A program made the position numbers and the translations under genes. A stretch of 64,000 nucleotides of DNA from Elusimicrobiota bacterium (GTDB lineage: Bacteria > Elusimicrobiota > Elusimicrobia > Elusimicrobiales > Elusimicrobiaceae). Below the pieces are notes generated by a model, which did no database searches, was not told the origin of the DNA, and was given only the letters and a program-made list of their open reading frames with translations. Numbering within the stretch: the first letter of the stretch is position 1; the number at the start of each line of letters is the position of its first letter. The DNA is taken from contig JAQXJI010000010.1 in NCBI GenBank assembly GCA_029008615.1, positions 1-64,000 on the forward strand, written 5' to 3'. Positions 1-64,000 of this stretch are shown here, in pieces.

Positions 1-275
1 CTTTCCGCCGATTTTAAGAACATTTCCGTACTGTCAGCCCTGCCCTGCTGCCCCGTCCTGTCTACGGGGATATAAATATCCCTTTTTGGCCGGCGCGGCT
101 CCCGCTGAGGCAAAAGCCCTTGGGCCTTAAGTTCGGCTTCATAAGCGGCTTTTCTCGCTTTTATTTTCGTCTGCAACATACAGTTCTCTATTAATGAAAA
201 CAAAAATAAGCCAAATATCGTTAAAATAATCAATACTAAGCTTTGTTTATCCAGTAAAGAACCTTTTTTATTCAT
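1..275 (-). CDS. Single-pass membrane protein, 3' part outside the window
   Basis: The gene starts at an ATG at 275, preceded by an AGAGGC ribosome site, and runs off the left edge; only the first 91 residues are visible. They show a short basic N-terminus, one hydrophobic segment at about residues 14-31 (VLIILTIFGLFLFSL), then a charged Lys/Arg/Glu-rich stretch and a Pro/Arg-rich region. It follows the 492-aa membrane protein by 10 bases on the same strand, so it is probably the next gene of the pilus-associated operon. I do not recognise a family. A periplasmic or extracellular C-terminal domain anchored by one helix is the simplest reading. Confidence 0.75.
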   Translation of the reverse strand, partial: MNKKGSLLDKQSLVLIILTIFGLFLFSLIENCMLQTKIKARKAAYEAELKAQGLLPQREPRRPKRDIYIPVDRTGQQGRADSTEMFLKSAE

Positions 276-285
276 AAAAAGCCTC

Positions 286-1764
286 TTAAAAGCCAAGCCA
301 CGCCTTTAAAACTCCAAAAGCCCCTACAAGCCCTGCTATCACCACCATTTCTACAGTTACAAATTTAGCTAAAAACTTGCCGACAGCTGGAATTGCAGCA
401 GATCCAATTCCTGCAGTACAAATAGTAGGTAATAACCAAGACATTGTAGATTGAAAACTATTGTCACCAAAACCAAAACCAAGTTTACTAATTTTATTGG
501 CCGTAACAAAAAGACCTGCAGATTCCCCCCATACTGCAGCTATACCAATGCCTATAGCAAGGCCTTTCCAAGGCCAAGGAATTGAAGAAACTGCATACAA
601 AGCCCCCACAAGCGTTGCCAACATCAACAATACATATCCCATATATTTCTGATTTAATTTTTGATACTCTTTTGACGCATTATTTAAATTATCAAAACCT
701 TTTCCCACGTTATTTTTATTATTAATTTTATTAGCCTCTCTTTCAAGACTGGCCGCTTTTGTCGTTATAGGAGTATCGCGGTTAATCTGTACGCCTTCAT
801 TAACTTCGCCGGCACCGTTAAAAGCCATAGAAGCTTGCTCAAAACCCTTTTCGGCATTACTGTACACTGAGCCTTTCCCCAAAGCAGAATACTTCTGCGC
901 GGAAACAAGTTCCCCCATAGAACTGGTAAAATATGCTTGGCCGCTTCCGCCGCTGCCGTTGGCGCCGCCCCTGGAATTGCTGCCGCCCAAAGAACCTACG
1001 CGCCCGTGTTTTGCCCCGGCCACACCGTTGATATTACCGGCGTTAACATTGCCCATATTTACGGAAGGAACAGCCTGTTGGCCGGCCCTGTCGGAAGATA
1101 CTGCACCGGGAATGGAACCCATATTGCGTGAACCGCCGGAAGAACCTGCGGAAACACCGCCCTTTCCGTAAGAACCGGTTCCGTTGCTTCTGTTAAGTTT
1201 GTTAACCTGCGTTGCGGAAGCACCGGTTTTTTCAAGTTGGCCCTTTTCCGTAGCGGCTTCTTTCCCCGCTGCAGCCACGCCTTTACCGGCATTGGCATTT
1301 GCCGCGGCGGCGGTGGCGTTAAATTGATTTATTGCGGAACTTAAATCCGGCGTTCCGCCCGCCGCTTCCGCGCCGGCTTCGGCCTCATAACCGGTATTGC
1401 TCATAGCCATAGGGTCAACTACGCCGTTCTCATAAGAGGAAGAATTATCGCCATAAGCAAATCTACCTTTGCCGGCATTGCCCAAATAAGCTAAGGCCGT
1501 GCCGCCTTCCCTTTCCGCCCTGGCCGCGGCTATTTGCGCTTCCAAGGCTTCTTTTGAGTATGCGTCATAACCGCCCGCACTTGAGCCTACGGAAGCCGTA
1601 TCGCCGCTGTACTGGCTTAAAACGCGGCCGGAGGCCCCTTTAGGCCCGTCGCTCATCAGGTTGGTGGCTACGCCTACGCCAACCGCAACAGTGGCTACGC
1701 CCAAAGCCGCACCGAATATTACCGGCTTGGAAACAGCCCCTATTTTATTTAAGATATTTTTCAT
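286..1764 (-). CDS. Gly/Ser/Ala-rich multi-pass membrane protein of the pilus locus
   Basis: The product is 492 aa. I chose the ATG at 1764 because a GGAGTC ribosome site lies 4-9 bases upstream and the protein then begins MKNILNKIG; a longer reading frame upstream lacks such a site. The N-terminus has one hydrophobic helix at about residues 13-34. Residues 40-340 are a low-complexity Gly/Ala/Ser/Asn linker. From about residue 375 there are three to four closely spaced transmembrane helices up to the C-terminus. It sits downstream of two paralogous single-pass proteins in the Tad locus and is probably co-transcribed with them. I recognise no family; a low-complexity extracytoplasmic arm between membrane anchors is all that can be said. 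Confidence 0.8.
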   Translation of the reverse strand: MKNILNKIGAVSKPVIFGAALGVATVAVGVGVATNLMSDGPKGASGRVLSQYSGDTASVGSSAGGYDAYSKEALEAQIAAARAEREGGTALAYLGNAGKGRFAYGDNSSSYENGVVDPMAMSNTGYEAEAGAEAAGGTPDLSSAINQFNATAAAANANAGKGVAAAGKEAATEKGQLEKTGASATQVNKLNRSNGTGSYGKGGVSAGSSGGSRNMGSIPGAVSSDRAGQQAVPSVNMGNVNAGNINGVAGAKHGRVGSLGGSNSRGGANGSGGSGQAYFTSSMGELVSAQKYSALGKGSVYSNAEKGFEQASMAFNGAGEVNEGVQINRDTPITTKAASLEREANKINNKNNVGKGFDNLNNASKEYQKLNQKYMGYVLLMLATLVGALYAVSSIPWPWKGLAIGIGIAAVWGESAGLFVTANKISKLGFGFGDNSFQSTMSWLLPTICTAGIGSAAIPAVGKFLAKFVTVEMVVIAGLVGAFGVLKAWLGF

Positions 1765-1807
1765 AACAGACTCCTTTTTTGTATAAATACAAATTGATTT
1801 AGAAAAC

Positions 1808-2803
1808 TTAAAATAATGAACCGATATAAGCACTCAATATCATTTTGCCCAATCCCATCATTGAATTTGCAAAACACGCACCGCTTGAAAAAGCGCCATT
1901 CGCCTCGCAGTTTTCATTTTTATCTTCATCGTCTTTCTTCTTTTTTAAATCTTCCAATTTATTGTCTAATCCTGAAAGTTCGTCACTGTTGCCGGCGCGC
2001 TCCAATTTATCTCTTAAGTCAGCTTCATCAACATTAAGAGCGTCGGAACTTTTTTCAAGATCACTTTCAAGCACATCTTTACCAACTTCGGTAGCGCCTT
2101 TTTGGAAAGCATCAACCGCATTTGCAGCCGCAGACTCCATATCTTTTGCATTTGCCGCAGCCGCACTTGCCATAGCCGCATGCTGAAAACCCATTCCTTT
2201 TCCGTTCTTTACCTGATTTATCAATGCCGCCTGATTTGGCTGCATTTTGGAGCCGCCGCCCGTTGCAACGCCTTTATTGCCTGAGCCCCAAACCGTACCT
2301 CGCGATCCGCCGCCACCGCCGGAAGTCGTCGCCATAGAACCGCTGCTTAAAGTGCCGGAAGGCATTGTGGGGGCTTGCTTCTTGGGCGTTTTAGTTGCAG
2401 GCCTGATTGAACGACTGCGCTTTGCGGCCTGCTCTTCCCGAGCGGCTTCATATTCTTTATCCGGCGCAGCGGGAACGCCGTTTAAAGCGTCAGATTCTTG
2501 GCGTTCTTCTTTCTGCTCTTTTGAGAACAAACCGTTTATTAAACTGTTTTTGGCTATATCATTATATTTATTTGAAGCCAATAAATACGCCTCGGCCGAA
2601 TCATCGCTGAAAGGCATATTTCCCAAATCAAAAGCTTGTTTGCGGTAAGCCTCTTGAGAATCATTCTTTTTACCCGCCCCTTTAACCGAAGCCGCTATTG
2701 ATACAGCAAAAACCAATACCATTATACACGCGGCCCAAGTATAAGCCTGGGTTTTGCCGTCCCCTCGTTTTTCGCCTTTTGCATTCCTTATGATTATAGA
2801 CAT
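1808..2803 (-). CDS. Tad-locus membrane protein, shorter paralogue of an undescribed pair
   Basis: The product is 331 aa, starting at an ATG with an AAGAGG ribosome site. One transmembrane helix lies at about residues 22-41. The following 60 residues match the upstream 453-aa protein: both carry the words MPFS, DIAK, LIN-x-LF and a PD-x-EY segment in the same order. A Ser/Gly/Thr-rich linker comes next, then an Ala-rich helix region (AFQ), a Lys/Asp/Glu-rich probable coiled coil, and a C-terminal Cys pair around an NG-x-F word, followed by a short hydrophobic tail. Its promoter and leader are also copied from the paralogue. No known family recognised. A structural or anchoring role in the pilus machine is inferred only from location. 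Confidence 0.8.
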   Translation of the reverse strand: MSIIIRNAKGEKRGDGKTQAYTWAACIMVLVFAVSIAASVKGAGKKNDSQEAYRKQAFDLGNMPFSDDSAEAYLLASNKYNDIAKNSLINGLFSKEQKEERQESDALNGVPAAPDKEYEAAREEQAAKRSRSIRPATKTPKKQAPTMPSGTLSSGSMATTSGGGGGSRGTVWGSGNKGVATGGGSKMQPNQAALINQVKNGKGMGFQHAAMASAAAANAKDMESAAANAVDAFQKGATEVGKDVLESDLEKSSDALNVDEADLRDKLERAGNSDELSGLDNKLEDLKKKKDDEDKNENCEANGAFSSGACFANSMMGLGKMILSAYIGSLF

Positions 2804-2870
2804 ATTTTCCTCTTAAAAATTAACAAGCTTAAATTTTGTCTTCCAAATTATATATATAATAAAACCGGCC

Positions 2871-2925
2871 CCTGCTGACCGATATCCCATTACCGCCGGG
2901 AAATCCTCAAACACGGAGCTAAATT
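2871..2925 (-). promoter_or_regulatory. Conserved 5' leader element, copy 1
   Basis: These 55 bases lie in the leader of the 331-aa gene and match bases 4388-4442 in the leader of the 453-aa gene with only two differences, although the surrounding bases have diverged. Read on the minus strand, GCUCC near the start can pair with GGGGC just past the end. In the other copy the partner is GGAGC, so the change keeps pairing. CCGU can alternatively pair with AUGG. Each of these helices uses the same CC, so they exclude each other. This is compatible with a regulatory RNA, but I recognise no riboswitch class. Confidence 0.55.
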
Positions 2926-2951
2926 TACGGCACACTTTAGTACCTACTTAA

Positions 2952-2980
2952 AGTGTACCAACAAATTTATAAATTGTCAA
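2952..2980 (-). promoter_or_regulatory. Sigma-70 type promoter of the 331-aa gene
   Basis: On the minus strand TTGACA (2975-2980) and TACACT (2952-2957) are separated by 17 bases. The -35 box and spacer lie in a 22-base stretch (2960-2981) that is identical to the one at 4474-4495. The promoter overlaps the stop end of the 453-aa gene, so the leader would be about 140 bases. Confidence 0.75.
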
Positions 2981-4328
2981 TGGGACGAAGCTGGAATAAA
3001 TTATTGAGATTTTGGTTTCTTAACTCCTTTGATAACGCATCATCATCTCTTCTCATTTTTTCCATATTTTTTTGAGTTTGTATTGCATTAAATTCCGATT
3101 TAAAAGAATCTGAACCGATAATGTCACCCACACTTGCATTCGGTTTAGCATTCATCGTTTCTAACGTAGCTCGATAAAAATTAAGTTCACGCTGTTGAGC
3201 AGGCGTTAAATTATCTTTTTTAGATAAGGCCTCTATCTGAGAATTATAATTTTCTTTCATTAAATTTCTTTGTTGAAGTTCATCAGCGGATAATTCTCCC
3301 TTCCCTTTATTGCTCAACAATGAAGTTAATGCTTGTTTACCTAAATCCAATGCCACATTAAACAAATCATTCATCATACAACTAGTGTCAAATTTACCAT
3401 TCATCATACTACCATCGCATTTGTGTTCTTTCTTTTCTTTGTCTTTATTATCCGCGTCTTTCTTGGCTTTATCCAAGCCATCATCCAAATTGCTGGCTGC
3501 ACGGGCGAGTTTATCTTTATCAAGTTCGCCCATCATTTTGTTTATATCAAGGCCTTCGGCGTTTTTTTCCAATTCGCTGTTTAAATCGGCTTCCAAATCC
3601 CCGCCGTTTTGAAAAGCGTCCGCGGCAAGGGCGTGAGCATCTTCCAAGTTGGAAGCATTGGCTGCCGCGCGGCTCTTTTCATAAGCGGCCATAAAACCGC
3701 CCCTGTTGTTAATATTCTTAACATCTTTGGCAAGCTGCCCGCTTAAAGAGCCGGAAGCCGCCGCAGAAGCCGATGTTTTAGAGTTCTTTTTATCATCGGC
3801 GCGCCAAATCGTTGTACTGACACCGCTGCTTGCACTGCCTACTTTTACCCCGCCGGAAGAAGACAATGCGCCTTTGGAAGTTCTCTGTGCGACTGCCGCT
3901 TTTGCCGCGGCTTTACTGCGGTAGTATTTTTCCTTTGCGGTGCGGACTTTTTCTTTTGCTTTAGCGGCCTCGGCATATTCCGCATCCGGCGGCTCCGGCA
4001 GGCCGTTTGCCGCGTCTTCCGCCTTACGGGCTTCTTTATCCTCTTCGGTAAATAAAGCATTGATTAAATCGTTTTTAGCTATATCGCCGTATCTGACGCT
4101 GGAAAGGAGTTCAGCTTCGGCTTCTTCGTTGGAAAAAGGCATATCCGCCAAATCTTTAAAATCGGAATAGCTGTACGCCGAATCCATAGGATCGGGCTCT
4201 TTGCCGCCACCCATAAAAGCCGTAGCTACAATAGCAAGCCCGAAAACCGCAACCGCACCGTAGGCGAGCCATGCACTTACCGGGCTTTTTTTGCTTCCGC
4301 CGTTATTGCTTTTTAATACAACCGCCAT
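2967..4328 (-). CDS. Tad-locus membrane protein, longer paralogue of an undescribed pair
   Basis: The product is 453 aa, starting at an ATG with an AGAGGG site 7 bases upstream. One transmembrane helix lies at about residues 22-40. The next region (MPFS, DIAK, LIN-x-LF, PD-x-EY) is shared with the neighbouring 331-aa protein. An Ala/Lys-rich helical stretch follows, then an Ala-rich AFQ segment, a Lys/Asp-rich coiled-coil-like region, and a conserved Cys pair (CDG and TSC) around residues 317-330. After that it has about 110 residues, rich in Gln/Asn/Lys, that the shorter paralogue lacks. It has its own promoter and leader after a terminator. Function unknown; the Cys pair suggests an extracytoplasmic disulfide. 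Confidence 0.82.
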   Translation of the reverse strand: MAVVLKSNNGGSKKSPVSAWLAYGAVAVFGLAIVATAFMGGGKEPDPMDSAYSYSDFKDLADMPFSNEEAEAELLSSVRYGDIAKNDLINALFTEEDKEARKAEDAANGLPEPPDAEYAEAAKAKEKVRTAKEKYYRSKAAAKAAVAQRTSKGALSSSGGVKVGSASSGVSTTIWRADDKKNSKTSASAAASGSLSGQLAKDVKNINNRGGFMAAYEKSRAAANASNLEDAHALAADAFQNGGDLEADLNSELEKNAEGLDINKMMGELDKDKLARAASNLDDGLDKAKKDADNKDKEKKEHKCDGSMMNGKFDTSCMMNDLFNVALDLGKQALTSLLSNKGKGELSADELQQRNLMKENYNSQIEALSKKDNLTPAQQRELNFYRATLETMNAKPNASVGDIIGSDSFKSEFNAIQTQKNMEKMRRDDDALSKELRNQNLNNLFQLRPIDNL

Positions 4329-4387
4329 ATTGATACCCTCTTAAATAAATTTTTAGAACCGTTTAATTATATGCAAAAATTACGGCT

Positions 4388-4442
4388 CCTGCTGACCGAT
4401 ATCCCATTACCGCCGGGAAACCCTCAAACATGGAGCTAAATT
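4388..4442 (-). promoter_or_regulatory. Conserved 5' leader element, copy 2
   Basis: This is the 55-base counterpart of 2871-2925, with two mismatches, in the leader of the 453-aa gene. On the minus strand it is preceded by a perfect small hairpin (AGGCGT, loop ATG, ACGCCT) just after the promoter. GCUCC can pair with GGAGC, and CCAU alternatively with AUGG. The conservation is stronger than expected for a plain untranslated leader. Confidence 0.55.
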
Positions 4443-4465
4443 CAAGGCGTCATACGCCTACTGAA

Positions 4466-4494
4466 AGTTTACAAACAAATTTATAAATTGTCAA
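4466..4494 (-). promoter_or_regulatory. Sigma-70 type promoter of the 453-aa gene
   Basis: On the minus strand TTGACA (4489-4494), a 17-base spacer and TAAACT (4466-4471). It lies just downstream of a terminator, so it starts a new transcript. The -35 box and spacer are copied in the promoter at 2952-2980. Confidence 0.75.
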
Positions 4495-4502
4495 TATATC
4501 AA

Positions 4503-4553
4503 AAGACCGAACGGCATTTTTTATTTGGCAAGAAAATGCCGCCCGGCTCTTTT
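4503..4553 (-). terminator. Rho-independent terminator after the TadE-like gene
   Basis: On the minus strand a long stem has GGCATTTT paired with AAAATGCC, extended outward by CCGGGC/GTTCGG-type pairs including G-T, and followed by TCTTTTG. It lies 14 bases after the stop at 4567 and directly before the next promoter. Confidence 0.7.
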
Positions 4554-4566
4554 AAAATCACGGATA

Positions 4567-5121
4567 TTATTTGGCTTTTGAATTCGGCAGCCTAAAGCTT
4601 ATAGGCCTGTCTCTGTTAGGGACGGCTTTTATAACCTCTATCGTGCCGCCCTTATTGCATAAAAAGTTATAACCGCGCTCGCACGCCATACCGTAGGGCC
4701 GCTTGCAGACTTGCCTTATATCATAAGAACACAAAAAAGGTATATTGGGCGGATAGGTGCTGACCTTTAAAATGACGTTATTCCACACCGAGGTGCGCTC
4801 AATATCAAGTTCAACCTTGCGCAAAGAAAGGAACTTCCTGGTAGAGGGATTATTGAAACCTATATACTCAAGAACTTTCTTTTCTATATCTTTTTTAAGG
4901 AAAGTATTATCCCAACCGTTAGTGTACTTGGCGTAGAAGTGGCTTTCAAGCTGCCAGCGTTTAGCCGCGTAGAAAGAAGCTATTTCCGTCTTTTGAACGA
5001 TAACCAAAAGACCGTAAATTTTAACGATAAACAAAGTTAAAATAAAAAATATGGGGAACAACAACACTACTTCCGTAGTGGCTTGCCCTTTGCGTGAAGA
5101 AATAAATTTAAATATGCTCAC
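4567..5121 (-). CDS. TadE-like minor pilin / pilus assembly protein
   Basis: The product is 184 aa and begins at a GTG that overlaps the stop of the upstream TadG-like gene (GTGA), so translation is probably coupled. The N-terminus has the prepilin-like pattern KGQATTEV, followed by a long hydrophobic helix (residues about 19-37). This is the TadE arrangement: a basic leader, a Gly-Gln, a Glu at +5/+6 and a hydrophobic stalk. The rest is a periplasmic-type domain with four Cys (CSYD, VCKR, ACER, LCNK) that could form two disulfides. TadE proteins are minor pseudopilins needed for Flp pilus assembly. It is the last gene before a terminator. Confidence 0.75.
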   Translation of the reverse strand: MSIFKFISSRKGQATTEVVLLFPIFFILTLFIVKIYGLLVIVQKTEIASFYAAKRWQLESHFYAKYTNGWDNTFLKKDIEKKVLEYIGFNNPSTRKFLSLRKVELDIERTSVWNNVILKVSTYPPNIPFLCSYDIRQVCKRPYGMACERGYNFLCNKGGTIEVIKAVPNRDRPISFRLPNSKAK

Positions 5122-6206
5122 GGGAACAGCCTCACTTGATATTTAGGCGTAGGATTCGGCCAAATGCAATTATTACTTTCCTTAGTGCATTGTAAAGCGA
5201 CGCGCACATGGTTGCGTGGGTGCAATGTTTCCAAGTCTTTGTTAAAATAGTTACTTGGAGCTTTAAAAGGCTGTGTTATATCTATGCCTTTATACATCTC
5301 TCTGAGCTTGCTCGCAAAACTCCTGCTTACATAAGAGTATTGATAAAGACGTCCGTCAAACATATCTTGTTCTTCCAGGTCAAACTGTATTTCTTTTGCC
5401 TCCTCGGTAGAATCATCCGGGTTAACAAAATAAAATTTGATTTTCTTTATATATACCGGCTCTGTCTGAACGAGATATTTCTTAAATTTTTTGGCGCCTT
5501 CTTTACCGCATTCACTAAGTTTACAGCTGCCCGCGCCGACATTGAGATAATATCCTTTGCGGAAAAATTCCCCAGCTTTGGTTAATCTAAGATATGTAGT
5601 TTTTTGGTCTTCGTAAATTTGACTTAAAAAATAGTATATCAGCACATATAACTTTACGGCGTCCGGGTTCCAACCGATAGCGTAATTATCCGCATAATCT
5701 TTGGACATAACGGGATAAAAAGTTTGTTCGTTTACACTCGGAGGATTGGGGCTGTTCCAACCCTTTCTTTCCGTTTGGTCTTCGTCGGGGAAAAATTTAA
5801 GTTCCCATTCGGTGTCCGTATCTTTAGGCGCACTGTTCCAATCGCCGTCATCACCCAAAGCGGGGAAAGCTCCGCCTCTGTAAAACAATTCATAAATACT
5901 AAGCTCTTTTTGTTCGGGATTGTTTTTAGGACCGAAAACTTTTTCCGTCGGCGGAAAATTCTCCCTAAATAATCTGAAAGGAAAAGCGCCGTTGGTATAA
6001 GCGGTTGCGTTTAAGTATTGGGAAGCGGTGGTAAGCTCCGTAAAAGCGGCCGTATCCAAAGCGAATTGATGGCGGATTTTTTCCCTGGAAAGTTTTGTCG
6101 TTTCAAGCAAAAGATAAATTACAAGCAAGATAGTCGGTATCAGCAATATTGCAGGCAAAACTATCTGCGCTTTTTTATTCTTTATAAGTTTGAAAGCAAA
6201 AGGCAT
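5118..6206 (-). CDS. TadG-like pilus assembly protein
   Basis: The product is 362 aa. The ATG at 6206 has a GGGGGAAG ribosome site. The N-terminus (NKKAQIVLPAILLIPTIL) has a hydrophobic helix at about residues 13-33 and then the long predicted helix and AFTELTTAS segment typical of TadE/TadG-like proteins, which carry one N-terminal anchor and a large periplasmic domain. The usual Gly before the helix is replaced by Ala (KKAQ), so prepilin-type cleavage is doubtful. It has scattered Cys residues and an aromatic-rich middle. It overlaps the TadE-like gene by 4 bases and follows the tiny pilin by 10 bases. The role in pilus assembly is inferred from family and position. Confidence 0.7.
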   Translation of the reverse strand: MPFAFKLIKNKKAQIVLPAILLIPTILLVIYLLLETTKLSREKIRHQFALDTAAFTELTTASQYLNATAYTNGAFPFRLFRENFPPTEKVFGPKNNPEQKELSIYELFYRGGAFPALGDDGDWNSAPKDTDTEWELKFFPDEDQTERKGWNSPNPPSVNEQTFYPVMSKDYADNYAIGWNPDAVKLYVLIYYFLSQIYEDQKTTYLRLTKAGEFFRKGYYLNVGAGSCKLSECGKEGAKKFKKYLVQTEPVYIKKIKFYFVNPDDSTEEAKEIQFDLEEQDMFDGRLYQYSYVSRSFASKLREMYKGIDITQPFKAPSNYFNKDLETLHPRNHVRVALQCTKESNNCIWPNPTPKYQVRLFP

Positions 6207-6216
6207 TCTTCCCCCT

Positions 6217-6390
6217 TCAGCCCAAAATCATACCTATTACGGTAAAAAAACCGCCGGCGATTTCTTTATGAAAAGTTATAGTAAACGCAAGAATCAAAGT
6301 AACTACCGAGCCGAGCATCAGCAAAAACTCAACCGTCTGCTGGCCCTTTTCGGACTTTATCAAACTCAATGCGTTTTTTAATTTTTTCAT
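6217..6390 (-). CDS. Tiny Flp/TadE-type pilin, 57 aa
   Basis: This short gene encodes 57 aa. It has a basic leader, then EKG-QQTVEF, then a hydrophobic helix (LLMLGSVVTLILAF) and a short tail. The pattern Gly, four residues, Glu, aromatic at the start of a hydrophobic segment is the Flp pilin processing and assembly signature. It lies 20 bases after the NarL-type regulator and 10 bases before the TadG-like gene, all on the minus strand. It is one of three small pilin genes in the locus; which of them forms the main fibre cannot be told from sequence. Confidence 0.75.
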   Translation of the reverse strand: MKKLKNALSLIKSEKGQQTVEFLLMLGSVVTLILAFTITFHKEIAGGFFTVIGMILG

Positions 6391-6410
6391 AAAGTTCCGC
6401 CTTTGGGATA

Positions 6411-7076
6411 TTATCTGTCGGAAGATATTATCCCCTGCTTTATAGCCTTTACCACGGCTTCGGTTCTGCTGGTTACGTCCAGTTTATGAAACGCGCTGTT
6501 TAAATGATTTTTTATGGTTTTTACACTGCAGCCGAGTTCCAAAGCCAATTCCTTATTGCTCATACCGCGGCCGAGCAAATCAAGCACGCGCACTTCGGTT
6601 TTTGTAAGCGTGGCTTGGGCCGGCGCGCCGCCGTCGCCCATTTTTCTGAGGCCCTGCAAAAGTTTGCCCATAAGCTGCTGGGGGATCATAAGGCCCTCGG
6701 AAGTAAAAGTTCTTATTGAATTCACAAGTTCCGCTGCGGGAAGCATTTTTGAAAGATAGCCGTTTGCCCCGGCTTGTATGGCCTCCATAACGTGCGCTTC
6801 GTCTTCAAAGCTGGAAAGCATCAAAACATTGACTTCCGGATGATTCTTTTTTATCTGCCTGGTGGCGGAAATGCCGTCAAGTTTAGGCAATTTTATATCC
6901 ATAAGCACGACTTCGGGCTTAAGTTTTTTGGTAAGAGCAACGGCCTCTTCGCCGTCGGCGGCCTCACCCACAACTTCTATCCACTTTTCCCCGGTAAGGA
7001 CATCTTTTATGCCTTCGCGGAAAAGAGTTTGATCGTCAGCGATAAGCACTTTAACTGTTTTTTTCTTGGCTGGCAT
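6411..7076 (-). CDS. NarL/FixJ-family response regulator
   Basis: The product is 221 aa, with a strong ribosome site (GGAGAAGGA). The N-terminal receiver domain (residues 6-125) has the acidic pocket DD14-15, the phosphoacceptor Asp60 in VVLMD, and Lys around residue 110. A LuxR-type helix-turn-helix follows at about residues 150-210 (LTKTEVRVLDLLGRG, then KELA and VKTIKNHL). It is the output protein of the kinase pair encoded just upstream (12 bases away) and probably controls transcription of the pilus genes around it. Direct targets are not visible in the sequence. Confidence 0.9.
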   Translation of the reverse strand: MPAKKKTVKVLIADDQTLFREGIKDVLTGEKWIEVVGEAADGEEAVALTKKLKPEVVLMDIKLPKLDGISATRQIKKNHPEVNVLMLSSFEDEAHVMEAIQAGANGYLSKMLPAAELVNSIRTFTSEGLMIPQQLMGKLLQGLRKMGDGGAPAQATLTKTEVRVLDLLGRGMSNKELALELGCSVKTIKNHLNSAFHKLDVTSRTEAVVKAIKQGIISSDR

Positions 7077-7088
7077 ATAATCCTTCTC

Positions 7089-8213
7089 CTAATTTATAAT
7101 GGGCAGGGTAAAACTAAAAGTGGAACCGCATCCTTCGCCTTCGCTCTCGGCCCAAATTTTACCGTCGTGATTAATTACTATATCCTGCGCTATGGAAAGG
7201 CCCAAGCCCAAACGTCCGCCCGCGCCTTTCTGGTAAAAACTTTTAAACAAATTTTCAGTTTCGGACGGGTCTATGCCCGCTCCGCTGTCCTTAACAGACA
7301 CTTTAGCATTTTTGGCGTCAATTTTCACTACCGATATGCTTATTTTGCCGTTTTCGGGAGTATGACGTATGGCGTTCTCGGTTATATTGGATATAACCTG
7401 TCTTATCCTTTTAGGATCCCCGAAAACTTTTATTTCCTCTTTTCCGTCAAAAGACATATCTATATTTTTAAGTTTGGCCTTTTCCTTAAAAATTTCAAAA
7501 GCGTTTTTTATGGAAGAGGTAAGTTCAAATTCCGATTTTTCAAGCCGCAACTTGCCCTTTTCTATCGCGGCCCAGTCCACAAGATCCTTAACCAACAAAA
7601 ATATCTGCCCCAGGCTGTCATTCATATACTGCATTTTGCGGCGTTGGTTTTCATCCGGGGACTTAATTGTTTTTTGAAGCATATCATAGCTCATTTTAAG
7701 CGCCATAAGTGAGTTTGAAAGATCGTGGGAGACTATGGAAAAGAACTTGCTCTTCATACTGTTTAAATTGCTCAAATCGGCGTTTGTTTGCTTAAGCTGC
7801 TCAACAAGGCAGCGGTTGCTTTGCTCCAAACGGAACTTCTCCAAAGCCATTTTGATGGTGCGTTTTAAATGGTCGAAATCCACCGGTTTCACCAAAAAGT
7901 CGTAAACGGATTCCTGTATGGCTTTGATTACGGTGTTTAAAGAAGCGTGCGCCGTTATCATTATAACCTGCGACTGCGTATTAAAACGCCTGATGTTTTT
8001 TACGACGTCAAGGCCGGTGCCGTCCACCAAATTATAGTCCATCAAAATAACATTAAAAAAATCATTTTCGACGAGGCTCATACACTCCTTTGCGCTGCCC
8101 GCCTGATAAACGTCATAGCCTTCAAGCTCCAAAAGTTCGCTTAAAGTGCCGCGCAAATTATCGTCGTCATCCACAACCAAAATTTTTACCTGTTTTTCAT
8201 CCGTATCAATCAT
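7089..8213 (-). CDS. Receiver-histidine kinase hybrid, cytoplasmic
   Basis: The product is 374 aa. An N-terminal CheY-like receiver (residues 9-125) has the acidic pocket DDDD and phosphoacceptor Asp59 (LMDYN). A coiled linker follows, then a HisKA dimerisation domain with the phosphorylated His in [11 protein letters not shown] (about residue 165), and a HATPase domain with the N-box ENAIRH, DSGAGI and GLGLSI. There is no membrane segment. The start overlaps the upstream sensor kinase stop by 4 bases (ATGA). Receiver-first kinases usually take a phosphoryl group or allosteric signal from another kinase, so a chain from the sensor kinase through this protein to the NarL-type regulator is likely. 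Confidence 0.9.
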
Positions 8214-10042
8214 AATTCTTCCCTGTGCATCTTAAAAATCATACTTATTTTTGTACCTTTGCCTTCTTCGCTGACGAGTTCTATTTGGACATTGTTTCTG
8301 CCGGCCACTTTCTTTACAACCGCCAAACCCAAACCGGTTCCCCTGGCTTTGGTGGTAAAGAACGGAGCAAAGATATTTTCCCTGATTTCTTTGGGAATGC
8401 CGGGGCCGCTGTCGCGTATGCTTAAAACAGCCGTATAATTGGCGCCGAGTACCGTTTTTATTATCAACTGTCCGCCGTCGGGCATAACCTCAACCGCGTT
8501 GCCGATAATATTCCTGATGCCTTGCTTCATTTCTTCGGTGTCTATTTTTACGGGCAGCTGCAAAGGCGCGTATTCCGTAACGACTTTAATATTTTCCGGC
8601 ATTGGGTAAGATGCTAAAATTTCTTTCATATACAAAGTTAAATCCGTAACCGTAAGGATTTGTTCACGGCTGCGGGCGTAGCCCAATATTTCCTCAATAA
8701 TACCGTTGGCCTGCTGTATTTCCTGATCTATAACCGAAATATTTTTAAGTATTTTGGGCTCTGCCTTTTCGCCGAGGCGCATTTTTATCAAATAGACCGC
8801 GTTTTTAATTACGGCGAGAGGATTTTTAATTTCGTGACTGACTATCGAAGCCATTTGCCCAATAGCCGCGAGCCTTTCCTTTTTTATCAGTTCGTTTAAA
8901 GCGGTTCTGAGTTCCTTGGTTCTGCTGCCGACGCGAAGTTCCAAAGATTGATTAAGTTCTTCAAGGTCTTGACGTTCTTGGCGCATATCGTCAAATTGTA
9001 TTTTTATCGTATCAAGCATACGCGCAAAAGCTTTTGAAAACACGCCGATCTCATTATCCGGCGCGGGCAGATAAGGCGTTTCCGAGCCCTGCTCCAAGGC
9101 TATTACGGCTTTTGTCATAGCCTTTACCGGCCTTAAAATTACCCCGGATAAATATGCGCTTAAAATAAGCAAAGCCGCAAAAATAATCAGGCATATACCG
9201 GCCAAAAGCAAAGGTGATGCAAGCACATAATCTTTGAATGGCAAAATCAGTTCGCCTGAGGCTTGGCCGGTAAAAACCAACCAACCGGCAGAGGGTATTT
9301 CCCCAAGGACACCGCTGTAATCGCGCACTTCCGCAAAGCCGTAAGCTCCGTTTTTGGCCAAAGCAACCAATCGATTAATTTGCAAATCATAGGCATTGTC
9401 AAGTTCGGTGCTTAAACCGCCCGTACTGGAAAAAATCAAAAAACCGTTCTTGGTGAAAATTAAAGTCAAATCTTCTTTGGAAACCGAAGACTTAAGCATT
9501 TCTTCTAAATCTTTCATATCAAACTGAACCAAAACGGCCCTGTTTACGCCTTTATAAAAATCGGGGAAAGACATCGCCAAAGAAAGCAGATTTTTTGAAG
9601 GATTTTTATTTAAAGAACCGACAAAAACTTTCTTATTGTCTAGGGTTTCACTGATAATATCGGGTAAAATTGTGTTGTAGGCTATTTTAGGGCGTATGCC
9701 GTGATAGGATATTTCCCGTCCGTTATGATTTAAAAAAGATATGCCTATTACTGATTTGTTTTTGGCCAGGAAAACCTCCACCAGTTTGGAGTAATTTTCA
9801 TCGTCCATATATCCGGCGGAGCGGATTTCCAAAAACGTTTCTATTAACCTTTCATTGCGGGAAAGATAAGAGGCGACTTCATTGGAAAAACGGTTATTGA
9901 ACATCTCAAATCTTTCTTTTTGTTCGTTTTTGAGCACGGCTCCGCCGGCCTGCATCATATAAAAAACAATCAAAAACGCAGGTATCAACGCGGCCGTAAC
10001 TATTACGGCAAAAACAGTATTTCTTAAATGTCCGCTTTTCAT
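8210..10042 (-). CDS. Membrane sensor histidine kinase with Cache-like sensor domain
   Basis: The product is 610 aa. Transmembrane helices at about residues 9-30 and 277-300 bracket a periplasmic domain of about 250 residues that looks like a double Cache sensor. A HAMP domain follows (about 300-355), then a coiled coil, a HisKA domain with His in [11 protein letters not shown] (about residue 400), and a HATPase domain with NIIGNA, DSGPGI and GTGLGLAV. It is the first gene after the terminator at 10091-10122, and it starts a run of regulator and pilin genes. The ligand is unknown; Cache domains usually bind small molecules such as amino acids or carboxylates. Confidence 0.9.
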
Positions 10043-10090
10043 ATTCTTCGCCCGATTTTATTAGACCGATTAATGAAACGAAATCTATTA

Positions 10091-10122
10091 AAAAATTGGG
10101 GCATAATCTCTTATGCCCCAAT
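10091..10122 (-). terminator. Rho-independent terminator after the thioredoxin-fold gene
   Basis: A perfect 12-base stem (ATTGGGGCATAA paired with TTATGCCCCAAT) with a 4-base loop is followed on the minus strand by six T. It separates the upstream Tad structural operon from the sensor kinase operon. Confidence 0.9.
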
Positions 10123-10143
10123 CAACTGCAAATATAGTTTATA

Positions 10144-11085
10144 TTAGCACTGTCCGGCCGGGGCTTGAGCTGCGGCTGAACCGTAAGTCTGGGCCAAACC
10201 TTCAAAACCCGGGATCTCGGCCAAGCTGCCCATATCGGTAACGACTCTGCCTTCCCAAATTACCGTAGGAGAACCGTTTACATTGTACTCGTTGGCGTGT
10301 TTGATTTCTTCTTTCAGCATTTTAACGCCTTCGTTCCAGTATTTCCTGAAAACTTTGGGGTTGATGCCGGCCTGTTCTGCGGCCTGATCCCACAAGCTGG
10401 ACTGGTAATTTTTATTTCTGATTTCAAGATATTTCCAGAATTTTTTGGGATATTTATTCTTGATAATCAGCTGTCTTACGTTTTCTTCCCATTCGGCGGT
10501 GCCGTGCAAGCTGTTAAATTCCTGACCGTTTCTGCCTTCGCTGACGATATACCTGATATTGACGTTTACGTCTTTAGGCAATTTATCAAGTTTCATAGCG
10601 TCAATGATTCTGTTTTCGGCCAAAACGCCGTAAGGGCACTGGGACATTACGAAAATCTCCAGTTGGTTCGGTACGGCTTCTTTATTGGCATATACGCCGT
10701 GTCTGGTTTGTTTTTCAAACACGATAAAGTCATCGGTGACGGCGAGTTGTCCGTATTTAATGGGCTCGGCGAATTTTTCTTCCGTAACTTTTGTTTTTTC
10801 AACCAAATACAAAGGCATATAATCCATATTCAAGCCTTTATATTTAGGATCTTTGAGAGCGGCCTCTCTGTCAACTTTTACAATTTCGACTTCTCCGCCG
10901 ATAAATTGTTTAAGCCCCTCATTAAGACCTTCATCCTGGCTGCCGTTGGCGTTGCCCGTCATTTCTATAACGGTAATCGTAACGGGTTTGGCTTTGGCGG
11001 CTTTCTTGGCCGGCGCGGCAAAAACCGCACCCGCGGAAAGAAGCGACAAAGACAGGGCAAAAGTCATTATTTTGCTGATTCTCAT
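10144..11085 (-). CDS. Secreted thioredoxin-fold (DsbA/DsbG-like) protein with a CPYG site
   Basis: The product is 313 aa with a clear Sec signal peptide (residues 1-23, cut after VFA). Residues 140-300 resemble the DsbA-type thioredoxin fold: a beta strand ending in FVMSQCPYG, a helical insertion, and a cis-Pro segment (VNGSPTVIW). The second Cys of the usual CxxC is Gly here; the only other Cys in the mature protein is the last residue. It therefore looks like a single-thiol protein rather than a standard oxidase. It ends the Tad operon that encodes several Cys-bearing surface proteins, so thiol handling of those is a reasonable guess. The N-terminal 100 residues are unassigned. Confidence 0.75.
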   Translation of the reverse strand: MRISKIMTFALSLSLLSAGAVFAAPAKKAAKAKPVTITVIEMTGNANGSQDEGLNEGLKQFIGGEVEIVKVDREAALKDPKYKGLNMDYMPLYLVEKTKVTEEKFAEPIKYGQLAVTDDFIVFEKQTRHGVYANKEAVPNQLEIFVMSQCPYGVLAENRIIDAMKLDKLPKDVNVNIRYIVSEGRNGQEFNSLHGTAEWEENVRQLIIKNKYPKKFWKYLEIRNKNYQSSLWDQAAEQAGINPKVFRKYWNEGVKMLKEEIKHANEYNVNGSPTVIWEGRVVTDMGSLAEIPGFEGLAQTYGSAAAQAPAGQC

Positions 11086-11109
11086 TTACTTTACTCCTCC
11101 TGATAGATA

Positions 11110-11418
11110 TTACTGAGCGGAAGTTTCTTCCGATGATTCGGATTGTTCGCCCGCTTCTTCTATATCAAATCTGATGCCCCTGATACCGAAAGAGCATAAA
11201 AGATTATACACAAAAACCAGAGCCAACGAAACCACCGTCAAAGTGAGCGTTTGCGCCAAAGTCCACAACACTATCTGCATTATTTTCTGCATCAAAGTGT
11301 AATCGCTCAAATCGCCTATGGCGAAGACGGCGTTAAGAAAGCTGAGTACGAAAAGTACCAGCGGATAAGCCGAAAGTACTACGGAAACCAGATTTATATT
11401 TTTTATTTCAAGCTTCAT
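11110..11418 (-). CDS. Small membrane protein with two helices
   Basis: The product is 102 aa, with an AAGGAG ribosome site before the ATG. Two or three hydrophobic segments (about residues 9-30 and 45-75) are followed by a short acidic Ser/Glu-rich tail (EEAGEQSESSEE). The layout resembles DUF4282-type proteins, but I cannot be sure. It lies 16 bases downstream of the HAMP sensor and 24 bases upstream of the thioredoxin-fold gene, so it belongs to the Tad operon. Function unknown. Confidence 0.65.
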   Translation of the reverse strand: MKLEIKNINLVSVVLSAYPLVLFVLSFLNAVFAIGDLSDYTLMQKIMQIVLWTLAQTLTLTVVSLALVFVYNLLCSFGIRGIRFDIEEAGEQSESSEETSAQ

Positions 11419-11434
11419 AATTTCTCCTTAAAAA

Positions 11435-12556
11435 TTATTTTTTGGCCACGGTGATAGGCTCCAAAACGATAACCGTTCTTACTATGCCGCCCCTTGAAGA
11501 AAGCTGCAATGTTTTTATCCCGAACGCTCTTCCGCCGCTTTGAGTTTTGGCGCGGAATATCTTACCGGGATTATCCATAGCTTGGCCGACTATATGCACT
11601 ATATCCTGCTGAGTGCCGCCGAATATATCAAGCAAATGGATAGGGCCGTCCTTTTTAATGGCAAGTTCAAAATTGGCGTGCATTACATTGTTATTCTCAT
11701 CGACGACTAAAGCGCGGCTGCCTTTGGGGATGGTTATGGCCAACACCGAAGACCACCATTCCTGTTCGTAATGATGACGGCTTTTATCAAGTATTTCCCT
11801 TTCTTCAAGTTCCTTTTTAACCTTGCCCAAAAAGTTTTGAACCGCGCGGGCGAGTTCGCCCACTTCGTCGCTGCGTTCCATAAAATCAAGTTGGAAGCTT
11901 TTTGTCGAAATATTGTCAATGCTGTCGGTTAAAGCCACTATCGGGCGCGTTACGTTCTTTATTACGAAAATGTAAAGAACTATGCCCATAAGTATGAATA
12001 TCAGAACCGACCCGGCCAAATAATTTACCAAAGCATTGTTAATTTCCTTTTTTACGTCGCTTCTTGAGACGTCAAAACTTATCACGCCGGCCACTTTGCC
12101 GTCTTTCGCTTTAAGCGGTACGGCTATATCATAGGCGGAGCCGTCGTTTTTCAACACGACTCTGTAAACGCCCATATTTAAGGCTTCAAGAACTGCGTCG
12201 GTGTCCAAATAACCGCCGCGGTGATATTCCGACAAAGACATTTTTATCTTTTCCGGATCTTTATGCCATCTTATACTTCCGTTTCCGTTAAAATAAACTA
12301 TATTTGCAATTCTGGGATCATGGCGCGGCCAGGAGGAAATAAGATCAACCTCCGGTATCGTTATAAGATCGCGCGCAACAAGCCCCTCTATAAGCACATT
12401 GGCGTTTGTCCTTACAATGTTTATTATATGATCCTGCAAATTTGCGTCAAAAACGCGCTTGAACAAATTAAAGTAAAGCAAAGCGCCCAAAATGAGGGCA
12501 TAACCTGCTACAAGCGCAAACCACAAAAACCAACGTATGCTTATTTTTTTAATCAT
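11435..12556 (-). CDS. HAMP/PAS-like membrane sensor without kinase domain
   Basis: The product is 373 aa. Helices at about residues 12-32 and 165-190 enclose a periplasmic sensor domain of about 130 residues (single Cache-like, ending with AGVISFDVSRSDV). A HAMP domain follows (about 190-240: VTRPIVALTDSI, DEVGELARAV), then a coiled coil, then a PAS-like C-terminal domain with the words ALVVDENNNVMHAN. No kinase, cyclase or methyl-accepting hairpin is present. Such proteins can feed a signal to a partner kinase or to the pilus machine. It lies 12 bases after the TPR gene in the Tad operon. Confidence 0.75.
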   Translation of the reverse strand: MIKKISIRWFLWFALVAGYALILGALLYFNLFKRVFDANLQDHIINIVRTNANVLIEGLVARDLITIPEVDLISSWPRHDPRIANIVYFNGNGSIRWHKDPEKIKMSLSEYHRGGYLDTDAVLEALNMGVYRVVLKNDGSAYDIAVPLKAKDGKVAGVISFDVSRSDVKKEINNALVNYLAGSVLIFILMGIVLYIFVIKNVTRPIVALTDSIDNISTKSFQLDFMERSDEVGELARAVQNFLGKVKKELEEREILDKSRHHYEQEWWSSVLAITIPKGSRALVVDENNNVMHANFELAIKKDGPIHLLDIFGGTQQDIVHIVGQAMDNPGKIFRAKTQSGGRAFGIKTLQLSSRGGIVRTVIVLEPITVAKK

Positions 12557-12568
12557 ATCAGTCAGCCC

Positions 12569-13948
12569 CTACAAAGCCGCGCCGCTGTTTATTTTGGCGT
12601 CTATATTCTTTAAGCCCAAAGCCGCGTCGGAATTTTCGGGATTAAGTTGTAAAGCCGCCTGAAATTCCGCTCTGGCTTTTACCCAATCGCCCTCGGCATA
12701 ATATTTCGCGCCGACAAGATATCTGGCGTTGGAAGCCTGTCTGGAGTCTTCGGAAATCATACCTTGATTTTTGGTTAAATCAGCCGTAGGGAAATCATTT
12801 CCGCCGACTTCCTGAGGAGCGGAGGGCTGCGCAATAGGTGTAGCCCCGGTGTCTTCCCCGGTAAGAGGCGTAGTGGATATTGTTCCCGGAACGGGAACCA
12901 AAGGTTCATCGGGCTGAGCAGCCGGTACAACGGGAGCGGGTTTATTTGCCGCATCTTTCTTGGCTTGGGCGGCCCTTATTTTGGCGGCCTCCGCGCTTTT
13001 GATGTTCATAGCGACGTCATTTTGATTATAGCCCCAGTTCTTGGCTTCCTTCCAGTTGGCAACAGCCGTATTATACTTTTTGTTACTGTAAGCTTTGTTG
13101 CCGGCTTCAAAATAACCTTTGGCTATTTCTTCTTTAAGCTGCATAGTGAACTTCTGCGTTTGTTGTTCGCCGGGCTGGATCTCCAAAGATTTTTCAAATT
13201 CTCTGTAAGCGGGAATGAGTTTACCCTGAGAATACAAATTAAAAGCTTTGTTTAAAGTTTTTTGATTTTCTTCTCTCTTCATTTCGGCTTCGACTTCCGC
13301 TATTTTCGCCGTAAGGCCGGCGTCTTCTTTCTTTATTATAAGAACGCTGTACCACTGATTTAAAGCTTCGTTGTAATCGCCGTTTTTATAAGCGTAATAA
13401 CCGCGGCGGGTATGTTCTTCGGCAATTTCGTTCTCAATGCGTTTTACCCAGTCTTTCGCTTTGGAATCGGCCGGGCGAAGAACCAAAATTTCCTCAAATT
13501 TGCTCTGAGCTTCCACCAATCTGCCATGTTTGTAAAGGTTTATGCCTTCTTCATACTTCATATTGACGATTTCGTCTTCCGAAAGAGTGCCGTAAGTGGC
13601 CATACGCCCGGCTTCTTTGGATAATGTTTGCGCTTTGGTAAGGCTGGGATCTATGCTCAAAATTACGTTGGCAAGTTCGTGCGCGCGCTGATAGTCACCG
13701 CGGCGGTAAAGGTCGTAGGCGTTTTCATAGACCATCCTCAGCGTATAATTTTGTATGCGCTGCTTTTCAAGCTGGACGGTGGAAAGATATTGCTTTTTCT
13801 GCTCTACGTTTGAAATCGTGCCCAACGATATCTTTTGCAGATCCAGCAGCATACCCGCTTCCTTGCCCTTTTCCCTCATGGGCCTGTCAGCGGCGTTAAG
13901 ACTGAGCGCCGTAAGCGCTAAAGGTATAATCAATAATAATTTTTTCAT
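12569..13948 (-). CDS. Exported TPR-repeat protein of the Tad locus (TadD-like role)
   Basis: The product is 459 aa with a Sec signal peptide (residues 1-19, SLNAADR) and repeated TPR-like helix pairs: YDLYRRGDYQRAHELA, GINLYKHGRLVEAQSKFEEIL, GYYAYKNGDYNEALNQW, AFNLYSQGKLIPAYREFEKSL and a final one at 410-445. A Pro/Thr-rich linker (about 330-400) precedes the last repeat. Tad loci usually carry a TPR protein (TadD) thought to help place the secretin or other outer-envelope parts; this one stands in the matching place directly after TadC. The assignment is by position and repeat type, not by close sequence match. Confidence 0.75.
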   Translation of the reverse strand: MKKLLLIIPLALTALSLNAADRPMREKGKEAGMLLDLQKISLGTISNVEQKKQYLSTVQLEKQRIQNYTLRMVYENAYDLYRRGDYQRAHELANVILSIDPSLTKAQTLSKEAGRMATYGTLSEDEIVNMKYEEGINLYKHGRLVEAQSKFEEILVLRPADSKAKDWVKRIENEIAEEHTRRGYYAYKNGDYNEALNQWYSVLIIKKEDAGLTAKIAEVEAEMKREENQKTLNKAFNLYSQGKLIPAYREFEKSLEIQPGEQQTQKFTMQLKEEIAKGYFEAGNKAYSNKKYNTAVANWKEAKNWGYNQNDVAMNIKSAEAAKIRAAQAKKDAANKPAPVVPAAQPDEPLVPVPGTISTTPLTGEDTGATPIAQPSAPQEVGGNDFPTADLTKNQGMISEDSRQASNARYLVGAKYYAEGDWVKARAEFQAALQLNPENSDAALGLKNIDAKINSGAAL

Positions 13949-13959
13949 AAATTTTCCTC

Positions 13960-14850
13960 TTAAAAGGGCATTCCGCCCCTCATAAAATCTGCCACCATAG
14001 GCGCAATAATCAAAATAAACACCACCGGGAAAATGAAAATAAACAGCGGTATTAACATTTTGGTGGAAGCCTGCGCCGCAAGTTTCTCCGCCTTGTTAAG
14101 CCTTCTGAATCTTAAGTCGGTGGAGAAGTTCCTCAGCAATTCTACCAAGCTTGTACCCAATTCGTCGGACTGGACTATCAACCCAACGAAAGATCGTATA
14201 TCCTGTACGCCGGTACGCGCCGCCAATCTTTCCAAAGCTTCGCGTCTGGAATAACCGAGTTTTGTTTCATTTAAAGTCTTTTCAATTTCCACTTCAAGCA
14301 AAGTCTTCTGTTTGGCTATTTTTATAATTCTTTCAAAAGCCGTCATATAATCCAAACCGGATTCAATAATCAAAGCCGTCAAGTCCACAGTAGTGGCAAA
14401 GTTGCCCAACATTTCCTGCTGACGTTTTTGTATTTCGCCCTTATACTTCAAATCCGGCAAATAAAAACCCAAAGGCGCGGTTACTATAAGCAACGGAGAT
14501 TTAAACACCAACATCAGCAAGATGGGAAGGCCTATCGCGCAATATATTTTATAATACAAAATATCCACAGGCTGAGGCTTCGCCGGGCTGCCCATAAGCA
14601 TACAAATTTCTTCCAAGGGTTTTTGCAATTTAAAAGTGTTAAGCGTAAACAAAGCGACCCTGTCTATAAATCTTTCCTGAGGACGCAACTTCGCGAAACT
14701 GGAGGTCGACTTTATTTGTTTGGCTTCCAAGTCCGCAATGTTCGTTTTTTCTTCCGCAGGAGAAAGCAGCCTCAAAACGGCAACCATTACGGCTATGGAA
14801 CCGAATAAAGCCACAATAAGCATAATTACCGTATATGTACCTATGTTCAT
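13960..14850 (-). CDS. tadC: Tad pilus inner-membrane platform protein TadC
   Basis: The product is 296 aa. I use the ATG at 14850, which has GGAGATAAAG just upstream at the end of tadB; a frame extending to 15006 would lie inside tadB and encodes a Tyr/Arg-rich non-membrane start. The protein has a first helix at 7-28, a pair of helices around 95-130, the type II secretion F domain (about 135-260, with TVDLTALIIESGLDYMTAFER), and a C-terminal helix. TadC pairs with TadB to form the platform turned by the TadA ATPase. It starts 3 bases from the tadB stop. Confidence 0.88.
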   Translation of the reverse strand: MNIGTYTVIMLIVALFGSIAVMVAVLRLLSPAEEKTNIADLEAKQIKSTSSFAKLRPQERFIDRVALFTLNTFKLQKPLEEICMLMGSPAKPQPVDILYYKIYCAIGLPILLMLVFKSPLLIVTAPLGFYLPDLKYKGEIQKRQQEMLGNFATTVDLTALIIESGLDYMTAFERIIKIAKQKTLLEVEIEKTLNETKLGYSRREALERLAARTGVQDIRSFVGLIVQSDELGTSLVELLRNFSTDLRFRRLNKAEKLAAQASTKMLIPLFIFIFPVVFILIIAPMVADFMRGGMPF

Positions 14851-14852
14851 AA

Positions 14853-16511
14853 TTATACCTTTATCTCCCCTAATTTGTTTACAAGTTTTATACCTACGCC
14901 GATCCAGAATATGCAAAACGCCAGCACTATAATACCCACCGTGGAGGTGTAAAAGCTTACCATAACGTCCGGCTGGAACATAAACATTACGCCGACCATA
15001 ACCCAAGGCATCACACCGACGACTATGGCCTGTATCCTCTGCTGAGCCGTCATCGCCTGCAATTTTTCTTCCAGCTTGCTTTCTTCCCTGATGTTCTCCA
15101 CGATACGTTCAAAAATCTTCGTCAAATTACCGCCGACCTGACGCTGCAATACGATAGCCTTAACCATATAAGAAAGCAGCCTGGAATCTACGCGGTCTTC
15201 CATACCTTCAAGGGCCTTTTCGAAAGGGGATCCCAATTTATAGTTTTTAATTACCAAAGAAAATTCATCGGATATAGGCGGCCTTAAATCCCTTGAAACC
15301 ATATCAAATCCCTGTACGATGTCCATACCGGATTTAAGGGAGTTTGAAAGCAAAATCAGAGCATCCATAAGCTGTGCGTTTATCTTCTCACCGCGGCGTT
15401 TTTTTAATACGCCCAAAACCAAGCCCGGCATTTTAAGACCGAAGGTTACGCCCATAGCAAAGAATACCGCAAAAATAAATACGCCCGTAAAACCGCCCGC
15501 CCCTACTGCGAAAAGCGCGCCGATTACGCAGAAGAACAACAAAGTGCCGAAAACGATATATTTTACGTTAATATCCAAAAACTGCCTGCTGTAATCGTCG
15601 GCCCAAACGGAACTTTTCTGCATATACTGACCGATGGCTTTTGCAAGCTGGTCGTTTTTGTCCGAAATCAACATATAGGCGCTGATAAAAACAGCCAAAG
15701 TGCCTATAAGCATAAAAAGAGTGATAACAAGGCTGTTGTCGGATTTTAATCTTCTATCACGCTGAGCCTTATAAATATCGGAGGAACTTTTTTTATTGTC
15801 CTCCATAGTAAGTTCCAACGGCATTAAGCGCGGGTTGACGGTAACGATATCGCCGTAAAGGCTGTTTGAAAGCGTCGTTATGGCCATAACCGATTTCCTG
15901 AATTTATTGCGCCACAATCTGGGCGAAACTTTAAACGATTCCAACACGCTGCCCATTTCGGAATCAATCAAATCCAAAGTGGCTATTATAGAACGGCCGC
16001 GCCCTTCCATACTGGTGCGAAGTTCATAGTTTGACGGTCTGCTTTTAAGCCTGTCAATATAAACTATCATTTGTGTTTTGAATCTTGTAATTCTTTCCAC
16101 AGTTTCGGTGGTGGTATATGCGCTGCCGCTGTTGATTTGTTCCATCAGTTCCAAAAAGTTAAACACTAAACCTATCGGCTGACGCCAAATCTCCGCCTCG
16201 CTATAAAATTCCGTACCGCTACCCTCGCTGGAAACCTGCCAAAGCCTTCTCATATCCATTTCTGGCAATATCTTTTCCAAATACTTGGGCATATTCACAC
16301 CCTTCGCGTTGGAACCGCAGGCGGAAGGTTCGTATTTTTTTTGATCGCTCGGTTTTGAAGCGTCCAGAAAAGTATAAATTGCGTAAAGCCTTTCTTTGGC
16401 GCAGGCTATTCTTTCGCTTTGGTTTTCCGTAAATACGCGCTGAGCGTATGACTGCGAAAATCCCGCCGCCAATACCGATAAAGCTATAAAAATATTTCTT
16501 AGCAATTTCAT
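14853..16511 (-). CDS. tadB: TadB platform protein with an extra periplasmic N-terminal domain
   Basis: The product is 552 aa, well beyond the roughly 300 of usual TadB. It begins with a signal-peptide-like segment (residues 1-23, ending SYAQ) and then a soluble domain of about 230 residues with three Cys. A transmembrane helix lies at about 265-285 and a further pair around 325-365. The type II secretion F domain follows (about 385-510, with SLKSGMDIVQGFDMVSRDL), and two C-terminal helices. The C-terminal half is standard TadB. The N-terminal domain is unassigned and would face the periplasm, where it could touch the secretin, pilins or the TPR protein. Confidence 0.88.
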   Translation of the reverse strand: MKLLRNIFIALSVLAAGFSQSYAQRVFTENQSERIACAKERLYAIYTFLDASKPSDQKKYEPSACGSNAKGVNMPKYLEKILPEMDMRRLWQVSSEGSGTEFYSEAEIWRQPIGLVFNFLELMEQINSGSAYTTTETVERITRFKTQMIVYIDRLKSRPSNYELRTSMEGRGRSIIATLDLIDSEMGSVLESFKVSPRLWRNKFRKSVMAITTLSNSLYGDIVTVNPRLMPLELTMEDNKKSSSDIYKAQRDRRLKSDNSLVITLFMLIGTLAVFISAYMLISDKNDQLAKAIGQYMQKSSVWADDYSRQFLDINVKYIVFGTLLFFCVIGALFAVGAGGFTGVFIFAVFFAMGVTFGLKMPGLVLGVLKKRRGEKINAQLMDALILLSNSLKSGMDIVQGFDMVSRDLRPPISDEFSLVIKNYKLGSPFEKALEGMEDRVDSRLLSYMVKAIVLQRQVGGNLTKIFERIVENIREESKLEEKLQAMTAQQRIQAIVVGVMPWVMVGVMFMFQPDVMVSFYTSTVGIIVLAFCIFWIGVGIKLVNKLGEIKV

Positions 16512-16520
16512 ATCTTATCC

Positions 16521-18740
16521 TTAAGCCGCAGCCTCTTCCTTGCGGGCCGAAGTATCGGGCCGATCAAAAGTTTCCTTGGGAACGTCAATACCTTTGGCCT
16601 TAAATTCAGGGAAGAAAGTCGGCAGTTCGCCTGTCGCGGCGAAAACGCCTTCTACTTTACCTTCTTTATTTACGCCCGTCTGTATATAGCGGAACAAATC
16701 TTTGCTTTGTATTGCGTTATCTTTCTGCCCGCAAATTTCCGTTACGTAAGTAACCTTCCTGCTTCCGTCGGAGAACCTTGAAAGCTGAACAATCATATTC
16801 ACGGCGGAGGAAATCATTTCCCTGATAGCCCAAATCGGCAAATCCGCGCTGGCCATCATACACATAGCCTCAAGACGGGTTAAACCGTCGCGCGGCGTAT
16901 TGGCGTGAATAGTGGCCAAAGAACCTTCGTGGCCGGTGTTCATAGCCTGTAACATATCCAAAGCTTCCGCACCGCGGCACTCACCGACTACGATTCTGTC
17001 CGGCCTCATACGCAGACAGTTTTTAACAAGGTCTTTAATGGTTATTTCGCCTTTGCCTTCAATGTTGGCCGGTCTGCTTTCCAAAGAAACCCAGTGTTCC
17101 TGCTGAAGTCTTAACTCCGCAGTATCTTCCACGGTTACGATACGCTCATTTTCAGGAATATAACTGGAAAGAGCGTTTAAAAACGTTGTTTTACCGGTAC
17201 CGGTACCGCCGCAAATGATGATGTTTTTCCTAAGTTTTACGCAACATTCAAGGAAATACATCGTAGGCCTGTCAATAGTGCCGAAGCGGTAATAATCTTC
17301 CGGCCCGAACGGTTTTTGGGAGAAACGCCTTATCGTAAGCGAAGGCCCGGATACGGCCAAGGGGGCGATAATGGCGTTTACACGGGAACCGTCTTTAAGC
17401 CTCGCGTCGACCAACGGGACTGATTCGTCGATACGCCTGCCGAGCGGAGCCACAATCCTTTTAATTACTTGTACGACTTGGTCATTATTGCGGAATTTAT
17501 ATCTTGTAAGAGTAAGTTTACCTTTCTGCTCTATGAAAATTTTATCATAGGCGTTTACCATAATTTCGGTAACGGAAGGATCCCTCATCAAAGCTTCTAA
17601 AGGCCCGAGGCCCAAAATTTCGTCCAAAAGCTCGTTAATAAATCTGACTTTTTGATCCCTTGAAAGCTGAACATTGGCTTTTTTGCGCAGAACTTCGTCA
17701 ATAATTACCGAAACGCGCTTCCTGGTCTGCTCGTTTTGGCTGCCTTCTTCGCTGATAACGATACGTTCAACTTCCAAAGTTTTGATTACGTCTTTATGTA
17801 CTTGCTGTTTTAAAGAATCCCAGTAAGAAAGATCGGAATCCCCGCCGTCCACGTGATTTGGCCCTTTCGTGTTTCCGCTTAAAACAGTGGCCGCTTCCCA
17901 AATATTTTTCGAAGCTGCGACAAATTCGCTGTCCGGAACTACCGTGGACCAGTTTTTTTCGCCCGCCGGGGTATCTTCAATAACTTTTAAAATCGGTTTA
18001 AGGCCTTCCTGCACCCAAAGGGAACTGCGGTTTACCAATATTTCTATTTCTCTCTTATTGGAGGATTCAAATACGCTTTCCTCCCAAGTAAGATATACTA
18101 TCGGTTCTCGGCCTAATTTTATGAAAAACTGGTTTACTTCCTCGTGGTCTATCGCACCGGGCAAATTATACTGGTTACAGATAATTTCAATACGGTCGAT
18201 GGGAAAGTGCATTTCCTTAAAATCGGTAAACATAGCAACCGCCGTATTCAAGTGGGAACGTGTGCAGTTTGTAACCCAAAAAATCTTATCGGCGATGTCA
18301 AAAGCGAAAGATTCCATAGGAAAACTGGAATCGACATCAAGGAAAATATCAAAAGTCTGTTGGAGTCTGGAAAGCATCGGCAGCAAGATCTTGGGGGATA
18401 TTAAAGAAACCTCCTGTCTGCTGGAGCCGAGCGGCAGTACGCCTACGCCGACCTGCGTCATTGAAACCTTACCCCTTAGCAACCCTCCGGCTACGGCTAT
18501 CGCGCCGGATCCTAAAGCACGCACCAAATCGGCCACGGTAACGGGCTTTCTTATGCCCAAATAGAACCCGTGTTCCTGCCTGGCTAAAGGATCAAGCGGC
18601 ACTATAAGCACAGGCCTTTTTTGCATTTCGGCCCAAGCTATCGCCAAATTAAGCACCAACGTCGTTTTACCGACGCCTTCTTTAGGCCCTGTAAAAGCTA
18701 TTACTCTGGGTGTGCCGGATAAAGCCTGCGTATCTTCCAT
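16521..18740 (-). CDS. tadA: TadZ-TadA (CpaE-CpaF) fusion, pilus assembly ATPase
   Basis: The product is 739 aa. Residues 1-265 are a MinD/ParA-like domain of the TadZ/CpaE type, with a deviant Walker A (PKEGVGKTT at about 18-27) and LDVDSS as a Walker B-like strand. Residues 300-715 are the secretion ATPase TadA/CpaF: N-terminal helical domain, Walker A GGTGTGKT at about 508-516, Asp box (TVEDTAEL), Walker B (IVVGECRG) and His box (ATIHANTPRDG). In most Tad loci these are two genes. The fusion ties pole-localising TadZ to the motor in one chain. The 4-base gap to the secretin gene and 9-base gap to tadB show one operon. Confidence 0.93.
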   Translation of the reverse strand: MEDTQALSGTPRVIAFTGPKEGVGKTTLVLNLAIAWAEMQKRPVLIVPLDPLARQEHGFYLGIRKPVTVADLVRALGSGAIAVAGGLLRGKVSMTQVGVGVLPLGSSRQEVSLISPKILLPMLSRLQQTFDIFLDVDSSFPMESFAFDIADKIFWVTNCTRSHLNTAVAMFTDFKEMHFPIDRIEIICNQYNLPGAIDHEEVNQFFIKLGREPIVYLTWEESVFESSNKREIEILVNRSSLWVQEGLKPILKVIEDTPAGEKNWSTVVPDSEFVAASKNIWEAATVLSGNTKGPNHVDGGDSDLSYWDSLKQQVHKDVIKTLEVERIVISEEGSQNEQTRKRVSVIIDEVLRKKANVQLSRDQKVRFINELLDEILGLGPLEALMRDPSVTEIMVNAYDKIFIEQKGKLTLTRYKFRNNDQVVQVIKRIVAPLGRRIDESVPLVDARLKDGSRVNAIIAPLAVSGPSLTIRRFSQKPFGPEDYYRFGTIDRPTMYFLECCVKLRKNIIICGGTGTGKTTFLNALSSYIPENERIVTVEDTAELRLQQEHWVSLESRPANIEGKGEITIKDLVKNCLRMRPDRIVVGECRGAEALDMLQAMNTGHEGSLATIHANTPRDGLTRLEAMCMMASADLPIWAIREMISSAVNMIVQLSRFSDGSRKVTYVTEICGQKDNAIQSKDLFRYIQTGVNKEGKVEGVFAATGELPTFFPEFKAKGIDVPKETFDRPDTSARKEEAAA

Positions 18741-18744
18741 AAAG

Positions 18745-19488
18745 TTACTCCACGATTTCTACCGTAATGAATAAGAAGAGGGATCTCTGTTCTTCCGTAA
18801 TGTCTTTGTTCTTAAAAAGCAAACCTATCAAAGGGATTTTGCCGAGTATTGGCACTCTGTCTTCGGCTACGCTTCTGGTGCTGCTTTTAAGCCCGCCGAT
18901 AACCAAAGTTTCCCCGCTGCTGAGTTCCACTTCCGAACGCAAAAACCTTCTCGTCATAGAAGGCACGGTTGAACCGTTAAGCGTCAAAGAATGCCCATAA
19001 TCAGGATTGGAAAGTTCAATTTCCAACTGGACGACGATAATATTATTCCTTTCCGGGATAATGGTCGGCATTACGTCCAACTTAACGCCGTATTCTTTCA
19101 TTTCGGTGCCGACGTTCCTGTCGCTAACCACAGGGTAGGGTATTTGTCCGCCGGCGGAGAAGTTTGCGCTTGTATTGGAGCGCGCGATAACTTTAGGATT
19201 TGAAAGAATCTGCGCTTTGCCTTCGTTTTCCATAAGTTTCAAGCGGGTGTTAAGAAGGGATTTTCTTTCAAACTCGCCTATGGAAAATATGCCCGGTATT
19301 TCGCTTTCGCTGAAATCAAGCAACTGGTTCCAGGCAAAGCCTTTCGAAGTCGTTAAAGAACCGCTGATTTCAACGATATCCGCGCTGACGGCCACAAGCT
19401 CCGTTTTCTTGGCATAAGCGCTTACGGAAAGCGCGCCCAAAGCCAAAAGTAAGGTTAAAGCTTTTAAAACATTTTTTTGATTTTTCAT
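18745..19488 (-). CDS. rcpA: Short secretin of the Tad pilus (RcpA/CpaC type)
   Basis: The product is 247 aa with a signal peptide (residues 1-26, SAYAKK). The mature part is almost only the C-terminal secretin core: an opening strand (VAVSADIVEIS), the conserved EGKAQILSNPK segment and the signature VPILGKIPLIGLLF near residue 220. CpaC/RcpA proteins are usually 400-600 aa with N-terminal periplasmic domains; these are missing here. Either a partner supplies them or the pore contacts the N-terminal domain of TadB directly. It lies in the expected order after cpaB. Confidence 0.85.
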   Translation of the reverse strand: MKNQKNVLKALTLLLALGALSVSAYAKKTELVAVSADIVEISGSLTTSKGFAWNQLLDFSESEIPGIFSIGEFERKSLLNTRLKLMENEGKAQILSNPKVIARSNTSANFSAGGQIPYPVVSDRNVGTEMKEYGVKLDVMPTIIPERNNIIVVQLEIELSNPDYGHSLTLNGSTVPSMTRRFLRSEVELSSGETLVIGGLKSSTRSVAEDRVPILGKIPLIGLLFKNKDITEEQRSLFLFITVEIVE

Positions 19489-19523
19489 ATAGTTTTAATT
19501 TCCTTAAATAATTTTAAATCCCT

Positions 19524-20279
19524 TTAGCTAAACAGTTTAGAGAAGCTGGAAATTTCTATCGGTAACACCTTTGTATCGCCGTTAGACCTTACGATAACCG
19601 TAATAACGCCTTCTTCCTGCGCCAAAGCCAAATACTGAGCTTCCGGTGGGGACACTGACAAGCTTAACACCGCTCTGTCGGAAAACGCCGCGTTGTTAGC
19701 TTCCCTTTCGGCATTGGCGGCCCTTGAAGCGGCATCCAAGCCCTGCCCCAAATTGCTGCCTACGCCGAGTACCGGAATATCCTGCAAAATCGTAGCCGTC
19801 ATTTTTTCTTTACCGCCGCTTTTAATCATAGCGTCAAAAGTAAGCAGTACGTCAACTTTGTCGCCGGGTTTAATCAAGCTGGAAACGCTCATATCAACCG
19901 GGAGTATAAACGCCCTGTAAGAAGGCATTACTTTAAGGCTGATGCCGGATTCCGGGCTTAAGCTGGTAATGGAGGGCTTTGTTATCTGATTACCCCTTGC
20001 TATGGCGACTTTTGTAACCAAATTTTCAATCTCGGATATATTTGCGCCTCTGGAAATTACATAAGCGTCTTTCTGGATATAAGCCGTAGGAATTTCAACT
20101 TCCCTGATATTGTTCCTGGTTATGATTCTGCCCTCGGGCAAATCCACGGCCGCAACCGCAACCTTTTCCATCTTGGAAGTTTCCTTAATCTTACCCTGCG
20201 CCATATAAAGCACAAAATAGTATATTAAAGCCGCCGCGATAGCTATCACTACCGGAAGCAGAATATTCTTTTTGTTCAT
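19524..20279 (-). CDS. cpaB: Flp pilus assembly protein CpaB/RcpC
   Basis: The product is 251 aa. After a transmembrane helix (residues 6-26) comes the SAF domain (about 40-105: VAAVDLPEGRIITRNNI) followed by the RcpC/CpaB domain (FILPVDMSVSSLIKPGDKVDVLLTF). CpaB is a periplasmic protein that stabilises the secretin; the SAF domain may bind peptidoglycan-like sugars. The ATG has AAAGGAG upstream. It lies between the TadE-like pilin and the secretin, as in many Tad loci. Confidence 0.92.
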   Translation of the reverse strand: MNKKNILLPVVIAIAAALIYYFVLYMAQGKIKETSKMEKVAVAAVDLPEGRIITRNNIREVEIPTAYIQKDAYVISRGANISEIENLVTKVAIARGNQITKPSITSLSPESGISLKVMPSYRAFILPVDMSVSSLIKPGDKVDVLLTFDAMIKSGGKEKMTATILQDIPVLGVGSNLGQGLDAASRAANAEREANNAAFSDRAVLSLSVSPPEAQYLALAQEEGVITVIVRSNGDTKVLPIEISSFSKLFS

Positions 20280-20360
20280 TTAAAGCTCCTTTAAAAACTG
20301 CTTAATAATAAAAAATCCGAAATACAAACTTAATAAAATAAAAACTTACCAAACAGTCCC

Positions 20361-20831
20361 TCAGTTTATCAGAGGGCGCTCCACCGGCATCCTTACCGTA
20401 GCTTTTATCCTTTTTATGCCAAGCTTTTTAGGCTCGTCGGCAAAAATATAGCTGGTAAGAGGAAACGACAAATGTATCTTATATATCAACGTTACTACCA
20501 AATCTTCATTTACGTGCGTTTTTACTTGCGGGTCGGTACTCGTTCTCTGCAATACTGCGGAAAACTGCATACTTTGGGCTCCCCTCAAACCGAACATTTT
20601 GTTAAGAGCCTCTTTCATTTTACTGTTGACCCTTTGGCTGTCCGTCTTGCCGCTCGCTTTTTTAACGCCTACAAGCGAGCCGACCCTTGCAAGTTCATAA
20701 GAAACGTGATGGGCCAAAATCGTATGATAGGCCATATTCCCCAGCTCCAATACGACGAATATTATCATCATAAAAACCGGCAGAATCAACAACAACTCTA
20801 TTACCGTTTGGCCATCACGTTTCTTTATCAT
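20361..20831 (-). CDS. TadE-like minor pilin
   Basis: The product is 156 aa. I set the start at the ATG at 20831, seven bases after the flp stop, because the protein then begins MIKKRDGQTVIELLL, the TadE-type prepilin start. A frame extended into the flp gene has no such logic. A basic leader, the Gly-Gln-Thr-Val-Ile-Glu pattern and a hydrophobic helix (residues 11-32) are followed by a basic periplasmic domain of about 120 residues. Downstream, an imperfect CCCTC/GAGGG hairpin with a T-rich flank near 20352-20372 may slow transcription before cpaB. Confidence 0.8.
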   Translation of the reverse strand: MIKKRDGQTVIELLLILPVFMMIIFVVLELGNMAYHTILAHHVSYELARVGSLVGVKKASGKTDSQRVNSKMKEALNKMFGLRGAQSMQFSAVLQRTSTDPQVKTHVNEDLVVTLIYKIHLSFPLTSYIFADEPKKLGIKRIKATVRMPVERPLIN

Positions 20832-20838
20832 TTTCAAA

Positions 20839-21051
20839 TTACAGATTGCCCGCTTCGCCCATGATTTTAGCTTTAATGTTGTCAAAGAGTTCAGGCATAA
20901 ATGTTTTGATTGCAGTACCGACGATACCGACAACGACGACGATAATACCGAGCATAAACAAATATTCAATGGTGTTCTGCCCTTTTTTATTTTTTACAGT
21001 TTCAATTGCGTTGGCATAAGCCAAGTGCATTTTAGCAATAGTTCTCATCAT
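20839..21051 (-). CDS. flp: Flp-type major pilin candidate, 70 aa
   Basis: The product is 70 aa with a GGAGGAAAT ribosome site, the strongest of the pilin genes. Sequence: a 23-residue basic/amphipathic leader, NKKG-QNTIEYLFML, a hydrophobic helix (GIIVVVVGIVGTAI) and an amphipathic tail. The Gly, four residues, Glu-Tyr pattern is the Flp prepilin peptidase signature. Size, ribosome site and place directly before the tadE and cpaB genes make it the best candidate for the fibre subunit. The peptidase that would process it (TadV/CpaA) is not in this window. Confidence 0.88.
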   Translation of the reverse strand: MMRTIAKMHLAYANAIETVKNKKGQNTIEYLFMLGIIVVVVGIVGTAIKTFMPELFDNIKAKIMGEAGNL

Positions 21052-21089
21052 AAATAATTTCCTCCGAAATATAAAACAAATCTTTTAAT

Positions 21090-21254
21090 TTACTTTTCAA
21101 GTTCATAAACGGAAAGTATGATTTTTGCTCCGTGCATAAACTGTTCCGGGACTATCCAGGTATAAGATTTGTAAAAAAGAACAAAAGCTACAAATAAAGC
21201 CGCCGTAGTAAGAATATACTCAACCGCCGCCTGCCCTTTTTTATTTTTTTTCAT
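21090..21254 (-). CDS. Tiny Flp-type pilin, 54 aa
   Basis: The gene encodes 54 aa: MKKNKKG, then QAAVEYILTTAALFVAFVLF, then an aromatic-rich tail ending in ELEK. It shows the same Gly, four residues, Glu-Tyr processing pattern as the neighbouring flp gene, but a very short leader of six residues. It lies 25 bases after the PorV-like gene and 38 bases before flp. It is probably a minor subunit or alternative pilin. Confidence 0.75.
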   Translation of the reverse strand: MKKNKKGQAAVEYILTTAALFVAFVLFYKSYTWIVPEQFMHGAKIILSVYELEK

Positions 21255-21279
21255 ACCGACCGTCCCGCGCGGCGCGCAG

Positions 21280-22266
21280 TTAGAACTGCAACCTTACCGC
21301 TAATTGATGGGCCGTACCCAAAGCGCCGGAAGGCATCATAGCGTAATCAAGCCCTAAACCATACCCCAAAACTTCACTGCTGTAAAAACCGAAGCCCAAA
21401 GTAACTTTGGAAGTGGTTTCCAAGCCGATTTTTTCCGCCAAGTCGCCGTCTTCGGCCCAACCGGTATTTTCACGGTTATAGTAACCGACCCTTATGTCAA
21501 AGGAGGCAACCTGAACCAAATCTTCCGGTATGTGTATGGCCAAACCTACGCCATACCTTACTTTATCATCGACATAATCCACCACTTCGCCGGAAATCGT
21601 GAAGTATTTGGTATTAATGGCCGCGCCGCCCCTTATTGCGGAAGGAACTTCATCCTTATCGCCGAGGTTCTGCCCCATTACGCCGATTACGAATTTATTA
21701 TTTGAAATTCTTAATTTACCGCCGACATCAAAAGCCGGGTTGACGTGTTTGGTGCCGACGTTGTCTTCATTAATATACTTGGCCGTACCGCCGATATCCA
21801 ATACGCCGAAGAATGTTCTTGCCAAAGATACCGTACCGACAAAGTCCTTAATGGCATCGCCTGTAAGGTCAAACGGAATACCTTCCCAGTCCCTCGCGTC
21901 GAGTTTATCACCGGATAAGCGCAAATACCTTAAACTTACGCCCAAAACCGTCTTGCCGATAGGCTGTACATAACCCACTGCGCTGTCGCCCACGCCTTCA
22001 TACCACTGCATATGGGAAACTTGGAATTCTCTGGTGGTGCTGGTGGCGATACCGGCGGGGTTCCAGAACAGAGCCTGCGCTCCGCTTGAAAGTGCGGTGT
22101 AGGCATTACCCATAGCCTGCGCTTCAGGGGCGCCGGTACCGAGCTTTAAGAAAGCGCTCGCGCTTGTACCGGCCCTTTTATACGGACCCGCCGCCTGAAC
22201 GAAACCACCGAACAGGGAAAATAACATTGCTATCGTTAAAACTTTTATATATTTATTATTTTTCAT
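21280..22266 (-). CDS. PorV/PorQ-like outer-membrane beta-barrel protein
   Basis: The product is 328 aa with a signal peptide (residues 1-25, VQAAG). The mature N-terminus (SASAFLKLGTGAPEAQAMGNAYTAL, FWNPAGIA) is the hallmark of the FadL-fold PorV/UPF0164 family, followed by alternating amphipathic strands and a C-terminal Phe (VRLQF), typical of outer-membrane barrels. In type 9 secretion PorV carries cargo that bears a C-terminal sorting domain. Here the gene directly follows (17 bases) a giant protein with such a C-terminal domain, which supports a carrier role for it. This link is inference. Confidence 0.82.
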   Translation of the reverse strand: MKNNKYIKVLTIAMLFSLFGGFVQAAGPYKRAGTSASAFLKLGTGAPEAQAMGNAYTALSSGAQALFWNPAGIATSTTREFQVSHMQWYEGVGDSAVGYVQPIGKTVLGVSLRYLRLSGDKLDARDWEGIPFDLTGDAIKDFVGTVSLARTFFGVLDIGGTAKYINEDNVGTKHVNPAFDVGGKLRISNNKFVIGVMGQNLGDKDEVPSAIRGGAAINTKYFTISGEVVDYVDDKVRYGVGLAIHIPEDLVQVASFDIRVGYYNRENTGWAEDGDLAEKIGLETTSKVTLGFGFYSSEVLGYGLGLDYAMMPSGALGTAHQLAVRLQF

Positions 22267-22283
22267 AAATCTGTTATCCGATA

Positions 22284-25200
22284 TTAAGGTATAAGGATTT
22301 TGACTATTTTCTGGGATTTTGTCGCATTACCTCTTGTCGGGCTTAGCTCCATTATCGCATAATATAATCCTCTCGCCACTTTACGCCCGTGGTTGTTCGT
22401 CCTGTCCCATTTGCACCTTAACGCGAAGTTCCCTCCTCCTATTATCTGTCCGCTTCCGCCTACATTGCTCGTCCAGTCCGGCTCTAATCCGCCTGAGTTG
22501 TTTATCTCTTCCAAGCTGCTCGTAACTCCGCGTGCGTTCATACACTCATACCCGCCGTCTCTTACCAAATCCCCGGCGATATTATATATCTTTATGCTTA
22601 TCGTTCCCGGTGCAGGCATCTTAGTGATTTCAAACTGTCCGTAGCTCTGCCTCAACGGGTTCGGATAGAACATCGTCACCTTGTCGCTCTTCCAGTCCAA
22701 GTCCGCATACCAGCTGTCTCCGTTTACTACCATGATGTTTTCCAAGTTAGCATACTTATCCCAGTCAGCCACCTTGCTTAAAACATCACTTTGTCCATTC
22801 TGTATATTGATTGCCCCGTTTACACTGTTCATATCATACGAGTCCAATACGCTCACATACCTAAACGGATATATACCATCCGGCACTATCTGCCCCCTGT
22901 AATCCGTCCCGTCCCATACTCGCTCTATCGGGATTAAGTGCGGGCTTATCCCTACTATCGCTTTTACCAGTACCTTGTCAATGCTGTTCTCCCCTATCGC
23001 CGGCCCTGTCGGATCCGCCGGATCTATCAATGTCCCGTCCGCCGCTCCGCTAGTCATCGTTCCAGGTTTAAATATCTGTATCGCCACTTTCATTGGTACT
23101 GATACCTGATACGCAAATGTCCCTACACTCCCGTTATCCCTCGTTACGTCCGTTGTGTACCTGTCAAATATCTGGAAGTTGTCTACGTTCAATACCCTTG
23201 ACTCTATCGTCTGGCTTACTCCTTCCGCTTTCGGGTACGGCTCTGCTATAAATCTTACCTGGTACGCGTCGCTCTTTACATATTTTCCCTGCTCGTCCTT
23301 CCCGTCCCAGTATAATTTGTTCTCTACATTCCCGTCATATACCGTGCTTAAATAGCTCGTGTTCGTCTTCGTCAGCACTCTGCAGATCGCGCCACGTCCG
23401 CTCCCGTTCGCTCCCGTGCACGCCCCGTCGCTTAACGATACTATCTGCACCTGTACGCTCGCCGTCCTTGTTACCATAAAGCTTATCTCATACACCGGGA
23501 TCTGTATTGTCTCCGAACTGTATACCAGTTTCGGGCTGCTCGGCTTTATGTCTATCTTCGTAAAATATACCGGGCCTCTCGCTATCGTTATATATCCCGT
23601 CGGATGATCGCTAGCGTCTACTTTGCTTAAAAATCCGGACCCTTCGTTCAACTTCGGATCCTGCGGGATTAATACGCTCGCTCCGCCTAATGTCGCCGTC
23701 GTATAATACTTGCTCCCCGCTACATCTGCCTTTGCGTATATATAGTACGGATAGAACCCGTCCGGATACATCGCTTGCGTCGCACCGCTTACGTTGTTCC
23801 CGTCGTCCGTCGTTTCATAATATCCGTCCCAAAATTCCGTTACTCGGCTCTCCCCTTGTCTTGCCCCGGTAAAGCTCTTTATCGGCTCTATCGTCGGGTC
23901 TACTACCACGCTGCCGTCGCTTGCTTTCCTGTATATGCATTGCGCCTTCCCGTCCGCAGTTATCTCGCTGCTGCTCTGACATACCTTCGGCGGCCAGTTC
24001 TCTTCCCTTATATCATTCGGGATTACTACGTCCCTGTCATAGATGTTCAGCGTTACATCCATACTCTTGCTCAGTACATAGCTTATCGTCGCCTGGCTCG
24101 TCGCTTCTTCCAACAAACTCGTGCTCCCTACGTCTACTACCCTAAATAAATCTACCGGGAACTCTACCGTGCTCGTTACTACTTTCGTAGGATATAAACT
24201 GTCTCTCGCTATTACCCTAAATAAATAGCTACCTTGCGTTACATACCTACCGTTGTTGTCTATGCCGTCCCACGATAACTTGTTTCCCGCACTCGCTGAC
24301 GTCTGGATCTCATTATCTAATAACGTCTTCACTACATACGGCCCTACCGTCTTGTTTCCAGAAGCATCATAACTCGTCGTCAATACTTCCGCCGTTACAT
24401 ACGCGTCCCTTGATAATGCATAGCTAAATATAAACGGATCCAATCCGTGCGCTACCGGGCTTGACCCTATCGTGCTGTATCCTACGCTTCCTACAGTCAA
24501 TTCAGGCATACCGCGGTTAATTCCCAATATCCCGTTCTCTATCCTCGCTGTCTTTACTCCGTCCCATACATATCCGTTTATCGTCTTTGTGGTGCCGTTG
24601 TACGGGATCTCCGCCCATATCACATACACATAGTCCCCGTCAGGCATCGCCGCTCCCGCATAATCTTCCGTAGACCCAAAAGACGCTCCAGTTATAAATT
24701 TCCCTTGCAATACTGTCTGTACTGCGTTCGCACACGTTGCCGCGTCGCTCCAGCACATACCGTCCCATTTGCTGTTCACTTTCGTCCGGCCTGCTTTCTG
24801 TTCTACTAAACTAAAGACTTTATGCCCCGTATTCGCTGTTACCTGTGGCCCATTTGCACTGTTATTGCTACAATATCCGCTTGCACACGCAGCATTTGCC
24901 GTCGTGTTCTTCGTTATGTTCGTGTTCGTAAACGTCGTACCGGGCGTATATACTTCAAAATGTACCGTCGCCGCTTCCGTCAATATGTAATTTACCATCG
25001 CATACGCCGTTGACGTCTTCGCTAACCCCGTTACCTCTATGTCCGTTATCTTTAACGGATCTAATGACAATTGCCTCGTTACTGTCCGCGACACGTCGCT
25101 GTTAGGATACGAAGAGCCCGTCCCGTCCCACTCATCTACGCTCCACGCCTGTAAACTTACCAAATAGTTCCCAAACGGCAGTAATCTACCCGCATCGTCT

Positions 25201-26591
25201 CGCCCGTCCCACGATTCGCTCATCGTCGTTATCGTGTCTTCGCTGCTTCCTACTCCACCCCCTTGGAATCCTTCGCCTTCTCTCGGTAACTGGTTCACCA
25301 ATGCCCGCTCTACTTTGTCGCTCGTTGGATCTATTATGTTTATCGTTACCGTAGCATCCTTACTTATCCTGTAATTGATGTTGTACGGCTCCGCAGTTAC
25401 CGCTTTCTTCTGACCTACCAACGTCGGCGTGCTCCTTACTGAATGTATATTCGTTACGTCTACCTGTATTGGTATCTGATCCTTCCCAGGATATACTATC
25501 GTGTGCGATAAATCTATCTCCGGCGTGCTGATTCCGTCTCCGGGCCAGTTGCTCGATATCGTCGTCCTGTATCCAAAATCTCCGTTGCTCTGCCCAAATT
25601 CCCCGTCTATTTCGTACGTCCCGTCCCACGCCGCACAAAATTTCAAACGGGTTGTGCCGGAATAACAATCCGATATACCGTTGAAATTGCGGGCCGTAGC
25701 CGCGCATTCGCTCTTGCTTGTAGTATTAGCAGATGTACTCCAACGGCAAGATGTATCTTCTTCACAAGCGCCCTTTACCAAATAATTGGAGCAAGGATTA
25801 TTCTCTTTTTTCGCGCAAGTCCAAGTTCCGCCGGCATTCATACAGGAAGTTCTGCTGTAATAATTGCCCGCGGTACAGTTGCGGTCGCAATAAGTTGTAT
25901 TACAAGTTTCATTGTAATTTGAACACGTTGTCGTAGGCTGACAGCCGCTGTTCCAAGTAATACTGTCACAGCAGGAAGTTGCCTTAGTCGGATCGGAATT
26001 TTCAACCACGCCGACGCCGTAGCAAATATTTTTATTGTCGGACGGGTATAAAGCTATCGTCCTTATAGGAGGCGTGGAATCCGGATTATAGGGATTGGAA
26101 TTTTGCTGATATTTGAAAATTTCAAAAAGTATGCTTTGTATAGGGAAATCGCCGCTTCTTACGGGATATATCTTAGTATTATTATCGCCGTCTGAGCCCT
26201 CAACCTGCCTGACGGGGTTGGAACAAGTAATATCCGAACAAAAAGCCAAGCAGTTGTTGGGATAAGTCGTCAATTTGGTTCCGGCGGAGTTTGTTTTCTG
26301 TTGGGAATATTCTATCAAAGCCGAGTTTACCCAAGGATCCGGAGAACTTACCGGGGCAATAGGCGTAGTATAAAAAGACACATTGTTGCCCGTTCTTTCG
26401 GCGGTAGTCGTACTTATTTGACAGTCGGCGAAACTTTCTCCGGTGGCCTGTGTGCCGCTTATCGGATAAGCCACAAAATTTTGAGTTACGGTAGCCGTCT
26501 GCGCAAAAAGCGCGGCGGCCGAAAATAAAAATGAACCTAAAACTGCAAAACTTCTTATAAAATATCCGACGGCAGAAACTTTTTTTATCAT
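22284..26591 (-). CDS. Giant secreted FlgD-Ig repeat protein with Cys-rich region and T9SS-like C-terminus
   Basis: The product is 1435 aa, with the start at the ATG at 26591 (AAGGAT upstream) followed by a signal peptide ending near residue 31 (AALFAQ). Residues about 200-330 hold a Cys-rich block (CCDS, CSNYNETC, CDRNC and more). From about residue 400 there are at least six FlgD-Ig-like units, each with a W-D-G-x-D/N-x-x-G word and a following G-x-Y strand. The C-terminus (IKIYNIAGDLV to KSQKIVKILIP) matches the sorting-type FlgD-Ig domain seen in type 9 secreted proteins. It probably acts as a large surface protein or adhesin, moved with help from the PorV-like protein next to it. Codon texture differs between the part before and after about 25640. 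Confidence 0.82.
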   Translation of the reverse strand: MIKKVSAVGYFIRSFAVLGSFLFSAAALFAQTATVTQNFVAYPISGTQATGESFADCQISTTTAERTGNNVSFYTTPIAPVSSPDPWVNSALIEYSQQKTNSAGTKLTTYPNNCLAFCSDITCSNPVRQVEGSDGDNNTKIYPVRSGDFPIQSILFEIFKYQQNSNPYNPDSTPPIRTIALYPSDNKNICYGVGVVENSDPTKATSCCDSITWNSGCQPTTTCSNYNETCNTTYCDRNCTAGNYYSRTSCMNAGGTWTCAKKENNPCSNYLVKGACEEDTSCRWSTSANTTSKSECAATARNFNGISDCYSGTTRLKFCAAWDGTYEIDGEFGQSNGDFGYRTTISSNWPGDGISTPEIDLSHTIVYPGKDQIPIQVDVTNIHSVRSTPTLVGQKKAVTAEPYNINYRISKDATVTINIIDPTSDKVERALVNQLPREGEGFQGGGVGSSEDTITTMSESWDGRDDAGRLLPFGNYLVSLQAWSVDEWDGTGSSYPNSDVSRTVTRQLSLDPLKITDIEVTGLAKTSTAYAMVNYILTEAATVHFEVYTPGTTFTNTNITKNTTANAACASGYCSNNSANGPQVTANTGHKVFSLVEQKAGRTKVNSKWDGMCWSDAATCANAVQTVLQGKFITGASFGSTEDYAGAAMPDGDYVYVIWAEIPYNGTTKTINGYVWDGVKTARIENGILGINRGMPELTVGSVGYSTIGSSPVAHGLDPFIFSYALSRDAYVTAEVLTTSYDASGNKTVGPYVVKTLLDNEIQTSASAGNKLSWDGIDNNGRYVTQGSYLFRVIARDSLYPTKVVTSTVEFPVDLFRVVDVGSTSLLEEATSQATISYVLSKSMDVTLNIYDRDVVIPNDIREENWPPKVCQSSSEITADGKAQCIYRKASDGSVVVDPTIEPIKSFTGARQGESRVTEFWDGYYETTDDGNNVSGATQAMYPDGFYPYYIYAKADVAGSKYYTTATLGGASVLIPQDPKLNEGSGFLSKVDASDHPTGYITIARGPVYFTKIDIKPSSPKLVYSSETIQIPVYEISFMVTRTASVQVQIVSLSDGACTGANGSGRGAICRVLTKTNTSYLSTVYDGNVENKLYWDGKDEQGKYVKSDAYQVRFIAEPYPKAEGVSQTIESRVLNVDNFQIFDRYTTDVTRDNGSVGTFAYQVSVPMKVAIQIFKPGTMTSGAADGTLIDPADPTGPAIGENSIDKVLVKAIVGISPHLIPIERVWDGTDYRGQIVPDGIYPFRYVSVLDSYDMNSVNGAINIQNGQSDVLSKVADWDKYANLENIMVVNGDSWYADLDWKSDKVTMFYPNPLRQSYGQFEITKMPAPGTISIKIYNIAGDLVRDGGYECMNARGVTSSLEEINNSGGLEPDWTSNVGGSGQIIGGGNFALRCKWDRTNNHGRKVARGLYYAIMELSPTRGNATKSQKIVKILIP

Positions 26592-26698
26592 GGATAAATC
26601 CTTAATATAATTTATAAAAAAACAAACATCGGCGCAGCCTTTCGGCCGCGTCAATAAAAATACAAAAGCCTTTTACTTAAATATATTTTACTTTAAAC

Positions 26699-28336
26699 TT
26701 ATATTTTTTTGGCAACTTTTTTCAAATTCTTGGCCGCTATCTTATTTTGGGGCTCCAATTCCAAAACGATTTTATAATAATCTTCGGCTTCTTTCCAAAG
26801 TTCAAGGCGCTGCGCCGTTTGCCCCAAATGAAGCCAAATTTCAACGTCATTTAAATTGTTTAATCTTTCCGCCGGAATTGAACTTAAAATGCGGTAAGAT
26901 TCTTCATAATCGCCCTTTTTATAGTAGTACCACGCCAAAGAATCCATAAAAGCGGCATCTTCCGAATTAAGCGCAACGGCGGCTTTTATATACCTGCCGC
27001 CTTCTTCAATCCGGCGCGTTTTATCAACCAGATAATATCCGTAAAAGTTTAAAGCTTCGGCATTGTCGGCGTCCAATTCAAGCAGTTTTTTAAGCTGAAC
27101 TTCCATTTTTTTATATTTCTTTTGGCGTTCAAGCGTAACGGCGTAATTTAAAAGGAAAGACTCATTTTTAATTTCAGAGTTTAAAGCGGACTCGAGGACT
27201 TTTTCCGCTTCACTCCATTTCTCCAAATCCATAAGAGCAAGGGCATAATAAAAAATTATTTCCGCGTCGTCTGGGAATTTTTGGTATGCCTCTTTAAGAA
27301 CTTGGGCGGATTCTTCCGGTCTGCCCGCACGTGAAAGAAAATAGCTGGCCCTTATATGGAAAGCCGGTTCTTTTTCATAGGCGGAACTTTCTTTAAGTAA
27401 TTTTACGGCAGAATCATAATCGCCGCGGTTTTGAGCATCCAAAACCAAAAACTGAGCCGCCGCAGGCTGGCCGTTATCAAGATTTTTTGCGCGGCGGAAG
27501 TATGTCAAAGCTTCATTCTTTTTATTGTCCAAAGTATAATAAGCGCCTATTTTTACCAAAACATCAGCCGAAGCCAACCCGGCTTTATCCATAGAGATAT
27601 AAGTTTTTAAAGCTTCGGCGGGCAAACCCGAAGCCTCATAAATGCCGGCAAGAACCGTATAAGGCTCTGCATAATAAGGATTGAGAGAGATGTATTCTTT
27701 AAGATATTTAACGGCCGAATCTTTATCGTTCTGTTTCAAATATAAATCCGCTATATTTACGGCTATAACAGGCCCCATAGTCGGGTAACGGGCGGAAAGA
27801 TCTTGCAAATATTTTATAGCTTCATCGCCGTCAAGTGCGCTCAAAAGCGTTACGTATTTTATAATAATTTCTGAATTATCGGGGCTTTTTTCCAAAGCGG
27901 ACTTATAAAGTTCCGCCGCGTCTTTAAGGCCGCCTCGGCTCCACAAAAGCCCTGCCTTCATAGCCATAGCGTCAGCCTCCTGCGGAGCAAGCGCATAATA
28001 AGCCGGAATATATTTGTTCATAGCCTTTGAATCTTGCAGTTCCAAAGAAAGCGCAGCCAAAGAAGAAAGCAAAGTTTTATCATTCGGAGCGATTTGATAA
28101 AGTTCTTCGTAAATCAAAAACGCATCTTCGTAATTGCCTTGTTTTTCGTAATAGGCGGCCTCAACAAATTTTAAGTAAAAGTCCCCGCCGTAAGCTTTAA
28201 GGGCGGCTTCTTGCGAGGGGGGCAAATCATCCGCAGATACTCCGGCTTTAATTTCCCCCGGCAAATCGGCCGCCGCGCAAAATAGCTGAGCAGCCATAAA
28301 CAAACAAATTAAAAGTGATATTTTTTTACCGTTCAT
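26699..28336 (-). CDS. Exported TPR-repeat protein
   Basis: The product is 545 aa with a signal peptide (residues 1-22, LFCAAADLP) and about a dozen TPR-like helix pairs through the whole chain, e.g. YYEKQGNYEDAFLIYEELY, KYLKEYISLNPYYAEP and WYYKKGDYEESYRIL. It is an outer-envelope-type superhelical scaffold, like the large TPR lipoproteins of other phyla, but without a lipobox Cys. Its ATG overlaps the rimI stop (ATGA), so it ends the housekeeping operon. The giant surface protein gene follows after 107 bases. A role in envelope assembly is a guess. Confidence 0.82.
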   Translation of the reverse strand: MNGKKISLLICLFMAAQLFCAAADLPGEIKAGVSADDLPPSQEAALKAYGGDFYLKFVEAAYYEKQGNYEDAFLIYEELYQIAPNDKTLLSSLAALSLELQDSKAMNKYIPAYYALAPQEADAMAMKAGLLWSRGGLKDAAELYKSALEKSPDNSEIIIKYVTLLSALDGDEAIKYLQDLSARYPTMGPVIAVNIADLYLKQNDKDSAVKYLKEYISLNPYYAEPYTVLAGIYEASGLPAEALKTYISMDKAGLASADVLVKIGAYYTLDNKKNEALTYFRRAKNLDNGQPAAAQFLVLDAQNRGDYDSAVKLLKESSAYEKEPAFHIRASYFLSRAGRPEESAQVLKEAYQKFPDDAEIIFYYALALMDLEKWSEAEKVLESALNSEIKNESFLLNYAVTLERQKKYKKMEVQLKKLLELDADNAEALNFYGYYLVDKTRRIEEGGRYIKAAVALNSEDAAFMDSLAWYYYKKGDYEESYRILSSIPAERLNNLNDVEIWLHLGQTAQRLELWKEAEDYYKIVLELEPQNKIAAKNLKKVAKKI

Positions 28337-28773
28337 AAATTCCTTAACATTAAAAGGGCGTTATCAGTATTATTATAAAACTTTTTTCTTATATTTACGG
28401 TTTTGAAAAGAAATTTACCGTAAAGCCCGACGGCCGGAGCGTTGCGTTCGTTGACTTCCAAGGTTATGCTCTCAATATTTTCCGACGCCGCTTTTTTAAG
28501 ACCGTACTCCAAAAGCAAAGAGCCTATACCGCGCCTGTAAAAAACCGGCGATACTGCAAAATTGGTCAATTCGGCGTCCTGCAAACAGAAGCGAAACGCT
28601 ACAAAACCGACGGGGATATTTCCGTCAAACGCTATAAATATTCTGGAAAAATCATTTTTGATTTCCGTTTTAAATTCGGCACGATCCCAATGGGCGCAAA
28701 AATCGCTTGAGCGGGCCAAAAGGGCCAAGGCTTCCGCGTCCTCTATCGAGGCGGAGCGAATTATTTGCCGCAT
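28333..28773 (-). CDS. rimI: Ribosomal protein S18-alanine N-acetyltransferase-like GNAT enzyme
   Basis: The product is 146 aa, a single GNAT domain. The acetyl-CoA loop reads RRGIGSLLL (about residues 83-91), with the strand pair NFAVSPVFY before it and ESITLEVNERNAPAVGLYGK after it, which is the RimI-type ending. RimI acetylates the N-terminal Ala of ribosomal protein S18. Genes for RimI and TsaB sit side by side in many bacteria, as here, where they overlap by 13 bases. Other small GNATs look alike, so the name rests partly on context. Confidence 0.85.
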   Translation of the reverse strand: MRQIIRSASIEDAEALALLARSSDFCAHWDRAEFKTEIKNDFSRIFIAFDGNIPVGFVAFRFCLQDAELTNFAVSPVFYRRGIGSLLLEYGLKKAASENIESITLEVNERNAPAVGLYGKFLFKTVNIRKKFYNNTDNALLMLRNL

Positions 28774-29468
28774 AATTCAAAGCGGGCCGGCTTAAGGTAA
28801 AGCGGTTTAAGCACTTCTTCCATAGTTTGTTTGCCGGTAAGTCTGTCGCAAAGTTCCAACATTGAAGAAGCGTTGATTTTATTTAAACGCGGGGAGGCGT
28901 AAACGCAATTTGCGGGGAGTTTATCTTTAATGGAAGTTCTTTCCCTGTCCCAACCGCAGACAAAAAGCGGAACATCGGAATTAACCAACTGCGTTTCAAG
29001 TTCTTCCCAGGAAGACCAACGCGCAGAGGCGTTTTCGGTGCATAATAATGAAAAATATTCTTCCCTAAAAGCGTGTATTATAAGGCATAAAGTACCGCCC
29101 GGATTGGCTTTAAGCCATTTTTTATACTCGGCGGAGTTTTCAGCCTGATATTTTAAAATTTCAAACAAATCGGCGGAAGAGGATTGAACGCCGTTAATCT
29201 CGCTCAAGACGGAAGCCAGCGTTATGCCTATCCTTATCCCCGTAAAACGGCCGGGGCCTTTTACATAGAAAAAGCGGGTAACATCTTTAAGTTTTACGCC
29301 TGCTTTGGCAAACAATTTGTTTAAAGCAGGGAAGAGGAGTTCCTCCTGCTTTATACCCGCTTTGCGCGCGCGGTAAACTTTTCCGCCGCGCTCCAATACC
29401 ATATAAAGAGGGGAAGACGTACTGTCCAAAGCTAAAGTTATATTTTCTTTTTTTCCGTCAGTTTGCAT
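28761..29468 (-). CDS. tsaB: tRNA threonylcarbamoyladenosine biosynthesis protein TsaB
   Basis: The product is 235 aa. The N-terminal ASKHA-type domain is clear: ITLALDSTSSPLYMVL, the KQEELLFPALNKL helix, and VKGPGRFTGIRIGITLAS, the typical TsaB form of the GPGSFTGLR motif. TsaB pairs with TsaD and, with TsaE, transfers threonylcarbamoyl to A37 of ANN-decoding tRNAs. It overlaps tsaE by 31 bases and rimI by 13 bases. The partner gene tsaD is also in this window, but in a different operon (56774-57781). Confidence 0.9.
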   Translation of the reverse strand: MQTDGKKENITLALDSTSSPLYMVLERGGKVYRARKAGIKQEELLFPALNKLFAKAGVKLKDVTRFFYVKGPGRFTGIRIGITLASVLSEINGVQSSSADLFEILKYQAENSAEYKKWLKANPGGTLCLIIHAFREEYFSLLCTENASARWSSWEELETQLVNSDVPLFVCGWDRERTSIKDKLPANCVYASPRLNKINASSMLELCDRLTGKQTMEEVLKPLYLKPARFELCGK

Positions 29469-29929
29469 AAATTATCCAATAAAGCGCGGCTTACGCGTCC
29501 GCCCGCACAGAATTTAATTTCGCGGTCATTGCCGCTCTTTAAAATTACTTCTATTTCAAGCCTGTCTTTGGGGAAAAAGCTTTCCGCCGCACCGGGCCAT
29601 TCTATCAGCAAAACGCCGGTTTCGTCTTCCAGCATTTCCTCAAAACCGAGGTTGAACATTTCCCCCGAATCCAAACGGAACAAATCAGCGTGGTAAAGAG
29701 TGATATTTTTATTTTTATACTTCTTCATCAGGCTGAAACTTGCGCTGGCCGGTTGTTTTTTAAAACCGAAATATTTTGCGACAGCTTTAACCATAACGGT
29801 TTTGCCCGCGCCTATCGGCCCTTTGAAAAATAAAATCTCCCCCCCTTTTAGCAAAGAAGCCAAAGCCTCCGCCAAAGAGGAAGTTTGTTCGGGCCCGGAA
29901 GAGTTAAAAATAAAATCTGTCGGCATCAT
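29438..29929 (-). CDS. tsaE: tRNA threonylcarbamoyladenosine biosynthesis ATPase TsaE
   Basis: The product is 163 aa. It is a P-loop protein with Walker A GPIGAGKT (about residues 37-44), the FSLMKKY segment (usually FTLVNEY), the HADLFRL strand, and the VLLIEWPGAAE Walker B-type segment conserved in TsaE. It drives the t6A cycle with TsaB and TsaD. The gene overlaps the CBM48 gene by 4 bases and tsaB by 31 bases, so the operon is translationally linked. Confidence 0.9.
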   Translation of the reverse strand: MMPTDFIFNSSGPEQTSSLAEALASLLKGGEILFFKGPIGAGKTVMVKAVAKYFGFKKQPASASFSLMKKYKNKNITLYHADLFRLDSGEMFNLGFEEMLEDETGVLLIEWPGAAESFFPKDRLEIEVILKSGNDREIKFCAGGRVSRALLDNLCKLTEKKKI

Positions 29930-30363
29930 ATTACGGTTCTCAAGCTGACGGTTTTGCCGTTATATTCTTCGCTGTCAGTGTTGGAAGGATCCGCCACAGG
30001 ACGGCCGTCAACCTCAAAATAATATTTATATTCGCCTTGCGGCAAAACTATCAAATCGCTGAAAACGCCGTTTTCGCCCTTTTCAAGTTTTATTTTGTGA
30101 GTTTCCCACAAACTGAAATTAGCTACGACGTAAACTTCTTTTGCTTCGGGCATATTAAGCGTAAAACGCACTTTGCGCAAAGCTATGTCATTGATTTTAT
30201 GTTCCCGGATTTTTACTTCCGCCTCGGGATTTTTACTCCTGGCCAAACGCAATGCGGAAAAATAATCGTAATAGGAAAACAAAGCGTTAAGCAGCAAAAC
30301 CACGCCTAGGCAAAGCGTAAGGCTGAAAAACAAAACCGTAAGCGCGGAGGGACGCTGCGTCAT
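29926..30363 (-). CDS. Membrane-anchored glycogen-binding (CBM48/AMPK-type) domain protein
   Basis: The product is 145 aa. A transmembrane helix lies at about residues 7-30; the soluble part (about 55-140) is a carbohydrate-binding module of the CBM48/isoamylase-N type, with FTLNMPEAKEVYVVANFSLW, the GVFSDLIVLPQGEYKYYFEVDG strand pair and DPSNTDS. Such domains bind glycogen-like glucans or act as structural modules. Overlaps of 4 bases with both neighbours place it in the radical SAM-Tsa operon. The binding residues are not fully kept, so true glucan binding is uncertain. Confidence 0.8.
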   Translation of the reverse strand: MTQRPSALTVLFFSLTLCLGVVLLLNALFSYYDYFSALRLARSKNPEAEVKIREHKINDIALRKVRFTLNMPEAKEVYVVANFSLWETHKIKLEKGENGVFSDLIVLPQGEYKYYFEVDGRPVADPSNTDSEEYNGKTVSLRTVI

Positions 30364-30998
30364 ACGATGAACTCCCTAAGTCGGAATTTCGCGCCCAGGC
30401 TTAAAGCCAGTTCTTTGGTTTTTTCCGCGTCAATGCCCTGTTTATCCACTATTGTAACGGTTACGTCTTCCATTTTTGAAGCCAGAAGTTTTATAAACTC
30501 CAAAACGCTTTTGTAGCCGCGCTCCTTATATTGCGGCAGAGGGCGCACTATAGAAAGCCATTCTTCTTCTTTAGGGGAATTTATGCTTATGCTGACGCTG
30601 TCGAGCGTCTTGGCCAAATCATCGGTTATATCGCGTCCGTGAACCAAATTGCCAAGCCCCAAAGTATTAAGCCTTATCGGTGTTTTAGGGTATTCGCCAG
30701 CAGCCATTTTGGCTTTAAGAGCGGAGGCGACCTCAAGCAAAACATTAAGACGCATAGTAGGTTCGCCGTAGCCGCAGAACACTATTTGGCCGACGCGGCC
30801 CTCTTTGGTTTGTTTGTAAATCTCTTCAAGCACATCTTCGGAGGAAGGCTCTTTGCCTTCAAGATTAAGATTGTAGCCGTTAAACACCATAGAAAACTTC
30901 CTCTTTATACAAAAGACGCAGGCGTTCGGGCATCTGTTTGTAAGATTTATATAAAGATTATTTTGAAATCTGTATACTATCTTGGCTTTATCTTTCAT
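30360..30998 (-). CDS. Radical SAM protein, TatD-linked type
   Basis: The product is 212 aa. The 4Fe-4S cluster motif C-x3-C-x2-C is at Cys23, Cys27 and Cys30 (NRCPNACVFC). GYGEPTMRL follows as the GGE-like SAM-binding strand, then a partial TIM barrel. Length and motif spacing resemble the TatD-associated radical SAM family; no TatD nuclease is in this window. The substrate is unknown. On the minus strand a TATAAT box at 31005-31010 ends 6 bases before the ATG, so the transcript may be leaderless. Confidence 0.85.
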   Translation of the reverse strand: MKDKAKIVYRFQNNLYINLTNRCPNACVFCIKRKFSMVFNGYNLNLEGKEPSSEDVLEEIYKQTKEGRVGQIVFCGYGEPTMRLNVLLEVASALKAKMAAGEYPKTPIRLNTLGLGNLVHGRDITDDLAKTLDSVSISINSPKEEEWLSIVRPLPQYKERGYKSVLEFIKLLASKMEDVTVTIVDKQGIDAEKTKELALSLGAKFRLREFIV

Positions 30999-31140
30999 AT
31001 TATTATTATAGCATTGTTTATAAGGCGGGCAAAACAGCGTTCCGCGCGGGGAAGCGGCGCGAAATCACCGGGATAAAACGGATAATTTTATGGAAATATA
31101 AACAAATAATTGATAGAATTATATTAATATAGGATTTTTT

Positions 31141-31227
31141 GGAGAGGTGGCCGAGTGGTTTAAGGCGCTTGTCTTGAAAACAAGTGTGCGGGAAACCGTA
31201 CCGTGGGTTCGAATCCCTCCCTCTCCG
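31141..31227 (+). tRNA. serT: tRNA-Ser (anticodon UGA)
   Basis: This is an 87-base type II tRNA. The acceptor stem pairs GGAGAGG with CCTCTCC, with discriminator G. The anticodon arm is CTTGT, loop CTTGAAA, ACAAG, giving TGA at 31175-31177. A long variable arm and the T loop GTTCGAATC are present. CCA is not encoded. The mobile island begins just downstream, but no copy of the tRNA 3' end was found at the island's far end. Confidence 0.97.
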
Positions 31228-31256
31228 TATCTTTTTTATAACCTTTAGAGCAAACA

Positions 31257-31290
31257 CCCCGACGAAAAATTCTTTCGTCGGGGTATTTTG
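31257..31290 (+). terminator. Terminator after tRNA-Ser
   Basis: An 11-base perfect stem (CCCCGACGAAA with TTTCGTCGGGG, 5-base loop) is followed by TATTTTG. It ends the tRNA transcript 56 bases after the gene. Confidence 0.85.
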
Positions 31291-31425
31291 CGTTATTCCA
31301 CTAAAATTTGCTCCCAATGGGGTTATGGGGGCAAAATAACGGGAAAACGGCTTGCCAATGCTCTGTTTACTAAAAAAGAAGTGGAATTTGGGAGAAATTA
31401 GGCCGTAATTGTTATAATACCCATT

Positions 31426-32115
31426 ATGAATAAAGAACAAATGATGAGATATTTTTCTATTATGCGTAACCGCATAGAAGTTAATGCTTTATCTCTTGGG
31501 GCACTTGTTAATCCCCGAAATACATTTCAAGTAAAATCTTATAAAATAGATGAAAGTAGTCGAATTTTTGCAATTCCTGAAGATTTTTCAGTTCTAAAGC
31601 CTTATTTTCGGGATGTATTGGTTAATGCTGCCATTAGAAATGGAATCGAAGATTTTGAATATCTTTTATGTTGTATTTATATCTATCTTTCTCAACAGAC
31701 GCAAAAAGTAGTTTCCCAAGAAGATATTAGCAGATTTTCAAGAGAAAATTTCCACAACAAACTACTAAAAATAGACAAATTATTGGATGGAAAATTAACA
31801 CCTCATTTAGATATTTGGAAAAATATCCAATATATTCGTAATGCCATCACTCATCATGGGGGTAATATGGTAAAGGAAGATGTTGTTTTATATATCCCCA
31901 CTCCACAGTTTGACATGAGGACAACCCAGAAAAATGCACAAGATCCTATTACAAGAGAAAAACACGTTAGTCTGCAAATAGAAATCATTCCAAAATTTAT
32001 TACGAAAAAATTTAAAAAGAATGAACGGATAGAGTTCTCGGATAAGGAAATTAACGGGTTATTAGTGGGACTCTATAATTCAATTGAATGGCTCCAAAAC
32101 ATTGTAATAGTTTAA
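31426..32115 (+). CDS. HEPN-like protein, candidate RNase
   Basis: The product is 229 aa. A mostly helical N-terminal half contains IQYIRNAITHHGG at residues 135-146; Arg138-x4-His143 with Asn after the Arg is the HEPN RNase motif, and the following Gly-Gly is like RiboL-PSP-HEPN proteins. The C-terminal 80 residues are basic and unassigned. A TATAAT box at 31413-31418 stands 7 bases before the ATG, so the mRNA may be leaderless. It is the first gene of the island, convergent with the DnaB-like gene. HEPN proteins often act as toxins or antiviral RNases; that role is inferred. Confidence 0.65.
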   Translation: MNKEQMMRYFSIMRNRIEVNALSLGALVNPRNTFQVKSYKIDESSRIFAIPEDFSVLKPYFRDVLVNAAIRNGIEDFEYLLCCIYIYLSQQTQKVVSQEDISRFSRENFHNKLLKIDKLLDGKLTPHLDIWKNIQYIRNAITHHGGNMVKEDVVLYIPTPQFDMRTTQKNAQDPITREKHVSLQIEIIPKFITKKFKKNERIEFSDKEINGLLVGLYNSIEWLQNIVIV

Positions 32116-32130
32116 AAGACTTTCTGAATT

Positions 32131-32877
32131 TTATCCCATGTGCCCACTGCCTTTACCAAATGGAATTTGTAGTGTATTGGACAGATGCTCTGCCGTGTAG
32201 ACGGATAGATTAATCGTATCGCTAGCGTCCCCGTATAGGAAAATCATTTTATCTTCTTTTTGTATATCCATTGTTGGGATGTGAATATCGGACAAGGAGG
32301 GTTGGATATTGTTCTTATGTCGTTTGCATCGTATGGAAATTATAATGGCAATTTGCAGTTCGTGGGCCAATTCTCTCAGTTGTGCCAATATACGGTTTGT
32401 TTCGGTTTGAGCCCCTTTAATCAATTGGAAATAATCTATAGCCACTAATTTAAGCTTTACACCCGTTTGGGATAATTCTTTATATAGCCGGCGCGTCCGC
32501 TGACAAATTTCTTCCATGTTGATAGCGGCTGTATCATCAATATACAGTGGGGACTTCTGCAGACTATCTAATGCCGGCTGAATAAGCCGTTTGTGTTGTT
32601 CCTGGGAAAAGTAACCGTTTCTCAAAAGTTCAATTTTTACCTTACTTATTTTGGCTACTAAGCGTTCATATAGACTGTTCCTTCCCATTTCTATAGAGAA
32701 AATGGCCGTCGGAATATGCTGCGACACGGCAGTGTGTGCCACCACATTTGTCAGGAAAGCCGTTTTTCCTTGCCCGGGTTTGGAGGCTACAAAGGTCAGC
32801 TCGCCTGGTTCTAAGCCGCCAATGATAGCATCTAATGACTGGATTCCCGTAGGGATAAAATATTTATTTGTATACAT
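32131..32877 (-). CDS. DnaB-like RecA-fold ATPase lacking the DnaB N-terminal domain
   Basis: The product is 248 aa. It has only the C-terminal helicase core of DnaB: the opening TGIQSLDAIIGGLEPGELTFV, Walker A SKPGQGKTA (residues 32-40), IFSIEM, Walker B KLVAIDYFQLI (about 148-158) and ISIRCKR-type sensor. DnaB is about 450 aa with a helical N-terminal domain needed for hexamer and primase contacts, absent here. Related short forms occur in mobile elements. The ATG has AAAGGAGG upstream, and it starts 29 bases after the recombinase stop, so both are co-transcribed. It may serve element replication or a cargo function. Confidence 0.8.
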   Translation of the reverse strand: MYTNKYFIPTGIQSLDAIIGGLEPGELTFVASKPGQGKTAFLTNVVAHTAVSQHIPTAIFSIEMGRNSLYERLVAKISKVKIELLRNGYFSQEQHKRLIQPALDSLQKSPLYIDDTAAINMEEICQRTRRLYKELSQTGVKLKLVAIDYFQLIKGAQTETNRILAQLRELAHELQIAIIISIRCKRHKNNIQPSLSDIHIPTMDIQKEDKMIFLYGDASDTINLSVYTAEHLSNTLQIPFGKGSGHMG

Positions 32878-32905
32878 ATTGCCTCCTTTTTTATAGTTTA
32901 AATAA

Positions 32906-34516
32906 TCATTGCGACAGCCTTCGGTCGTTTTTTAGCTTCAGTAAATCTTTGACGCTTAAAACCTCTTTTGAAACGCCGGATAGGATATTCAAAATGGTTT
33001 TAGCGGGTAAAAAGGATATTTCTAATAGCCGGGATATATAGCTGTCAGTACAATCTTCTTGCTTTGCTAATTCTAAGATAGAAGAAGCCTGACCGGAGAA
33101 TAATTTTTCCCTCAAGGCATAACTTTGGCAAATAATTCGTACCAAGGGCACTCTGGGAGAATTGGGAGCCGGGCATTGTTCGCCTAAAATTATCTTTTTC
33201 CCTTTGCAAGCCCGTCTGATTTGGAAAGGATATTCAAAACTTTCAAGCGAATCTGCGGAGATAAGTTTAAACGAGCGTTTTTCCGCTAAAGAGAGTAAAA
33301 ATTCTCTGATTTGGGCGAGGGATACGGTCAATCTTAACGTATTGGGAAATAAATCAACTCTTGCAACGAGTAATCTTCTTGTTTCAGTAGGTAGGGATAG
33401 CTGTGGGAGTTGCTTTTTAATGTCTTGTTGTAAAGATATGTGGATGTTTGATAACAGCGGGGTTAAAAATGCCGGAGAAGTTAACAGTTCTTTTAATCGT
33501 TGGGTAACAAAATTTTCTAACTCTCCGGCGGGAACTTGTGTAATAATCCCTAGTTTTTCTCTTTCCTGCTTAATCATGGCTTGGCTGGTATAATATCGTC
33601 TTTTCTTGCTGCCGGATCCACTGGCTTTTGGGCTCATGCGGTTTCCGTTATCGTCAAACAGTTTGCCGGCTAAAAAGCTGGGGTGCGTGTCATGCCGTAC
33701 ACGATTTACCTGGTGGTCAGAAATAATTTGCTGGACGGAAGCGAAAAGCTCTGTGGTGACTAACGCTTGATGCAGGCCCGGATACCAAATCCCTTTATGC
33801 CCAACTTCCCCAATATAAACCCGGTTGGATAGGATGCGATGCAGGTTAATCTTGGTGAAGGGCTTACCCAAAGAGGTTTGAATATTATTTTCCCGGACCC
33901 AATCCAATAGTTTCCCTACGCTTTTTAATGAATGATATTGTTTGAACAAAGATTTTAATATAGCGGCTTGTTGTGGGTGGGGGATGAGTTTCTTGTCCTT
34001 GCGTTCGTAGCCAAAAGGGGGATATCCGCCCATCCACATTCCCTTCTTTTTGCTGGCGGCGTATTTGTCCCGGATGCGTTCCGCCGTTACTTCTCGTTCA
34101 AATTGTGCAAAAGATAACAGCATATTAAGCGTTAAGCGGCCCATGCTGGTTGTAGTATTAAAGTGTTGTGTAATAGACACAAAAGACGCTTGGTGGGCGT
34201 CGAGCACTTCTATAATTTTGCTGAAATCCATTAAACTGCGGGTTAAACGGTCTATTTTGTAGACGACGATAATATCAATTTTTCCCGTTTTTACATCTGA
34301 GAGTAATTGTTGCAGAGCCGGGCGTTCCAATGTGCCTCCGGAATATCCTCCGTCGTCATAAGCCGTTGGAATCAGAATCCAATTCTCCGATTTTTGGCTT
34401 TTAATATACGCTTCACAGGCCTCCCGTTGGGCTTGCAGGCTGTTAAAGTCCTGTTCTAGGCCTTCTTCGGATGATTTTCGCGTATAAATGGCGCATCGGA
34501 TAGGTTTATTTATCAT
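32906..34516 (-). CDS. Large serine recombinase (integrase/resolvase family)
   Basis: The product is 536 aa. The N-terminal resolvase domain has AIYTRKSSEEGLEQDFNSLQAQ with the nucleophile Ser15, the DDGGYSGGTLERPAL segment, and IIVVYKIDRLTRS. The Recombinase domain follows (about 165-270, GYPPFGYERKDKK) and then the zinc-beta-ribbon/coiled-coil region, where the usual Cys ligands are not evident. The C-terminal region is a helix-turn-helix-like tail. It is the enzyme expected to insert and excise the island. It overlaps the DUF2924 gene by 11 bases. Confidence 0.92.
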   Translation of the reverse strand: MINKPIRCAIYTRKSSEEGLEQDFNSLQAQREACEAYIKSQKSENWILIPTAYDDGGYSGGTLERPALQQLLSDVKTGKIDIIVVYKIDRLTRSLMDFSKIIEVLDAHQASFVSITQHFNTTTSMGRLTLNMLLSFAQFEREVTAERIRDKYAASKKKGMWMGGYPPFGYERKDKKLIPHPQQAAILKSLFKQYHSLKSVGKLLDWVRENNIQTSLGKPFTKINLHRILSNRVYIGEVGHKGIWYPGLHQALVTTELFASVQQIISDHQVNRVRHDTHPSFLAGKLFDDNGNRMSPKASGSGSKKRRYYTSQAMIKQEREKLGIITQVPAGELENFVTQRLKELLTSPAFLTPLLSNIHISLQQDIKKQLPQLSLPTETRRLLVARVDLFPNTLRLTVSLAQIREFLLSLAEKRSFKLISADSLESFEYPFQIRRACKGKKIILGEQCPAPNSPRVPLVRIICQSYALREKLFSGQASSILELAKQEDCTDSYISRLLEISFLPAKTILNILSGVSKEVLSVKDLLKLKNDRRLSQ

Positions 34517-34910
34517 TTTTTACTCCAAAGAATACTTTCCCATTCCATTGTTTGCCTGTGATTTCCCGGGCGATAGCGGATAAACTCTTATAGGTTTGGC
34601 CATTATATAAATAGCCGTTTGAAACGACTTCCACTTTATACTGAATGCCTTTATAAGAGCGCACAAAGCAAGCCCCTTCGGGAAAGGTTTTTTCTTGGGG
34701 GCGGTTTATTGTGTCTTGTTCTAGGTTTTTCTGTGCTTGGGCGAATCGTCTGAAGAAATGCTTCGGATTGATTTTATTTTCGTAGGCTTGTTTATACCAC
34801 GTTATATATCTAATCAGCAAGGATTTCCTCAAATTGGGCATCGGTTCTTTAATATACTTGGCCCAGATTTTAACCAGTTGCTCGTTTGTCAGCGTTTTGA
34901 GTTGTTGCAT
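34506..34910 (-). CDS. DUF2924 family protein
   Basis: The product is 134 aa from the ATG at 34910, which has GGGAGGG at the right distance; an upstream GTG is less likely. The C-terminal half shows the DUF2924 pattern: VRSYKGIQYKVEVV, GYLYNGQTYKSLSAIAREITGKQWNGKVFFG. The N-terminal half is helical (TNEQLVKIWAKY, FFRRFAQ). DUF2924 genes are habitually next to serine recombinases in prophage-like elements; the protein may be a DNA-binding accessory or directionality factor. It overlaps the recombinase gene and lies under a dyad-symmetric promoter. Confidence 0.88.
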   Translation of the reverse strand: MQQLKTLTNEQLVKIWAKYIKEPMPNLRKSLLIRYITWYKQAYENKINPKHFFRRFAQAQKNLEQDTINRPQEKTFPEGACFVRSYKGIQYKVEVVSNGYLYNGQTYKSLSAIAREITGKQWNGKVFFGVKNDK

Positions 34911-34915
34911 ATTCC

Positions 34916-34955
34916 CTCCCACGTATATTACCGCTTACGTGGGAGAGATAGTCAA
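34916..34955 (-). promoter_or_regulatory. Promoter and 10-bp dyad operator of the DUF2924-recombinase operon
   Basis: A perfect inverted repeat, CTCCCACGTA (34916-34925) and TACGTGGGAG (34936-34945), spaced by 10 bases, covers the control region. On the minus strand TTGACT (34950-34955) can act as -35, with TAATAT (34925-34930) 19 bases or GGTAAT 17 bases away as -10. One arm falls in the promoter spacer and the other covers the ribosome site of DUF2924, so a bound dimer would block both transcription and translation start. Confidence 0.7.
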
Positions 34956-34956
34956 G

Positions 34957-35877
34957 TTAATTCTGTTGAAGATATTTCTGCAGCATACCGTGTAGCGTAT
35001 GTTTTAGGGATAGGGGTTCCACAATGCGAATATTCGGAAGCCAAGGCATAAGCGGCAGCAAAACTTCTTCATCTTGGGAAATGGTGGTTTCGAGGGTTAT
35101 GCTGCCGTCTTTGGCTTTGGTTATGATTTTTTGCCTGGGGAAATAATCCCGTTTTTCAAAATAGGGGGCAATATCGGCCTTAATAGCCAAAACCACGCGT
35201 TTTTGGGTCTGTTCGTTAAAAAATACGCTTGTGCTTGATTTTAAGGCGTTTAACGCTGTTTTAGAGGGGGTAAATCGTTCTTGCGTATTGCGGATATCCA
35301 AAATACGGTCTAAACGCAGAGTTTTTATTTGTTTTCGGCTATTTAGGCCTAATATATACCAAAATCCATTGGAATATACTAATTTTAACGGTTCTAGGTA
35401 GTAATTTAGTTTTTTAGAAGGATCTGCCGCAAAAGTTAAATACACCGCCGTATGGGTAGTTACGGCTTGTTCCAATGCTTGGGTAATAGGGGATTTGGCG
35501 TATGGCGTGGCCGAAATTTGGAAGTAATAAGGCGCGTTTTCCAAAGGACGCATAAGCCGTTGGTTTAGATGAGAAATTACATTCTCAAATTTAGCTCCGA
35601 ACGGCTTGGCCATTTCCGCGAGTAGTACAAGAGCGGACAGTTCTTCTTTAGACAGTTGCAGTTTTTTTAAAGAAAACCCTTCCGCAAAACAATAAATTCC
35701 CGGTTTTTCTTTATAAATTGGAATGCCGGCCGCTTCCAAATTAAGAATATCCCGTTGAATTGTCCGCACCGTTACGCCGAGTCCTTGCGCCTCGCGGGGA
35801 ATATCGATGTGACCTCCGTCCAACACATTAAGCAAATAGACGGTCCGGGTTAATTTATTGAGCGTTTTCTCTTTCAT
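34957..35877 (-). CDS. WYL-domain transcriptional regulator
   Basis: The product is 306 aa. A DeoR-type winged helix-turn-helix opens the protein (residues 5-60: VTVRTIQRDILNLEAAGIPIY). A helical linker follows, then the WYL domain (about 140-205: YLEPLKLVYSNGFWYILGLNSR, LRLDRI) and a WCX C-terminal extension (about 225-300). Such proteins regulate defence islands and DNA-damage genes. No ribosome site is seen; the start lies 23 bases inside the nuclease gene, so translation is coupled to it. It may repress its own operon or the dyad operators in the island. Confidence 0.9.
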   Translation of the reverse strand: MKEKTLNKLTRTVYLLNVLDGGHIDIPREAQGLGVTVRTIQRDILNLEAAGIPIYKEKPGIYCFAEGFSLKKLQLSKEELSALVLLAEMAKPFGAKFENVISHLNQRLMRPLENAPYYFQISATPYAKSPITQALEQAVTTHTAVYLTFAADPSKKLNYYLEPLKLVYSNGFWYILGLNSRKQIKTLRLDRILDIRNTQERFTPSKTALNALKSSTSVFFNEQTQKRVVLAIKADIAPYFEKRDYFPRQKIITKAKDGSITLETTISQDEEVLLPLMPWLPNIRIVEPLSLKHTLHGMLQKYLQQN

Positions 35878-37075
35878 AGTCTTGTTGGAGTTGCTGCATT
35901 ATTTCATTAATTTGTTCAACAAGTTTGGGATATTCGTCATTTAACCATTGATCTAGATGTTTTTGAAATTGATCTTTTATTTCTTCATTGGTAGCATTCT
36001 TTAACTTTTCATATTGTAATAATTTATGGGTGTAAATTGTGGTCCACTTGTTTCCGGATTTTTTATATTTGCTGTCTTTTTGTATCCTTTCTAATAATTT
36101 CTGCTTAATGCTTTCTGTTTGTTTGTTACTATCAGTAGGGCCTACAATTAGTTTGATTTGAATTTCTTTATTATTATTGATAATTTCAAATAGGACTAAA
36201 TCAGTACAATCTTTTAACCAAGTTCCTTTTCTAACTTGTGTGCAGGTATATTGTTCCCAGGAATGGGGAGAAAAATTCAGGTAACATTTACTTTTACGAT
36301 AAATGCTTTCTTTTTCGAATTTTTCAATTAAGATAGTATTGAGTGTTGCTTGAAAGTCCATTTTATATTCGAGAATGGTTTCAATGGCTTCTTTATGTTC
36401 TTTATACAATTTTGAACACAACTCTTGTATTTCATTATCTTCCATGGTAATCTCCCGTAATATTAATTGTTGATATTGTAATAGCAAAGCGTGTACTTGC
36501 GCTGGCATTATTGGAATACTAATTAATAAGTTTTCTATTAAACGAGCGATATGTGCATATGATAAGAGAATAATCTCGTCCTCTAACTCTTGAGGCGTTA
36601 ACCCCTCCGGGGTTAAGTATATAAAGTAACGTAATTTGTTGGGAAATTGATGTTTAAGGTATTGGATATATTTAGCAAGTTGACCAGGAGCATCGGTTGT
36701 GTCAATTTTATTTTCAATGCCAATAATAAATTCTTTTCCTTTGATTAATATATCAATACGCCCTGTTTCAGCATCGCTTTCTGTTGATACTTCAATTTCA
36801 GCAGGGTTTAGGTTGGAAACATGTATCAAGGCATTGAGCTGATATTTCTCGGGTAGTTGCAACAGTAGTTCTTTAAGGGTGGCTGTACCCAACTTATGGT
36901 TTGCTTGGGGATTAAATAACCAAGCTAGCATTGTAGAATGGCGTATTTCTTGGCGATTTAAATTAAGAATTGAAAATATATTAAATTCTTGTAACTTGCT
37001 TTCTAAAATCGCTAAATTGGGATCTTTGATCAGATTGTACAGGCCGGTAAGTTGCTCTTGCTGGGGGTTGTTCAT
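35855..37075 (-). CDS. PD-(D/E)XK nuclease family protein (PDDEXK_4 type)
   Basis: The product is 406 aa from the ATG at 37075, which has AAAAGGAGG upstream. Residues 43-65 (HSTMLAWLFNPQANHKLG) are the family's opening motif. The catalytic signature follows: Asp108 in GRIDILI, then Glu121-x-Lys123 in IGIENKI, then GQLAKYIQYL. The C-terminal 200 residues are Lys/Glu/Gln-rich and helical. Such nucleases occur as stand-alone defence genes and as restriction-like effectors. The overlap with a WYL regulator gene forms a two-gene unit with a structured leader. Substrate unknown. Confidence 0.85.
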   Translation of the reverse strand: MNNPQQEQLTGLYNLIKDPNLAILESKLQEFNIFSILNLNRQEIRHSTMLAWLFNPQANHKLGTATLKELLLQLPEKYQLNALIHVSNLNPAEIEVSTESDAETGRIDILIKGKEFIIGIENKIDTTDAPGQLAKYIQYLKHQFPNKLRYFIYLTPEGLTPQELEDEIILLSYAHIARLIENLLISIPIMPAQVHALLLQYQQLILREITMEDNEIQELCSKLYKEHKEAIETILEYKMDFQATLNTILIEKFEKESIYRKSKCYLNFSPHSWEQYTCTQVRKGTWLKDCTDLVLFEIINNNKEIQIKLIVGPTDSNKQTESIKQKLLERIQKDSKYKKSGNKWTTIYTHKLLQYEKLKNATNEEIKDQFQKHLDQWLNDEYPKLVEQINEIMQQLQQDYERENAQ

Positions 37076-37173
37076 AAAAATCCTCCTTTTCAACAGTATC
37101 GCTCTATTAAGCGACAAAGGTTGGTCGTTTTTATCAAAAAGAGGGTATAAAAAAGCGACGACCGCACTTTGAG

Positions 37174-37258
37174 GGTGATCAAACGCTCAGAAATGGGTCA
37201 TCGCCGCCGTACCCGGTTGGGCACAGCAAAACCATGACCTCATCTTGGTTTGATCACC
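37174..37258 (-). promoter_or_regulatory. Nested inverted repeats upstream of the nuclease gene
   Basis: A perfect 11-base outer pair, GGTGATCAAAC (37174-37184) and GTTTGATCACC (37248-37258), encloses an inner pair GGTCAT (37196-37201) and ATGACC (37234-37239) and a central CCC/GGG. As RNA this folds into one long stepped hairpin of 85 bases. It lies about 100 bases before the nuclease ATG and after the terminator of the upstream operon. It could be a regulatory RNA or a binding site. Confidence 0.55.
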
Positions 37259-37260
37259 AC

Positions 37261-37281
37261 TTAGACGATAAATTCGTCTAA
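37261..37281. repeat. 8-bp perfect hairpin TTAGACGA/TCGTCTAA
   Basis: TTAGACGA, five-base loop, TCGTCTAA. It lies two bases from the larger nested repeat. No T tract follows on either strand, so it is more likely an operator dyad or RNA stem than a terminator. Confidence 0.5.
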
Positions 37282-37345
37282 ATCGTTGCCTTTACGGCTC
37301 CAAAACGAGTCATACAAATTTGATACTACAATTCTATTAAAACAA

Positions 37346-37378
37346 ATTCGGACAGAAACGACAAATTTCTGTCCGAAT
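37346..37378 (-). terminator. Terminator of the ParB-methyltransferase / DUF5681 operon
   Basis: A 13-base perfect stem (ATTCGGACAGAAA with TTTCTGTCCGAAT) has a 7-base loop and is followed on the minus strand by TTGTTTTAATAG. It lies 26 bases after the DUF5681 stop. Confidence 0.8.
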
Positions 37379-37403
37379 AATGAGTTTAAGGATCCCATAT
37401 TCC

Positions 37404-37724
37404 TTAAATTGGTAAAGAGGTATGGTCTGAGTCCATTTCCCGTGTTAAAAATTTCAGTACGATTTCTGAAGCTTTAATGTTGCCTCGCAAAGCGTCATGC
37501 AGCCATTTACGCGTTAGGGCTTGTTTGACGGCAATTTCGCTTTTTTGTTTTCCATCGCTCACTGTTACCATACGACCGAACTCTTCTTTCATAAGAGAAT
37601 ACATCGTCCGACTGTTTGCTGGCCGACCGTTGGGATTACCCGATTGCCCGGGTTTGAACTGAAATTCTTTTGGCGGATGTCCTGGTCCTACTTTATAAGG
37701 TCTATATTTGATACGTAATGTCAT
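37404..37724 (-). CDS. DUF5681 family phage-type small protein
   Basis: The product is 106 aa. The central FKPGQSGNPNGRP word is the DUF5681 signature, with a basic N-terminus and a helical C-terminal half (KQALTRKWLHDALRGNIKASEIVLKFL). These proteins are typically encoded beside terminases or methyltransferases of phages and may have a packaging-related role; no terminase is present here. Its ATG overlaps the methyltransferase stop (ATGA), so the two are translated together. Confidence 0.88.
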   Translation of the reverse strand: MTLRIKYRPYKVGPGHPPKEFQFKPGQSGNPNGRPANSRTMYSLMKEEFGRMVTVSDGKQKSEIAVKQALTRKWLHDALRGNIKASEIVLKFLTREMDSDHTSLPI

Positions 37725-38971
37725 GCGAGTACCTCCTCAAATTTGGCTTTTTTGCCTGTTAATTGTTCAAAGCGAAATAGAATAACGTCGCAGTAGTGTG
37801 GATCGATTTCCATCATATAGCCCTTGCGATTTGTCTTTTCACAAGCGAGCAAAGTAGATCCACTTCCCGCAAAGCAGTCAAGAACGATGTCTCCGATGTT
37901 ACTAACGTCCAAAATGGCATCGGCGATCATTCCTACGGGTTTAACGGTTGGATGAAATTTTAAGTCATTTCGGTTTACGGGATTAGAAACCCGCACTCCA
38001 GGGTAGCTCCATACATTTGTTCTGTTCCGTCCATATTTTCCCAAATCAATATGATTAATGTGGGTGGTGTTGCTATTTTTGAACAGGAAGAAAAATTCAT
38101 GTTGAGATCGATACAGCGATCCCATTCCTCCGCATTGTTTATCCCATACACAGATGTTTTTAAGAGCAGTATAAGCTTTGCCGGCGGTGGATATTTCGGA
38201 AATATGCCGCCAGTCCATGCATACAAAATGGAGCGAGCCATCTTTTGAGAATTGAATCAAATTCTTGAACGTTTGCGAGAGGAAATCGGTAAATTCTTGC
38301 GGAGTCATCTCTCCGTGAACCATGGCAAAGTCTTTGTGCTTATATTTTCCGTTTCCGCAGATATGCCCGTCCGTTTTTACATTAAAGGGGGCATCAGTAA
38401 ATACCATATCGGCCTTTTGGTTGCCCAAGAGCTCCCGGTAACTGCTAGATTCCAGCGCATTGCCGCAAAAAAGGCGGTGTTGGCCTAAACTCCATAAATC
38501 GCCCGATTTGACGCGCTTTGGGATATCAATGGGAATGTTCAAAGTTTCTTCTTTTGAAGTATTTATTTCGGACAGGAAAAGCAAATCAATATCCGGGGTG
38601 GAAAAACCCGTTAAATTGATATCCATTTCGTCCTGGCATGAGACTAGCTCTTGAAATTCCAACTTTAGGGACGCCTTATCCCAGCAGCTTTGCTCGGCTA
38701 TTCGGTTATCTGCTATCCGAAACGCTTTTAGTTCAAGCGGAGTGAGATGTTCAATTTTTACCGTGGGAACTGATTTTAAGTTTAATTTTCGGGCTGCTAA
38801 AACGCGGCCATGTCCTGCCAAAATAACATTGTTTTTATCAATCAACACGGGATTGTTGAAACCAAAGACTTTAATACTTCGTGCCAATAGTTCTATTTGT
38901 TTGGGTGAATGTATGCGCGTGTTGCGAGAATAAGCCTTAAGTTCTTCGACAGGGATATTTTCAATTTTCAT
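37721..38971 (-). CDS. ParB-domain DNA methyltransferase
   Basis: The product is 416 aa with GGAGGT before the ATG. Residues 1-95 are a ParB/Srx-like nuclease domain (VEELKAYSRNTRIHSPKQIELL, ILAGHGRVLAARKL). The rest is a beta-class amino-methyltransferase: motif IV reads TDAPFNV near residue 192 where DPPY/DPPF-type is usual, and motif I FAGSGST is near 367, followed by GYMMEIDP. It would methylate adenine or cytosine amino groups to protect element DNA or mark replication. Such fusions are common in prophages. The Ala in motif IV may alter activity. Confidence 0.9.
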   Translation of the reverse strand: MKIENIPVEELKAYSRNTRIHSPKQIELLARSIKVFGFNNPVLIDKNNVILAGHGRVLAARKLNLKSVPTVKIEHLTPLELKAFRIADNRIAEQSCWDKASLKLEFQELVSCQDEMDINLTGFSTPDIDLLFLSEINTSKEETLNIPIDIPKRVKSGDLWSLGQHRLFCGNALESSSYRELLGNQKADMVFTDAPFNVKTDGHICGNGKYKHKDFAMVHGEMTPQEFTDFLSQTFKNLIQFSKDGSLHFVCMDWRHISEISTAGKAYTALKNICVWDKQCGGMGSLYRSQHEFFFLFKNSNTTHINHIDLGKYGRNRTNVWSYPGVRVSNPVNRNDLKFHPTVKPVGMIADAILDVSNIGDIVLDCFAGSGSTLLACEKTNRKGYMMEIDPHYCDVILFRFEQLTGKKAKFEEVLA

Positions 38972-38976
38972 ATTTA

Positions 38977-39018
38977 CCTCCGTTATCGGAATATAACACA
39001 GTATAGCGATAACAGAGG
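38977..39018 (-). promoter_or_regulatory. Dyad operator and promoter of the methyltransferase operon
   Basis: CCTCCGTTATCG (38977-38988) and CGATAACAGAGG (39007-39018) are 12-base inverted repeats with one mismatch, spaced by 18 bases. On the minus strand a TATACT -10-like box lies between the arms and the downstream arm covers the ribosome site (GGAGGT). The layout equals that at 34916-34945, with a different half-site. Confidence 0.65.
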
Positions 39019-39047
39019 TATCTTACGAGGACACGAAAAGTGGAGAA

Positions 39048-39803
39048 CTATGTCCTTTTAGCTATGAAGAGATTTTTCACGAGTTTTCTAGCTCGACCGC
39101 ATCTTTTGTGAAATGCATCAGGGCTTAACTCTTGGATTGATTTTCTTAATACTTTGTCTTTTTTAGCTCTTTCGAATAAATCGGCTTCTGTCATTCGTTT
39201 AGTTTGTAAACTAAGTAAGCGGATATTTTCCCAGTTAGTTTCTATGAAATGTTTTGAAGGTAATTCTTTTAAATTGGCTTCAATATCTGCTTTCTTGGCG
39301 TGGAGAAATCCAATTAGTTCTGAAAATTTGATGTCGTGGGTAATATGGATTTCTAACCAAGGTTCCTCATGTGTAGCGTAGTAGATAGAAATCGGTTCTA
39401 TATGGTGTTCAATGGTATTGCACCATACAATAGAGAAAAGATGGGGTTTTAAAAGCGGATGGATAGAATAATATCCATGCACTTCACTGGAAATTAAATC
39501 CCATTGTACTTGTTGGGCTAATTTAAAGAGTTTTTTGGTTTTTTTATCTCTAAGTATGAAATGACAAGGTCCTGTTTCTAATCCTTCGATAGGCAAACCA
39601 TGTTTTCGACGAAAATTTCTTACAAACTGAACAAAATCTTGATTGGGAACGATTGCTCGGGCCAAAAAGATTAACTCCGACGATACTTTTCTGTAACCAG
39701 CCGGATAATTTTCTAATGCCCGCCCGCTGGTGACCACTTTATATGGCGGATGGGTATGAATATTTACTCCCGGCAAACGTTTCAATAGGAATTTAATTTG
39801 CAT
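39048..39803 (-). CDS. Unknown island protein divergent from the DUF3800 gene
   Basis: The product is 251 aa from the ATG at 39803; a GTG nine bases further upstream is possible. It has no signal peptide or membrane helix. It contains HTHPPYKVVTSGRALENYPAGYRKVSSELIFLARAIVP-like mixed segments, several His-rich words (NTIEHHIEPISIYYATHEEPW), and a basic C-terminus (KRCGRARKLVKNLF). I do not recognise a family. The intergenic space to the DUF3800 gene is 46 bases, so the two promoters must overlap and the genes may form one functional unit. Confidence 0.7.
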   Translation of the reverse strand: MQIKFLLKRLPGVNIHTHPPYKVVTSGRALENYPAGYRKVSSELIFLARAIVPNQDFVQFVRNFRRKHGLPIEGLETGPCHFILRDKKTKKLFKLAQQVQWDLISSEVHGYYSIHPLLKPHLFSIVWCNTIEHHIEPISIYYATHEEPWLEIHITHDIKFSELIGFLHAKKADIEANLKELPSKHFIETNWENIRLLSLQTKRMTEADLFERAKKDKVLRKSIQELSPDAFHKRCGRARKLVKNLFIAKRT

Positions 39804-39813
39804 AGATAGCACA

Positions 39814-39849
39814 TTGATTAATAATTTAATTTAATTATATATTAATATT
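39814..39849 (+). promoter_or_regulatory. Promoter of the DUF3800 gene, apparently leaderless
   Basis: TTGATT (39814-39819), an 18-base spacer, and TATATT (39838-39843) end 6 bases before the ATG at 39850. No ribosome site fits in that space, so the transcript probably begins at or next to the start codon. Confidence 0.6.
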
Positions 39850-41004
39850 ATGGATAAAATGCGAATAAAAGCCTTTATTGATGAAAACGGGAACAATGCC
39901 TTGGATGTAACAAGAGAAGGTACGCAAGAACTTTTTATTACAGTAGCGATTTTGGTGCCGGATAATCAATATCCTCATATCAATCAACAAATGAATGATA
40001 TTATTACTCAATATTGTGGAGGGCATTTAAAAAGTAATAATATCCGCACGAATCATCAGCGTCGGATTAAAATATTAGAAGCTATACAAAAGATAGATTT
40101 TGGTTATTACGCATTTATTGTTAATAAAAAAGAAATTTTTGAAGATTCGGGACTCTCTTATAAACGTTCTTTTTATAAATTTATTCATAAGAAAATTTAT
40201 GAAAAACTGGGAAGTTCTTGCTTTTATTTAGAAGTGTATGCAGATGCAATAGGTGGTCCTGATTTTATGGAAAGCTTTGAGGAATACTTTCACAAAAAGA
40301 GTTTGCCCAATTTATTTTTTAATTTCCAGCATCAATTTGTAAAAGATGAAGATTTCCCTTTAATTCAATTGGCTGATTTTATTGCAGGGACATTAAGCTA
40401 TTGTTTCGAACCAAGTCGAAAATCAGAATATAGTTCTAGATTTAGAGAATTATTATGTCAGAAAGAAATTGATATTAATTTTTGGCCACCAGTCAAGGAA
40501 GTTTCTCCCGCCATAACAGATAATTCTTTTGATGGGCAGATTTATCAATTTGTTATGAATAAGGCTATTCAATTAGCGGAGGAACTTAACTCAGCATCTG
40601 TTTCTTCAAATTCATTAGCCCTTTTAAAAGTACTTCGTATTTTGATTTTTAATAAATTATATGAAGAAGACAGAACAGTTACAGTAAGCCAATTGCGCCA
40701 ACAACTTCAAAATAATGAAATGGACGTTACTGAAAATATAATCTCTAGGGATATTCTTCCCTCTTTAAGGGATAAGGGTATTATTATTTCTGGAACATAT
40801 AAAGGGTATCGTTTGGCAACTTCGGCTAAGCAAATTCAGTCTTATATTCAACATAATAAAGATATTATTTTGCCGATGTTGCATCGTCTAGATATAGCAC
40901 GAACTGGTGTTAAATTAGCAACGGCAAATCGGTTAGATATAATAGATCCTGCCAAAGAAAAAGAGCTATCAAGAATTTTAAATTTGATAAAAATTCCTTT
41001 TTAG
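39850..41004 (+). CDS. DUF3800 protein fused to a C-terminal winged helix
   Basis: The product is 384 aa. Residues 5-190 fit DUF3800: an opening acidic FIDENGN, a strand-rich middle with FIVNKKE and YADAIGG, and the closing IQLADFIAG. The family is thought to have an RNase H-like fold with acidic residues at the ends; nuclease activity is not proven. Residues 255-345 look like a winged helix (TVSQLRQQL, NIISRDILPSLRDKGIIISG, YKGYRLA), which is not a usual part of DUF3800. The gene is AT-rich compared with the host genes. DUF3800 genes are frequent in defence islands. Confidence 0.8.
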   Translation: MDKMRIKAFIDENGNNALDVTREGTQELFITVAILVPDNQYPHINQQMNDIITQYCGGHLKSNNIRTNHQRRIKILEAIQKIDFGYYAFIVNKKEIFEDSGLSYKRSFYKFIHKKIYEKLGSSCFYLEVYADAIGGPDFMESFEEYFHKKSLPNLFFNFQHQFVKDEDFPLIQLADFIAGTLSYCFEPSRKSEYSSRFRELLCQKEIDINFWPPVKEVSPAITDNSFDGQIYQFVMNKAIQLAEELNSASVSSNSLALLKVLRILIFNKLYEEDRTVTVSQLRQQLQNNEMDVTENIISRDILPSLRDKGIIISGTYKGYRLATSAKQIQSYIQHNKDIILPMLHRLDIARTGVKLATANRLDIIDPAKEKELSRILNLIKIPF

Positions 41005-41019
41005 GAGGAATCCCTGTTT

Positions 41020-41041
41020 CTCCCTGTTATGCAGGGAGGCA
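41020..41041 (+). repeat. 22-bp direct repeat, copy 1, with 7-bp dyad
   Basis: The sequence contains CTCCCTG, TTATG, CAGGGAG, a perfect 7-base dyad, and lies 15 bases before the ATG of the HEPN-like gene. A second copy with one mismatch lies at 42634-42655, just beyond that gene. The pair may be insertion-site repeats, or the first copy may serve as operator or leader hairpin. Confidence 0.7.
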
Positions 41042-41055
41042 TCCTGGAGGTTAGT

Positions 41056-42483
41056 ATGGAACTAGCAGATTTTATAGAGAAGATTGCTGACAAACAAGAT
41101 CAGATATTATTTACAGAGGCTTTTCAGGCTTATAACTCGAAATTATATCGAAGTGCTTATATTATATTTTGGTTAACGTGTGCAGAATCTCTCAAACATA
41201 AATTTCAAGTATGTGCGAGACGGGGGGATAGTGCTGCTAGGGATTTATATCAGAAAATTACTAATAAAGAGGGACAGCATGCAGCTGTTGATAAGGCTAT
41301 TTTGTCCTATGCCCAAAAATATGGTCTAATTACTGATGCCGAGTGTCAACAGTTGGAATATATATATACTATGAGGTGTATATATGCTCATCCATATAAG
41401 ACATCTCCAACAAAAAAGGAGGTTGAATATGCTATTAATACAATCATGTCTATTGTTTTAACACGACCACCATTATTTACTCAAGGTTATGTGGAAGAAT
41501 TAGTTTCTAAACTAACTAATGATGAATGTTATTTATCAGATGTTGAGAATATTGTTAGAAGCACAGCGCAACAATGGTTAGCAAAGATTGGGCCTAGTTA
41601 TCATAAAATGTTCTTTGAAAAATATATTCAAGCAAATGAGCTCCTATTGGCTTCGCCGGTTGTTTTATTTAGACGGCGTGCTCAATGGATTCTTGATGAG
41701 GTGTTGAAAAAAATCTCATTTGCAGCCTATGATGATGAAGAATGGTACAATTGGGTTGCTACCTACCCTCAAACAATCTTAGATGTTTTACAAGTGGAAT
41801 CTTCAGGGCTACGACAAATTGGAGATAGGGCAAGGGATTATTTGGTCAATACCATACTTAAGAGTGCAGAAAAGGCTCCTGAATATTTAAATATTCTAAT
41901 TCCTTATTTAAAAGACCAAGAGTTTTTAGGGCACAACTACACTATTATTCATAGTAGGTTATTAGAACTACCATTAGATGTTTTGCGATGTACGCAGCTC
42001 TCAATAGATATGTATTTACCTGCCATTTTGGGTGCATTGCAATCAGGAAATTTCAATCGACAAAATGAAGTTGCAACCTTTATTAGCAGAAATCGAGATT
42101 CGATCTCAATGTTGTCTTCAGAACAACAATTTGAATTAGGCATAAGAATTCATGAAGCAGCTATACACAGTGCTTTTTCTGCACAGAGTTATATAAATGC
42201 AATTGCTAGTAGTCCAAATGAATATCCTCTGGATTTTATAAAAGGTTTAGTTCAGGCTGTTGTAGTTCTAGATGCTCAAGGCCGATGTATTCATGTTTAT
42301 TGGAGTCAGATAAAGGTTTTATCTTCTCTCTTTAGTAATATATCTGATGCTAGGGATTTAATTGAAAATATAAATAAAAGCATTCAAGAATATTTTGAAA
42401 GGGGGGGTTATAGTGTAACTTATAAGAAAATGCTTGAGGAGCAGTATGACTTAAATCAATGTAATTGGTTGACACTCCAGTAA
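41056..42483 (+). CDS. Large HEPN-like protein, candidate RNase
   Basis: The product is 475 aa from the ATG at 41056, with GGAGG six bases upstream. The N-terminal 130 residues look like a HEPN domain: SKLYRSAYIIFWLTCAESLKHKF, a middle helix, and EYIYTMRCIYAHPY with Arg107-x4-His112. The remaining 340 residues are helical, perhaps HEAT-like repeats, and could be a sensor. The gene is very AT-rich and is bracketed by the 22-base direct repeats, so it may be a separate insertion into the island. HEPN RNases with a large sensor part are typical of abortive infection. This role is inferred. Confidence 0.68.
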   Translation: MELADFIEKIADKQDQILFTEAFQAYNSKLYRSAYIIFWLTCAESLKHKFQVCARRGDSAARDLYQKITNKEGQHAAVDKAILSYAQKYGLITDAECQQLEYIYTMRCIYAHPYKTSPTKKEVEYAINTIMSIVLTRPPLFTQGYVEELVSKLTNDECYLSDVENIVRSTAQQWLAKIGPSYHKMFFEKYIQANELLLASPVVLFRRRAQWILDEVLKKISFAAYDDEEWYNWVATYPQTILDVLQVESSGLRQIGDRARDYLVNTILKSAEKAPEYLNILIPYLKDQEFLGHNYTIIHSRLLELPLDVLRCTQLSIDMYLPAILGALQSGNFNRQNEVATFISRNRDSISMLSSEQQFELGIRIHEAAIHSAFSAQSYINAIASSPNEYPLDFIKGLVQAVVVLDAQGRCIHVYWSQIKVLSSLFSNISDARDLIENINKSIQEYFERGGYSVTYKKMLEEQYDLNQCNWLTLQ

Positions 42484-42633
42484 AAAATATTAACATTTGT
42501 GTGAAATCCCTAATCTAGAATAGACAGCATCATCATTTATTTTTAAAGTTATAGTAGAAAAGAAATTATTGTTTATATTTATAGCTACGAGATAAGTTTA
42601 GAATGGGATGAGACTGGTTTACATGTAGCACTG

Positions 42634-42655
42634 CTCCCTGTTATGCAGGGCGGCA
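42634..42655 (+). repeat. 22-bp direct repeat, copy 2
   Basis: This matches 41020-41041 at 21 of 22 bases. The mismatch breaks the outer base pair of the dyad but leaves CCCTG-TTATG-CAGGG. It lies 150 bases after the HEPN-like gene stop, in a region without genes. Confidence 0.7.
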
Positions 42656-42715
42656 CGATCAGAGCCAAAAGAGCATTTGGCTAGTGAAATTCAGCTCTCC
42701 GCCAGTTTTCTTACT

Positions 42716-42817
42716 AAAAAGCCCTATTTCTTTGTTGTTTGCTCAGTCGAATACCTCTGCTTTCGGCGCGTTTACCCGGTATTCCTTCCTCGCAAACGCC
42801 TGGAACTAGGGCTTTTT
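42716..42817. repeat. 102-base compound hairpin at the right end of the island
   Basis: The outer arms AAAAAGCCCTA (42716-42726) and TAGGGCTTTTT (42807-42817) are a perfect 11-base inverted repeat; inside, GTTTGC (42737-42742) pairs with GCAAAC (42792-42797). On both strands the outer stem ends in a T tract, so it can stop transcription both ways, but the long inner part is unusual for a terminator. It may be an RNA gene or the element's end. The rest of 42484-42875 shows no gene. Confidence 0.5.
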
Positions 42818-42875
42818 ATTTTGTTAATTTCAGATACAAAAACATTTAAACAAAATGCGCCATAATATAAAACCC

Positions 42876-42903
42876 TTGAATATATAGGCATAAAGCTTAT
42901 AAT
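42876..42903 (+). promoter_or_regulatory. Promoter of the HdeD-family gene
   Basis: TTGAAT (42876-42881), 16-base spacer, TATAAT (42898-42903). It lies 31 bases before the ATG, which has GGGGG upstream. Confidence 0.65.
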
Positions 42904-42933
42904 TAGAGAAGGTCTTATAAGGGGGTAGCAATT

Positions 42934-43464
42934 ATGTTACTAAGTACAAAATCAAGCATTTGGCTTACCGTTACCGGGATTATATTCATTCTTGCCGGCA
43001 TAACGGTGCTGGCTTATCCGGGGTTAACCTTGGAAAGCTTGGCCATATTGCTTGGTATATCCATATTGATAACCGGCATTGCTCAGATGGCGGCGTTTAT
43101 CGGAAATACCCAAGAAGAACGCGGCTGGGTGCTGTTTGCCGGTATAGCGGACGTGATAATAGGCTTGTTTTTGCTTCTTAATATCACGCCGACGGCATTG
43201 GCCTTGCCTTTCATCATAGGCTTTTGGGCCCTGTTTACAAGCCTGTCCAAGGTGGCGGCGGCGTTTTCTTTAAAGAAAAGAGGCTTCACTAATTGGGGCG
43301 TATTGCTGGCCGCAGGGATAATAGGCTTTGTTATAGCGTGCCTTATTATTTATTACCCGGTTTTCGGAGCATTGTTCATAACCGCTTACGTAAGCGTGTT
43401 CCTGCTTTTTGCGGGGGCGATGTCAATTGCGGAAGCCGTATTTATCAAAAGAATATTGAAATAG
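42934..43464 (+). CDS. HdeD family membrane protein (DUF308)
   Basis: The product is 176 aa with six hydrophobic segments forming three DUF308 repeats: GIIFILAGITVLAYPGLTLESLA, GIADVIIGLFLLLNIT and the last pair ending in AMSIAEAVFIKR. HdeD proteins are inner-membrane proteins linked with acid resistance in enterobacteria; the function elsewhere is unclear. It has its own promoter and a good terminator, so it is a single-gene unit right after the island. GC content returns to the host level here. Confidence 0.88.
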   Translation: MLLSTKSSIWLTVTGIIFILAGITVLAYPGLTLESLAILLGISILITGIAQMAAFIGNTQEERGWVLFAGIADVIIGLFLLLNITPTALALPFIIGFWALFTSLSKVAAAFSLKKRGFTNWGVLLAAGIIGFVIACLIIYYPVFGALFITAYVSVFLLFAGAMSIAEAVFIKRILK

Positions 43465-43471
43465 AAACGCA

Positions 43472-43502
43472 AATCCCCCGGTCAGACGCCGGGGGATTTT
43501 TA
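43472..43502 (+). terminator. Terminator of the HdeD-family gene
   Basis: AATCCCCCGG and CCGGGGGATT form a 10-base stem with a 7-base loop, followed by TTT. It touches the stop end of the convergent DUF4405 gene, so it may serve both strands. Confidence 0.85.
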
Positions 43503-44003
43503 TGTACAAAACGGCGCGTAATTAAGTTTTTTGCGTGCTGTTTTTCCCATCAAAAACAAAGCGGCATATCCCAAAGACGCATAGAAGCAAATCAGAGAGA
43601 AATACGTCAAACAAAAACAATTTAATCCGCATTCCGCTCCGTTGAAGGAAAAGGTATAATAAAAAGCCAGTATCGCAAAAATTTCCTCGGCAAAAAACAC
43701 TTTTATGCCGTAAAGAGCCAAACAAAAAAACGCGCCCCGCAGACAAAACCCAGCCAGACGCGGAAGGTTTTTAAGCGCGGCGTTTACCGACGTACGCAAA
43801 ATCCGCTCGGCCCCGTAACCGCCTTTAAACAAAGCTTTGTACCAACGGTAATTTAAAACATTGTGAAGCGCAAACAAAACAAATAAAACCACGCCGAGAA
43901 CTTCGTGAGCGAATCCCCCCGTCGCAGGATAGGCAAAAAGAAGCAAAAAACACATAAGCATTGAAAAATCCGTAAATATCTTTAACGCGGTGATTTTATT
44001 CAT
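43500..44003 (-). CDS. DUF4405 membrane protein
   Basis: The product is 167 aa from the ATG at 44003, which has GGAG nine bases upstream; a TTG-started longer form is less likely. Four hydrophobic helices are present. The first two (ALKIFTDFSMLMCFLLLFAY, HEVLGVVLFVLFALHNVLNYRWYKAL) carry the DUF4405 pattern, with His in both helices at positions typical of heme b ligands. It may be a cytochrome-b-like membrane anchor. The C-terminal half with Cys-rich helices is less typical. It is a single gene, convergent with hdeD. Confidence 0.82.
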   Translation of the reverse strand: MNKITALKIFTDFSMLMCFLLLFAYPATGGFAHEVLGVVLFVLFALHNVLNYRWYKALFKGGYGAERILRTSVNAALKNLPRLAGFCLRGAFFCLALYGIKVFFAEEIFAILAFYYTFSFNGAECGLNCFCLTYFSLICFYASLGYAALFLMGKTARKKLNYAPFCT

Positions 44004-44096
44004 CGGCTTAATCTCCGTTTGTGTGGCGTGCACTTTCAATATTATATATAATACTTATTTATAAATTTTTAATATCTAAAAAAATAAAAGGGAATT

Positions 44097-45500
44097 ATGG
44101 CTGATATTATAAATCAAGCAATATCGTTAATCAATGACCGCTTTTTGGGATATGTCCTAATGGCGGCACTTATGGCGGCGGGCGTATATTTTACGTTGGC
44201 GACGCGCTTTGTGCAGTTTATGCGTCCTTCAAGAATGTTCAAGCTTTTGGCTTTGGGGGATGGCACAAAAGGAAAAGGGCATATTTCTTCTTTTCAGGCT
44301 TTTTCAATAAGTACGGCTTCGCGCGTAGGAACAGGCAATATAGCCGGCGTGGCCATAGCCATTACTACGGGCGGGCCAGGCGCAATATTTTGGATGTGGC
44401 TTATAGCCGTAATAAGTTCGGCTTCGGCCTTTGTGGAAAGCACATTGGCGCAAGTTTACAAAGTAAAACAGGGCGGGCACTTCCGCGGCGGCCCGGCTTA
44501 TTATATGAAAACGGCCCTCGGCAAACCTTGGATGGGTGCGGCTTTCGCAGTAATAATAACGCTGACCTTCGCTTTTGTGTTTAACTCCGTACAGTCAAAC
44601 ACCATAGCTCAGTCTATGAACAAATCATTCGGCGTAAGTTCAACGCTTACCGGCCTGCTGACCGCCGGCCTTACCGCAATAATAATATTCGGCGGGCTTA
44701 AAAGGATAGCCTCTTTTTCAGCCGTGATAGTGCCGTTCTTCGCGCTGAGTTACATAGCCATAACGCTGATAGTCGCCGCGCTTAACTGGGAAAAAATACC
44801 CTCCGTATTCGCTTTGATATTTCAGGACGCTTTCAGCCCCCGCAATATTGCGGGAGGAGCGCTCGGCGCAACAATTATGACCGGCGCCCGCAGAGGATTA
44901 TTTTCCAACGAAGCAGGTATGGGCAGCGCACCTAACGCCGCGGCAACCGCCAATATATCCCACCCCGTAACGCAAGGCTATATACAGGCTTTGAGCGTTT
45001 TCGTAGACACATTGCTGATTTGCAGCTGCACCGCGTTTATAGTGCTTCTTTCCGACTACGGCGGTTTAAATTTGGAAGGGATTGCGCTTACCCAGGCTTC
45101 GCTTGGGCGGGTTATGGGAAAATTCGGGGAATATTTTATATCCTTAAGCGTGCTTTTGTTCGCATTCACATCTATAATAGGCAATTATTATTACGGACAG
45201 GCAAATATCGAATTCCTTACAAACAAAAAATGGGTTATGCCGATATTTCGCCTTTTGGTCGCCGCTATGGTGTTTTTGGGTGCGGTGGCGAAATTGCATT
45301 TGGTATGGAACGCGGCCGATTTGTTTATGACCGTAATGGCCTTAATGAACATAACCGCCCTGTTTTTGCTGCGCCGCCAAGCTTTGGACGTCTTAAACGA
45401 TTACAGAAAACAGAAAAAAGCCGGCATTAAAAAACCTGTTTTCAATCCGGCGAATGTGCCTTCCGTAAAAAAGGCTTACGCTTGGGAAAAGAAAGCTTAA
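44097..45500 (+). CDS. AGCS family sodium:alanine/glycine symporter
   Basis: The product is 467 aa, the usual size of the AGCS (DagA/AlsT) family. Around 11 transmembrane helices are visible. Family motifs: STASRVGTGNIAGVAIAIT near residue 80, the GGPAYYM segment near 138, and RRGLFSNEAGMGSAPNAAAT near 265. It takes up alanine or glycine with Na+ across the inner membrane. The ATG has GGGA upstream. It is followed by a strong terminator, so it is a single-gene unit. Confidence 0.93.
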   Translation: MADIINQAISLINDRFLGYVLMAALMAAGVYFTLATRFVQFMRPSRMFKLLALGDGTKGKGHISSFQAFSISTASRVGTGNIAGVAIAITTGGPGAIFWMWLIAVISSASAFVESTLAQVYKVKQGGHFRGGPAYYMKTALGKPWMGAAFAVIITLTFAFVFNSVQSNTIAQSMNKSFGVSSTLTGLLTAGLTAIIIFGGLKRIASFSAVIVPFFALSYIAITLIVAALNWEKIPSVFALIFQDAFSPRNIAGGALGATIMTGARRGLFSNEAGMGSAPNAAATANISHPVTQGYIQALSVFVDTLLICSCTAFIVLLSDYGGLNLEGIALTQASLGRVMGKFGEYFISLSVLLFAFTSIIGNYYYGQANIEFLTNKKWVMPIFRLLVAAMVFLGAVAKLHLVWNAADLFMTVMALMNITALFLLRRQALDVLNDYRKQKKAGIKKPVFNPANVPSVKKAYAWEKKA

Positions 45501-45513
45501 TTTCCGATCCTAT

Positions 45514-45550
45514 AAAACTCCCCAAGCATTAAACTTGGGGAGTTTTATTT
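45514..45550 (+). terminator. Terminator of the symporter gene
   Basis: A 13-base perfect stem, AAAACTCCCCAAG with CTTGGGGAGTTTT, with a 7-base loop and then ATTTT. It lies 14 bases after the stop codon. Confidence 0.92.
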
Positions 45551-45642
45551 TCCTGACAAATTACAATGTATCGTTTCCTAGATTAAAACACTTGGCATTA
45601 CAATAAACTGAAATACAACACGATACAAGAAATTTCGCATTT

Positions 45643-46233
45643 CTATCTTGAAGGTTTATACACTTTTTTCCCGGCATTAACATATTTGTGAAGTTCTTGT
45701 TTACCAAGCTGTGATTCTATATTTCCATAAACAGTAATGCCTCTTTTTTTAAACTCTTTGAACCAGTTTGGCTTAAACCCTTCATCAAAACCTGTGATTT
45801 CCTCAACATCTTTACTTGGCACACCATAATACACAGCCTTAATTCCAGACCACATAATGCCACCAATGCACATCATACAAGGTTCTGCCGTAACGTAAAG
45901 ACTTAAATTATACGGGGCTAAATCATAAGTCCCTAACTTTTTTTCTGCCATTTTTATTGCATTCATTTCAGCATGGTTATTAGAGTTGTGTTCATTCACG
46001 ACAGAATTAGCGACTTTAACAATTAAATTACCTTTATCGTCATAAATAGCTGCGACAAACGGACCAGCACCCGTCTTTGTAAAATTAGACATTTCATTTT
46101 GCAAATCAATAATAATTTTACTTGCTGTTGCAAGTTTTACTTTATCAATCTTTTCATTTGAGATAACTTTTGATTTCATTGATCTTCTACTAAATGACAT
46201 AAGTAAAGGTAATGACATTAATAATTTATTCAT
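45643..46233 (-). CDS. Cytidine/guanine deaminase-like zinc enzyme
   Basis: The product is 196 aa with AAGGAGG before the ATG. The deaminase domain has zinc ligands His87-Ala-Glu89 (NNHAEMNAI) and PC119-x2-C122 (TAEPCMMCIGG), as in guanine deaminases and the CMP/dCMP deaminase superfamily. The C-terminal GFDEGFKPNWF region suits a guanine deaminase. An odd Ser/Arg-rich N-terminal extension of about 25 residues precedes the domain; it is not a clear signal peptide. The gene is AT-rich, unlike both neighbours, which suggests transfer. Confidence 0.82.
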   Translation of the reverse strand: MNKLLMSLPLLMSFSRRSMKSKVISNEKIDKVKLATASKIIIDLQNEMSNFTKTGAGPFVAAIYDDKGNLIVKVANSVVNEHNSNNHAEMNAIKMAEKKLGTYDLAPYNLSLYVTAEPCMMCIGGIMWSGIKAVYYGVPSKDVEEITGFDEGFKPNWFKEFKKRGITVYGNIESQLGKQELHKYVNAGKKVYKPSR

Positions 46234-46786
46234 TTTACCTCCTTATTGTACTTGCTGCTTTTTTATTATATCTTTTTTGATTATAGCTTTAAATTCTTTA
46301 GCAAAATACAGTAGTAAACACATATGACGACTTATAACATATGGCTTAATTTTAAGTTTGAATTGAAAGTTTACCAACCTGATCAACAAATATCCGCCAC
46401 GGTCCCCCCACACACAGGTTTATCCATATTAAAACAATTCCATTGTTTATCTAAACTATACTTTGGCAAGATTGACATAAACAAATGTGCATAGTTTCTA
46501 TCGTGATTAAATTCTTATACCTTTCTAAATCATCTCTTAAAAATTTCACTTGTATCTGAAAAGGTACCCCCTGTCATTAAGCAGTTCTACAGTATATACT
46601 CGATAATATCATAGAGTACTAACAATAATCTAAATAAAACTTAAAAATGTATGCTCCGTATCTGCATATTACTAAAAGAAGATCTGGGCTTTTATTTATC
46701 TTTAACCTTTTGATTCAAGTAATCTTTAAGGAATTTATAAAGTTATAGACAAAAGCCCATAACAGTTTACATCTTAAGCAAAACAA
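46234..46786. other. AT-rich gene-free stretch
   Basis: This 553-base stretch holds no supportable gene. Apart from the ribosome site of the deaminase gene and the possible transposase trace at 46437-46490, I see only AT-rich sequence with stop codons in all frames. Confidence 0.6.
46437..46490 (-). pseudogene. Possible IS200/IS605 TnpA fragment
   Basis: On the minus strand one frame reads AHLFMSILPKYSLDKQW, close to the H-x-F-x-S-I-P-P-K-Y-S word of IS200/IS605 TnpA transposases. Only about 17 residues can be matched, and frames break on both sides, so this would be a heavily decayed remnant. The evidence is thin. Confidence 0.3.
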
Positions 46787-47425
46787 TTATTTTGCAAAGC
46801 CGAGTTTTTCAACCCAAGCGGAAATTTCTTTGCCCGATTTTCTGACGCTTGAGCCCCTTACCGGCATACCTTCTTTAACTTCGGCGGATGGCAAAATCTT
46901 TTTAATGTCGCCCTCGCTGCGGCCCATACGGCTGCCTTCGTGAGTGCAGAAAGGAATTACTGTTTTGCCGGCAAAATCATAAGACTCCAAAAAGGTAAAC
47001 ACCGGCATAGGCATAGTACCCCACCAATTAGGATAACCTACAAAGATGACGTCATAATCCGCCATATTTTCCACCTTGCCCGAAAGCGCGGGGCGGGCGT
47101 TTTCCTGCTGTTCTTTTTTGGCTTGATCAACGCAGTCGCCGTAGTCGGAAGGATATGCTTTGACGGGTGTAATTTCAAAAATATCCGCGCCGGAAGCGGC
47201 CGCTATTTGCTCCGCCATATTTTTTGTATTGCCCGAATGAGAAAAATAAGTTACCAGAATTTTCTTATCTTTTTTGTTTGAAGTCGGCAGCTTTTCGCTT
47301 TCGGCTTTAATTAATCCCGCGGGGCCGTTTTCCGCAGCAGGTGCGGGAGCGTTTTTACCATTGCCGCAAGCCGATAAAAGCATTAAAGACGCGGCGCAAA
47401 ACATTATACCGTAAATATTGTTCAT
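46787..47425 (-). CDS. Flavodoxin-domain lipoprotein
   Basis: The product is 212 aa. A lipoprotein signal ends in LMLLSAC with Cys20 as the lipid site. After a linker the flavodoxin-like domain begins (ILVTYFSHSGNTKNMAE, the FMN phosphate loop), with VGYPNWWGTMPMPVFTFLE as the FMN ring-binding loop. It should bind FMN and act as an extracytoplasmic electron carrier or reductase. Its promoter (47487-47517) carries the same dyad as the MerR gene's own promoter, so the MerR-type regulator at 48062 very likely controls it. Confidence 0.88.
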   Translation of the reverse strand: MNNIYGIMFCAASLMLLSACGNGKNAPAPAAENGPAGLIKAESEKLPTSNKKDKKILVTYFSHSGNTKNMAEQIAAASGADIFEITPVKAYPSDYGDCVDQAKKEQQENARPALSGKVENMADYDVIFVGYPNWWGTMPMPVFTFLESYDFAGKTVIPFCTHEGSRMGRSEGDIKKILPSAEVKEGMPVRGSSVRKSGKEISAWVEKLGFAK

Positions 47426-47486
47426 TTATTTCTCCGTATTAAAGTTTGTTTTTAGAATCCGCCCTATAAGGGACGAGCGTATAAAA

Positions 47487-47517
47487 AGTATACTCCCTGG
47501 AGCGGACTCCAAGTCAA
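47487..47517 (-). promoter_or_regulatory. MerR-type promoter of the flavodoxin lipoprotein gene
   Basis: On the minus strand TTGACT (47512-47517) and TATACT (47487-47492) are 19 bases apart, the stretched spacing typical of MerR-activated promoters. The spacer carries the dyad TGGAG-N4-CTCCA, as at 48473-48503. Confidence 0.85.
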
Positions 47518-47521
47518 TGAG

Positions 47522-48061
47522 TTAGCATTTAAGGCCGGCTTCGTAAGCTTCCTTATAGGCGGGAGTGTCTTTAACTTCCCCTTTCTGCCAAGCGCCGACG
47601 CCGTATATAATGGCTTTTTCCTTAGCGCCCTCCAAGCAATCCTCGGTAAATCCGCGCAGAGCTTCAACGGTGCGTGCGAGGTTTTTCTTTTCCGTATCGG
47701 CAGCGCTGAGGATAAAGTAAAAATCTTTATTGCTGATTTCCGTATAGCGCGGCACGGTGCGATCGATAAAAGTTTTAAGCTGCCCGTCCATAGAATAAAA
47801 ATAAACCGGCGTAGCCAAAACTATAACGTCGGCTTTTATCATTTTGTCAAGCAGGGGCTTCATATCGTCCTTTTGAACACAGACGTGCGAAGAATTGCAA
47901 ACCCCGCAGCCCAAACAATAATTTATTTTATGTTCCGGCAAAAATATTTTTTCGGCTTTGTGCCCGGCTTCAAGCGCGCCGGCCAAAAAACGGTCGCAAA
48001 GTAAATCCGAATTACCGCCCCTTCTCGGGCTGGAAGATATTATAAGAACCTGTTTTGACAT
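47522..48061 (-). CDS. NADPH-dependent FMN reductase / iron-sulfur flavoprotein-like oxidoreductase
   Basis: The product is 179 aa. The flavodoxin-like fold starts with VLIISSSPRRGGNSDLL (FMN phosphate loop), and LATPVYFYSMDGQLKTFIDR is the flavin ring loop. Between them a Cys cluster, YCLGCGVCNSSHVCV, resembles that of iron-sulfur flavoproteins. It starts directly at the merR stop with AAGGAG upstream, so it is co-transcribed with its regulator. It probably reduces quinones or other electrophiles using a pyridine nucleotide. Confidence 0.88.
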   Translation of the reverse strand: MSKQVLIISSSPRRGGNSDLLCDRFLAGALEAGHKAEKIFLPEHKINYCLGCGVCNSSHVCVQKDDMKPLLDKMIKADVIVLATPVYFYSMDGQLKTFIDRTVPRYTEISNKDFYFILSAADTEKKNLARTVEALRGFTEDCLEGAKEKAIIYGVGAWQKGEVKDTPAYKEAYEAGLKC

Positions 48062-48451
48062 TTATTTCTCCTTCCCGCTGAGAAGTTTCTTCTCGCAGGA
48101 TAAAATCGTGGTTTCGTAAACTTCTATTTTATGGTTAAGACGCTCAAGCGTTTTTTGCATTTCCTCTATTCTCAGTTTAAGCCGGTCCCTTTCTTTAACC
48201 AGCAAATCCTTGCGCTTGTGCGCCGTACGGTTTCCCTTTTGATAGAGGGAAACATATTCCACCAAAGTTTCTATGGAAAGGCCCGCGCTGCGCATACACT
48301 TTATAAATTCAACCCAGCCGCAATCGGATGGCGTATAATCGCGGATGCCGCTTTCTTTACGGTTAACTTCCGGTATCAGGCCTACTTTTTCATAGTATCT
48401 CAGAGTATCCACCGGCAAGCCGTATTTTTCGCCAACTTCGGAAATAGTCAT
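48062..48451 (-). CDS. MerR family transcriptional regulator
   Basis: The product is 129 aa from the ATG at 48451, seven bases after AAGGAG; an ATG six bases upstream sits too close to that site. The MerR winged helix is at residues 2-70 (MTISEVGEKYGLPVDTLRYYEKVGLIPEV), followed by a long coiled coil (about 75-120). Two Cys in the HTH region (DCGWVEFIKC) and one near the end (LSCEKK) could sense thiol-reactive compounds, as in NmlR/AdhR-type relatives. It drives the FMN reductase gene and, through a second matching promoter, the flavodoxin lipoprotein. Confidence 0.92.
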   Translation of the reverse strand: MTISEVGEKYGLPVDTLRYYEKVGLIPEVNRKESGIRDYTPSDCGWVEFIKCMRSAGLSIETLVEYVSLYQKGNRTAHKRKDLLVKERDRLKLRIEEMQKTLERLNHKIEVYETTILSCEKKLLSGKEK

Positions 48452-48472
48452 ATTCATTCTCCTTGTTAAAAT

Positions 48473-48503
48473 ATCATATCATTTGGAGTTAACTCCAAGT
48501 CAA
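48473..48503 (-). promoter_or_regulatory. Autoregulated MerR-type promoter
   Basis: On the minus strand TTGACT (48498-48503), a 19-base spacer and TATGAT (48473-48478). The spacer contains the perfect palindrome TTGGAGTTAACTCCAA, the expected MerR-family operator. Confidence 0.9.
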
Positions 48504-48506
48504 GCG

Positions 48507-48540
48507 CAAAAAAATCCCCGACGCAAAAACGCCGGGGAGT
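48507..48540 (-). terminator. Terminator of the Bcr/CflA transporter gene
   Basis: On the minus strand CCCCGGCG pairs with CGTCGGGG around a short loop and is followed by seven T. It lies between the transporter gene and the MerR promoter. Confidence 0.88.
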
Positions 48541-48563
48541 TGAATCAAGATTTTACTATGATA

Positions 48564-49799
48564 TCAAGCTGCGCTTGCTCCGCCGCAGACTTTGGACTGC
48601 GCCGTACGGCGCAAAGCCCCCACGCCGCAGATCATTGAACCGCAGGCGCAGGCTATAAAAACCAAACCGGAAGAAAGCATAATATCACCCAAACCTACCA
48701 AAGGTGAAACTATGCTGCCGAACAGAAAGCCCATCGCTCCCAAAAGAGCAGAAGCCGTACCGGCCTGACCGCGGGCATTGTTCAGGGCTAAAGCCACGGA
48801 GGCGGTAAAAGTAAGTCCTATCATAAAAAGCATAGCCATAAGCAGCCCTTCAAATACAAGCAAAGGCGCGGAAAAGCGCAGAGCCAAAGCCGTTAAAATG
48901 CTGCAAATCAGCATACCGCAGCAGCTGACTGCAACGCAATTTTCCTGGCTTTTAAATTTTACGGCCGCCGCCGCGCCGGCAACTATCGCTACGGAGTTAA
49001 TCGCAAACAACAAACCGAAAGCGAAAGAGCTGTAACCGTAGTGGCTCTGTATTATAAAAGGGGAAGAGGATATATACGCAAAAAGCAAACCTTGCGCAAA
49101 AGACATTTGCAATACGTAAAAAAGATACTTTTTATTGCCAAAAAGCGGTTTGAACATCGAAAGCGTTTCGCTAATCTTTTTCTTGGAGAATTTCGTCTTT
49201 GAAAGCGATTCTTTAAAATTAATGCAGCCGCAAAGCAAAATTACGCCCAATACAAACAAAATGCCGAATATCCCTTTCCAGGAAACTATTTTTAAAGCCG
49301 TTCCACCTATGACGGGCGCGGCTACCGGGGCCAAGCCGTTTATCGCCCCTATAAGGGCCAAAGCTTTGGCCAAGTTGACGCCTTTAAACTTATCGGCGGC
49401 GATTGAACGGGAAATTACAATCCCGCCAGCGCCGGCTATGCCCTGCACAAAGCGCAAAGCCACAAAAACTTCTATACTTGGCGCGCAAATGCAACCGACA
49501 GTCGAAAGCAAAAACAGAAGCATCGCCGCCAAAAGAGGAGGTCTGCGCCCGTATTTATCGCTGAGTGGGCCGAAAAGCAGCTGGCCCGCGGCAAGGCCCA
49601 ACATTGAAAAAGTCAAACCCAGTTGGACCAGTGAGGCTCCTGCGGAGAAATATTCCCCCATAGCCGGAAGACTTGGCAAATACATATCGGTAACGAAAGG
49701 CCCGAAAGCCGTCAGCATTCCCAAGAATACAAATAAAAAAAAGGCCGAATTGCGCCTTTTTACGGAGTTTCCCTGCCAGGTTTTATTTTTTTGAAGCAT
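48564..49799 (-). CDS. Bcr/CflA family multidrug efflux transporter (MFS)
   Basis: The product is 411 aa with twelve hydrophobic helices. Bcr/CflA markers are present: DMYLPSLPAMGEYF at about residue 38, the MFS loop GPLSDKYGRRPPLL, and RFVQGIAGAGGIVISRSIAAD. It exports drugs or sulfonamide/bicyclomycin-like compounds with proton exchange. The ATG is preceded by a TATCAT box only six bases away (49806-49811, minus strand), so the mRNA may be leaderless. It is divergent from the DEAD-box helicase gene with 81 bases between. Confidence 0.92.
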   Translation of the reverse strand: MLQKNKTWQGNSVKRRNSAFFLFVFLGMLTAFGPFVTDMYLPSLPAMGEYFSAGASLVQLGLTFSMLGLAAGQLLFGPLSDKYGRRPPLLAAMLLFLLSTVGCICAPSIEVFVALRFVQGIAGAGGIVISRSIAADKFKGVNLAKALALIGAINGLAPVAAPVIGGTALKIVSWKGIFGILFVLGVILLCGCINFKESLSKTKFSKKKISETLSMFKPLFGNKKYLFYVLQMSFAQGLLFAYISSSPFIIQSHYGYSSFAFGLLFAINSVAIVAGAAAAVKFKSQENCVAVSCCGMLICSILTALALRFSAPLLVFEGLLMAMLFMIGLTFTASVALALNNARGQAGTASALLGAMGFLFGSIVSPLVGLGDIMLSSGLVFIACACGSMICGVGALRRTAQSKVCGGASAA

Positions 49800-49880
49800 A
49801 TATAAATGATATCTTTTTTTGATTTCCCGTTCAAAGGGTCATAGGCACAAAGATGTATGCAAAATGTTAAAATACAAGTT

Positions 49881-51284
49881 ATGACCAATAACCTTTTTGA
49901 CGCGCTCGGCCTAAAAAAAGCCGTAGTAAAAGCCATTAAAAATATAGGATATTCAAAGCCCACGCCGGTTCAGGCGGAATTTATACCCGTCGCTTTAAAA
50001 GGGCGCGACGCTTTGGCCTCCGCCCAGACTGGAAGCGGAAAAACCTCCGCCTATACCATACCGGTACTGAACAGGCTTTTGGAGGAAGAGGAAAAAACGG
50101 CTTTGTTCGTCGCTCCGACAAGGGAATTGGCTCAGCAGATACAAACCGTTTTCAGAGATTTGGCAAAAGATACGAAAATAAATACCGCGCTTATTACCGG
50201 CGGCAAAAATATGCAGGGGCAATTAAGAAAGCTTAAAAGCAATCCTCGCGTTATAATAGGAACACCGGGCCGCCTTAACGATCACCTTAAAAGAAAAAGC
50301 CTTAAACTTGATAATACGGCCGTCGTAGTTTGGGATGAAACCGACCGTATGCTCGATTTGGGCTTTATGGCGCAGATAGAGGAGATTATTTCCTTCCTTC
50401 CCGCCGAAAAGCAAACTTTAATGCTTTCGGCGACTTTCCCCCCGCGCGTACTGAAATTGGCGCAAAAATATTTAAACAATCCCGAGCAAATAATTATAGG
50501 CGGTTTGAACAATCCGTCAGCAAACGTCGAACAAAAAAATATAAAGATAGAAGGAAACGAAAAACTTAAAAAACTTACGGAAATTTTAAACAAATTAAAA
50601 GGGCAGGCTTTGGTTTTCGTAAAAACTCAGCGCGCCGCGGCGGAAATCACCAGATATCTTAAAAAGAATCTCATTAATGCGGGAGCTTTGCACGGCGGGC
50701 TTAAACAAAAAGACCGCGACGCCGCACTTAAAGGTTTTAGGGAACAAGAATTTAAAATACTGGTAGCCACCGATGTCGCCGCGCGCGGTTTGGATATTCC
50801 TTCCATATCTACGGTAATAAATTACGAACTGCCGCAGAACCCAGAAGAATACATACACCGCTTGGGCAGGACAGGCCGTTATGACAAAACCGGCGTTTGC
50901 ATAAATCTTATAGCCAGGGCGGACAGAAGCGCGTGGAAAGAAATAAAAGCTTTCTTGGAAAAACAAACAAGCGCGGAACTTCCCCTGATTTCCCCGAAGG
51001 AAGATCCCGCGCAAAAAAACGAGGAACAAATTTCAGCAGAAAAAAGAAATGTTCCCGAGCGGACAAAAGAAACAAAAACGGCGGAGAAAGCCCCCTCAAA
51101 GAAAATCCCTCAAAAAACAAATATAGCGCCCGAACCGCAAAAAGACTTAAAAAAGGAAGAATATGTTTTTACGCCGTTTAAAAAAGTGTATGTAGGCAAA
51201 ATCAAAGATGAAAAACCGAAACATCTACAGAAATTGCCTAGGCGCAAATTCGGCAAAAACGCGAAAAAGCGCAAAACGCATTGA
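49881..51284 (+). CDS. DEAD-box RNA helicase (RhlE-like)
   Basis: The product is 467 aa from the ATG at 49881; an ATG 24 bases upstream is possible but would place extra residues before the Q-motif region. Motifs in order: FDALGL (Q-motif Phe), PTPVQAEFIP, AQTGSGKTSAY (I), PTRELAQQ (Ia), GTPGRL (Ib), VWDETDRML (II, reading DETD not DEAD), SATFP (III), ATDVAARGLD (V), HRLGRTGR (VI). The C-terminal 100 residues are Lys/Glu-rich and disordered, ending in a basic RRKFGKNAKKRK. It probably unwinds RNA in ribosome assembly or decay. A TAAAAT box ends 7 bases before the ATG. Confidence 0.93.
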   Translation: MTNNLFDALGLKKAVVKAIKNIGYSKPTPVQAEFIPVALKGRDALASAQTGSGKTSAYTIPVLNRLLEEEEKTALFVAPTRELAQQIQTVFRDLAKDTKINTALITGGKNMQGQLRKLKSNPRVIIGTPGRLNDHLKRKSLKLDNTAVVVWDETDRMLDLGFMAQIEEIISFLPAEKQTLMLSATFPPRVLKLAQKYLNNPEQIIIGGLNNPSANVEQKNIKIEGNEKLKKLTEILNKLKGQALVFVKTQRAAAEITRYLKKNLINAGALHGGLKQKDRDAALKGFREQEFKILVATDVAARGLDIPSISTVINYELPQNPEEYIHRLGRTGRYDKTGVCINLIARADRSAWKEIKAFLEKQTSAELPLISPKEDPAQKNEEQISAEKRNVPERTKETKTAEKAPSKKIPQKTNIAPEPQKDLKKEEYVFTPFKKVYVGKIKDEKPKHLQKLPRRKFGKNAKKRKTH

Positions 51285-51391
51285 AAATATCCCATAAAAC
51301 CTTATAATATATATCGCGGATAAAATATCTGGCATATTTTGGCGGAGAATTAACCCGTTTAAGCCGTGATTTTAATTTGATATACTAAGAT

Positions 51392-51949
51392 ATGCTTACA
51401 TTTATTTTTAGGGTTTTTATCGTTTTTACGGTCTTTATAGCAGGGGCTTTCGTAGGCAATATTTATATGCCGCAAAAAACGCTTGAACAAAGCTATATAG
51501 TGGCTTTGGATAAACCGCAAACTTCTTTAAACGAGCAGGAGGCGCCCGGCTTTCAAAACGCTTTAAACGCTTTAAAGCAAATGACTCAGGCCTTAGAGCA
51601 AACGGAGATGGATAAAGAAACGCTGTTCAATCTGGAAGACTCCGTGCAAAAACAGCTGTATTCGGAAGCTTTCAAAGCGGCTAAAGCCGATTACGAAATA
51701 CAACTTTTAAAAGTACAGAAACACCCGGAAAATCACGACGATTTCTTAAAAGCAAAAACTTTATATTATAGCCTTTCTGAGGCCTTGAGCGCGGCTTATC
51801 CGCCGCGGCCCAAGCAGGAAATTATTATTTTGGATTCTTCAGGCGCAGCTCAGCCAAATATACAAATTTCCGCTTCAACGGAAGCGACAACAAAAGAAAA
51901 CACCCAAACCCGGCCGGATAAAAATACCGCGGGAACGGACAAAAAATAA
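51392..51949 (+). CDS. Single-pass membrane protein of unknown function
   Basis: The product is 185 aa. An N-terminal transmembrane helix (residues 4-26, FRVFIVFTVFIAGAFVGNIY) is followed by a helical, Gln/Glu/Lys-rich periplasmic domain (about 45-135) and a Thr/Lys-rich disordered tail. A perfect TATACT box at 51381-51386 stands five bases before the ATG, so the transcript appears leaderless. The osmC-like gene follows 18 bases after the stop and is probably co-transcribed. No family recognised. Confidence 0.7.
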   Translation: MLTFIFRVFIVFTVFIAGAFVGNIYMPQKTLEQSYIVALDKPQTSLNEQEAPGFQNALNALKQMTQALEQTEMDKETLFNLEDSVQKQLYSEAFKAAKADYEIQLLKVQKHPENHDDFLKAKTLYYSLSEALSAAYPPRPKQEIIILDSSGAAQPNIQISASTEATTKENTQTRPDKNTAGTDKK

Positions 51950-51967
51950 AACCTTGGGGGATAAATT

Positions 51968-52351
51968 ATGATAAACGCAAAATTTGTAGGAAACAAAAAA
52001 ATAAACGTGGAAGCCAACGGCTTTAATATACCGGTCGATTTGGGCAAAAAAGAAGGCGGCGACGCAAGCGCGCCCAATCCGTTTATGCTGCTTATGGCAG
52101 CTTTGCTTGCCTGCTCTTCTTATCACGTATTGCTTTTGGCGGAAAGGCTCGGTATGAACAAAGAAGCGTTCCGCGTGGAATTGGAACCGGGGCTTGATTC
52201 CAACGGCGATATGCAAAAAGCTTTGATAAAAGTTTTTGTACCGTCCGATTTCCCGAAAGAGAGGGAAGCCGCACTGAAAGCTTCCGTAATGGCGTGCAAA
52301 GTAGGTAAACATTTAAAAGCCGAAAGAACTGTGGAAATTATAAGAGCATAA
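51968..52351 (+). CDS. OsmC/Ohr family protein
   Basis: The product is 127 aa with GGGGGAT before the ATG. It has the OsmC fold hallmarks: SAPNPFMLLMAALLACSSYHVL with the first reactive Cys in the central helix, and VMACKVGKHL with the second Cys. The pair reduces organic peroxides in OsmC and Ohr enzymes. It is slightly shorter than typical (about 140). The likely role is peroxide defence in the cytoplasm. A terminator follows. Confidence 0.87.
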   Translation: MINAKFVGNKKINVEANGFNIPVDLGKKEGGDASAPNPFMLLMAALLACSSYHVLLLAERLGMNKEAFRVELEPGLDSNGDMQKALIKVFVPSDFPKEREAALKASVMACKVGKHLKAERTVEIIRA

Positions 52352-52387
52352 TAAAAGCGAAAAGATGATTTGCCAAACAAAAAAACG

Positions 52388-52420
52388 GCGGCGGAGAACA
52401 AAATATCTCCGCCGCTTTCT
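52388..52420 (+). terminator. Terminator after the OsmC-family gene
   Basis: GCGGCGGAGA and TCTCCGCCGC form a 10-base perfect stem with an 8-base loop, followed by TTTCTTTT. Confidence 0.9.
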
Positions 52421-52544
52421 TTTATTAAAATATAATTTATTTAACAAAAACACTACCGACGCTGCCCTAAATGCCTACGCCTTTTTAGGCCCTTTTGCCC
52501 TTGTGCCGTTAATCGTCATTATCTATAATTTATAAAAGGCTACT

Positions 52545-53696
52545 ATGAAAAAATATATTTTAACTTTAATCGCTTTGATTTTTATTCTTCCTTTAAACGC
52601 AGGTAATTTTAAGGATGCGCTTTCCGCCGCTATCGCGCCCGGATCGGATAAATATTTCCTTAAAGTTAAAGGCTTTAAGCCCTCTTCAAAAATGCCGGAA
52701 GGCCCCTCTTTTTGGGACGGAATAGTTTCTTTCTTTACATCAGAAGAAGACGAAGCCAAGCAAAGGGCCGTTGCCGATTATATATACAATATGTATATCA
52801 TAGAAGCCGCCAAAGGCTTAAAAAAATCCCCGGCTTATTTGGATACTTCCTATACCGGCGCGCTTGACCCGATATACCGTTCCGATTTTAAAAATGCGTT
52901 CGAAGTCAAAACTTTCTACGGCAAACATCTTGCAAAAATCAACAATTTGCTGAAAGAAGATTTTAAAAATTATAAGTATAATCCTGCGGAAAAAACAAAT
53001 GCCGCCCAACAAAACGCTTATATTAATATGTTGGTAAACACGTACAGCAAAAACAGATCTTTTTCTTATTTGCCGGGGGCGGCGGCCTTGAGCAAAACCG
53101 CGCTTAATTCCGCAAGAATGGAACAGCTTAAAAAACAAATTTCAACAAATAACGCCAAGAATAAGAATTTATCCGTTATTTACTCTTATATTGACCCTAT
53201 GACGGCTTTGGACAACGCGACAAGAACCGGCGGAAAGACAAATGCGACCACCTATACGTACAGGCCTTTAAGCGAAGAGTGCGCCGCTTGCAGCTATTCC
53301 TTCTGCAAGGACATCTGCACCGCAACGGAAAATAAATACGCCGCATATAAACTTATCAGGGTTTACGAACTGCTCGCCAAACCGAGGGCGGGATTTTTAA
53401 AAGATAAAAACGGCAAAGACAGATTTGTTTCTTCTTACGGGAAAAGTTTTCCTCAGTGGGATTATCACGTTGCCTCTTTACTCGTATTTGCGGAAAAAGA
53501 GGGCCCCGTTTTCGTTGTGGTGGACACCATTTTGGAAAAAGAACCTGTCTCCTACGAACATTGGCTTTCCCTGTTTGACAAGTCAAATACTTATTTCAGC
53601 ATTAAGCCGTTTATAAGAAGCAAAGATTCGGAAAGCAAAATAATGAAGACTTCCGATATGCCGCGCTCATATAAGCCACACGATATAAGAAAATAA
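52545..53696 (+). CDS. Secreted protein-glutaminase-like / transglutaminase-fold protein
   Basis: The product is 383 aa. The signal peptide ends near residue 19 (LPLNAGN). The N-terminal 230 residues are helical and unassigned and could be a pro-region. The C-terminal part has a possible Cys-His-Asp triad: Cys near residue 255 (CKDICTATENKYAAYKL), His in QWDYHVASLLVF near 307, Asp in VVVDTILEKEPVSYEHWLSLF near 325. The W-x-YHVA and VxD-x6-PV-x3-W words match secreted protein glutaminases, which deamidate Gln in proteins. The Cys segment fits less well. A TATAAT box and AAAGG site precede the ATG. Confidence 0.6.
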   Translation: MKKYILTLIALIFILPLNAGNFKDALSAAIAPGSDKYFLKVKGFKPSSKMPEGPSFWDGIVSFFTSEEDEAKQRAVADYIYNMYIIEAAKGLKKSPAYLDTSYTGALDPIYRSDFKNAFEVKTFYGKHLAKINNLLKEDFKNYKYNPAEKTNAAQQNAYINMLVNTYSKNRSFSYLPGAAALSKTALNSARMEQLKKQISTNNAKNKNLSVIYSYIDPMTALDNATRTGGKTNATTYTYRPLSEECAACSYSFCKDICTATENKYAAYKLIRVYELLAKPRAGFLKDKNGKDRFVSSYGKSFPQWDYHVASLLVFAEKEGPVFVVVDTILEKEPVSYEHWLSLFDKSNTYFSIKPFIRSKDSESKIMKTSDMPRSYKPHDIRK

Positions 53697-54065
53697 TCAA
53701 TTAACTATCTTAAACGCAGAAAATCCGGCAAAGACCGCCGATATGCATACTATCAGCGTGCCAAGGATATAAAGCACGGCTTTTAAAGTTTGTCCGTCTT
53801 TAAGAAGCATAAGAGCGTCAAGACTAAACGCGGAAAAAGTGGTAAATCCGCCCAAAAGACCGGTAATAAGGAAATATTTAAACGGCTGAATATTTTTAAA
53901 TTCAAAACCCGCCAAAAAACCTATAAGCAAGCAGCCGAAAAAATTTACAAAAAAAGTGCCCCAAGCATTATGAAGACCCGCGCGCGAAACCATAAAAAGG
54001 CAAACGCCGTATCTTAGCGCAGCGCCGACAAATCCGCCCGCTCCCACAGCCAAAAAATTTATCAT
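53697..54065 (-). CDS. crcB: Fluoride ion channel CrcB/FluC
   Basis: The product is 122 aa, the typical size. Four hydrophobic helices with the family words GAGGFVGAALRYG at the N-terminus, GTFFVNFFGCLLIGFLAG with the pore Asn, and GLLGGFTTFSAFS with the TTFS fluoride track. It works as a dual-topology dimer that lets F- leave the cell. The ATG overlaps the GGDEF stop by 4 bases and there is no room for a fluoride riboswitch, so it depends on the long operon upstream. Confidence 0.94.
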   Translation of the reverse strand: MINFLAVGAGGFVGAALRYGVCLFMVSRAGLHNAWGTFFVNFFGCLLIGFLAGFEFKNIQPFKYFLITGLLGGFTTFSAFSLDALMLLKDGQTLKAVLYILGTLIVCISAVFAGFSAFKIVN

Positions 54066-55564
54066 TTTATTCCGCCGCCCTTGACGTCGCCGTAAAGCGC
54101 CCAGAAGCCGCGCCCGTGCTGTTTTACATAATAAAGGGCTTCGTCAGCGCGTTTGATTAACTCGGACTGGTCTTCCGTATCGTAAGGGAATACGGCTATG
54201 CCCTGGCTGATTGAAAGTTTTATATCCGCGCCGCCGGTATACTTGGAATTGAGTTTTATGGCGGAAACCTTTTCCGAAAGGCGTTTGGCTATGCTTTTGG
54301 CTTCCTCGCCGGTGGTGCGCGGTAGCATTATAACGATTTCGTCCCCGCCGTAACGGCAGGGCAAATCCGTCTGCCGCAAACTGCCCAAAATAACATTGCT
54401 GACTTCCTTTAAAGCTTCGTCGCCGAGTAAATGGCCGTAAGTGTCGTTTATGGTTTTAAAATAATCTATATCCATAAGTATTAAAGACAAGGTTAAATTA
54501 AAACGCTTGGAGCGGTAAATTTCCTGTGAAAGATTCTCGTTAAAAAAACGTCTTAAAGCCAGTTTTGTAAGTTCGTCGTAATTTGAAAGTTCCTGTACTT
54601 TTTCAAACAGGCGCGCGTTATCTATGGCTAAAGCTATTTGCGCGGAAAATTGTTTTAAACTCAACATATCTTCCGTAGCTATCGGCATACGCGAAAGCAT
54701 ATTGTCAAAAACCATCCAGCCCAAATTTTTGGTTTGAAGCGTAAGCGGTATAGTTAAAACGATATCGGAACCTTTCACCGCCGGGCAAATGCCGTAATCG
54801 CCGTCGCAATAAGAAGTAAAATTTTTTGACAGATTGGCCGTAATATCTATTTCTTTAACTTCGCCGGAAAGATCCGCGCTGTAAGCTTCCTGCAGTTCAT
54901 TGGTTTTAGGATCGACCAAATAGAGAGAAGTTCTGTCAAAATAAAAACTTTTTTGTATGCTTTTTAAAATTTCTATCAGGCTGTCCCGCAATCGGATTGA
55001 CGTAGCGAACACCCTAGCCAAATCGTTTAACGCCTGCGCTCTTTGCAGCTGGGAAATGTTGTAGTGGTCTATTTCCGTCATATTTATTTTTGAGGAAAGT
55101 TCCCGGCACAAAGCTATTAAAGATTCTATTTCGCTTTGGGTAAAAGGTTTGCTTTTCTTAAAACGTTCCACCCTTATTACACCGTAGCGGCTTCTGTCGC
55201 GCCGGCCGCTGGCCAAGGCTTCAAAGCTGCCCTGCGGGCTGCGCCATTTTACCAAAACGTACACCGCCGGGTAATCCAACCCCGGGGAAAACATATACCC
55301 GTCCTGCAAAAGTTTTATGACTTCCGGGGAATACCGGTCTACAAATACATCTTCCTGCAAATCGTAGCACTTGCCTTTTTGGCAGAGGGTTTTTAAGGAA
55401 ATGATTGATTTTTCTTCTTTCCAATCAAAAAACAACACTCTGTCCGCGCCAAGATACCCGGCAAGCACCGGCAGGGCGTGGCTTAAAAGACGGTCTATAC
55501 TTGTAAACCTGTCGGAAAGGCCTTGATAAAAATTATATAAAAGCAAGCTTCTTTTGTTTTGCAT
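54062..55564 (-). CDS. GAF-domain diguanylate cyclase
   Basis: The product is 500 aa. Two GAF-like domains (about 15-165 and 185-335) precede a GGDEF domain (about 340-490), with LTKLALRRFFNE, LILMDIDYFKTINDTYGHLLGDEAL and the active site RYGGDEIVIMLP. The last residue of the signature is Ile rather than Phe, which still occurs in active enzymes; an RxxD inhibitory site is not obvious. It should make c-di-GMP from GTP in response to a ligand at the GAF domains. It is cytoplasmic. It lies 4 bases after the binding-protein-like gene, whose product may be its partner. Confidence 0.88.
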   Translation of the reverse strand: MQNKRSLLLYNFYQGLSDRFTSIDRLLSHALPVLAGYLGADRVLFFDWKEEKSIISLKTLCQKGKCYDLQEDVFVDRYSPEVIKLLQDGYMFSPGLDYPAVYVLVKWRSPQGSFEALASGRRDRSRYGVIRVERFKKSKPFTQSEIESLIALCRELSSKINMTEIDHYNISQLQRAQALNDLARVFATSIRLRDSLIEILKSIQKSFYFDRTSLYLVDPKTNELQEAYSADLSGEVKEIDITANLSKNFTSYCDGDYGICPAVKGSDIVLTIPLTLQTKNLGWMVFDNMLSRMPIATEDMLSLKQFSAQIALAIDNARLFEKVQELSNYDELTKLALRRFFNENLSQEIYRSKRFNLTLSLILMDIDYFKTINDTYGHLLGDEALKEVSNVILGSLRQTDLPCRYGGDEIVIMLPRTTGEEAKSIAKRLSEKVSAIKLNSKYTGGADIKLSISQGIAVFPYDTEDQSELIKRADEALYYVKQHGRGFWALYGDVKGGGIK

Positions 55565-55568
55565 AGGC

Positions 55569-56777
55569 TTATTCGTTATAAAGATGAAGGATATTGTTCA
55601 CTTCGGCGTCGGCTTTTTTAAGTTCGCTTTCAAGTATCGCGCCGGAATAGCGGTTCATAACCGCAGCGCTCGCCGCTTTGGACATTATATTTCCCAAAAT
55701 TTCCATAACCGTGCCGGATGCGGTATGATTGCTCATCGTGCGCGCGCCGGCTATGATATGCGCGTAATTCTGTATACGGTGCGGCGAAGCCAAAAGGAAA
55801 TTCTCAAAACTGCCTTCAAGCGCGGGGAAGACTTCCGTTATGGAAGCGTATTCTATTTGTTTTTCCGGGCGGGTAAGCCATTTTATAAGTTCAAGAGCGT
55901 GCTCAATATTGGCTCCGCCGCGCACTATTCCCAAATTTACGCCGCTTAAATAGTTTATATGTTCTCGGCCTGTTTTTGGTACGGGCAAAGTTTTAACTTT
56001 AAAAGAAGATTCTTTGCCTTCAAACATAGACAAACCCTGGCGGCGCGTAATCATCATACTTGATTTACCGCTTGATATCGCCCCGTTGGAGCTGCGCTCC
56101 CTCAAAATAGGCATATATCCTTTCAGCGCCAAATCTATAAAATCCTGCAAGCCCAGGCGGAAAGCTTCCGTCCCCAAGCCGGAGGCCGTACGCGTTTCAT
56201 CAAAAATATCGCCCCCGCGGCCCCAAATGCAAGGCAAAGCGGAACGGTATGAAAGAGAACCGCGCAAATCATTGTTTTGCACGGGGAAGTAGTCTTCCTT
56301 CCCGCTGAAATAATCTTTCAGCATAGCGCAAGCTTCAAGAAAGCCGCGCCAAGTGCTTAAAAGTTCTTCGGGCTTTGAGGTTACAAGTTTAAGGTGGTCT
56401 TCGCGGTAATGCAAAGCGGTGATATCCATCCACCAAGGATAGGAATAAATGTCCACCGTATCTTTTTTATAACAAAAAGGTTTAAGTGGGTCCAAGCAAT
56501 TATCCACCCGCAAAGATTTATCAAGTTCGGTAAGATTTTCAAGTAGATTGGCTTTAACCAAAAGCCCTGTCCAATAATGGGGAAAAGCTATTATATCCGG
56601 GCAGCCCGCGCGGCCGATTTCGTGCTTAAGCGTGAACATCTTTGTCCACAAAGTCCGCCGGTTAATTACCCTGATGGTAATATTAAGCCCGGGATTATGT
56701 TTTTTAAATCCGGCAAGTATCTTTTCCGTAATGCGCTGAGTAAGCGTGCCGTTATCGGGCATCATCCAAAAAATCAT
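55569..56777 (-). CDS. Solute-binding-protein-like protein without signal peptide
   Basis: The product is 402 aa from the ATG at 56777, which overlaps the tsaD stop (ATGA). The fold of family 1 extracellular solute-binding proteins is recognisable: IFWMMPDNGTLTQRITEKILAGFKKHNPGLNITI, GCPDIIAFPHYWTGLLVKANLLENLTEL, YSYPWWMDITALHY, and GVNLGIVRGGANIEHALELIKWL. No signal peptide or lipobox precedes it, and no ABC permease gene is nearby. It may be a cytoplasmic ligand sensor working with the GAF-GGDEF protein next to it. A longer start inside tsaD would not add a signal peptide. Confidence 0.78.
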   Translation of the reverse strand: MIFWMMPDNGTLTQRITEKILAGFKKHNPGLNITIRVINRRTLWTKMFTLKHEIGRAGCPDIIAFPHYWTGLLVKANLLENLTELDKSLRVDNCLDPLKPFCYKKDTVDIYSYPWWMDITALHYREDHLKLVTSKPEELLSTWRGFLEACAMLKDYFSGKEDYFPVQNNDLRGSLSYRSALPCIWGRGGDIFDETRTASGLGTEAFRLGLQDFIDLALKGYMPILRERSSNGAISSGKSSMMITRRQGLSMFEGKESSFKVKTLPVPKTGREHINYLSGVNLGIVRGGANIEHALELIKWLTRPEKQIEYASITEVFPALEGSFENFLLASPHRIQNYAHIIAGARTMSNHTASGTVMEILGNIMSKAASAAVMNRYSGAILESELKKADAEVNNILHLYNE

Positions 56778-57781
56778 TTGTTGGGCCAGCTCCTCACAAC
56801 CATATTTGGGTTTATTCTGATATTGCCCGTATCTTTGCCGCTTGCCAGTTTTTTGGCCGCGCACAAAGCTATCATCGCCGCGTTATCAGAGGAAAGCGGC
56901 CTTAAAACAAAACGGGCCTCTATTCCCTTTTCTCCGGCTTTCTTTACGAGCATTTCCCTTAAAAGACCATTCGCGGCAACCCCGCCGCCCACGGCTATGT
57001 GCTTTACTTTGTATTTTTCGGCCGCGTTTATCGCTTTTTTGACTAAAGTTTCAACTACCGCCTGCTCAAAAGAAGCGCAAATATCGGGCACGCTGACGTC
57101 TTTATGATCCCGCAGATAATAGCTTACCGCCGTTTTTATGCCGCTGAAAGAAAATTCGCAGCTTCCGTCAAGCATAGGCCGCGGGAATTTTACGGCGTTT
57201 CTGTCCCCCTTTAAAGCCTGTTTGGAAACTTCCGGCCCGCCGGGATACCCGAGCCCCAAAAGCTTGGCGACTTTATCAAAAGCTTCGCCGGCGGCGTCGT
57301 CGCGCGTTTTGCCGAGCGGTTTATAATCGCCGTAATTTCTGACAAACCATAATTCGCTGTGCCCTCCTGATACTATAAGCGAAATTAAAGGAAATTCAAG
57401 TGGGTTAAGCTTATCCGTCCCCGTAAGTTCGTTGGCAAACAGGTGTCCTTCCAAGTGGTTGACGCCTATAATAGGACGCTCAAAAAGATTGGCCAGAGTT
57501 TCCGCCGCCACGCGCCCTACCAAAAGCCCGCCCGGCAAACCCGGGCCGTTTGCAAAAGCGATATAATCGGGGATAATATCCCCCAAAGCGGCTTTAATAA
57601 CGCTCGCTATTTTTGCGGCGTGAGCGCGGCTTGCAAGCTCCGGCACGACGCCGGCATATTTTTTATGCAAGTCTATTTGCGTATAAATCACGTTGGAAAC
57701 CACCTCCCGCCCGTTTTTAAGAAGGGCGGCGGAAGTTTCGTCGCAAGTGCTTTCTATGCCAAGAATATAATTGTCTTTCAC
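56774..57781 (-). CDS. tsaD: tRNA N6-adenosine threonylcarbamoyltransferase TsaD
   Basis: The product is 335 aa with a GTG start at 57781. Family features: ILGIESTCDETSAAL, VVPELASRAHAAKIASVI, NGPGLPGGLLVGR, and the metal-binding HLEGHL (His near 108 and 112), then VSGGHSELWFV and the VAANGLLR and SSDNAAMIA nucleotide-binding words. It transfers the threonylcarbamoyl group to A37 of tRNA with TsaB and TsaE, encoded at 28.8-29.9 kb. Essential in most bacteria. Confidence 0.96.
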   Translation of the reverse strand: MKDNYILGIESTCDETSAALLKNGREVVSNVIYTQIDLHKKYAGVVPELASRAHAAKIASVIKAALGDIIPDYIAFANGPGLPGGLLVGRVAAETLANLFERPIIGVNHLEGHLFANELTGTDKLNPLEFPLISLIVSGGHSELWFVRNYGDYKPLGKTRDDAAGEAFDKVAKLLGLGYPGGPEVSKQALKGDRNAVKFPRPMLDGSCEFSFSGIKTAVSYYLRDHKDVSVPDICASFEQAVVETLVKKAINAAEKYKVKHIAVGGGVAANGLLREMLVKKAGEKGIEARFVLRPLSSDNAAMIALCAAKKLASGKDTGNIRINPNMVVRSWPNK

Positions 57782-57796
57782 TTAAATTACGCCGGG

Positions 57797-59104
57797 TTAC
57801 TGAGCCTTTGCGTCCTCTTTTACGTTAAGATTGCCAAGCACTTCCCTGGCTTTTAAAAGTTCCACGGCCCTTTGTAAAACCGGGTCTTCCGCTTTTGCTT
57901 GCTCCGGCTCCGCAGTTTTTTTGGAGGGAGAATAAATTAAATTGGTAGTGTAGAATGTAGCCGCGCGGGCTTTGGCGGGCTCAAAAGGAACCACTATATC
58001 CGGCACTATGCCGCCGGTTTCGTCGGCGTTTTTGGCCTTGAAGTTCTTATGTATCATACGGCCCAAAGGCGTATAATATTTGGCAACCGTTATCCTGAGG
58101 CCGGAAGTATCGGGCAGGCTGATAACCTGCTGAACGCTGCCCTTGCCGAAAGTCCTGGAACCTATTAAAACCGCGCGTTTATGATCTTGCAGAGCGCCGG
58201 CCACGATTTCGCTGCCGGAGGCCGAACCTTCATTTACCAAAAGGGCCATAGGAATATCGGCGTATTTGGCTTTGGGATTGCTTTTGTATTCCTTAAAAAA
58301 TTCTTCTTTGCGGCCTTTGGTGTAGACTATAAGTTTATTGTCGCCGATAAAAAGTTTGCTCAGGTTTACCGCACTGTCCAAAAGACCGCCGGGGTTGAAG
58401 CGCAAATCAACGATTAAAGCTTTCATTCCTTTATCCTGTAAAGTTTGCATTGCTTTTTCAAAACCTTCAACCGTATGGCCCGAAAAATCGGTAACGTAAA
58501 TATAGCCGATATCGCCCTCCATCATTTTGGAAAAGACCACTTCGGGAATAATTTTCGTTCTTTTTAAAGTTACTTTTTTAGTTGAAGTTTTACCGGTTTT
58601 TTCGTCCTTTCTTTCAAGTTCGACTTTTACTTTGGTGCCGACTTCCCCCCTTAAAGCCGCGACGGCTTCGTCACTTTTCATCTCGGAAACGGGCCTGCCG
58701 TCTATTTTGATTACTTTATCTTTAGGTTCTACGCCTGCTTTGTAAGCGGGGCTGTCGGGCAAAGGCGTAACGACGATAAGTTCCCCCGGCTTTGAGGAGT
58801 TAAGCCGCATACCGACCCCGCCGAATTCGCCTTTTGTTTCCTCGCGCATAGCTTTCATATCGTCTACGCTGATATATTCGGAAAATTCGTCAAGTTGGGA
58901 AGCCATACCGTAAAGCGCGCCGGTAACCAAATCCTTGGCGTCTTTTTCTTCCACAAAGTTATCCTGTATTTTGCCCATTACGTCGACAAGTATTTTAAGT
59001 TGGTCAAGCCCGGTGTCCACGCCGGAATAGGCGAAAGGAAACATCGTGCCCATAAAAAAAGCCGCTATCATAAAGATTACATATACGTTTATTTTCTTTT
59101 TCAT
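57797..59104 (-). CDS. ctpA: C-terminal processing peptidase (S41, CtpA-like)
   Basis: The product is 435 aa. An N-terminal helix (residues 6-26) anchors or exports it. A PDZ domain follows (about 90-175: GVGMRLNSSKPGELIVV, GVEPKDKVIKIDGRPV). The S41 peptidase domain (about 195-370) has NEGSASGSEIVAGAL with catalytic Ser near residue 293 and RTFGKGSVQQVI with the Lys base. It trims periplasmic proteins, often peptidoglycan hydrolases, which fits its place directly after the EnvC-like gene (11 bases). Confidence 0.94.
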   Translation of the reverse strand: MKKKINVYVIFMIAAFFMGTMFPFAYSGVDTGLDQLKILVDVMGKIQDNFVEEKDAKDLVTGALYGMASQLDEFSEYISVDDMKAMREETKGEFGGVGMRLNSSKPGELIVVTPLPDSPAYKAGVEPKDKVIKIDGRPVSEMKSDEAVAALRGEVGTKVKVELERKDEKTGKTSTKKVTLKRTKIIPEVVFSKMMEGDIGYIYVTDFSGHTVEGFEKAMQTLQDKGMKALIVDLRFNPGGLLDSAVNLSKLFIGDNKLIVYTKGRKEEFFKEYKSNPKAKYADIPMALLVNEGSASGSEIVAGALQDHKRAVLIGSRTFGKGSVQQVISLPDTSGLRITVAKYYTPLGRMIHKNFKAKNADETGGIVPDIVVPFEPAKARAATFYTTNLIYSPSKKTAEPEQAKAEDPVLQRAVELLKAREVLGNLNVKEDAKAQ

Positions 59105-59115
59105 AAATTATCCTT

Positions 59116-60264
59116 TTATTTTTTCTCAAGCCAAAGTTCCGGGTCAACCGCGGAAGTGCCGGAGCGAACTTCAAAATAAAGCGCGTTCTGGCCGCTGCCC
59201 ATAGCCGAGCCCTGTGTATCCGCACCGCAAAGGCCTATAATCTGCCCCTTGTTAACTTGCTTGTCCAAAGAGGCGCGGATTTCGCTTAAAAATCCGTAAA
59301 TGGTAAAGAAACCGCCGCCGTGATCCACTATAACAACATTCCCGTAGGAGCGGAATTCCCCCGCAAAGATTACTTTCCCTTCCGCAACGCTTACTATCGG
59401 TGCGCCTTTGGCGGCGGATATTTTTATGCCGTCGCGGAAAATCCAAGTTTTCAGCTGGGCTTGGTATTCTTTACCGAACTTACTTATTATTTTACCACTA
59501 ACAGGCCAAGGAAGCGAGTTTTTACTTATATTAAGCGCCGCGCCGGTTTGTTTTTGGCCGGCTTTTTTCTGCTCGGCCTTGCGTTTGGCTTCCGCCTCTT
59601 TAAGTATTTTTTGAAGCTGCGCGGCGGAAGCTTTAAGCTCTTTTAAATCTTTATTTGCTTTTTCGTACAAAGCGTGGGCTTCCTGCAAATCTTCCTTCTT
59701 TTTTTCATAACTGCCCAAAAGGGCCGATTTTTCTTCTTCCAGTTTGTCGCGCTCGGCCAGCAGAGAGGAATGCTTTTCCTTAAAGCCGTCGATTTCCTTT
59801 TGGGTCTTGTCGATTTCCGAGGAAAGTTTTTGCATAAAAACGGCGTGCGTTTTTAAAGTGGAAGACAAAGCCAAAGCCCGCAAAAGTTCCGAAGAATTGT
59901 AATAACTTTCGCCCAACATTCTTTCCACTGCGTAATTTGAAAATTCCGCTTTCATTATGTTCTGCCAAAGCGGCAGATTGTTTTCAACCACTTCTTTATG
60001 TCGCCGTATCATACTGCTTTTTGTTTGCATACCTTCAATATCATTACTGATTTTAACGGCCAGTTGTTCCGTCTTTTTCTGTTTTTGCGTGAGGGCCTTA
60101 AGTTCGTTTGAAAGGGCGGCCTCCCGCGCTTTATATTTTTTAAGCTGGGCTTCCTTTTCCTTGGCTTGGCGTTCTATGGAGGCAAGTTCCTCCTTAGACG
60201 CACAGTTCAGAGGAACCGCCGCCACTAAGAAAAATATAAAAAAGGAAATTAAAATTTTTTCCAT
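59116..60264 (-). CDS. envC: EnvC-like murein hydrolase activator, degenerate LytM domain
   Basis: The product is 382 aa. A signal peptide (residues 1-21, cut near LNCAS) is followed by a long coiled coil (about 22-240, Lys/Glu/Ala-rich), then an M23/LytM domain (about 260-380). All usual zinc ligands are altered: the first His-x3-Asp site reads FRDGIKIS, the His-x-His site reads IYGFLSEI, and LHFEVR reads LYFEVR. This marks an EnvC/NlpD-type activator rather than an enzyme. It overlaps ftsX by 16 bases; FtsX is the membrane partner that controls EnvC in other bacteria. Confidence 0.9.
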   Translation of the reverse strand: MEKILISFFIFFLVAAVPLNCASKEELASIERQAKEKEAQLKKYKAREAALSNELKALTQKQKKTEQLAVKISNDIEGMQTKSSMIRRHKEVVENNLPLWQNIMKAEFSNYAVERMLGESYYNSSELLRALALSSTLKTHAVFMQKLSSEIDKTQKEIDGFKEKHSSLLAERDKLEEEKSALLGSYEKKKEDLQEAHALYEKANKDLKELKASAAQLQKILKEAEAKRKAEQKKAGQKQTGAALNISKNSLPWPVSGKIISKFGKEYQAQLKTWIFRDGIKISAAKGAPIVSVAEGKVIFAGEFRSYGNVVIVDHGGGFFTIYGFLSEIRASLDKQVNKGQIIGLCGADTQGSAMGSGQNALYFEVRSGTSAVDPELWLEKK

Positions 60265-61004
60265 TTAGATAAAGTCCACCCCAACATAAGGCACAAAAGC
60301 AAACAGGCCGCCTGCGGCCATAAATCAAACTTAAAAGCTTTTACGGCGGCCAATTTAAGCGGGGAAATCAAAATAAAACCCGCACCCAAGGCTAAAGCGT
60401 AACTTAAAAATCCGCAGAGCAAACCGCCAAGGCGCGAGGGCAAAGCCGTTATTCTTGTATAATAAGCTTCTACCAAGAAGCAAAAAGCCAAAAAGAAAAA
60501 CACGCTTAAGCCCAAAATTATATTTATAAATTTTATTACGCCGTCCAAGTAAATTGCAGAGGCGGCTTGGCTCTCTTTATAATAAGCTTGGGCGTCCTGC
60601 GGCATTTTGGAGAAGTTTTCCGCTACCCAAGGCTGCGGATTCATCATAACGGATTTATTGACGCGCAATTCAAAAAAAGCCGGCAGGAAATCTTCCTTAG
60701 GCAAAAAAACCTCAAAACCGTTCTGCTCCGAAGAGGCCCCCGGCATAGCTAAAGCTTCTTTCGCGTTTAAATATCTTACTTCCGTAACGCCGGGAAGGGA
60801 ATTAAGCTTTTTTGTGAAAGATTCCGTTTCCGCCGAACTGGCATTATTCAAAACTACGGCTATTTTAAAATCGGAAAGCAAAACATCAAAAGCCTCATAA
60901 GCCTGAAGCCTTAAAAACAAAGCACCCTGAACAAGCAAAGCCAAAGCCAACAAAAAGAATATTATTCTGCTTTGCGCCGTGAAAGAGAGCTTATTTTCCG
61001 TCAT
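60249..61004 (-). CDS. ftsX: Cell division protein FtsX-like
   Basis: The product is 251 aa with the FtsX layout: an N-terminal helix (about 14-33), a periplasmic domain of about 115 residues (VVLNNASSAETESFTKKLNSLPGVTEVRYLNAKEAL), then three helices at about 155-180, 190-215 and 225-245. It is short of the usual 290-330. FtsX works with the ATPase FtsE to switch on peptidoglycan hydrolases at the septum; ftsE is not next to it in this window. It overlaps alkaline phosphatase (14 bases) and envC (16 bases). Confidence 0.85.
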   Translation of the reverse strand: MTENKLSFTAQSRIIFFLLALALLVQGALFLRLQAYEAFDVLLSDFKIAVVLNNASSAETESFTKKLNSLPGVTEVRYLNAKEALAMPGASSEQNGFEVFLPKEDFLPAFFELRVNKSVMMNPQPWVAENFSKMPQDAQAYYKESQAASAIYLDGVIKFINIILGLSVFFFLAFCFLVEAYYTRITALPSRLGGLLCGFLSYALALGAGFILISPLKLAAVKAFKFDLWPQAACLLLCLMLGWTLSKWKKF

Positions 61005-62418
61005 ATAAAAACCTCTCTATAATTTTATTTATTTCCGTATTATGCAAAACGCCGGGCTTTTTTGGCGCGCCCGCGCCGTAAAAACTTACAAAAAGAGGGC
61101 TGCCCGTATGATTGCCGGTGCTCCAGGTTACACCGAGGCGTTTGTTGATTTCTTTCAGGCAGTCGTCAAAATCGCCTTTGTCTTCAATAAAATCCAAAGG
61201 AAGTTCATAACCCATATTCTCAATAAGATATTGCTGTATCGCTTTGGGGGTTTGGCGCTTTTCGCCCAAGGCGTTAAATTCGCTCTTCATATCGCGCTGC
61301 ATTTTGGTTTGCTTGGCGATAATATCCAAATTGCTCTTTACGGAATAATCTTTTTTATCGTATAAAGGATAGCCTTGTTCTTTTTTAAGCTCAAGTTCGT
61401 CACCTTTGACTTTTCTGTACTGAAAACCAAATCCGCCCGTATCGTGATCGGCCGTTATTACAACCATAGTATCGGGGTTTTTATCCGCCCAGTCTTTGAT
61501 GAGCCCCAAAGTTTCGTCCAGTTCTAAAAGTTCGGCCAAAGCCGCGCCTTGGTCATTATCGTGAAGCATCCAATCAAGCGCGCCGGCTTCCACCATAAGG
61601 AAGAAACCGTTTTTGTTCCTGGACAAAATTTCCAAAGCTTTCTCCGTCATATCTTTCAAAGTTGGGGCATAAGGAGCGGGATTTACGCTGAACTGTATCG
61701 CGCTTGGGCCGAAAAGCCCCAAGAGTTTATCCGATTTCGCTTTTTGCAAGCCTTTTTTATCAAAAACCAAAGGATAGCCGCTTGTTATAAGTTTTTCGAA
61801 AAGGCCGTTCTTTAAAGCAGGGGAAAGCTCTTTTGAGTAAGGTATTTTTTTGAAGATTCCGGCGTATTTTTCGTCTTTTAAATCCTTATCGGAAGTAAAA
61901 TAATTAAGCCCGCCGCCCAAAAGTACGTCCGCGCCGGAATTAAGCAAAGCGGCAGAAATTTCCTCATAATTTCTGCGGCTGTTTACATTCGCCGTATATG
62001 CGGAAGGAGTGGCGTCTGAAAGATAAACATCGGTAATAAGCCCTGTCGCCATACCCAAATTTTGAGCTTTTTTTAAAAGGCTTTCGGCGTTTTCCCCGTC
62101 CGCGCCCATTCCCAAATATTCGGGATAGGTAAGCGTGCCTTTGGCCATATGCGTACCCGCCGCTGCGGAATCGGTTACTATCGTTTCTTTGGTGGCGTTT
62201 AAGACTATGCCCAATTCCGAACCGGCAAATATTTTTTCCAAGTTGGAAGTTCTGTCCGCATAAGGAGAATTTTCCGCATAGCGCGCGTATTGCAGCAAAA
62301 GCCCCATAGCCGCCGGGCCTCCCCCATCGGCGACAACAAAAATAATATTCTTCTTTTCGGCGGCGAAAGAAACTACCGCAAACAGTAAAACAAAAAACGC
62401 AAACGACAACTTCTTCAT
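60991..62418 (-). CDS. phoA: Alkaline phosphatase (PhoA superfamily)
   Basis: The product is 475 aa with a signal peptide (residues 1-20, VSFAAEKK). Catalytic features: IIFVVADGGG (metal Asp), VTDSAAAGTHMAKG with nucleophile Ser84, TDVYLSDATPSAY, MVEAGALDWMLHDND, ITADHDTGG and the last metal His in TGNHTGSPL. It hydrolyses phosphomonoesters in the periplasm. It starts right at the glgA stop and overlaps ftsX, so it is expressed with division genes rather than in an obvious phosphate regulon. Confidence 0.94.
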   Translation of the reverse strand: MKKLSFAFFVLLFAVVSFAAEKKNIIFVVADGGGPAAMGLLLQYARYAENSPYADRTSNLEKIFAGSELGIVLNATKETIVTDSAAAGTHMAKGTLTYPEYLGMGADGENAESLLKKAQNLGMATGLITDVYLSDATPSAYTANVNSRRNYEEISAALLNSGADVLLGGGLNYFTSDKDLKDEKYAGIFKKIPYSKELSPALKNGLFEKLITSGYPLVFDKKGLQKAKSDKLLGLFGPSAIQFSVNPAPYAPTLKDMTEKALEILSRNKNGFFLMVEAGALDWMLHDNDQGAALAELLELDETLGLIKDWADKNPDTMVVITADHDTGGFGFQYRKVKGDELELKKEQGYPLYDKKDYSVKSNLDIIAKQTKMQRDMKSEFNALGEKRQTPKAIQQYLIENMGYELPLDFIEDKGDFDDCLKEINKRLGVTWSTGNHTGSPLFVSFYGAGAPKKPGVLHNTEINKIIERFLYDGK

Positions 62419-63873
62419 TTAAAATATCCTTCCCAATATTTCATTAAAACATTTGATATACTGCCTTGAAGAATTTTCCCAAGAGAAATCTTCCGCCATA
62501 GCATTGGCAAGCATAGCCTTCCAAACTTTCTTTTTATTGTAAACGCCAAGAGCGGTATTTAAAGCCCCTATAAGGCCGTTTACGTCCAAATTATTAATAA
62601 AGAAACCGGTTTTAAGTTCGGCAGACATATCGCCTTCATATCCTTTCACGGTGTCGGCAAGCCCGCCGACCTTAGAAACCACCGGCAAAGTGCCATAGCG
62701 CATAGCTATCATTTGACTTAAACCGCAGGGTTCAAAGCGTGAGGGCATAAGGAACATATCCCCGCCGGCGTAAATTTTATGCGCCAAAGTTTCGTCAACC
62801 ACCGCTCTGAAAGCGAAAGAAGAAGGATAACGCGCCGCAAGTTCGCCGAAGATATATTCCGCGTGAGGGTCGCCCTTACCCTCAATTATAAATTGCATTT
62901 TGCCTTCCATTGCGCGGATAACGTCGGGCAGCAAGTCCACACCCTTTTGATAGGCCAAACGGCTTACCATAGCGCACAAAGGAATCGAAGGGTTTTCCGC
63001 CAAGCCGCACTCACGCTGTAAAGCCGCTTTGCAAACAGCCTTGCCTTTTAAAGATTCATCATCGTAACCCATAGGTATCATAGTGTCGCTTTGCGGATCC
63101 CAAACTTCGCCGTCAATGCCGTTGATAATGCCCAAAAAGTCCGCGCCTTTATTCCTTAAAACGCCTTCAAGACCGAAGCTGTTTTGTCCTCTTAAAAGTT
63201 CCTGAGCGTAAGTAGGGCTGACGGTGTTTACTTTGTCGGCAAAAACCATACCCGTTTTAAGGTAGCTTATTCCGCCCCAGTATTCAAATTTGTCCGGCGT
63301 AAAATCCGGCTCAAAGAAACCCGCTTTTACAAAACTTTCCCTGGGGAAATACCCTTGATAAGCTATATTGTGTATCGTAAACATACAACGCGTACGCGTA
63401 AAGAAAGCGTCCGTTTTATAAACCGTCTTAAGATAAGCGGGCAAAAGCCCGGCCTGCCAATCGTGCGCGTGGATTATATCGGGCCTGAAGCCGATAAATT
63501 TACAGGCTTCCAAAACCGCGCGGGAAAAGAACATAAAGCGTTCGTCATTGTCGGCGTAATCGCCCGTTTTGGTAAAATAAAGTTCGGGCCGGTCGAAATA
63601 CTTGTTTGATTCCACAAAAAATACCAAAGCATTACCCCATTTAAGGTAAGAAATCTGGGCAGGTTCCAAACGTGAGCCTACGGGAATATAAAAAACACCC
63701 GGTACGGTTCTTAAAGAAGAAGCGTTGTTGATGTTCCTGTATCTGGGCAGGAACAGTAGGACTTTCGTTCCTCTGGTTCTGGAAAAATCTTGCGTAAGAG
63801 CGCCTACGACATCCGCCAGACCGCCCGTTTTGCAAAACGGGAAAGCTTCACTGGCCGCTAAAACTATATTCAT
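62419..63873 (-). CDS. glgA: Glycogen synthase (GT5)
   Basis: The product is 484 aa, the usual length. It opens with AASEAFPFCKTGGLADVVGAL (ADP-glucose-binding KTGGLAD at about 15-21). In the second half are GIDGEVWDP, SRLAYQKGVDLL, and PSRFEPCGLSQMIAMRYGTLPV with the E-x7-E catalytic segment. It extends alpha-1,4-glucan chains from ADP-glucose. A glycogen-binding module protein is encoded elsewhere in the window (29926-30363). A strong AAAGGAG site precedes the ATG. Confidence 0.96.
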   Translation of the reverse strand: MNIVLAASEAFPFCKTGGLADVVGALTQDFSRTRGTKVLLFLPRYRNINNASSLRTVPGVFYIPVGSRLEPAQISYLKWGNALVFFVESNKYFDRPELYFTKTGDYADNDERFMFFSRAVLEACKFIGFRPDIIHAHDWQAGLLPAYLKTVYKTDAFFTRTRCMFTIHNIAYQGYFPRESFVKAGFFEPDFTPDKFEYWGGISYLKTGMVFADKVNTVSPTYAQELLRGQNSFGLEGVLRNKGADFLGIINGIDGEVWDPQSDTMIPMGYDDESLKGKAVCKAALQRECGLAENPSIPLCAMVSRLAYQKGVDLLPDVIRAMEGKMQFIIEGKGDPHAEYIFGELAARYPSSFAFRAVVDETLAHKIYAGGDMFLMPSRFEPCGLSQMIAMRYGTLPVVSKVGGLADTVKGYEGDMSAELKTGFFINNLDVNGLIGALNTALGVYNKKKVWKAMLANAMAEDFSWENSSRQYIKCFNEILGRIF

Positions 63874-63911
63874 AAAATCTCTCCTTTAAAAACTTGTATA
63901 TACTTCGGCTG

Positions 63912-64000
63912 TTATTTTAAATCGTCAAGGCCTTCTTTCAGCATATCTTCTTCAAGGCCGCTTTCCTGCTTAAAACCCTCTGCGGGAACAATATCTTCGT
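63912..64000 (-). CDS. C-terminal end of an unknown acidic protein
   Basis: Only the last 29 residues are visible, ending GLEEDMLKEGLDDLK before a TAA at 63912-63914; the tail is strongly acidic. It lies 38 bases upstream of glgA on the same strand and is probably the preceding gene of this operon. Nothing more can be said. Confidence 0.65.
   Translation of the reverse strand, partial: EDIVPAEGFKQESGLEEDMLKEGLDDLK

What the first reader, a model, noticed from the sequence alone, without database searches (positions are those of the whole stretch)
2804..4500. Duplicated promoter plus conserved leader in front of two paralogous membrane genes
Both genes share a 22-base identical -35/spacer block and, further down the leader, a 55-base block with two mismatches, while the bases between and around have drifted. 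The two differences keep base pairing in two mutually exclusive helices (GCUCC with GGRGC, or CCRU with AUGG). Two copies are few, but they look like a switchable RNA element or a protein-binding leader belonging to this pilus locus. I recognise no known riboswitch class.
Basis: partly seen in the sequence, partly recalled or inferred. Interest (0 to 1): 0.7.

Follow-up and report, generated by a model that had tools for sequence, protein, structure and literature searches.

The report
Family-wide leader RNA heading pilus-adjacent operons
The two look-alike leaders belong to a previously undescribed structured RNA, found in 81 of 90 sampled Elusimicrobiaceae species (gut bacteria) and nowhere else searched, which sits just after a strong promoter and probably decides whether transcription of one envelope/pilus-adjacent operon continues.

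Summary
On the minus strand both genes have a TTGACA-N17-TANACT promoter, then an imperfect hairpin and a U-run. Covariance models built from it find 89 strong copies (E <= 2.4e-10) in 81 of 341 Elusimicrobiota genomes, all in one family (81 of its 90 genomes); the next hit is E = 0.005 and is an ordinary terminator. A scan of 84,980 species finds the core only in Elusimicrobiota records and unnamed MAGs; no Rfam family matches. Across 70 copies 98.5% of proposed pairs hold, with 214 two-sided changes (shuffles 55); two small internal loops are nearly invariant, the apical stem changes freely but stays paired, and the U-run sits in a fixed register (U at +6/+7 in 69/69). It precedes one orphan membrane-protein gene (84 of 85 testable copies). 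In Elusimicrobium-type genomes, where the locus is split, the second half carries its own copy. Best reading: a promoter-proximal transcription attenuator or pause hairpin read by an unknown trans factor. The RNA family is near certain; the mechanism is inferred (about 0.45).

The parts
2952..2980 (-). sigma-70 promoter of leader A: TTGACA (2980-2975), 17 nt, TACACT (2957-2952)
   Evidence: promoter of this type at the same place in 69 of 70 copies
2929..2944 (-). optional 5' hairpin P1 of leader A (GGUAC / GUGCC)
   Evidence: covaries within the genus; clear in about 30 of 70 copies
2868..2919 (-). core hairpin A: P2 GCUCC 2919-2915 / GGGGC 2872-2868; inner loop UGUUUGAG 2913-2906 / GGUCAGCA 2880-2873; variable P3 2905-2881
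2861..2867 (-). CGG spacer and UUUU run of leader A
   Evidence: U-run at fixed register in 68 of 70 copies
1808..2803 (-). gene led by leader A: 331-aa single-TM protein, conserved domain ..FDLGNMPFSDDSAEAYLL..
4466..4494 (-). sigma-70 promoter of leader B: TTGACA (4494-4489), 17 nt, TAAACT (4471-4466)
4446..4458 (-). optional 5' hairpin P1 of leader B (GGCGU / ACGCC)
4385..4436 (-). core hairpin B: P2 GCUCC 4436-4432 / GGAGC 4389-4385; inner loop UGUUUGAG 4430-4423 / GGUCAGCA 4397-4390; variable P3 4422-4398
4375..4384 (-). CGUAA spacer and UUUUU run of leader B
2967..4328 (-). gene led by leader B: 453-aa paralogue of the leader A protein
4501..4554 (-). strong intrinsic-terminator-like hairpin between the upstream TadE-like unit and the leader B promoter; insulates the unit
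   Evidence: I12; -25.6 kcal/mol, z -5.4

Best explanation
A lineage-specific cis-acting leader RNA of Elusimicrobiaceae. A near-consensus housekeeping promoter starts a transcript whose first universal structured feature (P2 begins 15-35 nt after the -10 box) is a roughly 55-nt hairpin: P2 (NCUCY/RGRGY), two small nearly invariant internal loops (about RUGUUUGAG / GGUCANCA), a freely evolving apical stem P3, then 1-5 nt and a U-run in fixed register. SHOWN by comparison: the structure, the invariant loops, the register, the promoter, and the tie to one operon, including a re-attached copy where the locus is split. INFERRED: hairpin plus U-run forms a promoter-proximal attenuator or pause signal for RNA polymerase; a trans-acting factor (most likely a protein) recognising the invariant internal loops changes hairpin stability or polymerase response, and so sets read-through into an otherwise strongly promoted operon of envelope/pilus-adjacent membrane proteins. 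The factor and the sign of regulation are unknown.
For: 70 copies: 98.5% of cells paired against 32-54% for slid controls, 214 two-sided changes against 55 in shuffles; without any structural alignment the P3 arms pair 87-100% at positions 1-6. Internal-loop positions U36, U40, G41, G43, G69, G70, C72, C75 are invariant in 67 distinct cores; A42-U71 changes together to G42-C71. U at +6 and +7 after P2 in 69/69, U almost never at +1, and -1/+1 never extend the stem except once, while distances to promoter (15-35) and to AUG (27-131 nt) vary: the fixed unit is hairpin + U-run. Hairpin mean -18.2 kcal/mol. Promoter score >=10/12 in 69/70 against 2.6% in shuffles. The unit is insulated: terminator-like hairpin before leader B, another right after the long last gene in the window's genus and in Avelusimicrobium. 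84 of 85 testable gene copies carry the RNA. In three Elusimicrobium-type genomes the relocated long gene has its own promoter and RNA.
Against: The U-run starts 1-5 nt after the stem and the first two bases are almost never U, unlike ordinary terminators found nearby (U at +1/+2 64-73%, only 11 examples), so as a terminator it would be weak. No conserved antiterminator partner was found; in some genomes only about 10 nt lie between the expected start site and the hairpin. No binding protein identified: no RfaH/LoaP-type NusG paralogue, no CAT_RBD or ANTAR protein. No transcript data. One gene copy (G009) lacks the RNA.
Confidence: 0.45

Rival explanations
1. put/EAR-like antiterminator RNA: the folded leader binds elongating RNA polymerase directly and makes it processive across the long operon, without a dedicated protein.
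For: Like phage HK022 put RNAs (about 70 nt, two stem-loops, putL just downstream of its promoter, one copy per operon; PMC9378689), this RNA is promoter-proximal, has conserved non-canonical inner loops, has a second stem-loop (P1) in about half the copies, and heads operons of up to about 10 kb; the split operon has a second copy.
Against: R2 finds no match in the HK022 early region (best E 2.1); P1 is absent in many copies; no strong internal terminators in the operon that would need suppressing; the fixed-register U-run is not needed for this.
Confidence: 0.17
2. Metabolite riboswitch whose aptamer is the internal-loop hairpin itself; c-di-GMP is the obvious ligand to try for a pilus-adjacent operon.
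For: Conserved loop nucleotides inside covarying stems at a single operon are typical of orphan riboswitch candidates; GGDEF proteins occur in 89 of 90 family genomes.
Against: No Rfam class matches; restricted to one bacterial family and one operon; no separate expression platform; the c-di-AMP synthase domain is absent from all 90 genomes, so c-di-AMP is an unlikely ligand.
Confidence: 0.13
3. 5' mRNA stability or processing element (protective hairpin or RNase target) with no switch.
For: 5'-proximal stable hairpins (core, and P1 in about half) close to the start site.
Against: Protection does not explain invariant internal loops or the fixed-register U-run.
Confidence: 0.12
4. Translational switch: the P2 5' arm (CUCY, anti-SD-like) alternately pairs with the Shine-Dalgarno sequence.
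For: CUCY is complementary to purine-rich SDs; in Avelusimicrobium the hairpin lies about 20 nt from the SD.
Against: Own-SD pairing is no better than with other species' SDs (-4.54 against -4.76 kcal/mol); hairpin-AUG distance varies 27-131 nt.
Confidence: 0.07
5. Recent duplication without function, or a translated leader peptide (RUG UUU GAG ...).
For: The two window copies are 86% identical; the frame is open in the window copies.
Against: Family-wide conservation with covariation; P3 length takes all residues mod 3 (27/26/17) and frames close at any point.
Confidence: 0.01

Closest known systems
Intrinsic-terminator attenuators (leader hairpin followed by U-run)
   Same: promoter-proximal hairpin (mean -18 kcal/mol) followed by a conserved U-run upstream of the first gene
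   Different: U-run offset by 1-5 non-U bases; conserved internal loops inside the hairpin; no detectable antiterminator fold
HK022 put RNA
   Same: about 70-nt structured RNA close to a promoter, one copy per operon, conserved non-canonical inner loops
   Different: no sequence/structure match; second stem-loop not universal; cellular; fixed U-run
LoaP / RfaH leader elements (dfn hairpin, ops)
   Same: short hairpin near the start of a long operon; both window leaders contain an ops-like GGCGGTAATGG (resemblance recalled)
   Different: that string is only the variable P3 loop; genome has a single NusG
c-di-GMP-I and -II riboswitches
   Same: often head envelope/pilus genes (general knowledge)
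   Different: no Rfam match; architecture unrelated
RAT hairpins of BglG/LicT antiterminators and ANTAR targets
   Same: small hairpins with internal loops or conserved loop bases that bind a regulator protein
   Different: sequence differs (recalled, not tested); the regulator domains are absent from the genome

Membership tests
Any described RNA family (Rfam 15) | score at or above a family's gathering cut-off | tested here: not met
   (none but a tRNA in the window); permissive scans give only noise (STnc130 E=3; AaHKsRNA22 E=0.11 at 19.2 of 39.8 bits)
Structured cis-regulatory leader RNA | covarying base pairs | tested here: met
Structured cis-regulatory leader RNA | located in the 5' leader, same strand, of a consistent gene set | tested here: met
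Structured cis-regulatory leader RNA | changes expression | not testable with these tools
   needs a reporter or transcript data
Intrinsic-terminator attenuator | stable hairpin followed by U-run | tested here: met
   run of at least 4 U beginning 1-5 nt after P2 in 68/70; U at +6/+7 in 69/69
Intrinsic-terminator attenuator | U-run directly follows the stem | tested here: not met
   U at +1/+2 in 1%/6% against 64-73% in ordinary terminators here
Intrinsic-terminator attenuator | mutually exclusive antiterminator fold | tested here: inconclusive
   CCRU/AUGG only 9/67; upstream leader often too short
SD-sequestering translational switch | alternative pairing with the SD kept by coevolution | tested here: not met
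LoaP/RfaH antitermination | specialised NusG paralogue in the genome | tested here: not met
   one NusG only
HK022 put RNA | matches the same sequence/structure model | tested here: not met
HK022 put RNA | two stem-loops | tested here: inconclusive
   second stem-loop (P1) in about 30 of 70 copies
HK022 put RNA | binds RNA polymerase beta' zinc-binding domain | not testable with these tools
   biochemistry needed
c-di-GMP riboswitch | Rfam class I/II match | tested here: not met
c-di-GMP riboswitch | organism has GGDEF proteins | tested here: met
   89/90 genomes
c-di-GMP riboswitch | binds c-di-GMP | not testable with these tools
   needs probing
RAT (BglG/LicT) or ANTAR antitermination | CAT_RBD or ANTAR protein in the genome | tested here: not met

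The most novel reading that the evidence does not exclude
A self-contained RNA device in a cellular genome whose single hairpin is both sensor and actuator: it acts directly on the elongating RNA polymerase (put-like) or senses a ligand within the terminator/pause hairpin itself, with no separate aptamer or antiterminator fold.
Probability: 0.2. Interest if true: 0.8.

Novelty: new variant of a known kind. Interest (0 to 1): 0.58.

Why it matters
It is a well-supported structured RNA family with no Rfam match and no mention found in the literature searched, in a phylum with very few cultured members. One RNA-bearing genome (G096, a single 1,643,562-bp contig) is probably that of the cultured species Elusimicrobium minutum, which would make it directly testable. 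Its tie to a single operon, and the second copy where the locus is split, point to dedicated control of an uncharacterised envelope system next to a Tad-type pilus.

Tried and rejected
ops/RfaH-like GGCGGTAATGG: lies in the variable P3 loop and there is one NusG. Leader peptide RUG UUU GAG: P3 length takes all residues mod 3. CCRU/AUGG alternative helix: 9/67. Anti-SD switching: no coevolution. Alternative terminator AUCGG/CCGRU over leader A: seen by eye only in some copies of the window's genus. Pairing of the U-run with the AU-rich linker: only some copies by eye. Viral contigs: 14 loose pattern hits, none confirmed by the model. L081 (tRNA) and G008:C38 (plain terminator) are false positives. 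Structure prediction of the downstream protein was poor (pLDDT 64), so no fold search was run.

Full report
OBSERVATION. Two paralogous genes (1808-2803 and 2967-4328) are each preceded by TTGACA-N17-TANACT and a leader with a 55-base near-identical block. The proteins have no Pfam match above its cut-off and no PDB relative and are 38% identical in their N-terminal parts.

COPIES ELSEWHERE. A DNA search of the genus gave five further copies diverged enough to test pairing. Built on those seven, an 18-pair structure is 96.8% paired against 40-55% when slid. The model R1 found copies in 75 of 341 Elusimicrobiota genomes; a refined model R2 from 70 copies found 89 matches with E <= 2.4e-10 in 81 genomes, then one at E = 0.005, which is an ordinary terminator after a gene, and nothing outside one family. 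The family holds 90 sampled genomes. An exact-pattern scan of 84,980 species returned 44 stretches, all in records titled Elusimicrobiota/Elusimicrobiaceae (for example Candidatus Avelusimicrobium, UBA1436) or unnamed MAGs; 29 of these were run against R1 and all 29 match. A viral scan gave no confirmed copy. Rfam has no match.

ANATOMY. From 70 copies: promoter TTGACA (67/70), spacer 17 (67/70), TATACT in 57/70; P2 begins 15-35 nt after the -10 box; in about 30 of 70 copies a 5' hairpin P1 lies in between. The core is P2 (NCUCY/RGRGY, always paired), a single bulged base, UG/CA, a small loop (U38 U39 / N74), UGA/UCA with a rare double change (A42-U71 to G42-C71), a G/GG loop, then P3, which varies in length (15-39 nt with its loop) and sequence but keeps pairing. 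After P2 come 1-5 mostly non-U bases and a U-run; U is present at +6 and +7 in all 69 copies with a full tail. Promoter-hairpin and hairpin-AUG distances vary, hairpin-U-run register does not. This argues that the working unit is hairpin plus U-run.

GENES. The downstream gene family occurs in 83 of 90 family genomes, 88 copies. By comparing the tables, 84 of those carry the RNA upstream on the same contig; three (G003, G059, G060) end or break at contig ends (for G003 and G059 inferred from the RNA lying at a contig end), and one (G009) lacks the RNA. Three further RNA copies, in genus g3 (G095, G096, G097), precede a different gene of about 1200-1350 aa. In the window's genus and in Avelusimicrobium that long gene lies downstream in the same locus as the RNA and is followed at once by a strong terminator-like hairpin. 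So where the locus is split, each half has its own promoter and RNA. Within one such genome (G096) the two copies differ widely in P3 but keep the core, which excludes recent duplication as the reason for similarity. G096 is one contig of 1,643,562 bases; I believe from memory that it is Elusimicrobium minutum Pei191, not checked with a tool.

MECHANISM. Shown: a conserved, promoter-proximal, structured leader attached to one regulon. Inferred: action on transcription elongation. Reasons: fixed hairpin/U-run register; an insulated unit with a near-consensus housekeeping promoter and a terminator-like hairpin just upstream of leader B, leaving the leader as an obvious control point; no coevolution between the P2 5' arm and the Shine-Dalgarno; variable distance to AUG. 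Against: the U-run is offset from the stem compared with ordinary terminators in these genomes, no antiterminator fold is seen, and no factor is known. Hence confidence 0.45 for a regulated attenuator/pause, with a put-like polymerase-binding element (comparison from PMC9378689; no model match), a riboswitch, a stability element and translational control as rivals. c-di-AMP is unlikely because its synthase domain is absent from the family; c-di-GMP stays possible.

KNOWN OR NEW. No family was matched and the literature searched holds nothing on an RNA motif of this kind in Elusimicrobia. It is a new RNA family of a known general kind (cis-regulatory leader RNA), with an unusual design: invariant internal loops inside a terminator-like hairpin.

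Noticed in passing
window 16521-18740 (-): One 739-aa protein joins a ParA/CbiA-type ATPase domain (residues 14-231) to a T2SSE secretion ATPase domain (377-656): apparently a TadZ-TadA fusion.
   Followed up: no
window 4501-4554 (-): Strong terminator-like hairpin directly upstream of the leader B promoter, separating the RNA-led unit from the TadE-like genes.
   Followed up: partly
L168 (G009:C20), gene start near 374 (-): The only copy of the downstream gene with intact upstream DNA but no recognisable RNA; its leader has a different sequence.
   Followed up: partly
L082 (G095:C7), about 1426-2150: About 720 bases with a foreign-looking ORF separate the RNA from its usual gene, as if something inserted between leader and gene.
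   Followed up: no
L162:10583-14203, L172:2219-5926, L160:6295-10356: Fast-evolving orphan protein of 1206-1353 aa with a conserved N-terminus (KDSFTFSDK...) and a weak OmpA-like C-terminal match in one member; last gene of the RNA-led operon.
   Followed up: partly
window 54062-55564 (-): GGDEF-domain protein with motif GGDEI, one of two in the genome; the domain is present in nearly all family members.
   Followed up: no
window about 32100-42500: Serine-recombinase-like ORF and ParB-like ORF near a tRNA gene (31141-31227): possibly an integrated mobile element (names from sequence appearance only).
   Followed up: no
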